DNA of 64,000 bases from Pyxidicoccus parkwaysis. Its GTDB lineage: Bacteria; Myxococcota; Myxococcia; Myxococcales; Myxococcaceae. The notes below the pieces were generated by a model, which was given only the letters and a program-made list of their open reading frames with translations, made no database searches and was not told the origin of the DNA. Shown in pieces: positions 1 through 64,000 of this stretch. Position 1 is the stretch's first letter. Every line of letters starts with the position of its first letter. The DNA is taken from assembly GCF_017301735.1 (NCBI RefSeq), contig NZ_CP071090.1, positions 2,046,001-2,110,000 on the forward strand, read 5' to 3'. Made by a program: the position numbers and the translations under genes.

Positions 1-803
1 CTCGGCGCGGGCTGTGCCGCCGTCTCCGGCTGCTGCTCGACGCGCACCTCGGCCGGCGCGGGCTGCTGCTGGCGCTGCATGCCGGTGGCAGCCACCTCCA
101 GCGCTTCTCGCGTGGCCGTCGTGGCAGGCAGGGCAGGGGGCGGAGCCGCGCGGGAGGCCGTCTGCGAGGGCGCAGCGCTCACCACCTCCTGCTGTACGTC
201 CTCGGTGGGCTGCTCATCGGCGGGCAACTCCTCGCGCACGTACAGGCCGCCGAAGGCCTCCGGGTACGCCTTGCGCAGCGCGGCCACGCGGGCGCACTTC
301 TCGATCATGGTCGTGGGAATCTTCGCCCACAGCGGCGTTGTCTGGACGTAGCCGCTGAAGTCCAGCCACACCACGACGGGCAGCTTCCCGTCGCGCACCA
401 CCCGGGCCCACGCGCCGACGAGTGCGCCCTTACGCTTGGCCGGGTTGAAGCGGTGCACCACCTCGCCCTTGCCCTGGTCCAGGCTGATTTCGTCCTCCGC
501 GAAGACAGCGGACGCCTGGAGCCCTCGGAAGTCCGGGAAGCGCTCGGCACGGGCGAGCATGCCGGCCTCGCTGGGCTGGAACTCGTGCTTCGTCACCCAC
601 TGGGGCCGCTCGCGGTTGCCCACGTTGAGCCGGCGCGCGACGCAGAAGGCTTCCTTCAGCAGCGGGTCCAGGCCACTGCGCCGGCACTGCTCCATGAAGA
701 GGAGGAACTCGTCCTCGCTGATGCCCTTGGGGCAGATGGTCCGCCGCACGAGTTCCGCGCGCTCCGGAGTCCAGCCGTTGTGGGGCACGTTGCCGTCAGC
801 CAT
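1..803 (-). CDS. bet: Bet/RecT-family phage recombination protein (partial, C-terminus outside window)
   Basis: About 267 codons are visible; the gene runs off the left edge. ATG at 803 follows a GAGGAG about 9 nt upstream. The protein opens with a segment on a right-handed repeat of acidic and aromatic residues containing GLDPLLKEAF, then a central part with AWARVVRDGKLPVVVW and a KCARVAALRKAYPEAFGGLY block, which is the signature of lambda Bet/RecT annealing proteins. These proteins coat single-stranded DNA and anneal complementary strands during phage recombination. After residue ~200 the sequence becomes a low-complexity Ala/Pro/Gln tail. It sits at the end of a leftward run of small genes, 13 nt after the previous stop. 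Family call is by motif recall; no partner exonuclease is visible in the window, it could lie further left. Confidence 0.82.
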   Translation of the reverse strand, partial: MADGNVPHNGWTPERAELVRRTICPKGISEDEFLLFMEQCRRSGLDPLLKEAFCVARRLNVGNRERPQWVTKHEFQPSEAGMLARAERFPDFRGLQASAVFAEDEISLDQGKGEVVHRFNPAKRKGALVGAWARVVRDGKLPVVVWLDFSGYVQTTPLWAKIPTTMIEKCARVAALRKAYPEAFGGLYVREELPADEQPTEDVQQEVVSAAPSQTASRAAPPPALPATTATREALEVAATGMQRQQQPAPAEVRVEQQPETAAQPAP

Positions 804-816
804 GGGTGTCGTCTCC

Positions 817-1020
817 TCACTCGTAGCGCTCGCCGGCTTCCTGCTCAGCACGGCGCAGCAGCTCCCGCTCTTCGGCGGTGATGTCGTCCACTTCGTCCAG
901 CCACTCGAAGTCCCGCCACCGGTGAGCCCCCTCGTGCCCGTCCTCGCGCTCGCACAGCACCCAGCTGCGCTCCGGGTGCTCCGCGAATGCGTGACAGAGG
1001 TAGAGGAAGTTGGAAGGCAT
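817..1020 (-). CDS. Small hypothetical protein of the mobile element
   Basis: A 67-residue acidic protein not recognised as a known family. ATG at 1020 has GAGG about 6 nt upstream, and the stop lies 13 nt before the Bet start, so both are probably co-transcribed and translated in series. It contains a Cys-x6-Gly-His-x-Gly-x-His-like segment (CEREDGHEGAH), which resembles metal-binding patches in small phage proteins, followed by a charged helix ending in GERYE. Function unknown; a role linked to the annealing protein is only inferred from position. Confidence 0.55.
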   Translation of the reverse strand: MPSNFLYLCHAFAEHPERSWVLCEREDGHEGAHRWRDFEWLDEVDDITAEERELLRRAEQEAGERYE

Positions 1021-1063
1021 TGGGACCTCTTGAGTCCCATGCTGTAAGCCCTACGTCTGACAT

Positions 1064-1465
1064 CTATTTTGACTCGTGCTCCATGGCGTTGAGCGCGGCG
1101 ACTCCGGCCGCCCACTTCGCCTTCCGCGCCCACCACGTCTCCACGTCGAGAAAGGTGTGCAGTGCGAGTTCCGCAGCACGGAGCGCCACCACCTCACCTC
1201 GGTAGTGCGTCACCGCGCGCTGTTCCTCGTGCCACAGGCGCTGCGTGGCACGGGTGCCGTCAGGCGTGAGGCGGGCCAACGCGTCCTCAGCCGCACGGAG
1301 CGCCTCCACCGCCTTCGCCTGCCGCGCGGGGATTCCAGCGGCCTCGGCCAGCGCCTCACGAATGGCGGCGTCCTGCTCCGGCCTCCACCACGCTTCCAGT
1401 GCGCGAAGCCGCTGGCAGGCGTCGCCCAGTTCGCCGACAGGTTGTGGTGATGCGCAGGCCGTCAC
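1064..1465 (-). CDS. Hypothetical alpha-helical protein of the mobile element
   Basis: 133 residues, read from a GTG at 1465 that overlaps the stop codon of the preceding small gene (GTGA), which points to translational coupling. The same frame stays open far upstream, but that extension covers the divergent control region and is not credible. The sequence is rich in Ala, Glu, Arg and Leu with regular heptad-like spacing and several Trp (ALEAWWRPEQ, DVETWWARKAKW), so a helical bundle or coiled coil is likely. No family recognised. Part of the leftward operon ending in the Bet gene. Confidence 0.55.
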   Translation of the reverse strand: MTACASPQPVGELGDACQRLRALEAWWRPEQDAAIREALAEAAGIPARQAKAVEALRAAEDALARLTPDGTRATQRLWHEEQRAVTHYRGEVVALRAAELALHTFLDVETWWARKAKWAAGVAALNAMEHESK

Positions 1466-1677
1466 GGCAATGCCCCTGCATCCCGAAGCGCGAGCTGGAT
1501 GCGCTCCACGAGTCCGAGCGGCCAGCCCTCCGGCTCGCCCTGCGTTTCCAGCACCTCGTGGACCTCCAGAAGGGTGCTCGTCACCGTTGGCGCCCCGGGA
1601 TTGCCCTCGTGCGCTGCGGACGCCTCCGCTGTCTGCTTCTCGTTCGTCATTGAATCCCCCGCTACTGGTGCTGTCAT
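1462..1677 (-). CDS. Small hypothetical protein, first gene of leftward operon
   Basis: About 71 residues from ATG at 1677, chosen because GAGG lies 6 nt upstream. Alternatives are ATG at 1755 (adds a Gly/Arg-rich, non-protein-like stretch with a weak ribosome site) and ATG at 1650 (GGGGGA 4 nt upstream). The C-terminal half (TLLEVHEVLETQGEPEGWPLGLVERIQLALRD, split here only by reading) looks like a compact helical domain. The stop overlaps the GTG start of the next gene. No family recognised. Confidence 0.45.
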   Translation of the reverse strand: MTAPVAGDSMTNEKQTAEASAAHEGNPGAPTVTSTLLEVHEVLETQGEPEGWPLGLVERIQLALRDAGALP

Positions 1678-1778
1678 CGGCGTCCTCGCGTCTTGCTGAC
1701 CGCTCGCGCCCACGCGCCGCCCCTCTCCCTCCCGGGAGCCCCGTCCGTCCGTCATCTTTAATCTGCATATTGCTCGTA

Positions 1779-1800
1779 TTTGATATCAAATCAAGTTGAT
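1779..1800. promoter_or_regulatory. Overlapping palindromes in divergent control region (candidate operator)
   Basis: A perfect 12-bp palindrome TTTGATATCAAA (1779-1790) is overlapped by ATCAAGTTGAT (1790-1800), itself a palindrome around a central G. They lie in a clearly AT-rich island between the leftward small-gene operon and the rightward gene at 1886, where control of both directions would be expected. Such a site suits an element-encoded repressor. No repressor gene is visible in the window, so the binding protein is unknown. Confidence 0.5.
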
Positions 1801-1885
1801 GTTCGAGTGATTGTGAGGATACGGTTTTCGGGCAAGACCGTCGGCACTGTTGCGGTCCCACCAGCAACCACATAAGGAGGCGCGC

Positions 1886-2248
1886 ATGGGCGCCGTCACC
1901 GCGGCCCTGAAAGAGGACGTGATGCCGATGTTCGAGAGGCGCGGCCCGCTGGACGTCATCATCCAGAAGCCGGCGCGGCTGCCGAAGAGGGAGTGGCTGA
2001 AGCTTCAGGTCGTAAGAAACCGGGAACGGGAGGCCAATGCGGTGTCCCCATTTACGGGGCGCAAGGTCTCCCGGAATGACGCCCTCTGGGCCATCGTCGT
2101 GCGCGGCCTGGCGGCCTACGAGGCGGAGCACGGTCCCATCTCGGTCTCTGACGAGGACGGCATCGAGGACGATGAGGAGACGCCGGTGGAGAGGTCGGGA
2201 GCGCGGCCCGTGGCGAAGAAGGGCGCGGGCCCGAAGGCGAAGAAGTAG
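1886..2248 (+). CDS. Hypothetical basic/acidic small protein of the mobile element
   Basis: 120 residues from ATG at 1886, which has an excellent AAGGAGG 6 nt upstream; an in-frame ATG at 1850 lacks one. The N-terminal two thirds look folded (DVMPMFERRGPLDVIIQKPA, then a basic KREWLKLQVVRNRERE stretch and DALWAIVVRGLAAYEAEHG). The C-terminus is a disordered acidic patch followed by a Lys/Ala-rich tail (KKGAGPKAKK) typical of nucleic-acid-binding tails. Divergent from the Bet operon and sharing its AT-rich control region. Not recognised; a DNA-binding role is a guess from charge. Confidence 0.6.
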   Translation: MGAVTAALKEDVMPMFERRGPLDVIIQKPARLPKREWLKLQVVRNREREANAVSPFTGRKVSRNDALWAIVVRGLAAYEAEHGPISVSDEDGIEDDEETPVERSGARPVAKKGAGPKAKK

Positions 2249-2319
2249 GCAGGGAAGTCGGGGATGGACGGTACAGTCCCGCTCGGGCGCCCAGCGTCCA
2301 GGCATCCAAGGAAGAGGGC

Positions 2320-3294
2320 ATGCGAGGAAGCGTGAATACCGGCCGGGCTGGTACGTCAGACGGCGCGCGCGGAGGTGGGCGAGGGGAGCAGCGTGGCCCG
2401 CGCACCAACGATGACCGGCCGACTGACCGGGTGGGCCCGTACCACCTCAGCCGCTGCATTGAGAGAGGGAGTCAGCACGGAGACCTGTACCTTGCCCGCG
2501 ACCTGCGCACTGGGGACGCCGCCCTGGTGGCACGCCCCGTCGTGGATGCGGCACAGCTCCTCCCCACCACGCCGCTCGAGGTGCTGGACCAGTACCCCAG
2601 CGCGTCCGTGGAGGTGTCGCTGAAGTCCTCTGACTCTCCTGCATACCGAGCTGTGGTGATTCGTGCTGCTTCCTCAGCTTCGCCGGCCAAGCTCAACGAG
2701 GAGCTGACCGCCGTGGCCGAGGACATGCCGAAGTTGCTGGAGAGCGCGCTGGAACGCCCCGACGCGCGTGACCACCTCCTGTCGCCCCCTCTCACTCGGG
2801 CACAGCGAGCACGGGGGCGCCTCCGGAAGCACCTGGTGCGGACACGCCAGTTGGCGGCTCGCCGATGGAAGGACGTCGCTCTCGTCGCCGCTGTGGCAGG
2901 GTTCCTCGGGCTGTTGTGGCATCGCCCCCAGCCAGCCCCCGCCGAGTCCTCGCGCGTTGCAGTGACCGCGCCTGTCCAGCAGCAGCCGGGCCAGGACGCG
3001 CTCACTTCCAGTGTGGGCGAAGCCGCAGTGAACGAGCTTGACGTCGTGCCGCCCGTTCCGCTGTTCGAGCCGAATGGGACACTGCTCATCGCGCTCGACA
3101 TGCCCAATCGCCCATTCAAGGGGCAGAAGAAGCCGGACTGCCGGAAGAGCCAAGAGTCAATAAACGGTGGGTGCTGGGTGAAGGTCGCCGCGAAGCCGCC
3201 GTGTGGCGATGACTTCTACGAGCACGACGATGCGTGCTGGGCGCCCGTCATGGTTCGCGACGGCAAGGAAACCACGCAGCCGATTTCGAAGTAA
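2320..3294 (+). CDS. Degenerate serine/threonine-kinase-like membrane protein
   Basis: 324 residues; ATG at 2320 follows AGGAAGAG. Residues ~38-75 (VGPYHLSRCIERG, LYLARDLRTGDAALVARPV) copy the start of a Hanks-type kinase N-lobe, but the glycine loop is eroded and no HRD, DFG or C-lobe follows, so it should be catalytically dead. A basic stretch and one hydrophobic segment (ALVAAVAGFLGLLW, ~residues 190-203) suggest a single membrane span. The C-terminal ~80 residues form a small cysteine module with pattern C-x-Lys, INGGCW, PPCGDDFYEHDDACWAP. The overall layout recalls kinase-like proteins seen in myxobacterial accessory regions (from memory). Role unknown. Confidence 0.6.
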   Translation: MRGSVNTGRAGTSDGARGGGRGEQRGPRTNDDRPTDRVGPYHLSRCIERGSQHGDLYLARDLRTGDAALVARPVVDAAQLLPTTPLEVLDQYPSASVEVSLKSSDSPAYRAVVIRAASSASPAKLNEELTAVAEDMPKLLESALERPDARDHLLSPPLTRAQRARGRLRKHLVRTRQLAARRWKDVALVAAVAGFLGLLWHRPQPAPAESSRVAVTAPVQQQPGQDALTSSVGEAAVNELDVVPPVPLFEPNGTLLIALDMPNRPFKGQKKPDCRKSQESINGGCWVKVAAKPPCGDDFYEHDDACWAPVMVRDGKETTQPISK

Positions 3295-3897
3295 CGGGAC
3301 TTGAATTCCCCGCATTGTCGCAGTACTCGTGGACCCGCAGTACTTCGCAGTCGCCGCTGAGCTAGAGACAGCGGCTCCTCCATGTAGCCATTCAAGATGC
3401 TCTGGCCGGACGTGATGGTCTCGCCAGAGCTAGGGCCCTGCAACCACGTGATGGTGCTGCACGTGTGCCCGCGGGTTCCCGCTGGTGTTCTCTAGCCACC
3501 AGCGGGGCCTGTCTTTGGAGGCGCCATGGGAAGCTCGACGTTCGTCGTCCCACTGAGCAACTCGCCCGAGCACGCGGTGCCGAGCATCGGTCCGGCACCT
3601 CTCCCTCTACCGCTTCGGACGGTGCGTCTACGTTCGGCACTGTCCTCGCCCTCGCTGTACGCACTGCGGTGCGTCCTGGCGGGCGCCTGTCGTCGCAGTT
3701 CTGCCGGCATGTACGTGCAACCCGATTGCGACGAACGCCCGCCCTGAGTTGGCCCGCCGGTTGCTGACACACGCGCGCGTGGGTGTGCCTGGTGGTTCCA
3801 GCCAGGACACGTGCGGACGTTGAGGCAACCTGTAGAGTTGGTGCCTCATTTCAAACCTAGTTATTTGTTCAGCGACGCGTCCGAATGGGGAAAGTAG
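3295..3897. other. About 600 bp with no convincing gene
   Basis: Short open frames exist on both strands, but none has a good ribosome site together with protein-like composition or a recognisable domain. GC skew between codon positions is weaker than in the flanking genes. The last ~70 bp before 3898 are relatively AT-rich (CAAACCTAGTTATTTGTTCAG) and probably hold the promoter for the excisionase-integrase pair. No repeat or RNA gene recognised. Confidence 0.5.
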
Positions 3898-4209
3898 ATG
3901 AGCGAGGAGCGAGGTAGTGGAGCAGGAGTCACAGAGGACCGTGGTGCAGGCGAGGTGACGACGAGTGTCCGGGCACGTAAGCGCGTGAAGCGCGTGCCAG
4001 TTCCGCGCAGCGCCCTTCCTCCTGACCATTGGAGCGTCGACGACGTCGCCGCGTTCGCGGGGCGCTCAAAGGACTGGGTCTACAGCCAGGTAGCTGCCGG
4101 CGAAATTCCGTACTCGAAGCGGGGTGGACTGCTCTTCTTCGACCCGGACACCGTTGCGAAGTGGCTCGTCGGCAAGCCGGTGGCGGTGTCGAAGGCCCGA
4201 GGGCAATAG
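3898..4209 (+). CDS. Excisionase-like helix-turn-helix protein
   Basis: 103 residues. After a disordered, basic N-terminal third, residues ~45-95 form a MerR/AlpA-type winged helix seen in phage excisionases: WSVDDVAAFAGRSKDWVYSQ is the turn-helix part and GEIPYSKRGGLLFFDPDTVAKWL is the wing and terminal helix. Such proteins bend attachment-site DNA and steer the integrase toward excision, or regulate it. The stop is 2 nt before the integrase ATG, so the two are an operon. Alternatively it is simply a transcriptional regulator of the element. Confidence 0.78.
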   Translation: MSEERGSGAGVTEDRGAGEVTTSVRARKRVKRVPVPRSALPPDHWSVDDVAAFAGRSKDWVYSQVAAGEIPYSKRGGLLFFDPDTVAKWLVGKPVAVSKARGQ

Positions 4210-4211
4210 CG

Positions 4212-5381
4212 ATGGCCGGCGTCCGCAAGAAGGGACAGCGCTTCTACGCCATCTTCAAGGACGTCACCGGGAAGAAGGTGGAGCGGCCGGTGAAGGCCCG
4301 TACGCTCACGGAAGCGCGGCGGCGTGCGAACGAGCTTGAGGAGGTGGCATGGAGCAGGCGCAACCATCTGAAGGTGGCGCCCAGCTCGGAGCCGTTGGCC
4401 GAGGTCGCGCCAAGGTTCCTGCACAGCATTCGCCACCACGCGAGCTATCCGAGCATCGAGTCCCGGTGGCGCCTTCACATCCTTCCCGCATTGGGCGAGA
4501 TGCCTCTCGGAGTCATCCGGGCCACGGACATTGACGAGTTGCTCGCTGCGAAGCGCGACGAGGAGTACGGCCAACAGACGCGCCGCCATCTTCGGATGAC
4601 AGTCTCCGCATTCTTCAAATGGGCGAAGAAGGCAGGACTCGTCGACGCCAATCCCGTTGAGCACGTGAAGCTCATCCCGGTGCCGACACCGGCGCCGAAG
4701 GCGTTTACCTGGGAGCAGGTCGAGGCGCTGCGCGACGCGGCCGGGCCCCAGTGGCTGAAGGACCTCATCTGGGTGGCGGCACACCTGGCGCTGCGCTACT
4801 CGGAGCTGCGCCGTGTCACATGGCCGGACGTGGACCTGCAGCAACGTCTCGTAGCGGTGCGCAGGAGCAAGACGGACCAGCCTCGGCCTGCCGTGATTCC
4901 CGCCGTTCTCGTCCCCTACATGCAGGAGATGTGGAGGCGGAGGCGGGGACAGTTCCTCTTTTCGTATGAGGACGGCGGCCAGCTCCCGGTGACGAGCCCG
5001 GACGCGCGCTTCAAGGCCGCGATGAAGGCTGCGGCGCTGGTCTCAGGCTACGAGCTCGTCTGCCGGCGCAAGGGTTGTGGGTACGTCGAGGCTTCGGCCA
5101 AGGGGAAGTCGACTCCGTGTCCAAAGTGCGGCTTCGCCCTGTGGCCGCGGGCGCTCCCAGCGCGGTTCAGCTTCAAGGACCTGCGCTCGACGGCGATTAC
5201 CCGCATCATCGACATGACGGGCAACCCTCGGGCAGCTCAGCTTCAGGCGGCCCACGAGGACATCCGCACGACGCTTCGTCACTACCATGCGCCGGATCTG
5301 GACGTGCAGCGGGAGGCGGTGGACCGCGCCTTCGCTGCCGTGCACTCCACCGGCCCACAAGGCTCGAAGGCTTCCACCTAG
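4212..5381 (+). CDS. int: Tyrosine recombinase / phage-type integrase with inserted zinc ribbon
   Basis: 389 residues from ATG at 4212; a longer open frame upstream overlaps the excisionase gene and is rejected. Layout: arm-binding N-terminus (1-60), SAM-like core-binding domain (~62-155), catalytic domain (~165-375). Active-site residues visible: Arg195 in ALRYSELRR, Lys220, the box Lys322-Asp-Leu-Arg325 (Lys replacing the usual His), His348 in AAHEDIRTT and nucleophile Tyr358 in LRHYHA. Between Lys220 and the KDLR box lies an insertion with Cys284, Cys289, Cys303 and Cys306, a zinc-ribbon pattern. The gene points toward the tRNA-Arg 3' fragment 134 bp downstream, the expected attachment site. 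Confidence 0.93.
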   Translation: MAGVRKKGQRFYAIFKDVTGKKVERPVKARTLTEARRRANELEEVAWSRRNHLKVAPSSEPLAEVAPRFLHSIRHHASYPSIESRWRLHILPALGEMPLGVIRATDIDELLAAKRDEEYGQQTRRHLRMTVSAFFKWAKKAGLVDANPVEHVKLIPVPTPAPKAFTWEQVEALRDAAGPQWLKDLIWVAAHLALRYSELRRVTWPDVDLQQRLVAVRRSKTDQPRPAVIPAVLVPYMQEMWRRRRGQFLFSYEDGGQLPVTSPDARFKAAMKAAALVSGYELVCRRKGCGYVEASAKGKSTPCPKCGFALWPRALPARFSFKDLRSTAITRIIDMTGNPRAAQLQAAHEDIRTTLRHYHAPDLDVQREAVDRAFAAVHSTGPQGSKAST

Positions 5382-5400
5382 TTTCCACCTACGGAAGCCG

Positions 5401-5420
5401 AAACCACCCCAAACCACCCA
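5401..5420. repeat. Short direct repeats between integrase and attachment site
   Basis: AAACCACCC occurs twice with a 10-bp period (5401-5409 and 5411-5419), with looser relatives nearby (AACCCACC, CCAACCCAACC). One helical turn spacing, immediately between the integrase stop and the tRNA fragment, fits arm-type integrase or excisionase binding sites. This is inference from position and spacing. Confidence 0.35.
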
Positions 5421-5514
5421 AGCGCTTCCGAACCCACCTCAGGTCAAACCCTAGAAAAGACGAGCGTTTCCCATGCCAACCCAACCGAGCCGAAGGCGTC
5501 CGACGCCGAAAACC

Positions 5515-5559
5515 GGCCTCCGGAGCCAAAGGCCACAGGTTCGAATCCTGTATCGCGCG
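5515..5559 (+). other. Element attachment site: 3' part of a tRNA-Arg(CCG) gene
   Basis: From the anticodon loop onward the sequence matches a tRNA-Arg with anticodon CCG: loop CTCCGGA (5518-5524), 3' anticodon stem GCCAA (5525-5529), variable AGGCC, T-arm ACAGG-TTCGAAT-CCTGT (5535-5551), acceptor strand ATCGCGC (5552-5558) and discriminator G5559. No CCA is encoded. There is no D-arm or 5' acceptor strand upstream (GCGCGAT is absent), and the 5' anticodon stem does not pair, so this is a fragment. Integrases commonly use tRNA 3' ends; the functional tRNA should lie at the other end of the element, left of the window. Confidence 0.8.
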
Positions 5560-5565
5560 CTGGTA

Positions 5566-5620
5566 GAAGGGCCCGGAATCTCAGGGGATTTCCCTTGGAT
5601 TCCGGGCCCTTCGTCTTTTT
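5566..5620 (+). terminator. Rho-independent terminator of the tRNA-Arg locus
   Basis: A perfect 15-bp stem, GAAGGGCCCGGAATC (5566-5580) with GATTCCGGGCCCTTC (5598-5612), a 17-nt loop, then GTCTTTTT. It starts 7 nt after the tRNA fragment, so it is the chromosomal tRNA terminator left on this side of the insertion. It also separates the element from the next gene. Confidence 0.88.
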
Positions 5621-5735
5621 CCGCCCTGAATGCCGAGCAGCGAGCGCTTCGCTCGACTCCACCGCCACTTGCCTGGAAAGAGCCTCGCGTGCGACTCAGG
5701 CACGCGTATTCCCGAGATTCGGGCCAGGAGCGGAA

Positions 5736-7244
5736 ATGAAGAGTCGTGTTGGACTGTGTGCATTGGGCCTGCTGGTGCTGGTGGGGGCCCTGGGGTGTGG
5801 AGATGACAAGCCCGGCGACGCCGTGAAGCAGGCGGCGGCGCCCACCGGTGTCACCGCGACGGCGGGTGATGGGCAGGCCGCGGTGAGCTGGACGGGGCCC
5901 ACGGACAACGGCGGCAGCGCCATCACCGGCTACACCGTCCAGGCCCTCACCAACGGAGCCGTCGCGAAGTCGGTGAAGAGCACCTCGACGTCCACCACCG
6001 TGACGGGGCTCACCAACGGCAAGGCCTATACCTTCACCGTGGCGGCCACCAATTCGGTGGGAGACAGCCCGTTCTCCGCGCCCTCGTCCGCCGTGACGCC
6101 GTACTCCGTCCCCGGTGCGCCTCACGACATCGTGGCCACGCCCGGCAACCAGCAGGTGGCGCTGAGCTGGCAGGCGCCGGAGGGCATGGACATGCCCATC
6201 ACCGGCTACTCGGTCGTCATCAAGCAGGGGGAGACCGAGCTCCCCCGCCAGCAGGCCACCAGCACGAGCGCCACCATCACCGGCCTGACGAATGGCAAGG
6301 CGTACACGTTCACCGTGACGGCCACCAACGCGGTGGTGGCGGGGCCGGTCTCCGCTCCCGTCGTCGCCACGCCGCGCACGACGCCGGGGGCTCCCCAGGT
6401 CACCGCCTCGCCCGTGTACAGCGTTCCCAATCAGGTGCAGGTGACGTGGTCGCTGGATGACGACGGCGGCAACACCGTCACGGGCTACACGGTGACGGTC
6501 CGGTCGGGAGAGACGGTGGTGAAGACACTGGAGTCCACGGAGAAATCACTGAGGGTCGACTCGCTCCCCAGCTTCAAGCTCTATTCCTTCACCGTGGTGG
6601 CCACCAATGAGGCAGGAGACGGCCAGGTCTCCGCGCCCGCGTCCGCCACGCCCTACGAGTTCTCCGGACCTCCGCAGAACCTTTCCTGCACCGCGAGCGT
6701 GGGAGAGGAGCCGGCGTTCGTCGATTGCTCCTGGAAGCCGCCTCTCTACGACGGGGGCTGGCCAGTCTTCGGCTACCTGGTGACCCTGCATGATTCTCCC
6801 CCCGACCGCAGCAGCTACCTGCCGGTCGCGGAGTTCCGCACGACGGACCTGCACTTGCGGATGGACAGTCTGAAGAATGGGTATCGCTACATGGTCTATG
6901 TGGCCGCCGAGACCGAGTCGGGGCTCTGGACGGAAGCGACGCGGGAGAACCTCACCCCCTATACGGTTCCCTCCAAGGTGACGCAGCTCACCGCGCAGCC
7001 CAAGGATGGTGCCGTCGTCCTGGATTGGGAGACCCCGTTCGAGGGCGGACGGTTCGTGCACACCTGGCACATCACCGTGGAGCCGGGCGGCCAGAAGATT
7101 ACGCAAAGCTACCTGGACGCGACCGCGGCCGAAATCACGGGGTTGACGAACGGAACGACGTACACCTTCACCCTCGTCGGGGAGAACGTCGCCGGATTCT
7201 CGGAGCCGGCGGAGATTCAAGCCACGCCCGTGGGCCCGAAGTAG
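5736..7244 (+). CDS. Fibronectin type III repeat lipoprotein
   Basis: 502 residues from ATG at 5736 (AGGAG about 6 nt upstream). The N-terminus is a lipoprotein signal with lipobox LGC, so the mature protein is lipid-anchored and likely at the outer membrane or surface. It then consists of five or six tandem Fn3 domains of ~90 residues; each shows the pattern P-x-x-V, V-x-L-x-W, GYTV, then SATITGLTNGKAYTFTVTATN and a closing VTP/ATP. No catalytic domain is seen. Adhesion, matrix binding or a scaffold role would be typical but is not shown. It is the first chromosomal gene beyond the attachment site. Confidence 0.85.
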   Translation: MKSRVGLCALGLLVLVGALGCGDDKPGDAVKQAAAPTGVTATAGDGQAAVSWTGPTDNGGSAITGYTVQALTNGAVAKSVKSTSTSTTVTGLTNGKAYTFTVAATNSVGDSPFSAPSSAVTPYSVPGAPHDIVATPGNQQVALSWQAPEGMDMPITGYSVVIKQGETELPRQQATSTSATITGLTNGKAYTFTVTATNAVVAGPVSAPVVATPRTTPGAPQVTASPVYSVPNQVQVTWSLDDDGGNTVTGYTVTVRSGETVVKTLESTEKSLRVDSLPSFKLYSFTVVATNEAGDGQVSAPASATPYEFSGPPQNLSCTASVGEEPAFVDCSWKPPLYDGGWPVFGYLVTLHDSPPDRSSYLPVAEFRTTDLHLRMDSLKNGYRYMVYVAAETESGLWTEATRENLTPYTVPSKVTQLTAQPKDGAVVLDWETPFEGGRFVHTWHITVEPGGQKITQSYLDATAAEITGLTNGTTYTFTLVGENVAGFSEPAEIQATPVGPK

Positions 7245-7269
7245 GCGCGCGTTCCACGGCGTGAAGCTA

Positions 7270-7308
7270 CAGAGGGTCGGGCGCCCCACGCGGGCTTCCG
7301 GCCCTCTG
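7270..7308. terminator. Hairpin between convergent genes
   Basis: CAGAGGGTCGG (7270-7280) pairs with CCGGCCCTCTG (7298-7308) through 11 base pairs including one G-U. It is followed by TCATTT only, so the U tract is weak. Position between two convergent genes suggests a shared terminator. Confidence 0.5.
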
Positions 7309-7334
7309 TCATTTCCAGACTCCGACGACGGCCG

Positions 7335-8642
7335 TCACGCCTCCGCCTGCGGCTGCTCTGGCAGGTGGAAACGCACGGTGCGCACGCGGCGCGGCGACGA
7401 GTCCATCACCTCCAGCACCAGCCCGCCCTCGGCCTGGAACCGCTTGCCCGGCTCCGGAATGGCGCCGCCCGCCAGCGCGATGCACAGCCCCGCCACCGTC
7501 GAGTAGTCCTGGTCCTCGTCCAGCTCCAGTCCCAGCTCGCGGTTGACGTCGCGCAGCGCCGCCGAGCCCTGCACCACCGCCGTGCCGGGCCCCTCGCGCG
7601 TCACCAGCTCCTCCGGCGTCTCGGACTCGCTGAGGATGTCTCCGACGAGCTCCTCCACCAGGTCCTCCACCGTCACGAGGCCCGCCACGCCGCCGTGCTC
7701 GTCCACCACCACCGCGAGCTGCATGCGCCGCTTCTGCAACTCCTTCAGCGCGTCCATGGCCCGCATGGACTCCACGAGGAAGAGGGGAGGGCGCAGCACG
7801 TCCTCCAGGACGATGAGGTGCCCCTCCCACGCCACGCCGAGCAGGTCCTTCGCGATGACGTAGCCCACGATGTTGTCCACCGTGTCCTCGTACACCGGCA
7901 TGCGCGAGTGGCCGTGCTCCAGCAGCACCCGGCGAATCTCCTCCGCGCTCGCGTGGCGGCGCAGCGCGATGATGTGCTCGCGCGGAACCATCAGCTCCGC
8001 CAGCGTCAGCTCGCCCATCTCGAAGGCCCGCGACGCAATCTCGCCCGCGCGCGGGTCCAACGTGCCCTGCTTCGCGGCCTCCTCCACCAACTGCAGGAGC
8101 TCCTCCGCGGACAGCCGTCCTTCCGTGAAGTTCGTCCGGTCTCCGAAGAGCCGCAGCACCACGTTGGAGCTGGCCGTGAGGAACCACACCACCGGCCGCA
8201 TCAACCAGGACAGCCCGTACAGCGGCCGGCCGATGAGCAGCGCGTAGCGCTCGCCCGCGCGCAGGGCGAGCGACTTGGGAACGAGCTCGCCCAGCACCAG
8301 GGACAGGTACGAGACGAAGGCCACCACCGCCGCCAGGGCCACGTCGTCCGCCTGTTGCTCCGGAAGGCCCAGCTTCGCCAGCACGCCGGCCAGGCGGCTG
8401 GCCATGCTCGCGCCGCCGAAGGCCGCCGCGGTGGCGCCGATGACGGTGATGCCAATCTGCACCGTGGCGAGGAAGCGCTCCGGGTTGCCCCGCAGCTTCT
8501 CCACCGCCTTCGCCGAGCCGCTGCCTTCGTCCGACAGCTCCCGCAGCCGCGTGCGCCGCATGGAGAGCACCGCCAGCTCGGCCCCGGCGAAGATGCCGTT
8601 GCCCAGGACCAGCAGCAGGATGATGACGAGCTCGGTGACGAT
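7335..8642 (-). CDS. CNNM/HlyC-CorC family membrane protein with CBS domains
   Basis: 435 residues if started at the ATC codon 8642-8640. Layout: CNNM (DUF21) membrane domain with four spans, a CBS pair (from about LAELMVPREHIIAL to VTVEDLVEEL) and a C-terminal CorC/HlyC transporter-associated domain (from about REGPGTAVVQG). Family members are thought to export Mg2+ or Co2+ or regulate such transport. The first span (TELVIILLLVLGNGIFAGAELAVLS) is typical of the family, yet no ATG, GTG or TTG lies between it and the in-frame TAG upstream. An AGGAGG sits exactly 6 nt before ATC. A GTG at 8570 would give a protein lacking span one. Confidence 0.85.
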   Translation of the reverse strand: MVTELVIILLLVLGNGIFAGAELAVLSMRRTRLRELSDEGSGSAKAVEKLRGNPERFLATVQIGITVIGATAAAFGGASMASRLAGVLAKLGLPEQQADDVALAAVVAFVSYLSLVLGELVPKSLALRAGERYALLIGRPLYGLSWLMRPVVWFLTASSNVVLRLFGDRTNFTEGRLSAEELLQLVEEAAKQGTLDPRAGEIASRAFEMGELTLAELMVPREHIIALRRHASAEEIRRVLLEHGHSRMPVYEDTVDNIVGYVIAKDLLGVAWEGHLIVLEDVLRPPLFLVESMRAMDALKELQKRRMQLAVVVDEHGGVAGLVTVEDLVEELVGDILSESETPEELVTREGPGTAVVQGSAALRDVNRELGLELDEDQDYSTVAGLCIALAGGAIPEPGKRFQAEGGLVLEVMDSSPRRVRTVRFHLPEQPQAEA

Positions 8643-8693
8643 GACGGCCCTCCTCTCAGGGGCCCTCTAACCTAACCGTCGCAGCCCGGCCGC

Positions 8694-9071
8694 TCACTCC
8701 CCAAGTGACTGCAAGAGGAGCGACAGTTGGTCCCGGCTCGCGCCCTTGGGCAGGTAGTAGTGCGGCCCGGACAGGAGGGCGTTGCCCACGTCCTGGGCCG
8801 CCGCCGAGGTGAGGAACACGATGCGCGGATGAACCCGGGGCAGCCGCTCCACCACCTCCAGCCCGCTCATCCCCGGCATGTTCAAGTCCAGCAGCATGAC
8901 GCCATAGCGGTCCCCCCGCTTCAGCGTGTCCAGCGCCTCCTGCCCATCCGCCGCCTCGGTGGCCTCGTAGCCGAGGTCCTCCAGGCTGAGCCGGAGAAAC
9001 TCCCTCCAGTCCGCGTCGTCATCGACGACGAGGACCCTGCGTGCGCTGTCGTCCGTTGCAAGTCGCGCCAA
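8694..9071 (-). CDS. Stand-alone response-regulator receiver protein
   Basis: 125 residues: one receiver domain with no output module. The acidic pocket DDD (residues ~17-19), phospho-acceptor Asp in MLLDLNMPG, the Thr/Ser position in VFLTSAAA and the conserved Lys in YYLPKGAS are all present, so it should be phosphorylatable. Start is probably TTG at 9071, with GGAGG a few bases upstream; an upstream ATG is out of frame. No kinase is adjacent, so it is an orphan, possibly a phosphate sink or a protein-interaction switch. Confidence 0.85.
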   Translation of the reverse strand: MARLATDDSARRVLVVDDDADWREFLRLSLEDLGYEATEAADGQEALDTLKRGDRYGVMLLDLNMPGMSGLEVVERLPRVHPRIVFLTSAAAQDVGNALLSGPHYYLPKGASRDQLSLLLQSLGE

Positions 9072-9168
9072 TCATCCTCCCCCGACAGGAGATGAACGCC
9101 GCTGAATGCGTCCATCATTCACACCGAGCGCTGAAATGGCGCTTGCCGGAGGAGCGGGCGGGCGGGCC

Positions 9169-10002
9169 TCAGAACAGCGCCATGCCAATCTGCCCGACGA
9201 GGTACTGCAGCGCGGGAAGCACGTTGTGGCCCGCCGTGCGCGGGCGCTCCGACAGCATGGCCCGGCACCACGCCGGCTCGCCCAGCAGCCGGCCCGCCTT
9301 GTGACGGAACACGCGGAAGCGCCCCAGGTCCGTGGAGCTGCCCGCGTTGTAGATGCGCAGCGGCCGGGCCCCTTCCGGCTCCAGCACGCGCTCGCCGGGC
9401 ACGTGCCGGTGGCCGTGCAGCACCACGTCGCAGCGTCCCTGAAGCCGCGTCACCCACTCCGGGCCCACGGGCAACTCCGCCGCGTGGGGCCAGCCCAGCA
9501 GCGTGGCCAGCCGCTCGGGGAAGCTCTCCTCGGGCAGGGGCAGCACGTGGTGGTGCACCAGCACCGCCGCCAATGTCTTGCGCGGCGCGGCGGCGAGGGC
9601 CGCATCCACCGCGTCCAATTCGGCGTATGTCAATTCACCGTGGCTCGCGAAGTAGTTGCGGTTGTGCGGGCCGGTGGAGTCCACGCAGACGAGGTACAGC
9701 CCCGGCTTCTCCACCACGCGCACCTTCTGGCCCTCCATCCACCGCGAGCCCGCGTCGTCGCCGGGGCGGTCATGGTTGCCGGGGATGAAGGTGAGGCGGC
9801 CCGCGTCGAGCAGCGGCGCGAAGAGCTCGCGGAAGCGCCGGTACTCCACGCTCATCCCCTGGTGCGTCAAATCTCCCGTCACCACCACATGGTCCACACC
9901 GGAGGCCTGGAGGGCCCCGACGAGCGCGCGTGCCGCCGCATCGCTCTCCGGGGTCAGGTCCAGGTGGAGATCCGACAGATGCGCCAGCGTTCGGACAGGC
10001 AT
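9169..10002 (-). CDS. Calcineurin-like metallophosphoesterase
   Basis: 277 residues from ATG at 10002 (AAGGG upstream). Metal-binding motifs of the family appear in order: DLHLD (D-x-H), VVTGDLTHQG (GD), FIPGNHDRPG (GNHD), VLVHHHVLP and VVLHGHRHVPG (GHxH). Members cleave phosphodiesters such as cAMP or nucleotide derivatives using two metal ions; the substrate here cannot be told. The open frame continues upstream, but it would cover the glycosyltransferase gene. Same strand as that gene, with 80 bp between them. Confidence 0.85.
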   Translation of the reverse strand: MPVRTLAHLSDLHLDLTPESDAAARALVGALQASGVDHVVVTGDLTHQGMSVEYRRFRELFAPLLDAGRLTFIPGNHDRPGDDAGSRWMEGQKVRVVEKPGLYLVCVDSTGPHNRNYFASHGELTYAELDAVDAALAAAPRKTLAAVLVHHHVLPLPEESFPERLATLLGWPHAAELPVGPEWVTRLQGRCDVVLHGHRHVPGERVLEPEGARPLRIYNAGSSTDLGRFRVFRHKAGRLLGEPAWCRAMLSERPRTAGHNVLPALQYLVGQIGMALF

Positions 10003-10082
10003 GCCCTTGAGATAGGCATTCCTCGCGGCGGCATCAGGGCCTTCTGGTGAATCCAGGGCAAGTGCTGTGAAACAAGGCTGCG

Positions 10083-11303
10083 TCAGCTCGCGGCTTCGCC
10101 CGCCAGCAACTCCTCGCTCGCGTGAAGCGTGCGCTCGGGAACAGACGCGGGCGCGCGCGGCGCCAACAGCCGGGTGCCGGGGCCCACGCGCAGCCGCGTG
10201 CCGCGCCAGTCCACCGTGCGGAAGAAGACACCGTGCCACCACGCGACGAAGAGGAGCGCGTCCTTGACGAGCACGCCCGGCACCGCGTCCCACGACAGGG
10301 CGTCCTCGCGCAGCGCGCGGCACGCGGCCAGGTCCACCGCCACCTTGCCCAGCACCACCGCCGTGGCCACCATCCCAGACGTGGGGGAGGGGGAGAGCAG
10401 CGCACCCAACACGGCCAGCGGCGCCGGGTTGAGCAGGGATTGCGCCACGTACGTGGACGGAGACACCGCGGTGCGGTGGATGACGCTCCAGCGCAGGTAG
10501 CGCTGGAAGAAGGCATTGACGCTCTTGCGCAGCGACACGTTGAACACCGGCGTGCGCGCCACCACCACGCGCTTGCCCAGCTTTCGCGTCACCCACTGGC
10601 CGATGACGTAGTCCTCCGCCAGCACGTCCTTCACGGAGAAGAAGCCGCCCAGCGCGTCCACGTCCGAGCGGCGCAGCGCCATGGACTTGCCCACGACGAT
10701 GTCCTGGTCCGCGAAGCGCTTGGCCGCAATCATCCCCGCCGCCGCGCTGGCCGCCAGGTAGAGGTTGTCCAGGAGCGAGCCGAACGTCTTCTCCCCCAGG
10801 CCCGCCACCGGGTGCGTCACGCAGCCCACGCGCTCGTCGGAGAAGGCCGCGGCCAGTTCCTCCAGGTAGCCCGCCTCCACGCGCGTGTTGCTGTCGCTGA
10901 TGACCAGCACGTCGTACCGCGCGCGGTCCGCCAGGGTGATGAGCTGATTCACCTTCGGGTTCAGCCCCGGCTCCCCCTCCTGCAACTCCAGACGCATGAG
11001 GCCCGGCCACCGCGCCACCGCCGCGCGGGCCACCGCGAAGGCCGCGTCGCGCGCGTCCTTCACGCCCAGCACCACCTCGTACTTCCCCGCGTAGTCGAGC
11101 CGGGCGAACTGCTCCAGGTTGGCTTCCAGGTCATCATCCACGCCGCACAGCGGCTTGAGGATGGAGATGCCGGGCCGGGGCGCGCCCGCGGGCAGCACGC
11201 GCGGCGCTTCGCGCCGGTGCCGCAGGACGAGGACGAATTGAATGACGAGGGCGGTGAGACCGAAGCAGGCGGCAATCAGCAAGAGGCTGGAGGCGAGCAG
11301 CAT
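10083..11303 (-). CDS. GT21 ceramide-glucosyltransferase-like glycosyltransferase
   Basis: 406 residues. An N-terminal membrane anchor (residues ~2-28) precedes a GT-A fold: SILKPLCGVDDDLEANLE near the start, the D2 motif in LVISDSNTRV, D3 in LAEDYVIGQ and the terminal QRYLRW (Q/R-x-x-R-W), the set typical of ceramide glucosyltransferases and of hopanoid-linked HpnI proteins. Further hydrophobic segments follow residue ~290. It likely moves a sugar from a nucleotide sugar to a membrane lipid. Myxococci make ceramides, so a glycosphingolipid product is plausible; other lipid acceptors cannot be ruled out. No hopanoid genes are nearby. Confidence 0.82.
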   Translation of the reverse strand: MLLASSLLLIAACFGLTALVIQFVLVLRHRREAPRVLPAGAPRPGISILKPLCGVDDDLEANLEQFARLDYAGKYEVVLGVKDARDAAFAVARAAVARWPGLMRLELQEGEPGLNPKVNQLITLADRARYDVLVISDSNTRVEAGYLEELAAAFSDERVGCVTHPVAGLGEKTFGSLLDNLYLAASAAAGMIAAKRFADQDIVVGKSMALRRSDVDALGGFFSVKDVLAEDYVIGQWVTRKLGKRVVVARTPVFNVSLRKSVNAFFQRYLRWSVIHRTAVSPSTYVAQSLLNPAPLAVLGALLSPSPTSGMVATAVVLGKVAVDLAACRALREDALSWDAVPGVLVKDALLFVAWWHGVFFRTVDWRGTRLRVGPGTRLLAPRAPASVPERTLHASEELLAGEAAS

Positions 11304-11439
11304 TCGCGGGCAGTCCCCGAAGTCGGCGCGCAGTGATTGCGCGACCTGGGGGAGACGCTAGAGGTGGCTCGCGTCAGGCCCGCGAAGCGCTCGCGGCGGG
11401 CGGGGCAAATCGGTGTGACGCCCCGGTGAAGGCGCCCGG

Positions 11440-12126
11440 CTACTCGGTGAGGTTGCGGCTGCGCGGGTGGCGGATGTCCTTGCCGCGCACCATGTAGACC
11501 ACCATCTCCGCCACGTTCATCGCATGGTCACCAATGCGCTCCAGGTGCTTGGCGATGAACATGAGCGCCGTGGCGCGGCGGATGTTCTTCGAGTCCTCCA
11601 TCATGTACGCGAGGAGCTCGTTGAAAATCTTGAGGAAGAGGGCGTCCAGCAAGTCGTCACCCTGGAGCACCTCCTCCGCCTTCGTCACGTCGCCGGACAC
11701 GAAGGCGTCCAGCGAGCGCTTCACCTGCTGCTGCGCCAATTCCGCCAGCCGCGGCGTGTCCACGTAGGGCGCCAGCGGGGGGACCTGGTTCAGGTCCATG
11801 GAGCGCTCGGCGATGTTGACGGCCAAGTCGCCAATGCGCTCCAGGTCCGTGACAATCTTCAGCGCGGTGGTGATGAGGCGCAAGTCGCTCGCGGCCGGCT
11901 GGCGCAGGGCGAGGATGCGACGGCACAGCTCGTCGATCTCCACCTCCAGGCGGTTGACGTCCTTGTCCGCCGCGACGACCTTCTCCGCGAGCGCGCTGTC
12001 GCGCTCGGTGAGGGCCTTCATGCTCTGCGCGATGAGGTTCTCCACCTTGGCCCCCATCGCGAGGAGCTTCTCCCGCAGGTCCCTCAGGTCCTGCTCGAAG
12101 GCCTTGTCCGTGTGGGTCGCCGCCAT
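11440..12126 (-). CDS. phoU: Phosphate transport system regulatory protein PhoU
   Basis: 228 residues from ATG at 12126 (AAGGGAC upstream); a GTG at 12159 overlapping the pstB stop would add 11 residues. Two related three-helix PhoU repeats are visible, each with the metal-binding E-x-x-x-D-like motif near ITTALKIVTDLERIGDLAVNIAE and TALMFIAKHLERIGDHAMNVAE. PhoU links the Pst transporter to the sensor kinase and dampens the phosphate response when phosphate is plentiful. Last gene of the pst cluster. Confidence 0.95.
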   Translation of the reverse strand: MAATHTDKAFEQDLRDLREKLLAMGAKVENLIAQSMKALTERDSALAEKVVAADKDVNRLEVEIDELCRRILALRQPAASDLRLITTALKIVTDLERIGDLAVNIAERSMDLNQVPPLAPYVDTPRLAELAQQQVKRSLDAFVSGDVTKAEEVLQGDDLLDALFLKIFNELLAYMMEDSKNIRRATALMFIAKHLERIGDHAMNVAEMVVYMVRGKDIRHPRSRNLTE

Positions 12127-12155
12127 CTGCCGTGTCCCTTCTGCTGCTTGCGCGC

Positions 12156-12932
12156 TCACCCGAACTTCCCGGTGACGTAGTCCTCGGTGCGCTTCTCACG
12201 AGGGTTGGTGAAGATCTGCTCCGTGGCGCCGCATTCCACCAATTCCCCCATGTAGAAGAAAGCCGTCCGGTCCGACACGCGCGCGGCCTGCTGCATGTTG
12301 TGGGTGACGATGGCGATGGTGTACTGCGCCTTCAGCTCGTGGATGAGCTCTTCGATTTTCGCCGTGGCGATGGGGTCCAGCGCGCTGGCGGGCTCGTCCA
12401 TCAGCAGCACCTCGGGCTCCACGGCCATGGCGCGGGCGATGCACAGGCGCTGCTGCTGGCCGCCGGACAGGCCGAGCGCGCTCTCGTTGAGGCGGTCCTT
12501 CACCTCGTCCCAGAGGGCGGCGCCGCGCAGGGACTTCTCCACGCGCGAGGCCAGCTCCGCCTTGTCCTTCATGCCGCCCACGCGCAGGCCGTAGGCGACG
12601 TTCTCGAAGATGCTCTTGGGGAAGGGGTTGGACTTCTGGAAGACCATGCCCACGCGGCGGCGCAGGTCCACCACGTCCACGCTGCGGTCGTGGATGTCCG
12701 TGTCGTCCAGCAGGATGTGGCCCGAGTGGTTGGTGCCCGGGATGAGGTCGTTCATCCGATTGAGCGAGCGCAGGAAGGTGGACTTGCCGCAGCCGGACGG
12801 GCCGATGAGCGCCGTCACCCGGCGCTCGAGGATGGCCAGCGAAATCTTGTTGATGGCCGTCTTGGTGCCGTACCGGAGCGTCAGCTCCCGCGCTTCCATC
12901 TTCGCGCGCGGGCTTTGGGGCTGGAGGGACAT
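12156..12932 (-). CDS. pstB: Phosphate ABC transporter ATP-binding protein PstB
   Basis: 258 residues, the usual length. Walker [10 protein letters not shown], signature [15 protein letters not shown], Walker [15 protein letters not shown] and the switch His in IVTHNMQQ are intact. The [18 protein letters not shown] segment is typical of PstB. It powers phosphate import by the PstC/PstA channel. The stop overlaps a possible GTG start of phoU; pstA ends 13 bp upstream. Confidence 0.97.
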
Positions 12933-12945
12933 GGAAGGCGTACCG

Positions 12946-13857
12946 TCAGTGGGCGCCGGCGGCCTTGCGGCGCGTGCGCGTGCGGATGATGACCGCGACG
13001 AGATTGAGGGCGAAGGTGAGCATCAGCAGCACCAGCACCGTGGCGTACAGCAGCGGGCGGGTGGCCTCCACGTCCGGTGACTGCGTGGCCAGCACGTACG
13101 TGTGGTAGCCCAGGTGCATGAACTGCGAGTTGAGGTGGCTGGGCAAATCCGGGAGGAAGTAGGCCGCGCCCGTGAAGAGGATGGGCGCCACCTCGCCCGC
13201 GCCGCGGGAGATGGCCAGCACCGCGCCGGTGAGGATGCCCGGCAGCGCGCCCGGCAGCACCACCCGCACCAATGTCTGTGATTGCGTGGCCCCCAGCGCG
13301 AGGCTCGCGGTGCGGTGGTCCAGCGGAACGGCGCGCAGCGCCTCCTCCGTGGAGACGATGACCACCGGCAAGGTCAGCACCGCCAGGGTGAGCGAGGCCC
13401 AGAGGATGCCCGGCTGCGCCCAGTGCATCTCCTCGTAGCCCAGCACGCGGTCCATGCCCCGGCCCACGAAGAGGATGAAGAAGCCCAGGCCGAAGAGGCC
13501 GAAGACGATGGAGGGCACGCCCGCCAGGTTGACGACGGCCACGCGCACCCAGCGCGCGAGCAGCGAGCCCGGGGGGGCGTACTCGTGCAGGTACACCGCC
13601 GTGAGCACGCCCACCGGCATCACCGCCAGCGTCATCAGCAGCGTGAGCGCCGCGGTGCCGACGATGGCCGGGAAGATGCCGCCGCCCATCATGCCGTCGC
13701 TGGGCGGCTGGGTGAGGAAGGTCCACGTGACGTGGCTGGCGCCGTTGGCGACGACATCCAGGAGGATGATGACCAGCATGGCCACCATGAGGAAGGCGGC
13801 CAGGCCGGTGAGGCTGGTGAGCGCGAGGCCGATGGCTCGGCGCGAGGTGTACGTCAC
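12946..13857 (-). CDS. pstA: Phosphate ABC transporter permease PstA
   Basis: 303 residues with six hydrophobic segments and the binding-protein-dependent permease signature around [34 protein letters not shown] (EAA loop, shown by position ~170-205). ATG at 13857 overlaps the pstC stop (ATGA), indicating coupled translation with its partner. Forms the inner-membrane phosphate channel with PstC. Confidence 0.96.
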
Positions 13858-14894
13858 GACGCGCTCCCGGTCAGCCGCTTCATGACCTTCTTCGTCCAGG
13901 TGGACGCGAGCATGTTGAGCACGAAGGTGAAGAGGAAGAGCTGCACGCCTATGAAGAAGAGGAGCGAGTAGTGGGGGCTGCCCACGACGACTTCACCCAT
14001 CTCCGCGGCGATGGTGGCCGACAGCGAGCGCACCGAGTCGCCCAGGCTGGCGGAGACGATGGCCGCGTTGCCCGAGGCCATGAGGACAATCATCGTCTCG
14101 CCGATGGCGCGGCCGAAGCCCAGCACGCACGCGGCGAGGATGCCGGGGGCCGCCGCGGGGAGCACCACCTTCCAGGCGGTCTCCCAGGGCGTGGCGCCCA
14201 GCGCGAGGGACGCCTCGCGGTAGCTGCGCGGCACCGCGGTGAGAGAGTCCTCGGCCACGGTGAAGATGACGGGGACGATGGCGAGCGCGAGGCCGACGCC
14301 GGCCACCAGCGCGTTGAGCCGGGTGTGCAGGCCGAAGGTGTCCTGCAGCACCGTGGCCATCACCATCAGCGCGAAGAAGCCCAGCACCACGGAGGGGATG
14401 CCGGCGAGCAATTCGATGACGGGCTTGAGCAGCTCCCGCAGGCGGCGGGGGGCGAACTCCGCGGCGTACAGCGCGCCGAAGACGCCCACGGGCACCGCCA
14501 CCACCATGGAGACGATGGTGGTCTTCAGCGTCCCGATGAACAGCGGAATCATGCTGACCTTGGGGACGCTGGACACCGGCTGCCACACGAAGGCCGCCGG
14601 CTTTCCCTGCCGCACCACTTGCGGCAGGAACATCTTGGAGAGGCTGGCCTCGTGGCGGGCTTCCTCTTCCAGGAAGAGGGCCAGCGCCTCCTTGGCCACG
14701 AAGACGATGATGAGGATGAGGGCGGCGATGCCGGTGAAGGCCATCAGCGTGATGAAGCCCGCGATGACCTTCTCCCGGAGCTGCCTCCGGCGCGCGGCCG
14801 GGGACAGGCGCGGCACTGCTGCCATGGACGACTCCGCGAGACCCTGCTGCATGACCACCTGTCTATCCATGTGTGCCAGGGCCTCGCGTGACAA
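13854..14894 (-). CDS. pstC: Phosphate ABC transporter permease PstC
   Basis: 346 residues. A ~35-residue polar N-terminus precedes six membrane segments; between the first two lies a larger periplasmic loop containing KMFLPQVVRQGKPAAFVWQPVSS (~residues 85-107), longer than in E. coli PstC. The EAA loop ([20 protein letters not shown]) is clear. Partner of PstA. Lies 20 bp after pstS and overlaps pstA by 4 nt. Confidence 0.95.
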   Translation of the reverse strand: MSREALAHMDRQVVMQQGLAESSMAAVPRLSPAARRRQLREKVIAGFITLMAFTGIAALILIIVFVAKEALALFLEEEARHEASLSKMFLPQVVRQGKPAAFVWQPVSSVPKVSMIPLFIGTLKTTIVSMVVAVPVGVFGALYAAEFAPRRLRELLKPVIELLAGIPSVVLGFFALMVMATVLQDTFGLHTRLNALVAGVGLALAIVPVIFTVAEDSLTAVPRSYREASLALGATPWETAWKVVLPAAAPGILAACVLGFGRAIGETMIVLMASGNAAIVSASLGDSVRSLSATIAAEMGEVVVGSPHYSLLFFIGVQLFLFTFVLNMLASTWTKKVMKRLTGSAS

Positions 14895-14914
14895 TCGTGT
14901 GACGGCGGTGTCGA

Positions 14915-15736
14915 CTACTTCACGGGGAAGTAGCCCACCTTGGTGACGATGGCCTGGCCCTCGGCGGACAGCGCGAAGTCGATGAAGGCCTTGACCTCAC
15001 CGGACGGCTTGTTGCGCAGGTAGAAGAAGAGGTCGCGCGACAGCGGGTACTTGCCGGCCTTGATGTTCTCCGCGGTGGGGGCCACCTCGCCGCCGCTGGT
15101 CTTGATCTTCAGCTCCTTGATGCCCTTGGCGTACGCGGCGCCGCCGTAGCCGATGCCGTTCTTCTCCTTGGCGACGGCGTTCACCACCGCGGCGGTGCCG
15201 GGCAGCGTCTGGGCGGACGAGGTGTAGTCCTCACCGCCGAGGACGTTGTCCTTCACGAACACGTAGGTGCCGGAGGAGTTCTCGCGCGAGTAGACGACGA
15301 TGGGCGCGTCCGGGCCGCCCACTTCCTTCCAGTTGGTGATGTCACCCAGGTAGATGCCCTTGAGCTGCTCCATCGTGAGGGCGTTCACCGGGTTGCCCTC
15401 GTTGACGTAGAAGGTGACGCCGTCCTTGGCCACGGCAATCTCCACGCCGGAGGTGTTGTACCGGGTGCGCAGCTTCTCGCTCTCCGCGTCCTTCATCTCG
15501 CGGCTGGACATGGCGATGTCCGTGGTGCCGTTCTGCAGCGCGGCCAGGCCGGTGCCGGAGCCACCGCCAGTCACCTGCACCTTCGTGGCGGGCGTCTTCT
15601 TCATGTAGTCCTCGGCCCACCGCTGCACGAGGATGACCATGGTGTCCGAGCCCTTGACGGTGAGCGTGCCGGCCTGGGCGGCCAGGGGCATTGCCAGGAG
15701 GCACGCGGCGACGAGCGACTTGAAAAAGGTCTTCAT
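14915..15736 (-). CDS. pstS: Periplasmic phosphate-binding protein PstS
   Basis: 273 residues with a Sec signal (MKTFFKSLVAACLLAMPLAA then cleavage after AQA). The mature start GTLTVKGSDTMVILVQRWAE and the VTGGGSGTGLAAL phosphate-binding loop are hallmarks of the PstS family in this size class; SSGTYVFVKDNVL and NGIGYGGAAY are also typical. Delivers phosphate to PstC/PstA. It follows the porin gene by 30 bp, so porin and transporter are probably one transcript. Confidence 0.95.
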   Translation of the reverse strand: MKTFFKSLVAACLLAMPLAAQAGTLTVKGSDTMVILVQRWAEDYMKKTPATKVQVTGGGSGTGLAALQNGTTDIAMSSREMKDAESEKLRTRYNTSGVEIAVAKDGVTFYVNEGNPVNALTMEQLKGIYLGDITNWKEVGGPDAPIVVYSRENSSGTYVFVKDNVLGGEDYTSSAQTLPGTAAVVNAVAKEKNGIGYGGAAYAKGIKELKIKTSGGEVAPTAENIKAGKYPLSRDLFFYLRNKPSGEVKAFIDFALSAEGQAIVTKVGYFPVK

Positions 15737-15766
15737 GATTGGGGTCTCCGTGTTTCGGGACGTGGC

Positions 15767-17008
15767 CTAGTAGCGGGCCTGGAGCTGGAAGGTGAGGAGG
15801 TTGTCGTGCGGGTCCTCGGCGGTGCCGGGGGCGGCCGTCATGGGGAGCTCGTAGGAGAGCGTGGCCTTGAGGTTCTCGGAGAAGTAGTGGAGCAGCGCGA
15901 CGTCGAGCGTGCCGATCGAGTTGTTGGGGCCGGGCTTGCCTTCAGGGGTGGCGAGGTTCTCCCGGCCGCTCTCCGGGTCGAAGTAGTCGTAGCGGACGGC
16001 GACGGCGTCCTTCAGGCCCAGGTTCTGCACCACCAGGCCGTACCAGCCGCTGGCCGGCACGCCGAGCTGCTCGACCTTCTGCTGGCCCGCGCTCTTCGAG
16101 TACGTCGTGCCGTTGATGTACTCGCCCTTGATGGCAGTGGCGCCGAAGGGCAGCACGTCCAGGTAGAGCTGCGCGTCCAGACCGATGCGGTTGCGGTCAT
16201 ACGCGACGCGGTAGGTGTCCGTGGCCTTGCGGCCCAGCGAGTGGCCGTACCAGCCGGAGACGCCACCGGACAGCCACTTCAGGTCGAAGCCGGCGCGGCC
16301 GATGACGTCCTTCTCCTTGTCGTTGTCGAGGCCGACGGAGTTCTGGTTGAAGATGCCGTTGCCGTCGAAGACGCCGACGCCGATGTTGATCTTGTTCTTG
16401 AGGAACTTGCCGAAGAGCTTGGCGCCGCGGTCGCGCTCGTCGGGGAGGAAGGCGCGAATCACGCGGCTGCGCTCGGGCATCTCGCGGTCGCTGGAGGACT
16501 GCGGGCCCTCGTAGCCGAAGGGCCACTTCATCTGGCCCACCGTCAGGCCCATCAGCTGGTGCGTGCCGGGGAAGAACAGCGTGGCCTCGGCGTCGCGGAG
16601 CGTCACGCCGGACTCGGACGCGGCGTCAATCTGCAGCATGAGCTGCGCCCAGTCCGTGGTGTACGTCGTCTTGAGCCGGCCGCGGCGCACGGTGAACTTG
16701 CTGAAGCCGCCCGTGCCGGTGTCGTCCAGGGGCTCCTGGTACTGGTAGCGGCCCTGCACGTAACCCGAAATCTTCAGCTTCTTCAGGGCGGAGAGGTCGT
16801 TCTTCGTCTCGACGTTCTGCTCCTCGAGGGAGGCAATCTTCCCCTCGGCGTTGGTCAGTCGCTCGTCGGCGGTCGGCTCCGCGGGCGTCGCGGTCGACTC
16901 GGCGGTGGGCGTCGTCGTGTCACTGCTACCGGGCTGCTGTGGCTCGGCCGCCTGGGCCAGGGCCATGCTGGAGGTCAGTGTGAAGACTGCAACGAGATGA
17001 GTGCGCAT
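15767..17008 (-). CDS. OprO/OprP-type phosphate-selective porin
   Basis: 413 residues from the ATG that gives a clean signal peptide (MRTHLVAVFTLTSSMALAQA). A Thr/Ala/Pro-rich linker and a short coiled coil (~residues 45-75, LTNAEGKIASLEEQNVETK) follow, then a beta-barrel with many alternating aromatic strands (SGYVQGRYQYQ, RRGRLKTTYTTDW, QLMLQIDAA, closing LTFQLQARY with terminal aromatic). This layout matches phosphate porins, where the coiled coil forms trimers. Placement directly before pstS supports phosphate uptake across the outer membrane. A longer frame upstream is rejected because it would remove the signal peptide from the N-terminus. Confidence 0.88.
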   Translation of the reverse strand: MRTHLVAVFTLTSSMALAQAAEPQQPGSSDTTTPTAESTATPAEPTADERLTNAEGKIASLEEQNVETKNDLSALKKLKISGYVQGRYQYQEPLDDTGTGGFSKFTVRRGRLKTTYTTDWAQLMLQIDAASESGVTLRDAEATLFFPGTHQLMGLTVGQMKWPFGYEGPQSSSDREMPERSRVIRAFLPDERDRGAKLFGKFLKNKINIGVGVFDGNGIFNQNSVGLDNDKEKDVIGRAGFDLKWLSGGVSGWYGHSLGRKATDTYRVAYDRNRIGLDAQLYLDVLPFGATAIKGEYINGTTYSKSAGQQKVEQLGVPASGWYGLVVQNLGLKDAVAVRYDYFDPESGRENLATPEGKPGPNNSIGTLDVALLHYFSENLKATLSYELPMTAAPGTAEDPHDNLLTFQLQARY

Positions 17009-17068
17009 AGGGGAGGGGGGCTCCGGTTGGTACGACGCGCGCCGATCTACGAGGCCTCTGTGGCCTTT

Positions 17069-17099
17069 TGACGGCCCGCTTGTCACAAATGGGTGACGG
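17069..17099 (-). promoter_or_regulatory. Candidate regulatory site upstream of the porin-pst operon
   Basis: Between the PhoB-like gene and the porin gene, GTCAC and GTGAC form an inverted repeat with a 6-bp spacer (17082-17097), flanked by two copies of CCGTCA on the minus strand about 25 bp apart. PhoB-type sites are built from CTGTCA-like units, but the spacing here is not the usual 11 bp, so the match is weak. It lies ~70-90 bp before the porin start. Confidence 0.35.
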
Positions 17100-17123
17100 T
17101 AGGTCGCGAATCGAAGGCGAAGG

Positions 17124-17813
17124 TCAGGCGCTGGACGGGTCGATGATGCGGTAGCCGACACCGCGCACCGTCTCCAGGAGGGCGCGCGCGGGGCCGAGCT
17201 TGTCGCGCAGGCGCATGACGTGGGTGTCGATGGTGCGCGTCTCCAGCGAGGAGGACAGGCCCCAGACCTCCTCGAGGAGCAGCTCGCGCGTCTGGACGCG
17301 GCCGAGCCGGGTCATCAGGTGCTCGAGCAGGCGGAACTCGAGCGCGGTGAGCTGCACCTCCTTGCCCTCCACGTAGAAGCGGTGGGCCCCCACGTCGAGC
17401 TTGAGGGCGCCGAGCGACAGCGGGGCGGAGCGTTCCTGGGGCGGTCCGCTGCGGCGGAGGATGGCCTTGAGGCGCAGCACCAGCTCCCGCACGCTGAAGG
17501 GCTTCACCACGTAGTCATCCGCGCCCGCCTCGAAGCCGCGGATGCGGTCCTGCTCCTCGCCCTTGGCGGTGAGCATGACGATGAGCACGCCGCGCGACTG
17601 CGCGCTGGCCCGCAGGTGACGGCACACGTCGATGCCCGACATGTCCGGGAGCATCAGGTCCAGCAGCACCAGCTCGGGTGGACTCTCTCTCGCTGCGGCC
17701 AGCGCGGCCTCTCCGGTGAAGGACAGGTGGGTGGTGAAGCCGGCGCCGCGCAGGTTGAAGTCAATGAGCTCGGCGAGGTCGCGTTCGTCGTCGACGATGA
17801 GGACGTGGGACAT
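17124..17813 (-). CDS. OmpR/PhoB-family response regulator next to pst genes
   Basis: 229 residues. Receiver domain 1-120 with acidic pocket DDE, phospho-acceptor Asp52 in LVLLDLMLPD, Thr in MLTAKGEE and Lys in YVVKPFS; winged-helix output domain 125-225 (LTALEFRLLEHLM, RTIDTHVMRLRDKLG, ETVRGVGYRI). By sequence and position this is the likely phosphate-response activator of the porin-pst operon. No PhoR-like kinase is adjacent: the divergent kinase belongs to an NtrC-type partner. It is therefore an orphan, perhaps served by the PhoR at 26554-27912 or another kinase. M. xanthus has an orphan PhoP4 described near pst genes (from memory); this may be its counterpart. Confidence 0.88.
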   Translation of the reverse strand: MSHVLIVDDERDLAELIDFNLRGAGFTTHLSFTGEAALAAARESPPELVLLDLMLPDMSGIDVCRHLRASAQSRGVLIVMLTAKGEEQDRIRGFEAGADDYVVKPFSVRELVLRLKAILRRSGPPQERSAPLSLGALKLDVGAHRFYVEGKEVQLTALEFRLLEHLMTRLGRVQTRELLLEEVWGLSSSLETRTIDTHVMRLRDKLGPARALLETVRGVGYRIIDPSSA

Positions 17814-17942
17814 GACGGAGCGTCACTGTGCTCAGTCCGGTTTTCCGCCGCGTGACGCATCGGCAACAACTTCGTGAGGTCCCGGAGGCAATGGGGCATG
17901 TAGGAGCCGCCGGGGCCGGTGTAGATACTCCGGCACCCACCC

Positions 17943-19588
17943 ATGGAGCCCACCCCACCGCCGTCGCCGCCGCCGCCCGTCCCCTCGCTGACCCCCACTC
18001 CCGGTGAGCTGGCCCATGAGCAGCGGCGGGGAGGCCGCTCCGCCCTGCTGGGCCTGGGCCTGGTGGGGCTGGTGGCGATGACGAGCCCCGTCATCGGCTA
18101 CCTGGAGGATGTGCGCAACGCGCGCGAGGAGCTGCTCACCCACCTGTCGAGCACCGCCCGCGTGCAGGCGGACGCCCTCAGCGTCCACCTGGGCGTGCTG
18201 GAGGCGGAGCTGGCGCGCGTCTCGGGCCACCCGGCATTGCGCCCGGAGGACGGCACCTCGCCCGCAGAGCAGGCGCTCCTGGACAGCGCCTTCTACCACT
18301 CGTCCCTCTTCTCCGAGGGCGTGGCGCTGCTGGGCCCCGACGGGCAGCGGCTGTGGAGCGACCCGCCCGGCATGTCCCTGGGGAGCTCGCCGGTGACGAA
18401 CCGCTCCTGGTTCCGCCGGCTGGCGGAGCGGCACGTGCCGGAAATCGACCTCCTGGAGGGGGAGGGCGGGCCGCTCGTCGTGGCCGTGCCCATGGTGACG
18501 GCGGGCAGGCTGCGCGGAGTCCTCGTGGGCGAGGTCCGGGCCGGGGCGCTGCCCACGCGCACCTCCACCGGCACCACGCTGTTGCTGATGAACGGGCGCG
18601 GGCGCTTCCTGCTGCCCTCGTCGCGCGGCGCGGACGTGGAGGAGAGCGCGGAGCGGCTGCGGGCGCTGGCGGATGGCCCGGGGCCGCTGAGCCTGTTCGG
18701 CACCCGGGTGGTGGGGGCGGCGGCCTGGGTGGGCAAGAGCGGGCTGCTCCTGGTGGTGCTGGAGGAGGAGACGGCCACCGCGGGCCTGCGCACCCGGTTC
18801 CTCCGGCAGCTCGGCTTCCACATCGCCCTGCTCAGCAGCACCCTGGTGCTGCTGGGCCTCCTGCTGCGCCGCTCGTACCGTTCGCTGCTCGCGGCCGAGG
18901 AGCGGCTGCGGCGTCAGGAGACGATGGCCGCGCTGGGCACGGCGGCGGCGCTCATCGCGCACGAGGTGAAGAACGCGCTCAATGGCATCCAGGCCGCGCT
19001 GTCCGTGCTGCGGCACACGCCGGCTGGCGGCGAGCTGCCCGTGCGGGCCCTGCGCTCGCAAATCGAGCGGCTGGGGCATCTGGCGCGCTCGCTGCTGTCC
19101 TTCGGCTCGCCGCGAGCCGCGCAGCGCCGGAGCTGTGAGATGAAGCTGCTGGCGGAGGATGCATTGCAGGCGGTGCGCCTGTTGCCCGAGTCCGAGGCGG
19201 TGGAGCTGAAGACGGCGCTGGAGGACGGGCTGTGGGTGCAGGGTGACGCGGCGCTCCTGGTGTCGGCCATCGACAATCTGGTGCGCAACGCGGTGGAGGC
19301 GGGAGCGGTGGCGCGGGACACGGGGCTGCGGCCCGAGCCGTGGGTGTCGGTGAGCCTGACGCGGGACGGCGGCATGGGGGTGCTGGTGGTGGAGGACAAC
19401 GCGGGCGGCGTGGACCCGAAGCTGGAGCCCCGGCTGTGGGAGCCCTTCGCCACGGGGCGGGCCAAGGGAATCGGGCTGGGGTTGCCCATGGCCCGGGCCT
19501 CCGTGGAAGCTCACGGCGGAAGCCTGACGTATCTCCGCCGTCCGCAGGGCAGCCGCTTCATCCTCCGGCTGCCCCTGGAGCGTGCCCC

Positions 19589-19592
<4 letters not shown>
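17943..19592 (+). CDS. Membrane sensor histidine kinase, NtrB-like, partner of sigma-54 regulator
   Basis: 549 residues. Pro-rich cytoplasmic start, membrane span ~33-52, an extracytoplasmic Cache-like sensor (~55-290, with SWFRRLAERHVPEIDLL and PLVVAVPMVTAG), second span ~297-318, then a His-kinase core: H-box with His340 in LIAHEVKNALNGIQ, N-box NLVRNAVEAG, G1 VEDNAGGVD and G2 KGIGLGLPMA. HEVKNAL-type H-boxes usually pair with NtrC-like regulators, and the next gene is one, overlapping by ATGA. The sensor ligand is unknown; control of the carbon-transport genes downstream suggests something related to bicarbonate, CO2 or pH. Confidence 0.92.
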
Positions 19593-20932
<1,340 letters not shown>

Positions 20933-20943
20933 AGCTGAAGGGC

Positions 20944-20991
20944 GATTCAAGATTCTTTCAGCGCCCGGGCGGCTGATTCAAAAGGCTTTCA
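20944..20991 (+). promoter_or_regulatory. Paired 17-bp direct repeats, candidate activator-binding sites
   Basis: GATTCAA-N4-CTTTCA occurs at 20944-20960 and again at 20975-20991; start-to-start distance is 31 bp, about three helical turns. The pair ends 53 bp before the -24 element of the sigma-54 promoter, a place where NtrC-type activators often bind as paired sites. The adjacent regulator gene makes it the obvious binder; this is inference. Confidence 0.6.
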
Positions 20992-21007
20992 TCCCCGGCC
21001 GCCCACG

Positions 21008-21047
21008 CCGGAGCCGTCCCCTCTGACGCGAGGGGACAAAGCTCCGG
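21008..21047. repeat. Nested inverted repeat overlapping the sigma-54 promoter
   Basis: Outer arms CCGGAGC (21008-21014) and GCTCCGG (21041-21047), inner arms GTCCCCTC (21016-21023) and GAGGGGAC (21030-21037) with loop TGACGC. The outer right arm overlaps the -24 region. It may be a terminator-like hairpin closing the regulator gene (though no U tract follows) or a second operator. Confidence 0.5.
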
Positions 21048-21059
21048 CACGCATGTTGC
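21045..21059 (+). promoter_or_regulatory. Sigma-54 (-24/-12) promoter of the sulP-carbonic anhydrase operon
   Basis: CGGCAC (21045-21050), 5-bp spacer, TTGC (21056-21059). This matches the consensus TGGCAC-N5-TTGC at all but the first base, with the invariant GG and GC ten bases apart. It lies 54 bp upstream of the sulP start and just downstream of a sigma-54 activator gene, which strongly supports function. Confidence 0.78.
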
Positions 21060-21112
21060 GAAGCCCCACGGGCTCAGCGCGCGCCATTCAGGCGCCCTCT
21101 CGTGGAGGAGTG

Positions 21113-22660
21113 ATGGAGAAGTTGAAGAGTCCTGGGGGCGGAGCGTCCGCGTGGAAGTCGCTGGCCACGGACGTGCCTGCCTCCCTGGTGGTGTTCCTGG
21201 TGGCCCTGCCCCTGTGTATGGGCATCGCGCTGGCGTCCGGCGCGCCCATCATCTCGGGGCTGATTGCCGGCGTCGTGGGTGGCCTGGTGGTGGGCCTGTT
21301 CGGTGGCGCGCCGCTGCAGGTGAGCGGGCCCGCCGCGGGCCTGGCGGTGATGGTGTTCGGCTTCATCCAGCAGCTCGGGCTGACGACGACGTTCGCCGTC
21401 GTCGCGGCGGCGGGTGTGTTGCAGATGATTCTGGGCGGACTGAAGGTGGCGCGCGCGGCGCTGGCCATCTCCCCGGCCGTCATCCACGGCATGCTGGCGG
21501 GCATTGGCATCCTCATCGTCCTGGGGCAGGTGCACATCGTCCTGGGCGGCTCGCCGCAGTCCAGCGCGTGGCGGAACCTGAAGGAGCTGCCCGGTCAGCT
21601 GGCGGACCTGCACGGGCCGGCGGCGGTGCTGGGCCTGCTGACGATTGGCATCCTCGTGCTGTGGCAGGTGCTCCCGGTGAAGAAGCTCAAGGCCGTGCCG
21701 GGGCCGCTGGTGGCCGTGGTGGGCGCCACGGCGGTGGCGGCGGTGTGGGGCGCGGACGTGGCGCGCGTGACGCTGCCGGAGAACCTGCTGGGCAGCTTCC
21801 AGATGCCGTCGCTGCCCGAGGGCAACTGGGGCGCGGTCATCACCGCGGTGCTGTCGCTGGCGCTGGTGGCCAGCGCGGAGTCGCTGCTGTGCGCGGTGGC
21901 CACGGACAAGATGCACTCGGGGCCGCGCGCCAACCTGGACCGTGAGCTCTTCGCGCAGGGCCTGGCGAACACGGTGTCCGGCCTCGTGGGCGGCCTGCCC
22001 ATCTCCGGCGTCATCGTGCGCAGCGCGGCGAACATCGGCGCGGGCGCGAAGACGCGCGCGTCGGGCTTCCTGCACGGCGTGTGGCTGCTGCTCTTCGTCA
22101 CGCTGCTGGGCTCCGTCGCGGGCCTGGTGCCGCTGACGGTGCTGGCGGGCCTGCTCGTGGTGGTCGGCGTGAAGCTCGTCAACGTGGACCACATCCGCGA
22201 GCTGAACCACCGCGGCGAGCTGCCCGTGTACCTCGTCACGGTGGCGGGCGTGGTCGGCATCAACCTGCTGGCGGGCATCGGCCTCGGGTTGCTGGTGGCG
22301 ATGCTGCGGCTGCTCTGGCGTCTGGGCAGCGTGCACGTGGACGTGCGCGGCAAGGGCGAGGCGTACGAGGTCAGCGTGTCCGGTGCGCTCACCTTCGTGG
22401 GCGTACCCAAGCTGACCACGGCGCTGGCGAAGGTGCCGGTGGGCGCGACGGTGGAGCTGGACCTCGCGCTGGAGACGCTGGACCACTCCGGCCACGAGGC
22501 GCTGGAGAGCTGGTGCACCACGCACCGCAAGACGGGCGGCACGGTGAACGTCGAGTCGCTCGAGGACATCTGGACCCACAAAGGCACGCGAAGGGCCGCC
22601 GCTTCCGGGCTGACGTCGCGTGTCGCTACCCACAATCTCGTTTCTGGAGGTGCCCAGTGA
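21113..22660 (+). CDS. SulP-family anion transporter (probable bicarbonate importer)
   Basis: 515 residues; ATG at 21113 after GGAGG-like GGAGGAGTG. About 10-12 membrane segments start with ASLVVFLVALPLCMGIALASGAP, the typical SulP opening, with GGAPLQVSGPAAGLAVMVFG next. A short C-terminal STAS domain (~440-505, EVSVSGALTFVGVPKLTTAL) follows. SulP proteins move sulfate, bicarbonate or dicarboxylates; the 4-nt overlap with a carbonic anhydrase gene makes bicarbonate the best guess, as in BicA-type systems. Controlled by the sigma-54 promoter upstream. Confidence 0.92.
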   Translation: MEKLKSPGGGASAWKSLATDVPASLVVFLVALPLCMGIALASGAPIISGLIAGVVGGLVVGLFGGAPLQVSGPAAGLAVMVFGFIQQLGLTTTFAVVAAAGVLQMILGGLKVARAALAISPAVIHGMLAGIGILIVLGQVHIVLGGSPQSSAWRNLKELPGQLADLHGPAAVLGLLTIGILVLWQVLPVKKLKAVPGPLVAVVGATAVAAVWGADVARVTLPENLLGSFQMPSLPEGNWGAVITAVLSLALVASAESLLCAVATDKMHSGPRANLDRELFAQGLANTVSGLVGGLPISGVIVRSAANIGAGAKTRASGFLHGVWLLLFVTLLGSVAGLVPLTVLAGLLVVVGVKLVNVDHIRELNHRGELPVYLVTVAGVVGINLLAGIGLGLLVAMLRLLWRLGSVHVDVRGKGEAYEVSVSGALTFVGVPKLTTALAKVPVGATVELDLALETLDHSGHEALESWCTTHRKTGGTVNVESLEDIWTHKGTRRAAASGLTSRVATHNLVSGGAQ

Positions 22661-23421
22661 AGAAGCTCATCCGTGGTCTGTTGGACTTCCAGCTCAATGC
22701 CCGTCCGGGGTACCGCGACGTCTTCGCGAAGCTGGCCCTGGGGCAGTACCCCGACTGCCTCTTCATCGCCTGCGCGGACAGCCGCGTGGTGCCCAACCTC
22801 CTGGTGTCCACGGACCCGGGAGACCTGTTCGTGGTGCGCAACGTGGGCAACCTGGTGCCGCCCTCGGACGCGGAGGGGCACTCCACCGGAGACCAGTCCG
22901 AGCCCGCGGCGCTGGAGTTCTCGCTGAAGAACCTGCCGGTGGAGGACATCGTCGTGTGCGGCCACTCGAGCTGCGGCGCGATGAAGGCCGTGCTGGCCGG
23001 GGGCGTGGGGGCGGAGACGCCCAACCTGGCCCACTGGCTCGCGCACGGGCAGGGCGCGCTGCGCTCCCTGCGCGCGGGGAGCCCCGTGGGTGAGGGACTG
23101 CCGGAGTACGACAGGCTCTCGCAGCTCAACGTCCTGCAGCAGCTCGAGCACATCAAGACGTACCCGCTGGTGAGGGAGCGGCTCGCGGCGGGCACGCTCC
23201 GGCTGCACGGGTGGTGGTTCGACATCGCGCATGCGCAGGTGCACGCGTGGCGGCCCACGCAGGGCCGCTTCGTCCCCATGGATGAGCTGGTGGGCGAGGC
23301 GCTGCTGCGCGAGCTGGGCGACGGCGCGCACGCGCTGAATGACGACTCCGCCTCCCGGGGGACTCCCTCGCGGGCGGAGTCCGGGGCTCCCGTGTACCTC
23401 ACCGCGGCCAGCATCCGCTGA
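22657..23421 (+). CDS. Beta-type carbonic anhydrase
   Basis: 254 residues from GTG at 22657, overlapping the sulP stop. Zinc ligands are Cys39 (in ACADSRVV, with the Asp41-Arg43 dyad), His103 and Cys106 (GHSSCGAM). Catalyses CO2/bicarbonate interconversion in the cytoplasm. Genetic coupling to the SulP transporter suggests the two work as a vectorial inorganic-carbon or pH module. About 30 C-terminal residues after LRELGDG are Ser/Ala-rich and probably disordered. Confidence 0.96.
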   Translation: MKKLIRGLLDFQLNARPGYRDVFAKLALGQYPDCLFIACADSRVVPNLLVSTDPGDLFVVRNVGNLVPPSDAEGHSTGDQSEPAALEFSLKNLPVEDIVVCGHSSCGAMKAVLAGGVGAETPNLAHWLAHGQGALRSLRAGSPVGEGLPEYDRLSQLNVLQQLEHIKTYPLVRERLAAGTLRLHGWWFDIAHAQVHAWRPTQGRFVPMDELVGEALLRELGDGAHALNDDSASRGTPSRAESGAPVYLTAASIR

Positions 23422-23517
23422 CGGATAGCGAGCAGGCAGGCAGGGGGGCGGCGTGAGTAACGCCGTCCTCTTGTTGGAAAAAGGGCGAGAGCGAGGAAGG
23501 ATGCCCTCCGCGCTTCG

Positions 23518-24360
23518 ATGACTCCCTTCCTCTTCATGCTGGTGGTGCTCTGCTTCTCCGTGGGAGCGGGGTTGTTGGGCTCGCTGCTGGGCATCGGCGG
23601 CGGGCTCATCCTCATCCCCGTCCTCACGCTGTTGCTGAAGGTGGACATCCGCTACGCGGTGGGTGCGTCCATCGTCTCCGTCATCGCCACGTCCAGCGGG
23701 GCGGCGGCGGCGTACGTGCGGGACAGGATGGCCAACATGCGGGTGGCCATGTTCCTGGAATTGGCCACCACGGCGGGCGCGCTCACCGGCGCGTACATGT
23801 CCGGCTTCTTGGGTGGGCGCGGGGTCTACCTCGTGTTCGGCGCCGTCATGGGGTACTCGGCGCTGGCCATGCTGCGGAAGATGCGGGAGGAGACCGTGGC
23901 GCCGGTGCCCGCGGACGCGCTGGCGGACACGCTGGCGCTGCACGGCAGCTATTGGGACGAGGCCACCGGCAGCGAGATTCCCTACCGCGTCACCCGGCCG
24001 CTGCTGGGGCTGGTGCTGATGTATGTGGCGGGCACGGTGAGCGGGCTCTTGGGCATCGGCTCGGGGGCACTGAAGGTGCCGGCCATGGACCTGGCGATGC
24101 GCCTGCCGCTGAAGGTGTCCACGGCCACGAGCAACTTCATGATTGGCGTGACGGCGGCGGCGAGCGCGGGCGTGTACTTCGCGCGAGGCCAGATTGACCC
24201 GTTCATCGCCGGGCCGGTGTGCGTGGGCGTCACGTTGGGCGCGTGGCTGGGCTCGCGGCACCTGATGGCGAAGGTGAACAGCACCTGGCTGCGCGGGCTG
24301 TTCGTCCTCGTGCTGCTGTGGGTGGCGTACGAGATGCTGCACAAGGGGTGGGCGTCATGA
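23518..24360 (+). CDS. TauE/SafE-family anion exporter (sulfite exporter family)
   Basis: 280 residues, about eight membrane segments. It opens with the family's glycine-rich SLLGIGGGLILIPVL and repeats it as SGLLGIGSGALKVPAM in the second half, showing the internal duplication. Members export sulfite, organosulfonates or other small anions; the substrate here is unknown. Ribosome site is weak. The next gene overlaps by 4 nt and is the DUF1634 partner usually encoded with this transporter. Its link to the SulP/carbonic anhydrase pair 97 bp upstream is unclear. Confidence 0.9.
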   Translation: MTPFLFMLVVLCFSVGAGLLGSLLGIGGGLILIPVLTLLLKVDIRYAVGASIVSVIATSSGAAAAYVRDRMANMRVAMFLELATTAGALTGAYMSGFLGGRGVYLVFGAVMGYSALAMLRKMREETVAPVPADALADTLALHGSYWDEATGSEIPYRVTRPLLGLVLMYVAGTVSGLLGIGSGALKVPAMDLAMRLPLKVSTATSNFMIGVTAAASAGVYFARGQIDPFIAGPVCVGVTLGAWLGSRHLMAKVNSTWLRGLFVLVLLWVAYEMLHKGWAS

Positions 24361-24809
24361 GCGAGGGGTCGGAACCGGGGCCGAGAGACGAGGTCGTGGC
24401 CAGCACGGTGGAGCTGGAGTCGGATGCGGTACCGCTCGTCCCCGAGTTGCTCATCAGCGATTTGCTGCGCTACGGCGTGCTGGCGAGCCTGTCGCTGGTG
24501 ACGCTGGGCACGCTGGTGACGTTCCTCCGCCACCCGGACTACCTCGTGTCGGCGGAGGCACTGCAGCGGCTCACCGCGCCGCACCCGGTGCCGCATGGCT
24601 TGTCGGACGTGGTGGCCGGGGCCATGGCCGCGCGCGGGCAGTCCTTCGTCATGTCCGGGCTGCTGGTGATGATGGCCGTGCCGGTGATGCGCGTGGCCCT
24701 GTCGCTGCTCATCTTCCGGCAGCAGCGGGACACGCGCTACGTGGCCATCACCACCGCGGTGCTGGCGCTGCTCGTCCTGTCCTTCGTGCTGGGCGCGGCG
24801 GAGGCCTGA
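24357..24809 (+). CDS. DUF1634 membrane protein, partner of TauE/SafE transporter
   Basis: 150 residues with three hydrophobic segments (LLRYGVLASLSLVTLGTLVTFL; FVMSGLLVMMAVPVMRVALSLL; TTAVLALLVLSFVLG). The MSGLLVMMAVPVMRV stretch is the DUF1634 core. ATG at 24357 overlaps the transporter stop, the usual arrangement for the pair. Likely a small subunit or stabiliser of the transporter; biochemical role not established. Confidence 0.88.
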   Translation: MSEGSEPGPRDEVVASTVELESDAVPLVPELLISDLLRYGVLASLSLVTLGTLVTFLRHPDYLVSAEALQRLTAPHPVPHGLSDVVAGAMAARGQSFVMSGLLVMMAVPVMRVALSLLIFRQQRDTRYVAITTAVLALLVLSFVLGAAEA

Positions 24810-24897
24810 GCGTAGGCTGCGGCGGCGCGTGCTTCGCAACTACCGCCGCAACGCGGCACTGGAAGCGCAGCGGAGGGCTGAGCGTTCCGAGTCTCGC

Positions 24898-25395
24898 TCA
24901 GCGCTTGTCGCCGGGACGCCGCACGGGCCGGCCCGGAGCGGCCCACCAGGCGAGGGTGAAGGCCTTGTCGGAGAGGGGCCGCAGCGCCAGGGCCATTCCC
25001 TTGCGCAGCTTGTCCGGCAACTCCTCTCCGTCGAGCGCGAGGGCGGCCGCGCGCTCCAGCGACGGATTGTGGCCCACGAGCGCCCAGCCCGGTCCCAACT
25101 GATGGGCCAGCTTGACGATGCGCTTGTGCGCGCCGCTCCCGGGGACGAGCGCTGGATGCACTTCCACGCTGGACAGGCCGAAGGCCTCGCAGAGCAACTC
25201 CGCCGTCTGCACCGCGCGCACCAGCGGGCTGGTGACGATGCCCGTCAGCGGCGTGAGGCGCGCGAGCCGGCGCGCATGGTGGCGGAACGCCGCACGGCCC
25301 TCGGAGGTGAGGGCGCGAGCCTCATCACCCAGTTCGTGCGAGTCCTCCGCCACGGCGTGGCGGACCAACAACAGGGGCAGCTCTCGGGGAGACAT
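24898..25395 (-). CDS. sixA: SixA-type phosphohistidine phosphatase
   Basis: 165 residues, histidine-phosphatase superfamily, short form. Catalytic His13 in LVRHAVAED, Arg in TSPLVRAVQTAE, second His in LVGHNPSLE. SixA enzymes remove phosphate from histidine of His-phosphotransfer domains, damping phosphorelays; in a genome full of kinases that role fits. C-terminal tail is basic. Preceded by 201 bp of non-coding sequence separating it from the metallophosphoesterase gene on the same strand. Confidence 0.9.
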   Translation of the reverse strand: MSPRELPLLLVRHAVAEDSHELGDEARALTSEGRAAFRHHARRLARLTPLTGIVTSPLVRAVQTAELLCEAFGLSSVEVHPALVPGSGAHKRIVKLAHQLGPGWALVGHNPSLERAAALALDGEELPDKLRKGMALALRPLSDKAFTLAWWAAPGRPVRRPGDKR

Positions 25396-25596
25396 GGTGG
25401 GCGCGGTGAATCACACCGCCCACGTCCGCGCGCAAGCAACGGCACGGCGACAACTGCCGTTCATCTGCCCAGACGTTGACGCCGAACACGTCCGTGAGGG
25501 CACAACGCAGGGAGCCAGAGGACACGCGCATCGACTCCGGCCATTCGCCTCGAGAGCAAGACGCACTGTGCCGACGCGCGAGGCGCCGCCGGAGGC

Positions 25597-26541
25597 TCAG
25601 CCCTCCATGTCGTTGAGCACGTCCAGCGGCAGCGGCGCGGCATCCGTCACGGTGCCGTCCATGTCCGCGGGCAGCGAGCCGGGGTCCACTTCCGTCGGCG
25701 GCCGGTCATCCAGCGGCGTGGCCAGGTTGCGAGCAACCGCTCCCGGAGGAGGCCGCAGCACGGGCCCGGGAGGCGGCAGTCCGGAGTGCCGGCGCGCGGC
25801 CTCCAGCAGCGCGTTGTGGTGGCGGTAGCGCGCCTCCACCAGTTTGTGGATGAGCAGCGGCCCACCAGGAACGCGCCGCGCGGTGAGGGCCTGCGTGGCC
25901 TTGCGCACCGGGTAGCGCACGCGGCGAATCTGCACCCGCCACCCCTTGGGCGTGAAGGTGAAGACGCCGTAGGCCGGCCTCAAGTCACCGTCGCGGGGAA
26001 TGCCCGCGCTCGCCACGTCGGCGATGAGCATCCGCCCCACGCGGCGGCGATAGGGGAAGTGCAGGTGCCCGAAGGCACACGCGGCCGCGTCCAGGTGGTT
26101 GAAGAAGCGGCGCACCGCCACGTCGTCCAGCGTCGGGTCCAGCGACTCCTCGAGGTTGCGCGGGTTCGCATGGCACACGAAGAGGTCCTGCCCCTTGCGC
26201 GGCGTGTAGCGCACGGAGAAGGGCAGGGCGCCCAGCTTCTGCAACAGCTCGCCGCCCAGCTGGTCTCTCGTCCAGCGCAAGAGCTCCGTCTTCCAGTGGT
26301 CCCGCTCGCGGTACGCACCCCCGAGGTAGTTGCCCGCGAGGTAGCAGTCCGTGTTCCCCATCAGCACGGAGTCACAACGGTCGAAGAGGAGGTCTACCGT
26401 CTCGCGCGGGTGCGCGCCGCGCAGCGCGAGGTCTCCCGCCGCGACGATGTAGTCGGGCGCCACCGAGCGCGTGATGTCCTCGAGGACAGCCTCGCAGGCA
26501 GGAAGATTGCCGTGGATGTCCGCGAGGATGGCGACCCGCAT
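25597..26541 (-). CDS. YfcE/MJ0936-like metallophosphoesterase
   Basis: 314 residues. Family motifs: ILADIHGNL (D-x-H), VAAGDLALRG (GD), LMGNTDCYL (GN-x-D), VCHANP and AFGHLHFPYRR (GH-x-H). The phosphodiesterase part ends near residue 225; a further ~90 residues with ARYRHHNALLEAARRHS and a Pro-rich tail are not recognised. Substrate unknown. It lies 13 bp downstream of the PhoR-like kinase, so it is probably in the phoP-phoR transcript, which would fit phosphate scavenging. Confidence 0.82.
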   Translation of the reverse strand: MRVAILADIHGNLPACEAVLEDITRSVAPDYIVAAGDLALRGAHPRETVDLLFDRCDSVLMGNTDCYLAGNYLGGAYRERDHWKTELLRWTRDQLGGELLQKLGALPFSVRYTPRKGQDLFVCHANPRNLEESLDPTLDDVAVRRFFNHLDAAACAFGHLHFPYRRRVGRMLIADVASAGIPRDGDLRPAYGVFTFTPKGWRVQIRRVRYPVRKATQALTARRVPGGPLLIHKLVEARYRHHNALLEAARRHSGLPPPGPVLRPPPGAVARNLATPLDDRPPTEVDPGSLPADMDGTVTDAAPLPLDVLNDMEG

Positions 26542-26553
26542 GGTCGCTCCATC

Positions 26554-27912
26554 CTACCCCGTCGCCGCCTTCGAGGGAGCGGCCTGGGGCAGAAAAATGG
26601 TGAAGGTGCTGCCCTCGTTGGGCTGGCTCTCCACCTTGACCTCCCCGTCCATGGCCTGCAGCAGGTGCTTGACGATGGAAAGCCCCAGGCCGGTGCCGCC
26701 CATGTCGCGGCTGCGACCCTTGTCCACCCGGTAGAAGCGCTCGAAAATGCGGGACAGGTGCCGGGGCTCGATTCCCAGCCCGGTGTCCTTCACGCGCACC
26801 ACGCACCTGCCGTCCTCACACGCACCGTAAACGTCCACACGCCCCCCGGCCGGCGTGTATTTCACCGCATTGTCGAGCAGGTTGAGCAGCACCTGCTCCA
26901 CCGCGCGTGAGTCTCCCAGGGCCCGCAGCTCTCCCGGGACGTGCAGTGAAACCCGCTGCGACTTGCCCTCGGCCTTGGGGCGCACGGTGTCCGCGGCGCG
27001 GGCGGCGGCCTCGGCCAGGGGCACCTCGGTGAGCTGCAGGCGCACCTCACGCGACTCCAGGCGCGACAGCTCCAGCAAATCCTCCACCAGCTCGGACAGT
27101 CGCTCGGACTGGCGGTGGATGATCTCCACCATCTTCGGCGCCATGACGGCGTCGTTGAGCGCGCCGCCCTGCAGCGTCTCCGCGTAGCCGCGGATGGCGG
27201 TAATCGGCGTGCGCAGCTCGTGCGAGACGTTGGCCACGAAGTCCTTGCGCACCTTCTCCAGGCGCCGCAGCTCGGTGATGTCGTGGAAGACGGCGGCGCT
27301 GCCGGGCAGGTCCCTGCCGAGCGGGGTCACCCGGACGGAGAGCGTGCGGGGGAACAGGCCCTCCAGCTCCAGCTCGAGCCGCGTGGAGGTGCCCTCGCCG
27401 CACGCGCGCATCACCGCGTCGTGGAGCACGTCGTTGCGCAGGAGCGCCAGGGGCCGCTGGCCGATGAGCTCACCGGTGGGCTGGAGGATGTCGCGGAGCG
27501 CGTCGTTGTGGCGCAACACGGTGCCCTCGGCGTCCGTCACCCAGACGCCCTCGGCCATGCCGTCCAGCACGGCGGTGAGTGTCCGGGCCTCCTGCGTGAG
27601 CCGCGTGTTCCGCGCCGACAACCGCGAGTGCAGCGAGTCGATGGCGCCCTCCAGGTTGGCGACCTCCTCGAGCTGATCCGGGTCCGACGGATGCGTGGCG
27701 AGCGCGCCCTCGGCGCGGCCCCGCGTGTGGAGGGCCAGCGTGTCGAGCTGCCGCTGCAATGCGCCCCGGCTGACACCCAGGGCCATCAGCGAGCCGGCCA
27801 GCGTGACGAGCGCCGCGGCCAGCGCGCTCGCCGGCGAGTCCAGCACGGCGACGAGCACCGCCACCACGAGGGCCGGTACGAGCAGCGGAAGGAGGATGGC
27901 GCGCAAGGTCAT
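26554..27912 (-). CDS. phoR: PhoR-like sensor histidine kinase
   Basis: 452 residues. Two closely spaced N-terminal membrane segments (~5-45) with almost no periplasmic loop, HAMP-like linker, PAS domain (~110-215, LTAVLDGMAEGVWVTDAEGTVL), dimerisation domain with the phospho-accepting His in FVANVSHELRTPITAI, N-box LLNLLDNAVKYT, G1 VKDTGLGIE, F-box FERFYRVDKGRSR, G2 GGTGLGLSIVKHLL. This PAS/HK layout without a sensor loop is that of PhoR, which senses phosphate through Pst/PhoU. Follows its regulator by 19 bp. Confidence 0.92.
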   Translation of the reverse strand: MTLRAILLPLLVPALVVAVLVAVLDSPASALAAALVTLAGSLMALGVSRGALQRQLDTLALHTRGRAEGALATHPSDPDQLEEVANLEGAIDSLHSRLSARNTRLTQEARTLTAVLDGMAEGVWVTDAEGTVLRHNDALRDILQPTGELIGQRPLALLRNDVLHDAVMRACGEGTSTRLELELEGLFPRTLSVRVTPLGRDLPGSAAVFHDITELRRLEKVRKDFVANVSHELRTPITAIRGYAETLQGGALNDAVMAPKMVEIIHRQSERLSELVEDLLELSRLESREVRLQLTEVPLAEAAARAADTVRPKAEGKSQRVSLHVPGELRALGDSRAVEQVLLNLLDNAVKYTPAGGRVDVYGACEDGRCVVRVKDTGLGIEPRHLSRIFERFYRVDKGRSRDMGGTGLGLSIVKHLLQAMDGEVKVESQPNEGSTFTIFLPQAAPSKAATG

Positions 27913-27931
27913 GAGCGACGGCGTCCTTGCC

Positions 27932-28612
27932 TCACTGCGGGCTGAGCTTGTAGCCCACGCCGCGCACCGTCTCGATGATGTCGCCCGCGGGGCCCAGCTT
28001 CTCGCGCAGCCGCTTGATGTGCGTGTCCACGGTGCGGGTGTGGATTTCCGCCTGGATGCCCCAGACGTCGGACAGGAGCACCTCGCGCGTCTGCACGCGG
28101 TCGCTGCGCTCCAGCAGCGTGCGCAGCAGGCGGAACTCCAGCGCGGTGAGCACCACCTCCTCGCCCTTCACGCGCACCTGGTGCCGCGCGGTGTCCAGGA
28201 CGATGTCGCCGGACGTCAGCACCGCCGCCGGGCCCTCCTCCGCGTCTCCGCGGCGCAGCACCGCCTTGACGCGCAGGAGCAGCTCGCGCACGGAGAAGGG
28301 CTTCACCACGTAGTCGTCCGCGCCCAACTCCAGGCCCTGCACGCGGTCCGTCTCCTGGCCCTTCGCGCTGACGATGATGACGTTCGTCTTGCGCAGCTCG
28401 GAGTCGCCCTTGAGCATGCGCAGCACCTCGCTGCCCGCGATGTCCGGCAGCATCATGTCCAGCAGCACCAGGTCCGGCGGCTGGGCGCGCGCCCGAGACA
28501 GGCCGCCCGCGCCGGTGTTCGCCGTGTCCGTCTCGAAGCCGGCGGCCCGGAGGTTGTACTCAACGAGTCCCGCAAGGTCCTGCTCGTCCTCGATGATCAG
28601 GATGCGCGTCAT
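27932..28612 (-). CDS. phoP: PhoB/PhoP-like response regulator
   Basis: 226 residues from ATG at 28612 (GAGGATTCC before it). Receiver with Asp52 in LVLLDMMLPD and Lys in YVVKPFS; winged-helix domain with TVDTHIKRLREKLG and ETVRGVGYKL. Its receiver and output domain closely resemble the orphan regulator at 17124-17813, so the two may share DNA sites. A PHO-box-like element lies ~195 bp upstream, suggesting autoregulation. First gene of a phoP-phoR-phosphoesterase set. Confidence 0.92.
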   Translation of the reverse strand: MTRILIIEDEQDLAGLVEYNLRAAGFETDTANTGAGGLSRARAQPPDLVLLDMMLPDIAGSEVLRMLKGDSELRKTNVIIVSAKGQETDRVQGLELGADDYVVKPFSVRELLLRVKAVLRRGDAEEGPAAVLTSGDIVLDTARHQVRVKGEEVVLTALEFRLLRTLLERSDRVQTREVLLSDVWGIQAEIHTRTVDTHIKRLREKLGPAGDIIETVRGVGYKLSPQ

Positions 28613-28805
28613 GGAATCCTCTCGATGTGTCCAGCGAGCCGCGAGCGAGCGGCCGGGCGTCGGCCGGGACGCATCCTCCCGGAGAGGCCCGCATGGGCTC
28701 CTGTCCCCAGGGAGAAACTCCCGCGCGACGACCCGCCCACCCATGCATCAAATCGGCTCCATCAAAACGTTATTTGGAGAATCCACGAAGGGGCCGCCAC
28801 CAGGG

Positions 28806-28823
28806 GTGACGGTGGCGTGACAT
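28806..28823 (-). promoter_or_regulatory. PHO-box-like element upstream of phoP
   Basis: On the minus strand, ATGTCAC-GCCA-CCGTCAC: two 7-bp units separated by 4 bp (11-bp period), the same architecture as the E. coli PHO box (two CTGTCAT units, 4-bp gap). Five or six of seven bases agree in each unit. It lies between divergent phoP and yceD; a PhoB-type regulator is the expected binder. Confidence 0.5.
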
Positions 28824-28909
28824 CTTCGTGGCGGAGTTGGACAGGGGCGTGTTGACCGGGGAGGGCCCGCCCTCTATGTTGCCCGCCCCATTTTGCCTGG
28901 AAGTCGTAA

Positions 28910-29515
28910 ATGCGCGTAAAGATTGAACAAATCAAGGAGACGGGGCTTCAGCTCAACGAGCCCATCGGTCTCGAGCTGCTCGGCGAGGCGCTGGGCGGTG
29001 GTGACTCCGGTGAGGACACCGGCTTCCGCGCGGCGGGCCCGTCCACCCTCAAGGCCTCGCTCAAGAAGGTGAGCGGCGGCGTGCTGCTGGAGGGGCAGTT
29101 CACGGCGAATGTCGCCAGCCAGTGCAAGCGCTGCCTGACCGACGTGACGCTGAAGGTGCCGGTGTCCTTCACCCTCAACCTGGTGCCCGAGTCGCTCGTC
29201 CACGGCGACGACTACCTGAAGGACGACGAGTCCCTCATGGAGAAGAAGGAGCGCAACCAGAACAACGAGTCGGGCGGCTCCTTCGAGCTGGACGACGTGG
29301 ACGAGGAGGTCTTCGACGGGAAGACCATCGACCTGGACCCCATCGTCCGGGAGCAGCTCCTGCTGGCGCTGCCGATGAACGTCGTCTGCCGCGAGGACTG
29401 CAAGGGCCTGTGTCCCCAGTGCGGCATCAACCGCAACGAGGCGACGTGCTCGTGCGAGACGAAGCCCGTGGACCCGCGCCTGGCGCCGCTGAAGAACATC
29501 AAGCTGAACAACTGA
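28910..29515 (+). CDS. YceD/DUF177 family protein
   Basis: 201 residues. The DUF177 core is visible: ASQCKRCLTDVTLKVPVSF in the middle and the C-terminal metal-binding region CREDCKGLCPQCG...CSC followed by DPRLAPLKNI. An acidic, Asn-rich loop (residues ~103-125) is inserted before IDLDPIVREQLLLALPM. YceD proteins have been linked to 23S rRNA accumulation and are normally encoded directly before rpmF on the same strand. Here rpmF follows in the opposite direction. Confidence 0.92.
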   Translation: MRVKIEQIKETGLQLNEPIGLELLGEALGGGDSGEDTGFRAAGPSTLKASLKKVSGGVLLEGQFTANVASQCKRCLTDVTLKVPVSFTLNLVPESLVHGDDYLKDDESLMEKKERNQNNESGGSFELDDVDEEVFDGKTIDLDPIVREQLLLALPMNVVCREDCKGLCPQCGINRNEATCSCETKPVDPRLAPLKNIKLNN

Positions 29516-29530
29516 GGCCGAGTCGGGGCC

Positions 29531-29559
29531 GGCCTCGCTCCGGAAAACGGAGCGGGGCC
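29531..29559. terminator. Stem-loop after yceD
   Basis: GGCCTCGCTCCG (29531-29542), loop GAAAA, CGGAGCGGGGCC (29548-29559); 12 bp with one G-U pair. Lies 16 bp past the yceD stop. No U tract follows directly, so termination would be weak. Confidence 0.5.
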
Positions 29560-29577
29560 CCGGGCCCGGAAAAAGCG

Positions 29578-29613
29578 AGGGCCGCGACCTCCGGAAGTGG
29601 AGGCGCGGCCCTT
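29578..29613 (-). terminator. Terminator of rpmF (bidirectional hairpin)
   Basis: AGGGCCGCG-A-CCTCC (29578-29592) pairs with GGAGG-CGCGGCCCTT (29599-29613), one bulged A, loop GGAAGT. On the minus strand the stem is followed by CGCTTTTT, a proper U tract, so it should stop rpmF transcription; in the other direction only TTGTTGCTT follows. Confidence 0.75.
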
Positions 29614-29643
29614 GTTGCTTCCAGCGCCGGTGAGGCGCTGTTC

Positions 29644-29832
29644 TCAGCCCTGAGCCTGGGGAACCACCTCACGGCCCTTGTACTGGCCGCAGGCGCTGCA
29701 GGCGCGGTGAGGCATCACCGGCTCCTTGCAGTTGGGGCACTTGGTCACCTGCACGGCGACGCGCAGGTTGCTGTTGGCCGCGCGGCGGCGGTCGCGACGC
29801 ATCTTGGAAGTACGCTTCTTGGGGACACCCAC
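29644..29832 (-). CDS. rpmF: 50S ribosomal protein L32
   Basis: 62 residues, standard length. N-terminus MGVPKKRTSKMRRDRRRA is diagnostic. The zinc-binding type is shown by CPNC and CSAC pairs flanking KEPVMPHRA. In most bacteria rpmF lies between yceD and plsX on the same strand; here it is reversed while both neighbours keep their usual order and direction. Its own promoter must lie in the 29833-30329 gap. Confidence 0.97.
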   Translation of the reverse strand: MGVPKKRTSKMRRDRRRAANSNLRVAVQVTKCPNCKEPVMPHRACSACGQYKGREVVPQAQG

Positions 29833-30329
29833 GGCTCACCTCTATATCGACGCCGACCCGGGGGTTTGAAGCCAGCCCGGACCAGTTGAGTCCAATGTCT
29901 CAAGCGCTGTGCCGGGGTCCCCGGCGTCCTGCGCAACACTCTCTGAACCACACCGGGCGGAGACGGTTGCTCGAAGGCTCCCGTACTCCATGTCCGGCTT
30001 CGGAAGGCGGCGGACCCTAGCGGCTCGGAGCCCCCGAGTCAATGCGCCTGCGCGACCCGGAGAGACTTCTCCCACCCCGTGTCCGTGCCTTCACCTCCCA
30101 CAGCCCTACCTCCGACTGGGGCGCGGTGACAACGCCCGGCGGGGTGGGCTCATTTCTCCGGCTTCTGACAGGGATGGCCGCCTCTGGAGGCCGCCGTCCC
30201 GGGGGGGCCACCCAGTCGTTGCCCCCCTGGGGCCTTCCTGGTGTGCTCCGCCCCCGCCGCGTCCCCCCCCTTCCATCGCGCGGCCGGGAACCCCTCTATG
30301 ACGCACAGGCACACACGCGGGTGGCGGCC
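29833..30329. other. Divergent intergenic region between rpmF and plsX
   Basis: About 500 bp. The plsX frame stays open through much of it, but the extra N-terminus would be Pro/Arg/Gly-rich and unlike PlsX, so it is taken as non-coding. It must contain the rpmF promoter and probably the promoter of the fatty-acid operon. No terminator, clear -35/-10 pair or RNA motif was recognised. Confidence 0.5.
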
Positions 30330-31391
30330 ATGAGGCTGGTGCTGGATGCCATGGGCGGCGATCACGCTCCGGCCGCCCCGGTGGAGGGGGCGCTCCTCTT
30401 CGCCAGGGCCCACCCCGCCCATGAGGTCATCCTGGTGGGCGACCAGGTACGCATGGGCCCGCTGTTGTCGAAGGGCCGGCCTCCGTCCAACCTCCAGGTC
30501 CACCACGCCTCCGAAGTGGTGGAGATGGACGACCACGCCTCCGCCGCCTTCCGGAAGAAGCGGGACTCGTCCCTGCGCGTGGGCTTCGAATTGGTGCGGG
30601 AGGGCAGGGCGGATGCGCTGGTGTCCGCGGGCAACTCCGGCGCCGTCATGGCGGGTGGGCTGCTGACGCTGGGGCGGCTGCCCGGCGTGGAGCGGCCAGC
30701 CATCGCCGCGCTCTTTCCGGCCCTCAAGGGTGGAGGCCGCTGCCTGCTGCTGGACGCGGGCGCCAACGTGGACTGCCGGCCGTCCCACCTCGCGCAGTTC
30801 GCCGTGATGGGCGAGGCCTACGTGCGCGCCCGCCTGGGTGTGGCCCGGCCCCGCGTGGGGGTGCTCTCCAACGGGGAGGAGGCCTCCAAGGGCACGCCCC
30901 TCACTCGCGAGGCCAGTGAGCTGCTGCGCCGCTCCGACCTGGACTTCGTGGGCTACGTGGAGGGCAAGGACCTCTTCTCCGGCGACGTGCAGGTCGTCGT
31001 CACCGACGGCTTCACCGGCAACATCGTCCTCAAGACGTCCGAGGGCGTGGGCATGGGCGTCATCGGCCTGTTGCGCCAGGCGATTGAAAAGCGCGGCGGC
31101 CTGCCGGAGAAGCTGGGCGCGCTGCTGCTCCAGCCCGCGCTGGCGGGACTTCGTCGGGTGGTGGACTACGCGGAGTACGGCGGCGCTCCACTGCTGGGCA
31201 TCCAGGGCGTGGGCATCGTCGCGCACGGCCGCTCGACGCCCCGTGCGCTCTACAACGCACTGGGCGCCGCACTCGCCATGGCGGAGGGCGGCCTCCAGGA
31301 AGAGCTGACGCGTTGCATTGAGCGAGCCAGTGTCTGGCTTCCTACCCACCAGAAGGGAAAAAAAGCGACAGACGAGGTCGTTTCCGATTAG
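30330..31391 (+). CDS. plsX: Phosphate acyltransferase PlsX
   Basis: 353 residues from ATG at 30330; start chosen because MRLVLDAMGGDHAP is the conserved N-terminus. LVSAGNSGAVMAGGLLTLGR, LLDAGANVDCRP, VTDGFTGNIVLKTSEGV and YAEYGGAPLLGIQGVGIVAHG (split by position ~285-305) are PlsX motifs. Makes acyl-phosphate from acyl-ACP for phospholipid synthesis. Head of the plsX-fab gene cluster. Confidence 0.96.
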   Translation: MRLVLDAMGGDHAPAAPVEGALLFARAHPAHEVILVGDQVRMGPLLSKGRPPSNLQVHHASEVVEMDDHASAAFRKKRDSSLRVGFELVREGRADALVSAGNSGAVMAGGLLTLGRLPGVERPAIAALFPALKGGGRCLLLDAGANVDCRPSHLAQFAVMGEAYVRARLGVARPRVGVLSNGEEASKGTPLTREASELLRRSDLDFVGYVEGKDLFSGDVQVVVTDGFTGNIVLKTSEGVGMGVIGLLRQAIEKRGGLPEKLGALLLQPALAGLRRVVDYAEYGGAPLLGIQGVGIVAHGRSTPRALYNALGAALAMAEGGLQEELTRCIERASVWLPTHQKGKKATDEVVSD

Positions 31392-31447
31392 AGAGCTTGG
31401 CCCGGGCGTTGGGTTCCGACGGACGAATCTCCCTCTGGAGAACCCTC

Positions 31448-32431
31448 GTGGCATGCACCAAGATCATCGGAACCGGCTCCTACGCCCCCTCCCGGGTCAT
31501 CACCAACCAGGAACTGGAGCAGCGCGTCGACACCTCGGACTCCTGGATTCGCGAGCGCACCGGCATCCAGGAGCGGCGAATGGCGGCACCCGGAGAGTCC
31601 ACCAGTGACATGGCCGTCGCGGCCGCACGGCGCGCGCTGGACATGGCGGGCGTGAGCGCCGAGGAACTGGACCTCATCGTCGTCGGCACGATTACCGCCG
31701 ACATGCCCATGCCCTCGTGCGCGGCCTTCGTGCAGGCGAAGCTGGGCGCGCGGCGCGCCTTCGCCTTCGACGTGGGAGCGGCGTGTGCGGGCTCGCTCTA
31801 CGCCATGAGCGTGGCGGACCAGTTCGTGCGCTCGGGGCAGGTGCGGCGCGCGCTCGTCATCGGCGCGGAGATGCTCACCCGCGTGGTGAACTGGGAGGAC
31901 CGCAACACGTGCGTCCTCTTCGGGGACGGAGCGGGCGCCATGGTGCTGTCGCCGTCGGACGAGGACGGGCGCGGCATCCTCTCCACGCACCTGCACACGG
32001 ACGGGGAGATGGCGGAGTTGCTCACCATCCCCGGCGGCGGCTCGCACACGCCCATGACGGAGGAAGCCGTCCGCCAGAAGCTGAACACGCTGCACATGAA
32101 CGGGCGCGAGGTCTTCAGGTTCGCGGTGCGCGCGCTGGTGGATTCCACGCACGAGGCGCTGGCCACGCACGGGCTGACGGTGGCGCAGGTGGACCACGTC
32201 ATTGCGCACCAGGCCAATGCCCGCATCCTGGACGCCGCGCTGGAGCGGCTGGAGATTCCGCGAGAAAAGTGTTGGCTGAACCTGCACAAGTACGGCAACA
32301 CGTCGTCGGCCTCGCTGCCCATGTCGCTGGACGAGGCGCACCGCGCCGGCAGGCTCCAGCGGGGTGATGTCATCGCGATGATGGCCATCGGCTCGGGCAT
32401 GACGTGGGGCAGCGCAGTCGTGCGCTGGTAG
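31448..32431 (+). CDS. fabH: Beta-ketoacyl-ACP synthase III
   Basis: 327 residues from GTG at 31448 (GGAG 8 nt upstream); an upstream TTG in frame adds 17 non-conserved residues. Catalytic triad: Cys113 in VGAACAGSLYAM, His in IAHQANARI and Asn in YGNTSSASLP. Condenses acetyl-CoA or a branched starter CoA with malonyl-ACP; myxobacteria use isovaleryl-CoA heavily, so a branched-chain preference is possible. Stop codon lies inside a short hairpin that is repeated downstream. Confidence 0.96.
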   Translation: MACTKIIGTGSYAPSRVITNQELEQRVDTSDSWIRERTGIQERRMAAPGESTSDMAVAAARRALDMAGVSAEELDLIVVGTITADMPMPSCAAFVQAKLGARRAFAFDVGAACAGSLYAMSVADQFVRSGQVRRALVIGAEMLTRVVNWEDRNTCVLFGDGAGAMVLSPSDEDGRGILSTHLHTDGEMAELLTIPGGGSHTPMTEEAVRQKLNTLHMNGREVFRFAVRALVDSTHEALATHGLTVAQVDHVIAHQANARILDAALERLEIPREKCWLNLHKYGNTSSASLPMSLDEAHRAGRLQRGDVIAMMAIGSGMTWGSAVVRW

Positions 32432-32468
32432 AGCGCACGGATGGGTCGATGCGCTGGTAGAGCGCACG
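32420..32468. repeat. Duplicated 19-bp hairpin sequence at the end of fabH
   Basis: TGCGCTGGTAGAGCGCACG occurs at 32421-32439, across the fabH stop, and again at 32450-32468. The first copy with its preceding G is a hairpin: GTGCGCT-GGTAG-AGCGCAC. A third partial copy (GCTGGTAG) follows. It looks like a local duplication of the 3' end of fabH and could affect mRNA stability or the fabH/fabD ratio. Confidence 0.7.
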
Positions 32469-32518
32469 CTGGTAGTAGGGCAACGAAGAACACAGGAAGC
32501 AGGAGGCGGAGACCGCAC

Positions 32519-33451
32519 ATGGCGAAGGTCGCGTTCGTGTTCCCCGGGCAGGGCAGCCAGGCCGTGGGGATGGGCAAGGACCTCTACGAGAAGTTCCCCG
32601 AGGCCCGGGCCGTCTTCGAGGCCGTGGACGAGGCGCTGGGGGAGAAGCTGTCCACCCTGTGCTTCGAGGGGCCGGAGGACGCGCTGAAGCTGACGGCCAA
32701 CACCCAGCCGGCCATCCTCACCGTGTCCGTGGCGGCCCACGCCGTCTTCGCGAAGCGCGGCCCACAGCCGGCCTTCGTGGCGGGCCACTCGCTGGGCGAG
32801 TACTCCGCGCTGGTGGCCGCTGGCGCCCTGGGCCTGGGTGACGCGGCGAAGGCCGTGCGCGCGCGCGGCACCTTCATGCAGGACGCCGTCCCCGCCGGAG
32901 TGGGCGCCATGGCCGCCGTGCTGGGCCTGGAGCCGCAGAAGGTGAAGGCCGCCTGCGACGCCGCGGCCGAGGGCCAGGTGGTGGCCCCCGCCAACTACAA
33001 CTCGCCCGAGCAGACCGTCATCGCCGGCAACGCGCAGGCGGTGGAGCGCGCCGGGGTGAAGTGCAAGGAGGCCGGCGCCAAGCGCGTCATGCCGCTGCCC
33101 GTGTCCGCCCCCTTCCACTGTGCGCTGATGGACCCGGTGAAGCCGCGCCTGGCCGAAGTGTTGGGTAGGGTACAGATTCACGCGCCCACGGTGCCGGTGG
33201 TGACGAACGTGGAGGCGCGCCCCAACTCGGACGCCTCGCGCGTGGTGCCGCTGCTGCTGGAGCAGGTCAGCTCTCCGGTGCGCTGGATTGAGTGCGTGGA
33301 GGCGCTGAAGGCCGAGGGCGTCACCCGCGTGGTGGAGCTGGGGCCGGGCAAGGTGCTGTGCGGCCTCATCAAGCGCATCACCAAGGACATCGAGACGTTC
33401 AACGTGGAGGACGCCGCGGGCCTGGAGAAGGTCCTCGCGGCGCTGGGGTGA
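32519..33451 (+). CDS. fabD: Malonyl-CoA:ACP transacylase
   Basis: 310 residues. [16 protein letters not shown] at the start, active-site Ser91 in [14 protein letters not shown], Arg in VRARGTFMQ, and catalytic His in [10 protein letters not shown]. Loads malonyl groups onto acyl carrier protein. Follows fabH after an 87-bp gap containing the duplicated hairpin; fabG follows 5 bp after its stop. Confidence 0.97.
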
Positions 33452-33456
33452 GCACA

Positions 33457-34206
33457 ATGAGCGGCTTCAAGGACAAGGTCGTGCTGGTGACGGGTGGCTC
33501 GCGCGGCATCGGCCGGGCGTGCGCGGTCGCGTTCGCCAAGGCGGGCGCCTCCACCGTGGTCATCAGCTATGCGGGCAACGAGGCGGCGGCCAACGAGACG
33601 GTGGGCATGCTCCAGGCGGCCGGCGCCAAGGCCGAGGCCGTGAAGTTCGACGTGGCGGACACCGCCGCGGGCGCCAGCGCCATCGACACCGTCGTCAAGA
33701 CGCACGGGCGGCTGGACGTGCTCGTCAACAACGCGGGCGTGGCGGTGGATGGCCTCGTCATGCGGATGAAGGACGAGGACTGGGACAAGCAGCTCGACAC
33801 CAACCTGAAGGGCGCCTTCGCGCTCATCCGCGCGGCCAGCCGCCCCATGATGAAGCAGCGCGGCGGAGCCATCATCAACATCACCTCCGTGGTGGGCGAG
33901 ATGGGGAACGGCGGGCAGGCGGCCTACTCGGCCTCCAAAGCAGGGCTCATCGGCCTGACGAAGTCCGTGGCCCGGGAGCTGGCGAGCCGGAACATCCGCG
34001 TCAACGCCGTGTCCCCCGGGTTCATCGGGACGGACATGACCTCCTACCTGAGCGACGAGCTGCGCCAGAAGATGGTGGACGGCATCCCCCTCGGCCGGCT
34101 GGGCAACGCGGAGGAGGTCGCCGGGGCTGTCCTGTTCCTGGCGGGGGACGCCGCGTCCTACATCACGGGCGAGGTCCTGAAGGTCAACGGCGGCATGTAC
34201 ATGTAA
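33457..34206 (+). CDS. fabG: 3-oxoacyl-ACP reductase
   Basis: 249 residues, SDR fold. NADP-binding [13 protein letters not shown] motif, catalytic Ser144, Tyr157 and Lys161 (YSASK), and [10 protein letters not shown] after the active site. Reduces 3-ketoacyl-ACP in each elongation round. ATG at 33457; the stop of fabD is 5 bp upstream. Confidence 0.96.
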
Positions 34207-34313
34207 CCCAAGGTTGGATTGCCGCCGGGCGTGGGATATACCGCGCCCGCTTTCGAGTCAGGGCCCGGGAAGCCTCCGGGCCGTCATCATGGTTCCAGGA
34301 GGATTCAACACAT

Positions 34314-34556
34314 ATGTCGACGTCAACGATTGAGACCAAGGTCAAGAACATCATCGCCGACCAGCTCGGGGTGGGAGAGGACGAGATCAAGCCCGAGTCG
34401 TCCTTCATCGAGGACCTTGGCGCGGACAGCCTCGACATCGTGGAACTCGTGATGGCGATGGAAGAGGAGTTCGAGGTCGAGATTCCCGACGAGGAGGCCG
34501 AGAACATCAAGACCGTCGGCGACGCCATCAACTACATCAACACCCACAAGAAGTAG
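34314..34556 (+). CDS. acpP: Acyl carrier protein
   Basis: 80 residues, strongly acidic. Phosphopantetheine Ser39 in [18 protein letters not shown] is the diagnostic motif. A strong AGGAGG lies before ATG at 34314. It is preceded by a 107-bp gap that may hold an additional promoter, as is common for this highly expressed gene. Confidence 0.98.
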
Positions 34557-34645
34557 GCCGCACACCAGGGCGTGCCGGGGTGCGGGGAGACGCCCGCGTA
34601 TTGCGTGGCGTCCCCGGTGTCCCTGAAGCGCCATTGGAGAGGACC

Positions 34646-35899
34646 GTGTCACACCGTCGAGTCGTCGTCACCGGTACCGGGCTCATCTCGGCACTGGGCA
34701 CTGGAACCGAGAAGAACTGGCAGGCGATGCTCGCCGGCAAGTCGGGTATTGGTCTGGTTACCCGCTTCGACCCGGGGAAGATCGACGCGCGCATCGCCGG
34801 CGAAGTGAAGGACTTCGAGCCGGAGCAGTTCATCGACAGGCGCGAGGTGCGCCGGATGGACCTGTATGCCCAGTACGCCATGGCCGCCGCGGATATGGCC
34901 GTGAAGGAGTCGGGCATCCCCATCGGCGCGGACCAGCCGAACGGCTACGCGCCGGAGAAGGTGGGCGTCATCGTCGGCTCGGGCATCGGTGGCATCTCCT
35001 CGCTCGAGGAGCAGCACCGCAAGGGCCTGGAGAAGGGGTTCGACCGGCTGTCGCCCTTCTTCATCATCCAGATGATCGTCAACATGGCGCCCGGCCTCAT
35101 CTCCATGCGGTACAACTGCAAGGGCCCCAACTGGGCCCCGGTGTCCGCATGCGCCACCAGCGCCCACGCCATTGGCGAGGCCTACAAGTCCATCAAGCTG
35201 GGTGAGACGGACGCGGCCATCGCCGGCGGCGCCGAGGCGGCCATCACCCCGCTGGGGCTGGGTGGCTTCTCGGTGATGAAGGCGCTGTCCACGCGCAACG
35301 ACGACCCGGCGGGTGCCAGCCGGCCCTTCGACAAGGACCGTGACGGCTTCGTCATGGGCGAGGGCGCGGGCATGCTGGTGCTCGAGGAGCTGGAGCACGC
35401 CAAGAAGCGCGGCGCGAAGATTCTCGCTGAGCTGGTGGGCTACGGCGCGAACTCGGACGCGTACCACGTGACGCAGCCGGCCCCGGAGGGTGAGGGCGCG
35501 GCGCGCTGCATGCGGCTGGCGCTCAACTCGGCGGGGATGAATCCGGAGGAGGTGGGCTACATCAACGCCCACGGCACCTCCACCCCGTTCAACGACGCCA
35601 ACGAGACCAAGGCCATCAAGGCGGTGTTCGGCGACCACGCGCGCAAGCTCGCGGTGTCGTCCACCAAGTCGATGACGGGCCACATGCTCGGCGCCGCGGG
35701 TGGCGCGGAGGGCGTGGTGAGCGCGCTGGTGCTGTCTCGCAACGTGCTGCCGCCCACCATCAACCAGACGACGCCCGACCCGGACTGTGACCTGGACTAC
35801 GTGCCCAACGCGGCGCGCGAGGCCCGGGTGAACGCGGTGATGAGCAACTCGTTCGGTTTCGGCGGCACCAACGCGGTGCTGCTGTTCAAGCGCTTCTAG
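34646..35899 (+). CDS. fabF: Beta-ketoacyl-ACP synthase II
   Basis: 417 residues from GTG at 34646 (GGAGAGG upstream). Catalytic Cys169 in [12 protein letters not shown], His in [12 protein letters not shown] and His in [12 protein letters not shown]. Elongates acyl-ACP with malonyl-ACP and sets the long-chain profile. Last member of the fab cluster. Confidence 0.97.
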
Positions 35900-35932
35900 C
35901 CGGCGCGCTCGGGCCGGCTCCAGGGGACTCGC

Positions 35933-36376
35933 GTGAAAGTCATCATTGCTTCCGACCACGCGGGCCTGGAGCTGCGCCAGGAGCTGGTCGCCGCGCTGAA
36001 GGAGCGTGGCGCGGCCCATGACGACGTGGGCCCCGTCACGCGCGACTCGGTGGACTACCCGGACTTCGCCTCGCGCGTGGCTCGCGCGGTGGCGGCCGGG
36101 GAGTACACGCATGGCGTGCTGGTGTGTGGCACCGGCATCGGCATGAGCATCGTCGCCAACAAGCACAAGGGCGTGCGCGCGGCCCTGTGCACCACCGAGT
36201 TCGAGGCCCGCATGGCCCGGGCTCACAACGACGCCAACGTGCTGTGCCTGGGCCAGCGCGTGGTGGGGGCCGGCGTGGGCCGCGCCATCCTCGAGGCGTT
36301 CCTCAGCACTGCCTTCGAAGGCGGCCGCCACGAGCGGCGCGTCCAGAAGATTCGCGAGGCCGAGTCCCAGGGCTAG
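35933..36376 (+). CDS. rpiB: Ribose-5-phosphate isomerase B
   Basis: 147 residues from GTG at 35933. RpiB/LacAB family: [15 protein letters not shown] at the start, DYPDFA, and the active-site Cys in [16 protein letters not shown]. Interconverts ribose-5-phosphate and ribulose-5-phosphate. It lies just before glyA, a frequent pairing in bacteria; 37 bp between them suggests one transcript. Confidence 0.95.
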
Positions 36377-36413
36377 CGGCCCCGCCGTACCCGTTGTCCG
36401 AAGGGAATCCGCC

Positions 36414-37670
36414 ATGGAGAACACCCGCACGCTGGCCGACGTGGACCCGGAGATTGCCCGCGTCCTTCGCGAGGAGACGCAGCGTCAGGAAGAGGGCCTG
36501 GAGCTCATCGCCTCGGAGAACTTCGTCTCTCCGGCGGTGATGGAGGCGGTGGGCTCGGTGCTCACCAACAAGTACGCGGAGGGCTACCCCGGCAAGCGCT
36601 ACTACGGCGGCTGCGAGGTGGTGGACATCGCGGAGAACCTCGCCCTGTCGCGCGTGAAGGAGCTCTTCGGCGCGGACGCGGCCAACGTGCAGGCGCACTC
36701 CGGCAGCCAGGCCAACATGGGCGCCTTCATGGCGCTGATGAAGCCGGGCGACACCATGCTGTCGCTGGACCTCAATTCCGGCGGCCACCTCACGCACGGC
36801 GCGTCCTTCAACTTCTCCGGCAAGCTCTACAAGGTCGTCCACTACGGTCTGACGCGCGATACGGAGACCATCGACTTCGCGCAGGTGGAGGCGCTGGCCA
36901 AGGAGCACAAGCCCAAGGTCATCGTCGTGGGCGCCAGCGCCTACCCGCGCACGCTGGACTTCGCGAAGTTCCGCGAGATTGCCGACGCCGTGGGCGCGGC
37001 GATGCTGGTGGACATGGCGCACATCGCGGGCCTCGTGGCCGCGGGCGTGCACCCGTCTCCGGTGCCCTTCGCGGAAATCGTCACCAGCACCACGCACAAG
37101 ACGCTGCGCGGCCCGCGCGGTGGCCTGGTGCTGTGCAAGGAGCCGTTCGCGAAGACCATCAACAGTCAAATCTTCCCCGGCATCCAGGGCGGTCCGCTGA
37201 TGCACGTCATCGCGGGCAAGGCGGTGGCCTTCAAGGAGGCGCTGTCGCCGGAGTTCAAGGCGTACCAGAAGCAGATTGTGTCCAACGCCAAGGCGCTGGC
37301 GGAGGCGCTGAAGGGCGCGGGCCTGCGGCTGTGCTCGGGCGGGACGGACAACCACCTGATGCTGGTGGACCTGCGGCCCAAGAAGCTCACGGGCAAGGTG
37401 GCCGAGGAGGTGCTCGGCAAGGCCGGCATCACCGTGAACAAGAACATGATTCCGTTCGACCCGGAGAAGCCGATGACGACGTCCGGCGTCCGGGTGGGCA
37501 CGCCGGCGATTACGACGCGCGGCATGCGCGAGGCGGAGATGGCGGTGGTGGGGCGGCTCATCGGCGAGGCGCTGGACGCGGCGCACGACGACGCGGCCCT
37601 CACGCGCATCAAGGGCAAGGTGAAGGAGCTGTCCCAGGGCTTCCCGCTGTACGCCTCGCGGTTGAAGTAG
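36414..37670 (+). CDS. glyA: Serine hydroxymethyltransferase
   Basis: 418 residues, standard length. [32 protein letters not shown], and the PLP-lysine in [15 protein letters not shown] are present. Converts serine and tetrahydrofolate to glycine and methylene-tetrahydrofolate. Upstream of nrdR with 43 bp between. Confidence 0.98.
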
Positions 37671-37713
37671 GAGGCTCTTCGGGCTTCTTCTTCGGGAGAA
37701 GTCCCGCCACGTC

Positions 37714-38211
37714 ATGCGCTGCCCCTTCTGCCAGGATGCCGAGAACAAGGTCATCGACTCGCGCGAGTCGCATGAGGGCTCGGTCATCCGCCGGCGCCGC
37801 GAGTGCCTGGCGTGCAAGCGCCGCTTCACCACGTACGAGCGGGTGGAGGAGCTCTACCCGCTCATCGTGAAGAAGGACGGCCGGCGAGAGCAGTTCGACC
37901 GCGAGAAGATTGTCAGCGGCCTGAAGAAGGCGTGTGAGAAGCGGCCCGTCTCCACCGACCAGTTGGAGGAGACGGTGGTAGCCATCGAGCGGCAGTTGCA
38001 GGGGATGGGCGAGAAGGAAGTGCCCTCGTCCGTCATCGGCGAGGAGGTCATGCGCCGCCTGCGGCAGTTGGACGAGGTGGCGTACGTGCGCTTCGCGTCC
38101 GTCTACCGGAGCTTCCGCGACATCGCGGAGTTCATGGACGAGCTGAAGCCGCTGCTCGAGTCGGAAGAGCGTGAGCGAAAGGCGAAGGCGCCGCCGGGCA
38201 CGGACGGTTAA
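37714..38211 (+). CDS. nrdR: Transcriptional repressor NrdR
   Basis: 165 residues. Zinc ribbon MRCPFC...CLAC at the N-terminus, [10 protein letters not shown], then an ATP-cone domain ([17 protein letters not shown]). NrdR senses ATP/dATP and represses ribonucleotide reductase genes. Commonly encoded next to ribD, as here (9 bp before it). Confidence 0.97.
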
Positions 38212-38220
38212 AGAGGGAAC

Positions 38221-39384
38221 ATGCGGCTGCTGACGCGGGCACGGATGGATGCAACGAGGGCGCCCCGGGCGAAGCGGGCGGCGGACTTCGACCGCGCCGT
38301 GGCCGAGTTCTTCATGCGCATCGCCCTGGAGGAGGCGGCCAAGGGCCTGGGCCGCACGAGCCCCAATCCGGTGGTGGGCGCGGTGCTGGTGAAGGGCGGC
38401 CGCATCATCGCCCGCGGCTACCACAAGAAGGCGGGCACGGCGCACGCGGAAGTCGTGGCGCTGGAGGCGGCGGGCTCGAAGGCGAAGGGCGCGGACCTCT
38501 ACACGACGCTGGAGCCGTGCGACCACTACGGGCGCACGCCGCCGTGCAGCCTGGCGATTCTGGAGGCCGGGGTGCGGCGGGTCATCTGCGCGTCCTCGGA
38601 CCCCAATCCGCAGGTGAGCGGCAAGGGCGTGGCGCGGCTGCGGCGCGGCGGGGTGCAGGTGCTCACGGGCGTCCTCACGGAAGAGGCGGACACGCTCAAC
38701 CGGCCCTTCTTCAAGGTCATGCGCACGGGCCTGCCGTGGGTGACGCTGAAGGCGGCGGTGACGCTGGACGGGAAGCTGGCCACCGCGACGGGGGACTCGC
38801 GCTGGGTGACGGGCGAGCCTGCGCGCGCGTGGGTGCACCGGCTGCGCGACGCGGTGGACGTCATCCTCGTGGGCGCCAACACGGTGCGCAAGGATGACCC
38901 GAAGCTGACGACGCGGCTTCCGGGCGGCGGAGGAAAAGACCCGCTGCGCGTGGTGGTGGATAGCCACCTGCGCCTGTCTCCGGGCTACACCGTCTTCACG
39001 CAGCGAAGCCCCGCGCGCACGGTGATTGCGACGCTGGAGGACCCGGAGGGCCGCAAGGCGCGGCGCTTCCTCGCCCAGGGCGTGGAGGTGTGGCAGGTAC
39101 GCCAGAAGGCGGGCCGGGTGGACCTGAAGGCGCTCCTCAAGCGCATCGCGAAGAGCGGCCTCAACCACGTGTTAGTGGAGGGTGGGGCGGAGCTGTACGG
39201 CTCGTTCCTGCGCGAGCACCTGGCGGACTCGCTGGCGCTGTTCCTCGCGCCCAAGCTGATTGGCAGCCCGGGTCTGTCGTGGGCGGGGGACTTGGGCGTG
39301 AAGGAGATGGCGCAGGCCGTGTCCGTGAGCGACCTCACCTTCGAGCGTCACGGGGACGACGTGCTGTTGCAGGCGCTGCTGTAG
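38221..39384 (+). CDS. ribD: Bifunctional riboflavin biosynthesis deaminase/reductase RibD
   Basis: 387 residues from ATG at 38221 (GAGGG upstream). N-terminal deaminase with zinc motif HAEVVAL and EPCDHYGRTPPC; C-terminal reductase beginning near VTLKAAVTLDGKLATATGDS with GANTVRKDDP and LVEGGAELYGSFL. Performs two steps from the GTP-derived pyrimidine toward riboflavin. Head of a ribD-ribE-ribH-nusB run. Confidence 0.96.
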   Translation: MRLLTRARMDATRAPRAKRAADFDRAVAEFFMRIALEEAAKGLGRTSPNPVVGAVLVKGGRIIARGYHKKAGTAHAEVVALEAAGSKAKGADLYTTLEPCDHYGRTPPCSLAILEAGVRRVICASSDPNPQVSGKGVARLRRGGVQVLTGVLTEEADTLNRPFFKVMRTGLPWVTLKAAVTLDGKLATATGDSRWVTGEPARAWVHRLRDAVDVILVGANTVRKDDPKLTTRLPGGGGKDPLRVVVDSHLRLSPGYTVFTQRSPARTVIATLEDPEGRKARRFLAQGVEVWQVRQKAGRVDLKALLKRIAKSGLNHVLVEGGAELYGSFLREHLADSLALFLAPKLIGSPGLSWAGDLGVKEMAQAVSVSDLTFERHGDDVLLQALL

Positions 39385-39426
39385 GCGCCCAGGCAACGCG
39401 CTTCCGCGCCGGTTATAAGGGCGCTC

Positions 39427-40086
39427 ATGTTCACCGGGCTCATTCAGGACCTTGGCAGGGTGGAGCGCGTCATCCCCGGCGGGATGACGGACCTCTGGAT
39501 TCGCACCTCGCTCGGCGCGGAGAAGTTCGACCTGGGCGAGTCCATCGCCGTCGACGGCGCGTGCCTCACGGTGGTGGAGCGCAGCGGGGACACCTTCAAG
39601 GTGCAGGCCGCGCCGGAGACGCTCCGCCGCACCACCCTGGGCGCCGTGCAGCCTGGCAGCCGCGTGAACCTGGAGCGGGCCCTCGCGCTCGGCGACCGGC
39701 TGGGCGGCCACCTGGTGTCCGGCCACGTGGACGCGGTGAGTGAAGTCCTGGAGACCTTCCCGGAAGGCGGCTCGTGGGTGATGCGATTCCGGCTGCCGGC
39801 GGAACTGGCCCCGTTCTTCATCGAGAAGGGCTCGGTGGCCATCGACGGCATCAGCCTCACGGTGAACTCCGTGGAGGCGGACCGCTTCAGCGTGCAACTC
39901 ATCCCCGAGACGCAGGAGCGCACCACCCTGAAGGGCAAGGCCGCGGGCGCGCGGGTGAACCTGGAGGCGGACCAGATTGGCAAGTACGTGGCCCGGCTCT
40001 TCGCCCTCCAGCGGGGGCAGGGGGCACCCGGGGGCGGTGGGCTGACGGCGGCGGCCGTCCGGGCAGCGGGCTTCGGCACGCCGTAG
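39427..40086 (+). CDS. ribE: Riboflavin synthase alpha subunit
   Basis: 219 residues with two lumazine-binding repeats: MFTGLIQDLGRVERV...VDGACLTVVE in the first and SGHVDAVSEVLE...IDGISLTVNSVE in the second. Joins two lumazine molecules to make riboflavin. Intermediate gene ribBA, often located directly after it, is absent; ribH follows after 39 bp. The last ~20 residues are Gly/Ala-rich. Confidence 0.96.
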   Translation: MFTGLIQDLGRVERVIPGGMTDLWIRTSLGAEKFDLGESIAVDGACLTVVERSGDTFKVQAAPETLRRTTLGAVQPGSRVNLERALALGDRLGGHLVSGHVDAVSEVLETFPEGGSWVMRFRLPAELAPFFIEKGSVAIDGISLTVNSVEADRFSVQLIPETQERTTLKGKAAGARVNLEADQIGKYVARLFALQRGQGAPGGGGLTAAAVRAAGFGTP

Positions 40087-40125
40087 CCCGCGACGCCGGG
40101 ACGCGGGTGGTGTAGGAAGCGCCGC

Positions 40126-40629
40126 ATGCCTCGCTATTTCGACGGTGACTTCCTTCCCCCCAAGGGGCGCTTCGCCATCTGCGTGGCCCGCTTCAACGGC
40201 TTCATCACCGAGGAGCTGGCCAAGGGCGCCGTGGACACCCTGGTTCGCCACGGCGTCGCGGACGCCGACATCGACGTGTACCGCTGCCCCGGTACCTATG
40301 AGCTTCCCGGCCTCGTGCGCCGCGTGACGGAGTCCCGCCAGTACGTGGGCGTCATCACCCTCGGCGCCGTCATCCGTGGCGGCACCCCCCACTTCGACTA
40401 CGTGGCGGGCGAGTGCGCCAAGGGAATCGGTCAGGTGGCCTTCAGTGCGGCGGCGGGCACTCCGGCCACGGCCGTCACCTTCGGCGTGCTGACGTGCGAT
40501 ACCGTGGAGCAGGCCATCGACCGGGCGGGCGTGAAGGCGGGCAACAAGGGCGCCGAGGCCACGCTGGCCTGCATCGAGATGGTCAATCTGTACGCGAAGA
40601 TGGCGGCGACTGAAGGAAGGAAGGCCTAG
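40126..40629 (+). CDS. ribH: 6,7-dimethyl-8-ribityllumazine synthase
   Basis: 167 residues. [42 protein letters not shown] and [16 protein letters not shown] are typical, with the active-site His in HFDYV. Condenses the ribityl pyrimidine with dihydroxybutanone phosphate. nusB follows 2 bp after the stop, a standard arrangement. Confidence 0.96.
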
Positions 40630-40631
40630 CC

Positions 40632-41051
40632 ATGGGCGCGCGGAGAACGGGACGCGAGCGGGCGCTGCAGGCGCTCTACCAGTTGGAGATGGCCCCCGCG
40701 ACGGTGGCCGAGGCGCTGGAGTCCGCCTGGGTCGCCTCCGAGGAAGCCAAGCGCGACCCAGACGCGGTGAAGTTCGCCCGCGAGCTGGTGGAGGGCGTGC
40801 AGGGCCACCGCGACGAAATCGACCAGTTGATTGAGCGGCACAGCCACAACTGGCGCCTGGACCGCATGTCCCGCATCGACCGCAACGTGCTGCGCCTGGG
40901 CATCTTCGAGCTGAAGTACCGCCCGGACATCCCTCGCAAGGTCACCATCAACGAGGCGGTGGAGCTGGGGAAGAACTTCGGCACGGAGGAGTCCAGCGCC
41001 TTCGTCAACGGCCTGCTGGACCGCGTGGCCGTGGCGCTGAACAAGCCGTAG
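40632..41051 (+). CDS. nusB: Transcription antitermination protein NusB
   Basis: 139 residues, NusB fold: RRTGRERALQALYQLEM at the start, then WRLDRMSRIDRNVLRLGIFEL and TINEAVELGKNFGTEESSAFVNGLLDRV near the end (by position ~108-135). Binds boxA RNA with NusE for rRNA antitermination. Confidence 0.97.
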   Translation: MGARRTGRERALQALYQLEMAPATVAEALESAWVASEEAKRDPDAVKFARELVEGVQGHRDEIDQLIERHSHNWRLDRMSRIDRNVLRLGIFELKYRPDIPRKVTINEAVELGKNFGTEESSAFVNGLLDRVAVALNKP

Positions 41052-41084
41052 TCGCAAGCCGAGTCGTAGACGAGGGACGCCCGC

Positions 41085-41576
41085 GTGAGCCAGACGACGA
41101 CGCACGACATCGGGTTGGAGGGGTTGGACTCGCTCGGCGGGGTGGACGCACTGTGCCTCTTCGTGGCCGAGGATGACCGGCCCCTGCCGACCTCCGCCGG
41201 CTACGTGGACTGGCGCCTGTGCGGCACCCTGTCCCGGGTGCTGAAGAACGGCTTCTTCACCGGCGCCAAGGACGACTGGCTCCTCTTGCCCTCGGACGGG
41301 AAGCTGCCCGTGCCGCGCATCTTCGTGGTGGGGTTGGGCTCGCGGCAGAAGCTGGACGCGGGCGCGCTGAGCGAGGCCCTGGCCAACGCGGGGAAGGTGC
41401 TGAGCCGGGCGAAGGTGGACTCGGTGGCGCTGGAAGTGCCCTTCGGAGGACGCGCCGAGGACGCCGCGAGGGCGGACGCCTATCAGAAGGGCTTCCTCCC
41501 GGCGTTCAAGGGTGGACGGGTGGCGCTCCTGGTGGACAAGGGGCTCGTCCGGCTCCTACCAGGACGCAAGGGTTGA
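41085..41576 (+). CDS. Stand-alone peptidase M17 N-terminal (macro-like) domain protein
   Basis: 163 residues from GTG at 41085. It matches only the N-terminal domain of leucine aminopeptidases: CLFVAEDDRPLPTSAGYVDWRLCG, FVVGLGSRQKLDAGALSEALANAGK and a closing beta segment. The metal-binding peptidase domain is absent and there is no room for it, so it cannot be a peptidase. Such lone domains may bind nucleotides or ADP-ribose-like ligands, since the fold is related to macro domains; actual role unknown. Located between nusB and the che operon. Confidence 0.72.
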   Translation: MSQTTTHDIGLEGLDSLGGVDALCLFVAEDDRPLPTSAGYVDWRLCGTLSRVLKNGFFTGAKDDWLLLPSDGKLPVPRIFVVGLGSRQKLDAGALSEALANAGKVLSRAKVDSVALEVPFGGRAEDAARADAYQKGFLPAFKGGRVALLVDKGLVRLLPGRKG

Positions 41577-41631
41577 CGCGCAGCGGCCGGCCGGGCGTTC
41601 TGTTAGCATTGTCCGCCCGGGGCGAGCGCAC

Positions 41632-42006
41632 ATGCGTGTCAAGGTCTTGATTGTCGAGGACTCCAAGGCGTCGCGCGAGTACATCGCCGCGACCGTGGAG
41701 GCCGTGGAGGGCATCGAGGCGATTGTCACCTCGAGCGGCTTCGAGGCCCTGAAGCTGCTGCCGCGCCACCGGTTCGAGCTCATCATCACCGACATCAACA
41801 TGCCCGACATCAACGGGCTGGAGCTCATCAACTTCGTCAAGAAGAACCCCAACTACCGGGACGTGCCGCTGTTCATCATCACCACCGAGGGCCGCGAGCA
41901 GGACCGCGACCGCGGCATGGCGCTGGGCGCGACGGAGTACCTGGTCAAACCCTTCCTGCCCGGGAGCCTGGAAGAGCTCCTGCGGCGGTACCTGAAGCTG
42001 CCGTGA
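41632..42006 (+). CDS. CheY-like response regulator (first gene of che operon)
   Basis: 124 residues, single receiver domain. Acidic pocket ED near residue 9-10, phospho-acceptor Asp in IITDINMPDING, Thr in FIITTEGRE and Lys in YLVKPF. The stop overlaps the GTG start of cheA, so it is made together with the kinase, whose own sequence lacks a receiver domain. Probable output of this chemosensory system. Confidence 0.93.
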   Translation: MRVKVLIVEDSKASREYIAATVEAVEGIEAIVTSSGFEALKLLPRHRFELIITDINMPDINGLELINFVKKNPNYRDVPLFIITTEGREQDRDRGMALGATEYLVKPFLPGSLEELLRRYLKLP

Positions 42007-44570
42007 ATCCCGGTTCCAAGGCCCTGGCCGAGTTCGTGGCCGAGGCGACCGAAATCCTCGACGCGCTGGGCAAGGACCTGCTCGTCCTCGACGAGCGGCG
42101 CGGGCAGGAGGCGGACCCGGACCTGGTCAACGGCATCTTCCGTGCGGCGCACTCGCTCAAGGGGTTGTCCGGGCTGTTCGGCCAGGAGCGCATCTCCCGG
42201 CTGGCGCATGGGACGGAGGAGTTGCTGGACCGGCTGCGCCTGGGCCGGCTGCGGCTGGACGACACGGCGCTGGACGCGCTGATCGAAGCGCTGGACGCGT
42301 TCCAGGCGCTCCTGGCCGAGGCGGCGAGGGGAGCGGAGACAGAGCCGCTCACCCGGCGCGTGGAGGCGATGACGGAGCGGCTGGCGGGGCTGGGCTCGCC
42401 GCCCGTGTCGGTGGACGAGGACCCGCTGGACCGGCTGGAGCTGGACCCGCAGGTGCGCTCCGTCTTCACCGAGTACGAGGAGCACCGGCTCCGGGAGAAT
42501 GTCCGGCGCGGCGTGTCGCTGTGGCGCGTGCGGGCCGCGTTCGACCTGTCCGACTTCGACAAGGGGCTGGCGGACCTCAACGCGCGCCTCAAGCCGATGG
42601 GCGAGGTCATCAGCACGCTGCCCTCCGCGCGACCGGGAGGAGCGCACGGCATCGCCTTCGACCTCATCTTCGGTGCGCAGGCGTCGGGCGATGAGCTGGA
42701 GGCGGGGCTGAAGGGCACGCCGGCGGAGTTGGCCCCGCTGGTGGTGCGCCCAGCGGCCGGCGCCACGCAGGCCGCCGCAAAGGCACTGGCCCGCGCCGTG
42801 GAGCCACCTCCGTCCTCACGCACGACGCTGGCTCGCGTGGATGAGCCCGCGGCCCCGGCGAAGCGCGGTGGGAAGAAGAAGCGTGGCAAGGCGGGCGCTT
42901 CGCCCGATGGCGCAGGAGGCCAGCAGCCCCTGCTGCCGGCATCGGAGACCGACGGGGCAGAGGGGGCGGGCGCTGACGACGCTCACGTGTCGTCGGCATC
43001 GTCGCGTGCCGGGCGGGCCGGTTCCTCGGGCCTGGGCGATGCGCAGGCGCCGTCGACCGCAGCCGGCCTTCAGCGCGGTGCGGGTGACACGCTGGTTCCG
43101 GCGACACCTTTCGGGCGCCCACAGGGGACAGGTGACGCGCAGTCACCCACGTCCTCCTCCGCGCGTCCGAACGGCTCCGGGGATGCACTGGTGCCGGTGT
43201 CGCCCTCCGCGCTCCAGTCTCCACCGGGCGCGTCCGGTGCGTCGGTGGCGTACCTGCAATCCGCCAGCGCGGCACAGCGCGTGCGCGCGGTGGTGACGGA
43301 GACGTCTGGCGCGGGCACGGCCTCCTCCGCGCGCCCGGAGGGCGACAGCACCTCGCTGCGCTCGCTGACGCAGACGGTGCGCGTGGACATCAGCAAGCTG
43401 GACGGCCTCATCAACATGGTGGGCGAGCTGCTGCTCATCAAGGCCAACCTCCAGCGGCTCGCGGAGTCCGCGCGGCAGGACGGCGCGGTGGCGCTGTCCA
43501 AGCTCTTCGGCCAGGAGCTGGCGCGCGAGACGCGCGGCCTGGAGCGCAAGCTGGAGGCCCTGCAGGAAGGGCTGCTCGAAGCGCGCATGGTCCCCGTGGG
43601 CCAGGTGTTCGACAAGCTGGCCCGGCTGGTGCGCCGCATCACCCGCGAGGCGGGAAAGGAAATCGAGTTCGTCATCGGCGGCGGCGAGGTGGAGCTCGAC
43701 AAGCTCATCGTCGAGGAGCTCAGCGACCCGCTGATGCACCTCATCCGCAACGCAATCGACCACGGCGTGGAGCCTCCGGATACGCGCCTGTCCGCCGGCA
43801 AGCCCCGGCGCGCGGTGGTGGCGCTGCGAGCCGAGCAGAAGGGCAACCACGTCGTCATCGAAGTCTCCGATGACGGCGCCGGCATCGACGAGTTGCGCGT
43901 GCGCGAGGTGGCCCTCACGCGCGGCCTCATCACCTTCTCGCAGGCCCAGGAGATGAGCCGCCGCGAGCTGCTCAATCTCATCTTCCTGCCTGGCTTCTCC
44001 ACCGCTCGCAGCGTGTCCGAGCTGTCCGGCCGCGGCGTGGGCCTGGACGTGGTGAAGAACAACCTGGGCAACCTGTCCGGCATCATCGACGTGTGGAGCG
44101 AGCGGGGGAAGGGCACCGCCTTCCACCTCACGCTGCCCGTCACGCTGGCCATCATCCGCGCGCTCGTGGTGGGCGTCAGCGGCCGCACGTACGCGGTGCC
44201 GCTCAACAGCGTGCTGGAAATCCTCTCCGTGCAGCCCAAGGACATCCGCACCGTGGAGCGGCGCGAGGTGTTGGACCTGCGCGGGCAGACGCTGCCCTTC
44301 ATGCGGCTGGCGCGGATGTTCGCGCTGCCGGAACGGCCGGTGAGCCGCTACTTCGTGGTGGTGGTGGGGCTGGCGCAGGAGCGGCTGGGCATCGCCGTGG
44401 ACGAGCTGTACGGCCAGCAGGACATCGTCACCAAGCCCCTGGGTGGGCGCTTGCAGTCCGTCCGGGGCATCTCCGGCGCCACGGACCTGGGCAATCGACG
44501 CACCGTGCTGGTGCTGGACGTGGCGGCGCTGCTGGAAGAGGGCCTGGCCATGGAGCGCCGCCGGGCCTGA
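42003..44570 (+). CDS. cheA: Chemotaxis histidine kinase CheA
   Basis: 855 residues from GTG at 42003. P1 phosphotransfer domain with His50 in FRAAHSLKGLSG; P2-like region unclear; a ~200-residue low-complexity Ser/Gly/Ala/Pro linker (~240-455); dimerisation helix pair from RVDISKLDGLINMVGELL; ATPase with N-box HLIRNAIDHGVE and G1/G2 DDGAGID, GRGVGLDVVKNNL; C-terminal CheW-like P5 domain (~710-850). Couples a receptor array to CheY and CheB. The unusually long linker includes imperfect short repeats (GSGDALVP, GAGDTLVP, GTGDAQSP). Confidence 0.95.
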   Translation: MNPGSKALAEFVAEATEILDALGKDLLVLDERRGQEADPDLVNGIFRAAHSLKGLSGLFGQERISRLAHGTEELLDRLRLGRLRLDDTALDALIEALDAFQALLAEAARGAETEPLTRRVEAMTERLAGLGSPPVSVDEDPLDRLELDPQVRSVFTEYEEHRLRENVRRGVSLWRVRAAFDLSDFDKGLADLNARLKPMGEVISTLPSARPGGAHGIAFDLIFGAQASGDELEAGLKGTPAELAPLVVRPAAGATQAAAKALARAVEPPPSSRTTLARVDEPAAPAKRGGKKKRGKAGASPDGAGGQQPLLPASETDGAEGAGADDAHVSSASSRAGRAGSSGLGDAQAPSTAAGLQRGAGDTLVPATPFGRPQGTGDAQSPTSSSARPNGSGDALVPVSPSALQSPPGASGASVAYLQSASAAQRVRAVVTETSGAGTASSARPEGDSTSLRSLTQTVRVDISKLDGLINMVGELLLIKANLQRLAESARQDGAVALSKLFGQELARETRGLERKLEALQEGLLEARMVPVGQVFDKLARLVRRITREAGKEIEFVIGGGEVELDKLIVEELSDPLMHLIRNAIDHGVEPPDTRLSAGKPRRAVVALRAEQKGNHVVIEVSDDGAGIDELRVREVALTRGLITFSQAQEMSRRELLNLIFLPGFSTARSVSELSGRGVGLDVVKNNLGNLSGIIDVWSERGKGTAFHLTLPVTLAIIRALVVGVSGRTYAVPLNSVLEILSVQPKDIRTVERREVLDLRGQTLPFMRLARMFALPERPVSRYFVVVVGLAQERLGIAVDELYGQQDIVTKPLGGRLQSVRGISGATDLGNRRTVLVLDVAALLEEGLAMERRRA

Positions 44571-44604
44571 CGTACGCGGCGGCCGGCTGCTATCCTTGGC
44601 GGCT

Positions 44605-45171
44605 GTGTCCAGGTTCGCAGAGCTACTCGACGACTTCTTCTACCGCCCGGACGAGGACGTCGCCGGACTGCATGACTTCGCCGCGGGAAGCGACGGAGCG
44701 CAGGCCTCCGCCCCGGAGGAGGTGCCGGAGGAGTATCTCGCGTTCCGCCTGGAGGGAGAGTGCTACGCGGTGCCCATCCGCGCCGTGCGCGAAATCTCCA
44801 AGGTGCCCCCGCTGACGGAGATTCCCCGCGCGGAGCCGCAGTTGCTCGGCGTCATGAACCTGCGAGGCGAGCTGCTCCCGGCCTATGACATCAAGGTGCG
44901 GCTGCGCCTGGCGGAGCGGGCCCCTGTCGTCGCGGGCCCGGAGGCGCCTCCGCCGCCGCGCGATGCCCGCATCCTCGTGCTGCGCACCGAGTCCGGCCCG
45001 GCCGGCGTCTGGGTGGACAGCGTCACCGGCGTGGTGCGGCTGAAGCCCTCCATGCTGGAGCCCGCGCCGCCGGGGCTGCGCACGGGTGAAAGGGACTGCG
45101 TGGTGGGCATCGGCCGGCGGGGGCCCACGCTCTACATCCTCCTCGACCCGGAACAGGCGCTCGCTTCATGA
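44605..45171 (+). CDS. cheW: CheW-like coupling protein, first copy
   Basis: 188 residues if started at GTG 44605; ribosome site weak, a TTG 9 nt upstream is possible. An N-terminal extension of ~45 residues precedes the CheW domain (YLAFRLEGECYAVPIRAVREI, GVMNLRGELLPAYDIKVRL, VWVDSVTGVVRL). Extension is acidic and may mediate extra contacts. Connects CheA with receptors. Confidence 0.9.
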   Translation: MSRFAELLDDFFYRPDEDVAGLHDFAAGSDGAQASAPEEVPEEYLAFRLEGECYAVPIRAVREISKVPPLTEIPRAEPQLLGVMNLRGELLPAYDIKVRLRLAERAPVVAGPEAPPPPRDARILVLRTESGPAGVWVDSVTGVVRLKPSMLEPAPPGLRTGERDCVVGIGRRGPTLYILLDPEQALAS

Positions 45172-45692
45172 AGGACCCGGTCAACCTCCTGGCGCGCCGG
45201 CCGCGCGCGGTGCTGGACGCTCCCGCCGACGAGGCGGACACGCTCGTGCAGCTCTGCGCCTTCTTCGTGGGCAACGAGGAGTACGTGCTGGACATCATGC
45301 GCGTGGAGGAAATCCTCCCGTCCCAGCGAATCACGCCCATTCCCCATGCGCCGTCCTTCGTGGAAGGCGTGCTGCACCTGCGCGGCGTCATCCTCCCCGT
45401 GGTGGACCTGCGCCGCCGGCTGCTGGGACAGGCGACGCCGGAGACGCCGAAGATGCGGCTCCTGGTGTGCAAGCTGGGGCAGCGCCGCGTGGCCGTGCGC
45501 GTGGACCGGATGGCGGAGGTGCTGCGGGTGCGCAAGGGCGACATCAAGCCGGCGCCCGCGCTGATGGTGGCGGGACGCTCGCCCTTCGTGGTGGGCGTGT
45601 GCGGACCGCCGGACCGGCTCCGGCTGTTGTTGGACTTGAAGGCCTTGTTGCGCGCGGAGCTGGAGCGCGAGTCGACGCGGAGACCCGAATGA
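45168..45692 (+). CDS. cheW: CheW-like coupling protein, second copy
   Basis: 174 residues; ATG at 45168 overlaps the first cheW stop. CheW fold with CAFFVGNEEYVLDIMRVEEIL, GVLHLRGVILPVVDLRRRL and VRVDRMAEVLRV. Differs clearly from the first copy, so the two may bind different receptors or stabilise different array contacts. Confidence 0.92.
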   Translation: MKDPVNLLARRPRAVLDAPADEADTLVQLCAFFVGNEEYVLDIMRVEEILPSQRITPIPHAPSFVEGVLHLRGVILPVVDLRRRLLGQATPETPKMRLLVCKLGQRRVAVRVDRMAEVLRVRKGDIKPAPALMVAGRSPFVVGVCGPPDRLRLLLDLKALLRAELERESTRRPE

Positions 45693-46090
45693 GCTTTCAG
45701 GAGAGCGCGCGCATCGATTTGGAGTCGCTCGAAGGGCACCGCCGCATCCTCGGCATCATCTTCGTCGTGCTGAATGCGCTGACGCTCCTGGGGATGCTGG
45801 CGTTCGCGGCCTTCGCCATCATCCTGGGCATGGTGGGGACGAGGCACGTCCGCGCGGACGAGCGCGACATGCTGACCGTCATCACGCTGGGCGTCACCGG
45901 GTGCCTGTCCGTGATGGCGCTGCCGGGGCTCTTCACCGGCATCGGCCTCCTGAGGCGCCGGCCCTGGTCCCGGGCGCTGGCGCTGGTGTTGGGCATCCTC
46001 GCCATCCCCAACATCCCGCTGGGGACGGCCCTGGGCATCTACGCCATCTGGTTCTACACGCAGTCGGGGTCCGACCAGGTCTTCGAATGA
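45689..46090 (+). CDS. Small three-span membrane protein of the che operon
   Basis: 133 residues; ATG at 45689 overlaps the cheW stop, and its own stop overlaps the next start, so it is firmly inside the operon. Three or four hydrophobic segments: ILGIIFVVLNALTLLGMLAF, VITLGVTGCLSVMALPGLF, ALALVLGILAIPNIPLGTAL. No methyl-accepting helix and no ligand domain. Family not recognised by name. It could anchor the signalling complex at the membrane in place of a receptor; this is inference from context. Confidence 0.75.
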   Translation: MSFQESARIDLESLEGHRRILGIIFVVLNALTLLGMLAFAAFAIILGMVGTRHVRADERDMLTVITLGVTGCLSVMALPGLFTGIGLLRRRPWSRALALVLGILAIPNIPLGTALGIYAIWFYTQSGSDQVFE

Positions 46091-48063
46091 ACCCGTTGCC
46101 CGAGTTCCCCGCGGAGGAGGCCCGCTATCGCGCGCTCCAGGAGCTGGACCCTCGGGCGGCGGGAGCGCTGGAGGTGCTCGTCACCGGCCTCCATGACGAG
46201 AGCTGGCGCGTGCGCCACGTGGCGGCGGAGGCCCTCAAGCGGCTGCCGTCCTCGCGCGAGGTGGCCGAGCGCCTCATCCGCGTGCTGGGCGAGCGGGGCG
46301 AGACGGGCGCACGCAACGCGGCGGCGGAGGCGCTGGCCGGCCTGGGCGGCGCGGCGCTGGGCCCGCTGGTGACGCTGCTGGGCCACCCGGACCCGGACCA
46401 GCGCAAGTTCGCGGCGGACATCCTCGGGCAGCTCGGGCTGCGCGCCGCGGAGCTGCCGCTGGTGCAGGCGCTGGAGGACCCGGACCTCAACGTGCGGGTG
46501 GCCGTGTCCGAGGCGCTGGGGCGCGTGGGCGGTGAGCACTCGGCGCGCGCGCTGGAGGGGCTGCTGACGGATGCGGAGTCGCTGCTGCGGCTGTCCGCGT
46601 TGGAGGGGCTCGCGCTGTTGCGCAGGCCGCCGCCCCTGCCCGTGGTGCTGGCGATGCTGGAGGACACGCGGCTGCAGCGCAGCGCCTTCCGCGTGCTGGG
46701 GCTGGTGCCGGAGGTGGTGGCCACGGAGCGCATCTGCCAGGGGCTGGCGTCGCCGGTGCGCTCCGTGCGCGAGGCGGCGCTGGGCGCGCTGGGCACGCAG
46801 GTGGCGCTGGTGGAGCCGGCGCGGCGCGGAGAAGTCGAGGCGGTGGTGCGCGCGGCGCTGCGCCGGCTGCCGGACGCGGCGCAGCGGCTGGTTCAGGCGC
46901 TGGAGTGCGAGGACGTGACGGTGCGCTCGGGCGCGCTGGTGTCCGCGGCCGCTCTGGGCGAGGCGTCGCTGGCGCTGCCGGTGGCGGAGGCGGCGCGGGA
47001 GGACCGGCTGCTGCGCGAGGTGCTGAACACGCTGGGCCGGCTGGGGCCGGAGGGCGGGCGCGCGCTGCTGGCCCACATGGCGGACCTGTCCTCGCCGGCC
47101 CGCGCGGCGGCGGCCGAGGCGCTGGCTGATTTGGTGGACCCCGGCTCGGTGACGGCGCTGTGCGCGCTGCTGGAGTGGGCGGAGGACGACCTGCGCGCGG
47201 TGGTGGTGCGAGCGCTGGGGCGCACGCGCTCTCCGGAGGCGGTGCCGCCGCTGGTGGACCTGCTGGTGGCCCCGTCCCTGGCGGGCGCGGCGACGCGGGC
47301 CCTGGGCGTGCTGGCGGGCAGCAACCGGACGGCGGTGCTGGAGGCGCTGGAAGAGGCCGTCACGCGCCGGGCGACGTCGGCGGCGGTGGCGGCGCTGGCC
47401 CGGGTGGGCGGTGCGCCCGCGCTGCCGGCGCTGCGGCAACTGGCCCGGGACGCGGAGCCCACCTGGCGCGCGGCGGCGGTGGAGGCCGCGGGCGAGGTGG
47501 ACGGCGCGGTGGGCCGTGAGCTGGCGCGCGCCGCGCTGGCGGACGAGGCGGTGCAGGTGCGCGCCGCCGGAGTGCGCGCCATGGGCCGGCTGGGCGGGCC
47601 CGAGGCGGGAGCGCTGCTGCGCCCCGCGCTGCACGACGAGGACGCGTCCGTGCGCCTGGCCGCGGTGGAGGCGGTGGGCGAGAGCGGCGCGACGGACCGG
47701 GCCTCGGAGCTGGAGGCCCTGGTGCGCCATCCGGACGGAGCGCTGGCCGTCGCGGCGGTGCGCGCGCTGGCGCGGCTGGGCATGGCGGGCCCCGGCGTGC
47801 TGATGGATGCCGCGGCCCACCCCGACGCGGAGGTGGTGAAGGCGGCGCTGTCCGCGGGCGCATTGAGCGCGGTGGGCGTCGAGCTGGCGGTGGCGCTGCT
47901 GGGGCACCCGCGCTGGGACGTGCGCGCGGCGGCGGCCCGGGTGCTGGGGGATGCGGGCGGGCCGGAGCGACTGGACGTGGCACGAAGGGCACTGGAGGCG
48001 GAAGCGGACGCCCTGGCGCGGCAGACCCTCTCCGACGCGGTGGAGCGCCTGTCCCGGCGCTGA
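46087..48063 (+). CDS. Large HEAT-repeat protein of the che operon
   Basis: 658 residues, almost entirely ~31-residue HEAT/PBS-lyase-type repeats (about 19-20), each with the pattern D-x-x-VR-x-x-AA-x-AL-G-x-L. Examples are WRVRHVAAEALKRL, LNVRVAVSEALGRVG and WDVRAAAARVLGDAGG. Such solenoids are protein-binding scaffolds. Starts overlapping the small membrane protein gene. A HEAT protein also occurs in at least one other myxobacterial chemosensory cluster (from memory). Could organise CheA/CheW complexes or link them to a non-flagellar target. Confidence 0.88.
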   Translation: MNPLPEFPAEEARYRALQELDPRAAGALEVLVTGLHDESWRVRHVAAEALKRLPSSREVAERLIRVLGERGETGARNAAAEALAGLGGAALGPLVTLLGHPDPDQRKFAADILGQLGLRAAELPLVQALEDPDLNVRVAVSEALGRVGGEHSARALEGLLTDAESLLRLSALEGLALLRRPPPLPVVLAMLEDTRLQRSAFRVLGLVPEVVATERICQGLASPVRSVREAALGALGTQVALVEPARRGEVEAVVRAALRRLPDAAQRLVQALECEDVTVRSGALVSAAALGEASLALPVAEAAREDRLLREVLNTLGRLGPEGGRALLAHMADLSSPARAAAAEALADLVDPGSVTALCALLEWAEDDLRAVVVRALGRTRSPEAVPPLVDLLVAPSLAGAATRALGVLAGSNRTAVLEALEEAVTRRATSAAVAALARVGGAPALPALRQLARDAEPTWRAAAVEAAGEVDGAVGRELARAALADEAVQVRAAGVRAMGRLGGPEAGALLRPALHDEDASVRLAAVEAVGESGATDRASELEALVRHPDGALAVAAVRALARLGMAGPGVLMDAAAHPDAEVVKAALSAGALSAVGVELAVALLGHPRWDVRAAAARVLGDAGGPERLDVARRALEAEADALARQTLSDAVERLSRR

Positions 48064-48074
48064 GGAGAGACCGC

Positions 48075-48962
48075 GTGCCCCGCTTCGACGACAGCCGTCC
48101 GGAGATGTCCCTGGAGGAGTTCCGCCTCCTCCGGGACCACGTGTACTCGCACTGCGGCATCCTCGTGCACGAGGACATGAAGTTCGTCATGGAGCGCCGG
48201 CTGTGGCCGCGGCTGGAGGCGCTGGGCCTGCCGGACTTCGGCGCCTACCACCGCTACCTGCGCTACGACGCGCAGAGGCACGCGGAGCTGGAGGCGGCCG
48301 TCGAGGCGCTCACCACACACGAGACGTACTTCTTCCGCGAGCCCTCGCAGCTCAAGGCCTTCTGCGACGAGCTGCTGCCGGTGCTGGAGAAGCGCAACAG
48401 CCGCTTGAAGCGGCTGCGGCTGTGGTCGGCGGGGTGCTCGTCCGGCGAGGAGGCCTACACGCTGGCGATGCTCCTCAAGGACAGCCGCCGCTTCGACGAC
48501 TGGGACGTGGAGGTGTACGGCACGGACATCTCGCGGCGCGTGCTGTCCATGGCTCGGCGCGCGGAGTACGGGGCGTCCGCGCTGCGCGCCACGTCGGCGG
48601 ACCTGCTCGAGCGTCACTTCCAGCCGGCGGGCAACAACCGCGTGCGCGTGCGCGACGAGGTTCGCTCCTGGGTCTCCTTCGGCCACCACAACCTGCTGGA
48701 CGAGACGGGCAGCCAGCTGGTGCCGCGCATGGACGTGGTGTTCTGCCGCAACGTGATGATCTACTTCGACCAGGCCGCGCGCCGCCGGGTGTTGCGCATC
48801 GTCCGGGACAGGCTGGTGCCCGGGGGCTACCTGCTGCTGGGCCACTCGGAGAACCTCCTGAACCTGGGCGCCGACTTCGAGCTGGTCCACCTGCAAGGGG
48901 ACCTCGTGTACCGCCGGCCGGAGCTGCCGGGCCTGACGACGACGGGCGGGGAGGGGAGATGA
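48075..48962 (+). CDS. cheR: Chemoreceptor methyltransferase CheR
   Basis: 295 residues from GTG at 48075. N-terminal helical domain (LRDHVYSHCGILVHED), then the SAM-binding core: ETYFFREPSQL, LWSAGCSSGEEAYTLAM, VYGTDIS, and VVFCRNVMIYFD. Methylates glutamates of chemoreceptors; its presence implies that a methylatable receptor exists elsewhere in the genome. Confidence 0.95.
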   Translation: MPRFDDSRPEMSLEEFRLLRDHVYSHCGILVHEDMKFVMERRLWPRLEALGLPDFGAYHRYLRYDAQRHAELEAAVEALTTHETYFFREPSQLKAFCDELLPVLEKRNSRLKRLRLWSAGCSSGEEAYTLAMLLKDSRRFDDWDVEVYGTDISRRVLSMARRAEYGASALRATSADLLERHFQPAGNNRVRVRDEVRSWVSFGHHNLLDETGSQLVPRMDVVFCRNVMIYFDQAARRRVLRIVRDRLVPGGYLLLGHSENLLNLGADFELVHLQGDLVYRRPELPGLTTTGGEGR

Positions 48963-49996
48963 GCGCTCAGGACGCCATCAACGTGCTCGTCATCGACGAC
49001 TCGGCGCACAACCGCCACACGCTCACCACGCTGCTGGAGTCCGCGCCCGACGTGCGTGTCATGGACCGCGCGGCCGACGGCGAGGAGGGGCTGAAGAAGG
49101 TCCTCGAGCTGAAGCCGGACGTGGTGACGTTGGATTTGGAGATGCCGAAGCTGGGGGGCTACACCTTCCTGCGGCTGCTGATGCGCACGGTGCCCACGCC
49201 CGTCATCGTCATCTCCAGCTACTCGCACAAGTCGGACGTGTTCAAGGCGCTGGAGCTGGGCGCGTTCGACTTCATCGCCAAGCCGCCGCGAGGCACGCGC
49301 GAGGCGCTGGAGGGGCTGCGCAACGAATTGCTCGAGAAGGTGCGCGCGGCGCGGCACGTGCGGCCCGGGCAGCGTCACGCGGCGCCGGGCGCGAGGGCCA
49401 TGGCGGTGGCGGGCGAGCTGCCGCTGGTGGTGGCGGTGGGCGCGTCCACGGGCGGGCCTCCCGCGGTGCAGCGCATCCTGGAAGGCCTGGCCGCGGAGCC
49501 GACGCCGTGCGTGCTGGTGAGCCAGCACATGCCCTCGCAATTCACACGCGCCTTCGCCGAACGTCTGGACCGCATCGGCCCGTTCACGGTGACGGAGGCG
49601 TGTGACGGGGACGTGGTGCAGCCGGGGCACGTGTACATCGCTCCGGGTGGGCGACACATGGTGGTGGCCGAGCGGGGCACGAAGCTGGAGCTGCACACGC
49701 CGCCGCCGACGCCGCTGGACAAGTACGCGCCCAGCGTGGACCGGCTCTTCTGCAGCGTGGCGCAGGTGCTGGGGCCGCGCGCACTGGCGGTGGTGCTGAC
49801 GGGCATGGGCGCGGACGGCGCGGAGGGCGCGCGCGAGGTGGCGCGCGTGGGTGGCGAGGTCTGGGCCGAGTCCGAGGAGACAGCGGTGGTGTTCGGCATG
49901 CCGGGCGAGGCCATCGCCACGGGGGCGGTGAAGCGGGTGTTGCGGCTGGGAGAGATGGGCCCCGCGCTGGCCGCCCTGGCGCGGCGCAAGCGGTAG
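48959..49996 (+). CDS. cheB: Chemotaxis response regulator / methylesterase CheB
   Basis: 345 residues; ATG at 48959 overlaps the cheR stop. Receiver domain with phospho-acceptor Asp in VVTLDLEMPKLGG and Lys in FIAKPPRG; esterase domain with catalytic Ser in VGASTGGPPAV, His in SQHMPSQF and Asp in TGMGADGAEG. Removes methyl groups or deamidates receptors after phosphorylation by CheA. Confidence 0.96.
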   Translation: MSAQDAINVLVIDDSAHNRHTLTTLLESAPDVRVMDRAADGEEGLKKVLELKPDVVTLDLEMPKLGGYTFLRLLMRTVPTPVIVISSYSHKSDVFKALELGAFDFIAKPPRGTREALEGLRNELLEKVRAARHVRPGQRHAAPGARAMAVAGELPLVVAVGASTGGPPAVQRILEGLAAEPTPCVLVSQHMPSQFTRAFAERLDRIGPFTVTEACDGDVVQPGHVYIAPGGRHMVVAERGTKLELHTPPPTPLDKYAPSVDRLFCSVAQVLGPRALAVVLTGMGADGAEGAREVARVGGEVWAESEETAVVFGMPGEAIATGAVKRVLRLGEMGPALAALARRKR

Positions 49997-50014
49997 CGGC
50001 TCTCGCTGCTTTTT
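49992..50014 (+). terminator. Weak terminator at the end of cheB
   Basis: GGTAGCG (49992-49998, including the cheB stop) pairs with CGCTGCT (50004-50010) through 7 bp with G-U pairs, loop GCTCT, then TTTT. It would end the che operon, though the stem is short. Confidence 0.4.
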
Positions 50015-50161
50015 CAACGGAGTGGCGGAAGTCCTGACGCTCGGAGTGTCACCTGGAAGTCCGGAGACGGCGCGGAAGGTGCGGCCGGAGGACAGGGCTC
50101 CCCGCGGGGCCGGTGCTTCCCTTCAGTGGCCGATTGGCCCGGGTGGTAGTCTTTGAAGGCT

Positions 50162-50542
50162 ATGACGCAGCAGATCCGAGCGCTGGTGGTGGACGACTCG
50201 CAGGCGATGCGGCGCAGCATCATGTACGCCCTGCAGCGCATCAGCGGCATGGTCTGCACCGAGGCCCAGGACGGAGCTGACGGGCTGAAGAAGCTGACGC
50301 AGGGCCAGTTCGACGTGGTGCTGACGGACATCAACATGCCGCTGATGGACGGGCTCAAGCTCATCAGCCACATCCGCCAGGCGACGGACCACCGGCACGT
50401 GCCCATCGTCGTCATCACCACGGAGAGCGCGGCGGCGGACCGCGAGCGCGCCATGAAGCTGGGCGCGAGCGCGTACCTCGTGAAACCCGTGCAGGCGAAG
50501 GTGGTGATGGATACCGTTCGGGACGTGCTGAAGCTGGACTGA
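50162..50542 (+). CDS. CheY-like response regulator
   Basis: 126 residues from ATG at 50162; a TTG 9 nt upstream is an alternative. Receiver domain only: VVDDSQAMRRS, phospho-acceptor Asp in VVLTDINMPLMDG, Thr in VVITTESAA, Lys in YLVKPVQ. Separated from cheB by 165 bp and a weak terminator, so it may be transcribed on its own, yet it resembles the first CheY of the cluster and could be a second output or a phosphate sink. Confidence 0.92.
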   Translation: MTQQIRALVVDDSQAMRRSIMYALQRISGMVCTEAQDGADGLKKLTQGQFDVVLTDINMPLMDGLKLISHIRQATDHRHVPIVVITTESAAADRERAMKLGASAYLVKPVQAKVVMDTVRDVLKLD

Positions 50543-50556
50543 GGGCCGCCCCACGC

Positions 50557-51318
50557 ATGGATGCTGTGCTGGAAGTCGACGGGCTGGAGAAGGTCTACGG
50601 TGACGTGAGGGCCGTGCGAGGGCTCTCCTTCTCGGTGGCGCCGGGGGAAATCCTCGGCCTCGTCGGGCCCAATGGAGCGGGGAAGACGTCCACGCTGCGG
50701 TGTCTCGCGGGCATCCTTCCGCCCAGCGCGGGGCGCATCGCGGTGGCGGGGAACGACTTGAAGCAGCGGACGGTGGAGGCGAAGCGCGCGCTGGCCTTCC
50801 TGCCGGACGAGCCGCGCTTCTTCGACTACCTCACGGTGTGGGAGCACCTGAACTTCACTGCGCGGCTCTACGGGGTGGAGGACTGGGAGGCGCGGGGCAG
50901 GGCGCTGCTGGAGGAGATGGAGCTGTCCGGCAAGGAGAAGGCGCTGCCGGGCGAGCTGTCGCGGGGCATGAAGCAGAAGCTGTCCATTGCGTGCGGCTTC
51001 CTGCACTCGCCGAAGCTCATCCTCCTGGACGAGCCGCTCACGGGATTGGACCCCATCGGCATCCGGAGGATGAAGGCCTCGCTGCGGCGCCGCGCGGAGG
51101 AGGGCTCGGCGCTGGTGTTGTCCTCGCATCTGCTGCCGCTGGTGGAGGAGCTGTGTCACCGGCTGCTGGTGATTGCGGGAGGTCGCGCGGTGGCGCTGGG
51201 CACGCTGCCGGAGATTCGCGCGAGGCTCACCGGCCCGGAGTCGGAAGGCGTGTCGCTGGAGGAGCTCTTCATCCGCATCACCAGCGCGGCGACGGAGCCT
51301 GGGATGTCGTCGCCGTGA
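50557..51318 (+). CDS. ABC transporter ATP-binding protein
   Basis: 253 residues. Walker A GPNGAGKTS, Q-loop region LAFLPDEPRFFDYL, signature LSRGMKQKLSIA, Walker B LILLDEPLTGLDP and His in SSHLLP. The asymmetrical DEPRFF-type Q region resembles drug or Na+ efflux ATPases of the CcmA/NatA type. Starts 14 bp after the CheY gene and overlaps the membrane subunit by 4 nt. Confidence 0.92.
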   Translation: MDAVLEVDGLEKVYGDVRAVRGLSFSVAPGEILGLVGPNGAGKTSTLRCLAGILPPSAGRIAVAGNDLKQRTVEAKRALAFLPDEPRFFDYLTVWEHLNFTARLYGVEDWEARGRALLEEMELSGKEKALPGELSRGMKQKLSIACGFLHSPKLILLDEPLTGLDPIGIRRMKASLRRRAEEGSALVLSSHLLPLVEELCHRLLVIAGGRAVALGTLPEIRARLTGPESEGVSLEELFIRITSAATEPGMSSP

Positions 51319-53036
51319 GCTTCCCTCGTGCGGTGCTGTTCCTCTGGACCGCATCGCTGCGCAATCGCATCTGGCGCCAGCTCGCGCGGTTGCGCCATCC
51401 GCGCTACCTGCTCGGGCTGGCGGTGGCGCTCGTGTATCTGTACTCGGCCGTCACCCGCACCGTGGGCTCGCGGAGTCTCGGAGGCCTGCCCGGTGGGCCC
51501 AGACTGTTCGCGGAGCTGTCGTTGGTGGGCTCCGTACTGGGCACGGTGTTCGCCGCGTGGGTGCTGGGCAAGGACCAGCCGTCCCTCACCTTCACCGAGA
51601 CAGAGGTGGTGCAGCTCTTCCCCGCGCCCGTCACCCGGCGCGCGCTGCTGCACTACAAGCTCATGCGTGGCCTCATGGGCGCGACAGCGGGCGCGCTGTT
51701 CGCAACGCTGTTCATCGGCCGGGTGGTGAGCGGCACGCCGGTGCTCTTCTTCCTCGGCGCAAGCCTCGCGCTCGGCACGCTGTACCTGCACACCACGGCG
51801 GCGGCCTTCACGCGCACGCGATTGGCGGCCCGAGGTCCCTGGGGCCTCGTGTTGCGCTGGGGCGGGGTGGCCCTGGTGCTCGTGGCGGTGGCGGCGGCGA
51901 TGCTCTCCGCCCTCCGCGCGCACCCCTTCCCCGAGGAAATCTCCTCGTCGCGCGACCTGCGCGTCTGGCTGCAAGCCATGATGGACTCACCGGGCCTGGC
52001 CGCGGTGCTGATGCCGGGCCGTGTGCTGGTGGAACCGTCGCTCGCGGGCAGCATGAGTGGCTTCCTGCACGCGCTGCCCCCGGTGCTCGCCCTGGCGGCG
52101 GCGCACTACGCCTGGGTGGTGCTGGTGGAGGTGCCCTTCGAGGAGGCGGCGGTGGTGCGCGCCGAGACGCGCGCGAAGGAGCGCGCGCTGCGCGCATCGG
52201 GACAGCGTTCTGGCACGTACACGCTGCGCAAGCCGCCCTTCCGGCTGCTGGCGCGAGGGCGGCCAGAAGTCGCGCTCGTCTGGAAGAACCTCATCGCCCG
52301 CAAGCGCATGGCGGGAGGCTTCGCCGTCTTCGCCCTGTTCATCGTGTTCGGCGGCGCTATCGCCGCGCTGCTGGGGGACGCACGTCTCTTCACGGACACG
52401 CGGCGCGTGGTGGGGCCGCTGATGCTGACGTTGGCTGTTCTGCTGACGGTGGTGGGCCCGAGCGCCTTCCGCATGGACCTGCGGATGGACCTGCCGAAGC
52501 TCGACCTGCTGCGTGCCCTGCCGCTGACGGGACGGCAGGTGGTGGGCGCGGAGCTGGCGGCGTCCGCGCTGTCGGTGGCCGGCCTCCAGCTCTCGCTGCT
52601 GGCGGTGGCGCTGCTGATGGGGCCCGGCACGGAGGAGTCGCAGTTGGGCGAATGGTGGTGGCCGGGCGGACTGGGGCTGGCGGTGCTGTTGCCCTCGCTG
52701 TCGCTGGCCGGGCTCTTCGTGCAGAACGCGGCGGTGGTGTTGTTCCCTGCCTGGGTACCGGCGGATGCGGGCCAGCGGGTGCGCGGCCTGGAGGCCATGG
52801 GCCAGCGATTGCTCACGATGCTGGGCACGCTGGTGGTGACGATGGCGGGACTGGTGCCGGCGACGCTGGTGGCGCTGCTGGTGGGCCTGCCGCTGTACCC
52901 GGCGCTGGAGGAATGGACGCTCCCGCTCTCGGCCCTCGGCGCGGCCGTCGTACTGGTGGGGGAGGTGGCCCTGGGCGTGGTGGCCCTGGGCCGTGCCTTC
53001 GAGAGCCTGGACGTGTCCGAGGAAAGACCCGAGTAG
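51315..53036 (+). CDS. ABC transporter membrane subunit (ABC-2-like)
   Basis: 573 residues from GTG at 51315, coupled to the ATPase gene. About 12 hydrophobic segments in two sets, separated by a cytoplasmic part (~270-330) that is strongly charged (EVPFEEAAVVRAETRAKERALRAS). LFPAPVTRRALLHYKLMRG and DLLRALPLTGRQVVGAELAAS are paired copies of a motif typical of ABC-2 exporters, suggesting an internal duplication so that one protein provides both halves of the channel. Substrate unknown. Confidence 0.82.
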   Translation: MSFPRAVLFLWTASLRNRIWRQLARLRHPRYLLGLAVALVYLYSAVTRTVGSRSLGGLPGGPRLFAELSLVGSVLGTVFAAWVLGKDQPSLTFTETEVVQLFPAPVTRRALLHYKLMRGLMGATAGALFATLFIGRVVSGTPVLFFLGASLALGTLYLHTTAAAFTRTRLAARGPWGLVLRWGGVALVLVAVAAAMLSALRAHPFPEEISSSRDLRVWLQAMMDSPGLAAVLMPGRVLVEPSLAGSMSGFLHALPPVLALAAAHYAWVVLVEVPFEEAAVVRAETRAKERALRASGQRSGTYTLRKPPFRLLARGRPEVALVWKNLIARKRMAGGFAVFALFIVFGGAIAALLGDARLFTDTRRVVGPLMLTLAVLLTVVGPSAFRMDLRMDLPKLDLLRALPLTGRQVVGAELAASALSVAGLQLSLLAVALLMGPGTEESQLGEWWWPGGLGLAVLLPSLSLAGLFVQNAAVVLFPAWVPADAGQRVRGLEAMGQRLLTMLGTLVVTMAGLVPATLVALLVGLPLYPALEEWTLPLSALGAAVVLVGEVALGVVALGRAFESLDVSEERPE

Positions 53037-53131
53037 GCACGGGCCCGTCCGTTCGTGGACGCTCGCGTGCTTTCGTCCTGCGCCTCCCGCGCGCGCCGGT
53101 TATTTCGAGCGCCCCTGAGGAGGAATCACGC

Positions 53132-54019
53132 ATGAAGGTCGGATTCATCGGACTGGGGAACATGGGCCTGCCCATGGCGAAGAACCTGCTCGCCGCGGGG
53201 CACGAGCTGACGGTGTGGAACCGCACGCAGGCCAAGGCCGGGCCGCTGCGCGAGAAGGGGGCACGCGTGGCCAACACTCCCGCGGAGGCCGCGCGCGGCG
53301 CGGACGTCGTCATCAGCATGCTCGCGGATGACCACGCCGTGCAGGATGCCGTCCTCGGAAAGGATGGCGCGCACGCGGGGCTGGGGAAGGGCGCCGTGCA
53401 CGTCTCCTCCAGCACCATCTCCGTGGCCCTCTCCGAGAAGCTGACGGAAGCCCACGCGAGCGCGGGTCAGGGCTACGTCTCCGCGCCCGTGTTCGGCCGT
53501 CCCGAGGCCGCGGACGCGAAGCAACTCTGGGTCATCACCTCCGGCCCCAGAGCGGACGTGGAGCGCGTCCGTCCACTGCTGGAGGTCCTGGGCCGGGGCC
53601 TCACCGTGCTGGGCGAGAAGCCCTCCGCCGCCAACGTGGTGAAGCTGTCCGGCAACTTCCTCATCGCGTCCATGATGGAGGCGCTCAGCGAGGCCTTCGC
53701 CCTCACGCGCAAGTCCGGCATCGAGCCGAAGCTCTTCCTCGAGGTGTTCCAGTCCGTCTTCGCGCGCGCCCCCATCTTCGAGCGCTACGCGCAGCTCATC
53801 GCCGAGGAGAAGTACTCGCCCCCGGGCTTCACCATGAAGCTGGGCCTCAAGGACGTGGGGCTCGTGCTGGACGCCGGCCGAGGCGCCGAGGTGCCCATGC
53901 CCCTGGCCAGCCTCCTGAGAGACCAGTACCTCGGTGGCGTCGCGCAGGGACACGGCGACCTCGACTGGTCCGCCATTGGCGCGCTGGTGGCGGAGCGCGC
54001 GGGCTTGAAGAAGCGCTGA
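53132..54019 (+). CDS. Beta-hydroxyacid dehydrogenase (3-hydroxyisobutyrate/GLYR family)
   Basis: 295 residues. NAD(P)-binding GFIGLGNMGLPMAKNL, substrate-binding VSAPVFGRPEAADAKQL, catalytic Lys in VVKLSGNFLIASMMEA. NRT after the second strand (VWNRTQAKA) suggests preference for NADPH, as in succinic-semialdehyde/glyoxylate reductases. Substrate cannot be fixed. A strong GAGGAGG precedes the ATG. Confidence 0.9.
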   Translation: MKVGFIGLGNMGLPMAKNLLAAGHELTVWNRTQAKAGPLREKGARVANTPAEAARGADVVISMLADDHAVQDAVLGKDGAHAGLGKGAVHVSSSTISVALSEKLTEAHASAGQGYVSAPVFGRPEAADAKQLWVITSGPRADVERVRPLLEVLGRGLTVLGEKPSAANVVKLSGNFLIASMMEALSEAFALTRKSGIEPKLFLEVFQSVFARAPIFERYAQLIAEEKYSPPGFTMKLGLKDVGLVLDAGRGAEVPMPLASLLRDQYLGGVAQGHGDLDWSAIGALVAERAGLKKR

Positions 54020-54188
54020 CCCGGGTGCCCACGGCCCCGCCTCTGTAAGCCCGAGGACGTCCTTTTTCGCGGGACATCGCCGGGCGTATTGCGCTCCAGC
54101 GAGCCCGTCGTGTTCTGCTGCAACACGGGGCTCGCGTCGCAGCCGGGCTCCCAGGTGAACATCCACTGGAGCCTCGGGGACGCGAGCG

Positions 54189-54968
54189 ATGCTGACGGAG
54201 AACCGCCTCAAGAAGTCCATTCGCGACGGGACGCTCGCCCTGGGCCTGACGAGCGTGCTGCCGCTGCCGACGCTGGTGGAGTTGGTGGGGTACGCGGGCT
54301 ACGACTTCGTCATCCTCGACCAGGAGCACGCCCCCGTGGGGCCGGAGCTCTTGGAGAACCTCATCCGGGCCGCCGAGTGCGCCGGCATCACCCCGCTGGT
54401 GCGCGTACCCTCGTCCGCGCCGGAAGCCATCTCCCGCGCGCTGGACGCGGGGGCGCTGGGCGTGGTGGTGCCGCGTGTGCGCAGCCGGGAAGAGGCGGAG
54501 GCCGTGGTGCGGGCCTCGCGCTTCCACCCCAAGGGAGACCGGAGCCTTGGCGACGGGCGGCCCACGGGCTTCGGCCGGATGGCGCTGCCGGAGTACGCCA
54601 CGCGCGCCAACCGTCAAATCCTGGTGGTGGTGAGCATCGACGACCGCGCGGGCGTGGACGCGCTGGACTCCATCGTCACCGTCGAGGGCATCGACCTGGT
54701 GATGGAGGGCGCCGTGGCCCTGTCGCAGTCGTATGGGGTGCCGGGGAAGCTGGACCACCCGGACGTGCAGGCGGCCATCCGCAAGGTGGCGCAGGCCTGT
54801 CGGGGCAATGGGGTGTCCTACTGCGCCACGCCCCGCCTGCCTGACGAGGCGGAGCGCTGGCAGCGGGAAGGTGTGGCCGCGCTGCTCCTGGGGGATGACA
54901 GGAGCCTCACCTTCCGCGCGCTCCAGGCGCGCTTGGACAACGTGCGCCTGGAGCTCACCACTCAGTAG
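54189..54968 (+). CDS. HpcH/HpaI aldolase-family protein with altered metal site
   Basis: 259 residues, TIM barrel: LALGLTSVLPLPTLVELVGYAGYDFVILDQEHAP (by position ~17-50) and ALDAGALGVVVPRVRSREEAEAVV are typical of pyruvate-type class II aldolases. The acid/base His in DQEHAP and Arg in LVRVPSS are kept. The two metal ligands seem changed: the usual QxE segment reads SIDD, and the GPxDLS loop reads EGAVALS, replacing the ligand Asp by Ala. It may act on another substrate or be non-catalytic. Confidence 0.8.
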   Translation: MLTENRLKKSIRDGTLALGLTSVLPLPTLVELVGYAGYDFVILDQEHAPVGPELLENLIRAAECAGITPLVRVPSSAPEAISRALDAGALGVVVPRVRSREEAEAVVRASRFHPKGDRSLGDGRPTGFGRMALPEYATRANRQILVVVSIDDRAGVDALDSIVTVEGIDLVMEGAVALSQSYGVPGKLDHPDVQAAIRKVAQACRGNGVSYCATPRLPDEAERWQREGVAALLLGDDRSLTFRALQARLDNVRLELTTQ

Positions 54969-54977
54969 CGGTGCGGC

Positions 54978-56387
54978 CTACTTGCGGCCGTCCGTCTCCA
55001 GCGTGGGGATGGGGAAGCGCTCGTGCGGCGCGAAGCTGGGGTCCAGCTCGCGGGGGAGCGTGTCCAGCTTGTTGTAGCGACGCAGGTCAATCCAGCGGTG
55101 GCCACCCTCGAACAGGAGCGAGTACCGCTTCTGCTTCAGCAGCTCGTCCAGGGCGTTCGCCGCGGTGATGTCCAGCTTCGCCGGCAGGCGACCGGAGCGG
55201 GTGCGGATGTAGTTGATGTCATCCGCCGCCGGACCGATGTTGCCCAGGCCGAGGTTGGCCTCCGCGCGCAGGAGGATGAGCTCCTCGTTGCGGATGAGGG
55301 GCACCGGAGAGTCCGCGCTCGGGTAGAGCGTGAACTTCAGGTCCGTGGACAGCTTGCCGTCCGCCGCCTTCACGGGCTCGGCCAGCTTCTTCGTCTTGCG
55401 CGTCACGCGGTCGTCAATCTGCCCGTTCGCCTGGTTCTCCGCGTCCGTGACGATGGACGGATGCGCGTAGATGGTCTGGCTGAGCAGGTTGTTGTCCAGG
55501 TCGCCCGAGGCCGCGCGGAACGTCTGGAACACGCCGCGGTTGAGCGAGGCCAGGGCCGCGCCCTTCGCACCGTCATCCGCGGGGATGCTGGTGTCGATGA
55601 ACGACTGGCTCAGCGCAGTCAGCGCGTCGTCGTAGTGGCCCTGGTACACGGCCACGCGGGCCTTCAGCGCGCGGTTGAACTTCAGGAACGTCGCGGGCGT
55701 GTTGAAGTCGTCCGACGTCTCACCGGCGTTCATGTTGAAGCCGGTGCTGAGGGTGAAGGGGAAGTTCGTCTCCCCCGCGGCCGTCAGGTGCGCGGCGGCC
55801 TCGTCCAGCAGCGAGGAGATGTGGTCGAACACCTTCTCCTTGCTCTCGATGGGGGCCAGCTCACCCAGCGGCAGGTCCACGGCGATGGCCGCGCCGTTGG
55901 TGTCGCGCGTGTTGATGACCACCAGGAAGTCCAGCGCCATGATGGTCTTCGTGAAGCCGCGGATGGCCTCCTTCTCGGCGTCCGACGGGCCGGCCACCTT
56001 GGTCACCGCCGCCAGCAGCGTGTTGGCGTTGCGGATGTTGGCGTACGGGTTCGTCCAGAAGTTGCCGCCGAAGGCCGGGCCGCCCGGGTCCAGGTCCGGA
56101 CCGAGCAGCTCCTCGACGGTGCGAGGCTCCGCGGGGTCGAACACGAACGCCTCACGACCGATGACGCCCAATTCCGCGACGTAGCCGTTCTGCGCCGCCA
56201 GGCCCACGCGGTTGCCGATGAGCAGGCCCGTGGCCGCGCTGTTGACGCGCGACGGCGTCGGGTTGTCCCGGAAGTCATCCAGGCTGACGTTGTCCAGGTC
56301 GGTGACGTCGAGGCCACCGCATCCGCCCAGGCCCAGCACCGCGGCCAGCATCACCACTGCCTTCTTCGTCGAATACATGGTCTTCAT
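54978..56387 (-). CDS. SusD/RagB-like outer-membrane lipoprotein
   Basis: 469 residues from ATG at 56387, 4 bp after the receptor stop. Lipoprotein signal with lipobox LGGCGG. Helical TPR-like core with NIRNANTLLAAV, RGFTKTIMALDFLVVINTRD, ALKARVAVYQGHYDDAL and the SusD end signature: LIRNEELILLRAEANLGLGN, AADDINYIRTRSGR, LKQKRYSLLFEGGHRWIDLRRYN (by position ~405-428). SusD proteins cap the SusC barrel and capture ligand. Lacks an adjacent enzyme on the same strand. Such pairs are typical of Bacteroidota and uncommon in myxobacteria. Confidence 0.9.
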   Translation of the reverse strand: MKTMYSTKKAVVMLAAVLGLGGCGGLDVTDLDNVSLDDFRDNPTPSRVNSAATGLLIGNRVGLAAQNGYVAELGVIGREAFVFDPAEPRTVEELLGPDLDPGGPAFGGNFWTNPYANIRNANTLLAAVTKVAGPSDAEKEAIRGFTKTIMALDFLVVINTRDTNGAAIAVDLPLGELAPIESKEKVFDHISSLLDEAAAHLTAAGETNFPFTLSTGFNMNAGETSDDFNTPATFLKFNRALKARVAVYQGHYDDALTALSQSFIDTSIPADDGAKGAALASLNRGVFQTFRAASGDLDNNLLSQTIYAHPSIVTDAENQANGQIDDRVTRKTKKLAEPVKAADGKLSTDLKFTLYPSADSPVPLIRNEELILLRAEANLGLGNIGPAADDINYIRTRSGRLPAKLDITAANALDELLKQKRYSLLFEGGHRWIDLRRYNKLDTLPRELDPSFAPHERFPIPTLETDGRK

Positions 56388-56391
56388 GGCC

Positions 56392-59460
<3,069 letters not shown>

Positions 59461-59584
59461 TCGGTCCTCACGTCGCTGCGTTTGAAACGGCCCCCCCTGA
59501 AGGATGCCGTGGACTTGAATCGTCCCTGGCTGAACGCTTCCGAGTCAACGGACATATCGGGATTTCAGGCACTTGCCTGCCAGT

Positions 59585-59639
59585 GCAGAGAGAGGGGAAA
59601 TCTCTGCTCCCGGTGATACATGTGCCATGCTGATACATG
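59585..59639. promoter_or_regulatory. Repeats in the divergent region between susC and the secreted protein gene
   Basis: An inverted repeat GCAGAGA/TCTCTGC (59585-59591 and 59601-59607) is followed by two direct copies of TGATACATG (59614-59622 and 59631-59639). They lie 125-175 bp upstream of the susC start and ~100 bp upstream of the gene at 59742, in the least GC-rich part of the gap, so they may bind a regulator of both units. Confidence 0.4.
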
Positions 59640-59741
59640 GAGGCGCGGTTGACCCACCCGGTAGGGTGTGCGTCACAAGTCCCAGCAGGGCTTCCCAACG
59701 GCAGGAGGGCGCACGTGACGCGCCCCGCCGGAGAAACCCAG

Positions 59742-61601
59742 ATGCCAGTCCCCCGCACCTCGTGCCCGCGCTTCGCGGGTGCACGCCGTCCGAGTCTACC
59801 TTCATCCCTTCCATGGCTGCTCGCGTCAGTCCTGGCGTTGAGCGTGTCCTGGCCGGCCAGCGCCGGTCCGCCTCCCTGGCGCAGTGTGTTGGCGCTGCCG
59901 CTCGCGCAATGCCCGCCCACGACGCCGCCGTACCCCGACGCGTCGGCGCCCGCCGGAGAGGTGACGACGGCCCGGCCGCAATTCGCCTGGAGCTCGGTGC
60001 CCGGCGCCACCTCGTACACGCTCTACGTGCTGGACACGTCCGACAACATCGTCCTGCGGCAGACCAACATCCCGACGACTTCGTTCATCCCCACGAGCAA
60101 CCTGCCTGAGGGCGTGCAGCTCCGGTGGAAGGTGAAGGGCGAGAGTCCCTGCGGCCCGGGCCCCTACTCGCAGTCCGTGTACTTCATCGTCTTCACGACG
60201 CCGCCCTGTCCGCCGTACTCCGCGCCAGTGGGACACTGGCCCCACGACGCGATTGGCACGGCCCGGCCCACCTTCTCGTGGACGGCGGTGCGCGGGGCCA
60301 CCTCGTACACGCTCTATGTCCTCGACCCGGCGGAGAACATCATCCTCCGGCAGACGAACCTGACGCAGACGTCCTTCACCCCCACGAGTGACTTGCCCGG
60401 AGGCATGCAGCTTCGCTGGAAGGTGAAGGGTGAGAGCCCATGCGGCCCGGGGCCGTACTCGCAGGACCTGTACTTCTCGGTGCCGGGCCCGCCAGCGCCG
60501 CCCTCGGTGCGGATTGTGTCTCCCGCCGACGAGAGCACGGTGACGGGGCCGGTGGACGTGCAGGTGCAGGTCAGCCCGGAGACGAGCTTCGTCGAGTTCT
60601 ACGTGGACGGCGTCTACGTGACGGCGAAGGCCGGGGCGCCCTACAGCTTCGCGTGGAACCCGGCCATCAACCCGCTGCCGGCGCCGAACCACGCCATGCA
60701 ACTGGGTTACCATTTCGTGGACGGCCGCTATGGGAACTTCAAGGCGGAGGTGTCTGGCTACACCAACCTGTATTACGCGTGGGCCCGGCGCGGGTACGAG
60801 CCGGACAGCACGGCGCCGGACTCAGTGTGGCTGCCATTGATGCAGAGCGCGGTGGCGTCCGCCGCCGCAGAGGGGTGGAGCATCCAGCTCAACCTCAACC
60901 TGCAGGAGCAGACGCCGGGACGGGTGACGCCGCTGGATGCGGTGCTCGACCTCATGGCGCCGTATTGGAGCCGCGTGTCGCGCATCGAATTGGCGTCGGG
61001 GCCGGACTGGAGCCGCGCGGAGACGGAGGCGCGACTCCAGGACCTGCGGGCGAGGCTGAGCGCGCGGGGGCTCGCCGCGCGGCCGCTGGGCAATGTCTAC
61101 AGCACCAGCCAGGTGCGCACGTCGGATGCCATCTTCGCCAACGGCCTGGACTTCGTGAGCATCGAGGCCTTCCTCGACGGGCCGGGCAGTCCCATCAGCC
61201 AGGCCAACATCGGGAACCTCGTCTGGGATGTGAGCCAGGCGAAGCAGCGCGTGCCCACGAGCAAGCAACTCGTGCTGGTGGTGCAGTCCGACACGCGCAA
61301 TGGCACGTGGACCAACATGGACACGCTGAAGGACCTGCAGCTCACGCCGTACTACCACCTGGGCGCGAATGACCCGCGCGTCGTCGCGCTCACGATGTAC
61401 ACGTACGGAAGGCCGCAGGGGGCGCGAGACACTCCCGAGCTGAAGCCCGCGCACATGCGCATCGCGGAGAAGATGTTTGGCTTCGCTCTCCCAGGCGCGA
61501 AGTGCGGACGAAGGATGCTGACAGCGGCGGCCTACAACGCGCAGGGCCAGGGCAACCTCCAGAACGTGGAGGTGACTGTCTCGGGCCCCGGGTGTCCGTG
61601 A
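59742..61601 (+). CDS. Secreted protein: two Fn3-like repeats, Ig-like domain, possible glycoside-hydrolase-like barrel
   Basis: 619 residues from ATG at 59742 (GGAG upstream), with a long signal peptide ending near WPASA. Two near-identical ~100-residue beta repeats follow (each with ATSYTLYVLD, NIxLRQTN and LRWKVKGESPCGPGPYSQ). Then an Ig-like Big domain (VRIVSPADESTVTGPVDVQVQV) and a ~300-residue C-terminal part (YYAWARRGYEPD, WSIQLNLNLQEQTPG, LDFVSIEAFLDGPGS, VALTMYTYG) that reads like a TIM-barrel glycosidase, though catalytic residues could not be assigned. Divergent from susC; may process or bind a surface polymer. Confidence 0.65.
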   Translation: MPVPRTSCPRFAGARRPSLPSSLPWLLASVLALSVSWPASAGPPPWRSVLALPLAQCPPTTPPYPDASAPAGEVTTARPQFAWSSVPGATSYTLYVLDTSDNIVLRQTNIPTTSFIPTSNLPEGVQLRWKVKGESPCGPGPYSQSVYFIVFTTPPCPPYSAPVGHWPHDAIGTARPTFSWTAVRGATSYTLYVLDPAENIILRQTNLTQTSFTPTSDLPGGMQLRWKVKGESPCGPGPYSQDLYFSVPGPPAPPSVRIVSPADESTVTGPVDVQVQVSPETSFVEFYVDGVYVTAKAGAPYSFAWNPAINPLPAPNHAMQLGYHFVDGRYGNFKAEVSGYTNLYYAWARRGYEPDSTAPDSVWLPLMQSAVASAAAEGWSIQLNLNLQEQTPGRVTPLDAVLDLMAPYWSRVSRIELASGPDWSRAETEARLQDLRARLSARGLAARPLGNVYSTSQVRTSDAIFANGLDFVSIEAFLDGPGSPISQANIGNLVWDVSQAKQRVPTSKQLVLVVQSDTRNGTWTNMDTLKDLQLTPYYHLGANDPRVVALTMYTYGRPQGARDTPELKPAHMRIAEKMFGFALPGAKCGRRMLTAAAYNAQGQGNLQNVEVTVSGPGCP

Positions 61602-61630
61602 GGTCGGTGACATGAGTCACGCGGGGCACC

Positions 61631-61826
61631 GCTCGCGAGAGGGCGGTGCCCCGGCGTGTCGTGAGATGCCTGGAGCATTGCTCGCGAGAGGGCGGTACCC
61701 CGGCGTGTCGCGAGAAGCCCGGAGCACTGCTCGCGAGAGGGCGCTGCCCCAGCGCGTCGTGAGGCGACTGAGGCTCAGTTCGCGAGAGGGCGGTGCCCCG
61801 CTGTGTCGTCCGTCGGTCCTTCCGCT
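61631..61826. repeat. Four 49-bp tandem repeats
   Basis: Units begin at 61631, 61680, 61729 and 61778, an exact 49-bp period. Each starts G(C/T)TCGCGAGAGGGCG and continues through GTGCCCCGGCGTGTCGTGAGA-like sequence; the last unit diverges after ~34 bp. The first unit with its flank forms a 10-bp hairpin GGGGCACCGC/GCGGTGCCCC (61623-61632, 61643-61652), and CTCGCGAG in each unit is itself a palindrome. 49 is not a multiple of three, so it is non-coding. Lies in the 293-bp gap before the ceramidase gene. Confidence 0.85.
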
Positions 61827-61894
61827 TCGCATGACTGACAACACTCCGAGGGAGTCCGGCGAGAATCCCGGTTCCACGAGGAGGAGCGTCACGC

Positions 61895-63985
61895 ATGCAA
61901 ACCTGTCTCGCCCGTCGGTGGTGTCCCTGGGTCCTCGCGCTGCTGCTGAGCGCATGTGGTGCCGAAGTCGGCAAGCCGTCAGTGGAGGAGGGAAGGGCTC
62001 CGCCCACCGTGGAGACAGTGGCGCAGCCCGCGCTCACCGGTCCGTGCGCGGGCAACACGTCCTTCCAGGTGGGCGCGGGCATCTATGACATCACCGGCCC
62101 CGCGGCCGAACTGGGAATGATGGGCTACGCGATGCTGGAGCAGAAGACGGCGGGCATCCATCAGCGGTTGCGCGCGCGTGCCTTCGTCATCGCCTCTCCG
62201 TGCAATGGCAAGCGCGTGGCCTTCGTGAGCGCGGACGCGGCCTTCATCGCCCAGGGCGTCAAGCAGCAGGTGGTGGAGCGGCTGCGGGCTACGTACGGCG
62301 GCGCGTACTCGGATGACAACGTGGTGCTGAGCGCCACGCACACGCACAGCGGGCCGGGCGGTTTCTCGCACTACGCGCTCTACAACCTGACGATTCTCGG
62401 CTTCGACAAGCAGAACTTCGACGCCATCGTCGACGGCATCTACCAGTCCATCGTCCTGGCGCACGGCAATCTCACGGCGGGCTCGGTGCGCATGGCGTCC
62501 GGTGATTTGCTCAACACCAGCATCAATCGCTCACCTGAGGCGTACCTGCGAAATCCCGCCACGGAGCGTGCGCAGTTCAATCAAGACACAGACAAGCGGA
62601 TGACGCTGCTGCGCTTGCAGTCCAGCACGGGTCAGGAGGTGGGCCTCATCAACTGGTTCGCCGTCCATGGCACGTCCATGGGCAATGACAACCTGCTCAT
62701 CAGCGGCGACAACAAGGGCTACGCGGCCTACCTCTTCGAGAAGCAGAAGGGCACGAGCTACACCGCCGCAAAGACTTTCGTCGCCGCCTTTGCGCAGAGC
62801 AACGAGGGCGACGTGACGCCCAACATCTACGGCGGGGAGAACGGCGGCGGCGCCGACGACTTCGAGAGCACGGAGCTGTCCGGCCGCAAGCAATATGACC
62901 TCGCCCGCGCGCTGTACGACGGCGCGACGCAATCCCTCACGGGCGCGGTGGACTACCGGCACACCTACGTGAAGATGGACGAGGTGCAGGTGGCCCCCGC
63001 GTACACGGATGGCGTGGCCCGCACCACCTGCGAGGCGGCCATCGGCATCTCCATGCTGGCCGGCGCGGAGGACGGCCCGGGCTTCGGCAGCGAGGGCGCC
63101 ACGTGTGAAGACATCCATGACGTGTGGAATGCCATCACCTGCGCGGTCACCACCACGCCGTGCCAGGGAGAGAAGCCCGTCGTGCTGGAGATGGGCACCA
63201 TGCAGCCCTACCCGTGGACGCCGGAGGTGCTGCCACTCCAGGTGGTGACGCTGGGCAACCTGGCGCTGGTGGCGGTGCCCTTCGAGATGACCACCATGGC
63301 GGGCCGGCGGCTGCGAGCGACGGTGCAGGCGCAGCTCGCGCCGCTGGGCGTGGACACGGTGGTCATCGCGGGCCTGGCCAATGCGTACGCGGGCTATCTC
63401 GTCACGCGTGAGGAGTATGCGAAGCAGGACTACGAAGGCGCATCCACGCACTTCGGTCCATGGCAGCTCGCGGCGGTGCAGCAGGAGGCGGAGAAGCTGG
63501 CGTCCGCGCTGCGCACCGGCGTGTCCGTCCCCTCGGGGCCCACGCCGCGCGATTTGCGCAACGACCAGACGACGGTTCAAACGGGCGTGGTGTTCGATGA
63601 CAAGCTGCTCTGGGTGGACTTCGGTGGCATCGTCACCAACGCACAGGCGTCATATTCGCGAGGCGCGACGGTGAGCGTGAAGTTCTGGGGCGGGCACCCG
63701 AAGAACAACCTGCGGCGGCAGGGGAGCTTCCTCCAGGTGCAGCGCAAGTCGGGCACGTCCTGGGTGACGGTGGCCAATGACTGGGATTGGGAGACGAAGT
63801 ACCGGTGGGAGCGCAACAACTGCGTGCCCACGTTCGCCTGCTCGCACGTCACCGTGGAGTGGCGGATTCCGGCGGACGCCACGCCGGGCACGTACCGCAT
63901 CCGCCATGACGGGGACTGGAAGTCCGGCTGGGACGGGCTCATCCGCCCCTACACGGGCTACTCACGCGAGTTCACGGTGAATTGA
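61895..63985 (+). CDS. Neutral/alkaline ceramidase, lipoprotein
   Basis: 696 residues. Lipoprotein signal with lipobox LLSAC. The neutral ceramidase domain runs from FQVGAGIYDITGPAAELGMMGYA; zinc-binding LSATHTHSGPGG, catalytic-serine region LLNTSINRSPEAY (Ser near residue 211), NWFAVHGTSM, and AFAQSNEGDVTPNI are all conserved. The C-terminal Ig-like domain (from about VSVPSGPTPRDL to the end) is typical. It hydrolyses ceramide to fatty acid and sphingoid base outside the cytoplasm. Two insertions rich in Cys (TTCEAAIG..., ATCEDIHDVWNAITCAVTTTPC) probably form disulfides. Substrate may be prey or self lipids. Confidence 0.94.
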   Translation: MQTCLARRWCPWVLALLLSACGAEVGKPSVEEGRAPPTVETVAQPALTGPCAGNTSFQVGAGIYDITGPAAELGMMGYAMLEQKTAGIHQRLRARAFVIASPCNGKRVAFVSADAAFIAQGVKQQVVERLRATYGGAYSDDNVVLSATHTHSGPGGFSHYALYNLTILGFDKQNFDAIVDGIYQSIVLAHGNLTAGSVRMASGDLLNTSINRSPEAYLRNPATERAQFNQDTDKRMTLLRLQSSTGQEVGLINWFAVHGTSMGNDNLLISGDNKGYAAYLFEKQKGTSYTAAKTFVAAFAQSNEGDVTPNIYGGENGGGADDFESTELSGRKQYDLARALYDGATQSLTGAVDYRHTYVKMDEVQVAPAYTDGVARTTCEAAIGISMLAGAEDGPGFGSEGATCEDIHDVWNAITCAVTTTPCQGEKPVVLEMGTMQPYPWTPEVLPLQVVTLGNLALVAVPFEMTTMAGRRLRATVQAQLAPLGVDTVVIAGLANAYAGYLVTREEYAKQDYEGASTHFGPWQLAAVQQEAEKLASALRTGVSVPSGPTPRDLRNDQTTVQTGVVFDDKLLWVDFGGIVTNAQASYSRGATVSVKFWGGHPKNNLRRQGSFLQVQRKSGTSWVTVANDWDWETKYRWERNNCVPTFACSHVTVEWRIPADATPGTYRIRHDGDWKSGWDGLIRPYTGYSREFTVN

Positions 63986-64000
63986 CGGCCCGGCCCACCG

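Follow-up and report, generated by a model that had tools for sequence, protein, structure and literature searches.

The Che8 chemosensory system of Myxococcus xanthus (MXAN_4751-4759) was previously reported to have no methyl-accepting chemotaxis protein (MCP) in its operon, and the published accounts consulted give it no known signal and a sole known output, namely the action of CheA8 on an orphan regulator of groEL. Three receptors, McpJ, McpB and Mcp7, have been assigned to Che7/Che8 by phylogeny in published work. The available parts of other accounts report that the single-domain CheY7 binds the HEAT protein Cpc7, and that a HEAT_PBS protein couples the Che system to the archaeal flagellum. 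Here we compare with these systems a chemosensory operon from a window of 64,000 nucleotides of Pyxidicoccus parkwaysis (contig NZ_CP071090.1).

Gene content and identity of the operon

The operon, together with a trailing cheY, consists of the following open reading frames (positions within the window):

41632..42006, + strand: cheY, counterpart of CheY8b; 124 aa, the same length as CheY8b (124 aa); single receiver domain (PF00072, 4.8e-24)
42003..44570, + strand: cheA, counterpart of CheA8; 855 aa, GTG start; Hpt, dimerisation, ATPase and CheW-like domains (PF01627, PF02895, PF02518, PF01584)
44605..45171, + strand: cheW1, counterpart of CheW8b (188 aa); 188 aa from GTG 44605, TTG 44596 also possible; PF01584, 3.7e-30 (from 44596)
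45168..45692, + strand: cheW2, counterpart of CheW8a (174 aa); 174 aa; PF01584, 1.4e-32
45689..46090, + strand: small membrane protein; 133 aa, 3-4 spans; no Pfam family over the cut-off
46087..48063, + strand: HEAT-repeat solenoid, a near-constant Che8 partner; 658 aa, best conserved in residues 1-150; PF13646, 1e-54
48075..48962, + strand: cheR, counterpart of CheR8; 295 aa; PF01739, 6.2e-57
48959..49996, + strand: cheB, counterpart of CheB8 (345 aa); 345 aa, receiver and methylesterase with catalytic S/H/D patterns; PF01339, 3.2e-60, and PF00072, 5.5e-23
50162..50542, + strand: second cheY, counterpart of CheY8a (126 aa); 126 aa from ATG 50162 (129 from TTG 50153), not overlapping cheB; PF00072, 8.1e-29

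Strong Pfam matches for every gene except that of the membrane protein accompany the eight genes named in the initial annotation (cheY, cheA, two cheW, membrane protein, HEAT, cheR and cheB), all of which are borne out as open reading frames. The start/stop overlaps by which it had them joined hold in part: overlaps of 4 bases occur at cheY/cheA, cheW/cheW, cheW/membrane protein, membrane protein/HEAT and cheR/cheB, but gaps separate cheA from cheW (34 or 25 bases) and HEAT from cheR (11 bases). The second cheY lies ~160 bases past cheB (a gap of 156, or of 165 with the alternative start). The array components CheA, with its Hpt histidine, ATPase and CheW-like domain, and CheW are both present, and the window CheA fits all four patterns considered, namely the Hpt His, N box, G1 and G2, for which pattern matches number 51, 33, 46 and 53, respectively, among 53 loci. 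Similarly, the window cheR and cheB products fit every catalytic pattern tested; among the loci, pattern matches were found for the CheB Asp and His in 47/47 each and Ser in 44/47, and for the CheR CRN in 46/50 and SAM motif in 36/50.

By gene order and protein lengths, this operon is the Che8 chemosensory system already named in Myxococcus, in line with the earlier suggestion that it might correspond to a Che system among the eight of M. xanthus. Its gene order and protein lengths match those of M. xanthus Che8, with four lengths being identical (CheY8b, CheW8b, CheW8a and CheB8). A tree of 83 CheA rows recovers a single Che8 clade of 56 rows (SH-aLRT 99), which contains the window cheA and covers every one of the 55 Che8-type loci that have a CheA; the 9 other CheAs of the same genome all fall outside it. 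Of 60 fetched loci, L062, L064 and L065 were dropped as not Che8.

A candidate receptor encoded in trans

As had been noted from the sequence, the operon encodes no receptor: an MCP profile search of window positions 36001-56000 was empty. An operon devoid of an MCP need not imply signalling devoid of a receptor, and with 27 MCP signalling domains the genome is not receptor-poor. A methylatable receptor would be the simplest explanation for the catalytic patterns kept by cheR and cheB, and the most likely situation is that the Che8 receptor is encoded elsewhere in the genome. Comparison of Che8-type loci reveals a slot between cheW2 and the HEAT gene whose occupant varies, being an MCP, a zinc-ribbon/receiver protein, a small membrane protein, or nothing recognised; the membrane protein gene occupies the exact place of the MCP in related operons, and in all 8 fetched loci of family f13 an MCP fills the slot.

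These slot MCPs point to a particular MCP of the window's genome, L071, which is McpJ-like and unlinked to the operon (signalling domain at G000:C1:285854-286405), and which displays two predicted spans separated by a loop, a HAMP domain, the signalling domain and two consensus methylation sites. A model of the slot MCPs plus L071 scores L071 at 301 bits and the other MCPs of the genome at no more than 149; with L071 as the query, the seven full slot MCPs score 172-146 bits and the cut one 134, against at most 117 for the other MCPs of the genome. In a first MCP tree of 35 rows, from which L087 and L092 of the same genome and the MCP of L062 were left out, L071 and the slot MCPs come out as sisters (96/83). 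A second tree of 72 rows, which includes L087 and L092 and leaves out MCPs whose match covers fewer than 120 model positions (the cut MCP of locus L209 among them), unites the slot MCPs in one clade (100/100) and groups them (85/85) with the unlinked McpJ-like MCPs, themselves united at 86/75. The operon-borne MCPs thus appear, with moderate support, to be the nearest relatives of the unlinked McpJ-like MCPs. The smaller tree had suggested that the operon MCP simply moved to an orphan site, a reading that was dropped since f13 genomes carry both kinds in the 72-row tree, which makes the slot MCP an extra paralogue rather than simply a relocated parent gene. Each of the seven slot MCPs examined exceeds L071 in its number of predicted spans; five have no consensus methylation site and two have one each, and that of L047, the only one scanned, has no HAMP match in Pfam.

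The phyletic patterns across 146 Myxococcota genomes link the same receptor type to Che8: 91 have both, 3 Che8 only, 6 the McpJ-like MCP only and 46 neither, and outside the window's own family the corresponding counts are 32, 1, 5 and 43. Given in the same order, the counts are 63, 31, 1 and 51 for McpK-like MCPs (counted at 174 bits or more) and 39, 55, 0 and 52 for Mcp7-like MCPs (at E 1e-35), so that of the three receptor types compared, the other 24 MCP domains of the genome standing outside the comparison, the McpJ-like one tracks Che8 best. The thresholds on the best score per genome, 133 bits for Che8 and 199 for McpJ, were picked after the scores were known; the next genomes below them score 122.7 and 156 bits respectively, and four Che8 genomes are borderline at 133-138 bits (G010, G040, G044 and G055). 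Genomes not named among the matches (19 for Che8 and 28 for McpJ-like MCPs) were scored as negative, and the A1 rows (5) and A2 rows (20) were without exception drawn from genomes later searched, their high scores being by construction. The Fisher p of 1.4e-27 overstates the evidence because the genomes are related, and families f1, f2, f4 and f9, in which some members have both and some neither, are a better guide. Fragmentation or incompleteness affects several of the 9 discordant genomes, though not every one: G023 and G098 are 95-96% complete and G141 99%.

An unlikely alternative is that Che8 has no private receptor and that its kinase works in mixed arrays, where several MCPs belonging to other systems drive it. 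The number of MCP domains in the genome would suit such arrays, as would the cross-system module described for Che4/5/6 in the available part of that publication. In published work, strains deleted for mcpJ showed no visible defect, whereas all cheA deletions altered fruiting, which implies either that McpJ is not the sole input or that its loss is masked. Against mixed arrays, a published two-hybrid assay showed no binding of CheW8a or CheW8b to any of six MCPs (Mcp4, Mcp5, Mcp6, McpA, McpH and McpM), McpJ not being among those named in the portion of the report available, and the preferential tracking of Che8 by the McpJ-like MCP likewise favours a dedicated receptor.

Outside Myxococcota the link between Che8 and McpJ is thinner. 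Two loci from Nitrospirota metagenome-assembled genomes, L209 (cut) and L214, join HEAT, cheR, cheB and cheW genes to MCPs of the wider McpJ group, with no CheA within the stretch fetched, and in L207 a CheA outside the Che8 clade lies beside a HEAT gene. In a contig-wide scan with A1, none of 80 loci shows a HEAT match among the matches listed; for 11 of these loci the genome was searched further. It is conceivable, if somewhat doubtful, that Che7 and Che8 constitute an old class spanning Myxococcota and at least some Nitrospirota, characterized by a private HEAT solenoid as the CheY output partner, McpJ-family receptors and a variable slot, which in many lineages is filled by a zinc-ribbon/divergent-receiver protein. 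The parts of the literature searched yielded no link between this last protein and Che7/Che8-type systems.

The HEAT protein and the occupant of the receptor slot

The HEAT protein is found in 54 of 58 Che8-type loci. Where an MCP lies adjacent (8 loci), HEAT is present in 7, the eighth being truncated by the contig end. It is an ancient, near-constant partner of Che8 that probably relays the signal instead of taking the place of the receptor. Of the 80 positions that reach 80% conservation or higher in an alignment of 29 sequences, 36 fall within its N-terminal 150 residues. A model from the single sequence has a mean pLDDT of 65.5, exceeding 80 for about residues 381-620 and falling below 50 for 145-338, and Foldseek searches with this low-confidence model retrieved only generic HEAT proteins (CAND1, SF3b, the PP2A A subunit and artificial alphaRep). 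This result, the role of HEAT solenoids as generic protein-binding scaffolds, the position of the gene directly 5' of cheR in most loci and the sharing of one frame by the HEAT and CheR matches in L055, L069 and L070 would all be compatible with a scaffolding role, be it towards CheR/CheB or in array assembly, as opposed to a CheY output partner; we regard this as improbable, given that the characterized proteins of this kind, in the available parts of their descriptions, act at the level of CheY or of output.

The three-span membrane protein of the initial annotation does have three hydrophobic stretches, but a model built from the one sequence, of low confidence (mean pLDDT 69), depicts four helices. 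The protein has no paralogue in its own genome at E 0.01 and is matched in 38 of 96 family genomes, comprising 23 of the 27 of its own genus, 11 of the 16 of a second genus, where one match is partial, and 4 weaker matches elsewhere, of which the one that was placed lies on a different contig from its Che8 locus. Four genomes of its own genus (G075, G086, G099 and G113) keep Che8 without it, and the slot in G075 (locus L014) holds an apparent decayed remnant. On this limited distribution, chiefly two genera, its candidacy as a conserved receptor was rejected.

The initial annotation had the HEAT and membrane proteins taking the place of a receptor, and had proposed to check the co-occurrence of the HEAT gene with receptor-less operons; in the event, HEAT follows Che8 with or without an operon-borne receptor, and its presence beside MCPs means that it is no stand-in for one. 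That HEAT, with or without the membrane protein, forms an input platform activating CheA8 independently of any MCP would fit the operon lacking an MCP, the membrane protein in the MCP slot, the adjacency of HEAT to cheW2 in many loci and a conserved N-terminal region suited to a docking face, but is very improbable given the joint occurrence of HEAT and MCP in the MCP-slot loci and in the presumed Che7 locus L078, the loss of the membrane protein from Che8-keeping genomes, the retention of cheR and cheB, and a conventional receptor type elsewhere that co-occurs with Che8.

Proposed pathway and comparison with known systems

Taken together, gene content, homology, conservation, co-occurrence and trees make it reasonably probable that Che8 operates with an McpJ-like receptor in trans, the HEAT protein as a CheY partner and the membrane protein as an accessory. 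The McpJ-like transmembrane MCP L071, whose link to Che8 we infer, would signal to CheA8 through CheW8a and CheW8b and be adapted by CheR8 and CheB8, with CheA8 in turn phosphorylating CheY8a and CheY8b. The HEAT solenoid may contact CheY as a dedicated downstream partner, be it an output or a scaffold piece, much as Cpc7 does for CheY7, and the small membrane protein would be a recent and optional addition. With one named receptor family and one near-constant HEAT partner, the Che8 pathway becomes testable.

Among the known systems, Halobacterium OE2401F (HEAT_PBS) and CheF resemble the present case, according to the available part of their description, in that a HEAT-repeat protein encoded beside che genes is needed to couple Che to its target; the likeness is one of description, and the archaeal protein differs in acting at the flagellar switch. 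The source of the Cpc7 analogy, the Che7 operon, appears similarly built: the locus of the same genome taken as Che7 by gene order (L078, Y-A-W-MCP-HEAT-R) also encodes HEAT inside the che operon, but keeps its MCP there and has only one cheW. Its HEAT protein is longer than that of the window and 29% identical over 619 columns, so a function shared with Cpc7 is an analogy. The che8-like clusters of Geobacter and Anaeromyxobacter are described, in the part of the source available, as syntenic with M. xanthus che8. The closest counterpart is M. xanthus Che8 itself, from which, on gene order and lengths as published, the only grounds of the comparison, no difference was found, the lack of an MCP included; its tags 4754 and 4755, unassigned in published tables, match the exact places of the HEAT and membrane protein genes described here.

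The chemosensory operon and the survey of related loci

The window covers positions 2,046,001–2,110,000 of a single-contig genome of 13.2 Mb. Translation combined with Pfam searches recovered all the che, membrane and HEAT genes named in the initial annotation, in the order cheY, cheA, cheW, cheW, membrane protein (133 residues, no Pfam family above cut-off), HEAT protein (658 residues), cheR and cheB, followed by a second cheY. CheA, CheB and CheR match all the catalytic patterns tested. As the initial annotation described, start/stop overlaps link most of these genes: five junctions overlap by 4 bases, while three contain gaps (34 or 25, 11, and 156 or 165 bases). Judged by eye from translations, the operon is presumably flanked upstream by riboflavin genes and nusB, and downstream by an ABC transporter. 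Just 5' of it, positions 41085-41576 encode a stand-alone Peptidase_M17 N-terminal domain of 163 aa (PF02789, 4.4e-17), a frame with no catalytic-domain match in Pfam. The G+C content of the window is highest at 46001-48000, over the HEAT gene (78.6%, versus about 66–74% elsewhere).

Using the second cheW of the operon (cheW2), 146 Myxococcota genomes were searched and 60 loci of 3–19.5 kb each were read, with annotation profiles built from the window, the MCPs of the source genome and later also the loci themselves. This yielded 58 loci, including the window and excluding L062, L064 and L065, of the type of Che8, a chemosensory system of M. xanthus. In the CheA tree, all 55 of these loci that have a CheA form one clade together with locus L215 (SH-aLRT 99), and the nine other CheAs of the source genome fall outside it.

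A near-constant HEAT protein beside a variable slot

The HEAT gene is present in 54 of the 58 loci; contig ends truncate two of the exceptions (L046, L057), while the other two (L040, L059) show no HEAT match in the profile annotation. Most full copies match across about 640–685 residues. Of the 80 positions that are conserved in at least 80% of sequences (n=29), 36 fall within residues 1-150. In three loci (L055, L069, L070) HEAT and CheR profiles match within one long open frame, a possible fusion.

The slot between cheW2 and the HEAT gene is occupied by an MCP in eight of the 58 loci (open frames of 849–909 codons, one cut), all from a single family, f13, and forming a single clade in the CheA tree. 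Ten loci instead carry a protein with a zinc-ribbon and a divergent receiver domain (88–395 bits), with a doubtful eleventh match in L050 (41 bits) and one case, L039, of fusion to HEAT. The small membrane protein (45689-46090 in the window) occupies five, and in the other 35, some cut and some with short unassigned stretches, the profiles recognized nothing. The zinc-ribbon/receiver protein also precedes HEAT in L206, from a MAG labelled Deltaproteobacteria whose genome the tree program placed under Myxococcota, and in the Nitrospiria MAG L209.

Zinc-ribbon/receiver proteins in the slot before HEAT (locus coordinates)
L056:7943-8716
L049:8140-8928
L053:8300-9163
L206:4790-5767
L209:8277-9398

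Alignment of these proteins from several lineages displays a motif resembling SVFNxTAYKRRPxxLYGADDYVEQHH, and in the three scanned, the Pfam receiver and zinc-ribbon matches all fall under cut-offs. A 91-codon open frame in the source genome (L248; G000:C1:5156238-5156465, minus strand) matches the zinc-ribbon/receiver protein in its C-terminal part only (model positions 186-262, E 4e-15).

HEAT genes also occur near MCPs in other settings: a Nitrospirae MAG (L214) encodes two MCPs, cheW, HEAT, cheR and cheB consecutively; MAG GWA2_54_12 (L207), whose CheA lies outside the Che8 clade, has HEAT, cheR, cheA and an MCP in close vicinity; and in L078, taken as the Che7 locus of the source genome, HEAT likewise follows an MCP.

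The membrane gene, by comparison, was matched (E 1e-6 or better) in 38 of 96 family genomes: 23 of 27 from the same genus, 11 of 16 from a second genus, g5, where one match is partial, plus four elsewhere. Among these four, the only placed match (G079) lies on a different contig from its Che8 locus. In the genomes of the two genera with a known place of cheW2 (the 34 less G167, G168, G176 and G177), the match lies immediately 3' of that gene. Four genomes of the source genus (G075, G086, G099, G113) retain Che8 and have no match to the membrane gene; in G075 the slot (L014) contains a short frame resembling the ends of that gene. The source genome has no paralogue of the membrane protein.

The HEAT protein is thus near constant, being present whether or not an MCP adjoins it, and is therefore a core part of the system rather than a receptor replacement. 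This does not support the earlier suggestion that the HEAT and membrane proteins form a platform standing in for a receptor. A structure model and fold search returned a generic HEAT solenoid and nothing further. The binding of CheY7 by Cpc7 was reportedly first described by Darnell 2014. By analogy with Cpc7, the HEAT protein of Che7 that binds CheY7 according to a review (PMC11514114), and with a Halobacterium HEAT_PBS protein reported to be required for coupling Che to the flagellum (PMC2666748), the HEAT protein of Che8 most likely acts with CheY8, and we propose that it would be the output partner of the system.

A candidate receptor encoded in trans

We further propose that the receptor for Che8 is probably encoded in trans. 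Among the 27 MCP signalling domains of the source genome, the unlinked L071, at 285.8 kb, has an open frame of 727 codons with a HAMP domain, two predicted spans, two consensus methylation sites and a tip, LALNAAIIAAQAGEHGKGF, close to that of the slot MCPs. It scores 301 bits with the slot-MCP profile, which includes L071 itself, against 149 bits for the next-best, the McpK-like L083. At its C terminus, the L083 frame (960-4328, minus strand) has a family 5 solute-binding domain (PF00496, 2.6e-67). Length and domain make-up mark L071 as the probable counterpart of McpJ (723 aa, HAMP, two spans in the tabulated data of PMC3945109).

Co-occurrence of receptor types with Che8 (both; Che8 only; MCP only; neither)
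McpJ-like, 146 genomes: 91; 3 (G055, G131, G141); 6 (G017, G023, G045, G071, G098, G136); 46
McpJ-like, outside the source family: 32; 1; 5; 43
McpK-like, 146 genomes: 63; 31; 1; 51
Mcp7-like, 146 genomes: 39; 55; 0; 52

McpK-like and Mcp7-like receptors track Che8 worse than the McpJ-like one. A 72-domain MCP tree unites the slot MCPs in a single clade (100/100). This clade joins the unlinked McpJ-like MCPs, themselves supported at 86/75, in a larger group (85/85), and both kinds are present in f13 genomes. Together these observations suggest that the McpJ-like gene is an old unlinked receptor and that f13 additionally has a relative within the operon. The phylogeny in PMC3945109 had previously linked McpJ, McpB and Mcp7 to Che7/Che8; the present analysis contributes the related MCPs inside the operon and the co-occurrence. 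One result of that paper speaks against the link with McpJ: deletion of mcpJ caused no visible defect, whereas all cheA deletions altered fruiting.

Correspondence with Che8 of Myxococcus xanthus

A literature search on Che8, McpJ, Cpc7 and HEAT chemosensory proteins, covering chiefly non-subscription papers and these in part, found nothing on the HEAT or membrane protein of Che8; as subscription papers lay largely outside it, both may already be described, for instance in a 2018 comparison of chemosensory systems across myxobacteria or in Figure 1 of PMC3945109, which depicts the clusters. Other papers report Che8 without an MCP in Corallococcus coralloides (PMC6194562), conservation of the che8 cluster in Anaeromyxobacter and Geobacter (PMC2330069), and action of its CheA on the orphan regulator MXAN_4468 and hence on groEL (PMC9040617).

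The initial annotation had allowed that the operon might be one of the eight M. xanthus Che systems, and gene order and lengths identify it as Che8. In the tables of PMC3945109, this system comprises CheY8b (MXAN_4759), CheA8 (4758), CheW8b (4757), CheW8a (4756), CheR8 (4753), CheB8 (4752) and CheY8a (4751), and the tags absent from them, 4754 and 4755, would be the HEAT and membrane genes. As tabulated, the gene order is identical to that of the window; four lengths are shared (124, 188, 174 and 345 aa), CheA has 855 aa in the window versus 862, CheR 295 versus 290, and the second CheY, read from the ATG at 50162, has 126 aa, the same as CheY8a. The system of the window is thus one that already bears a name, Che8.
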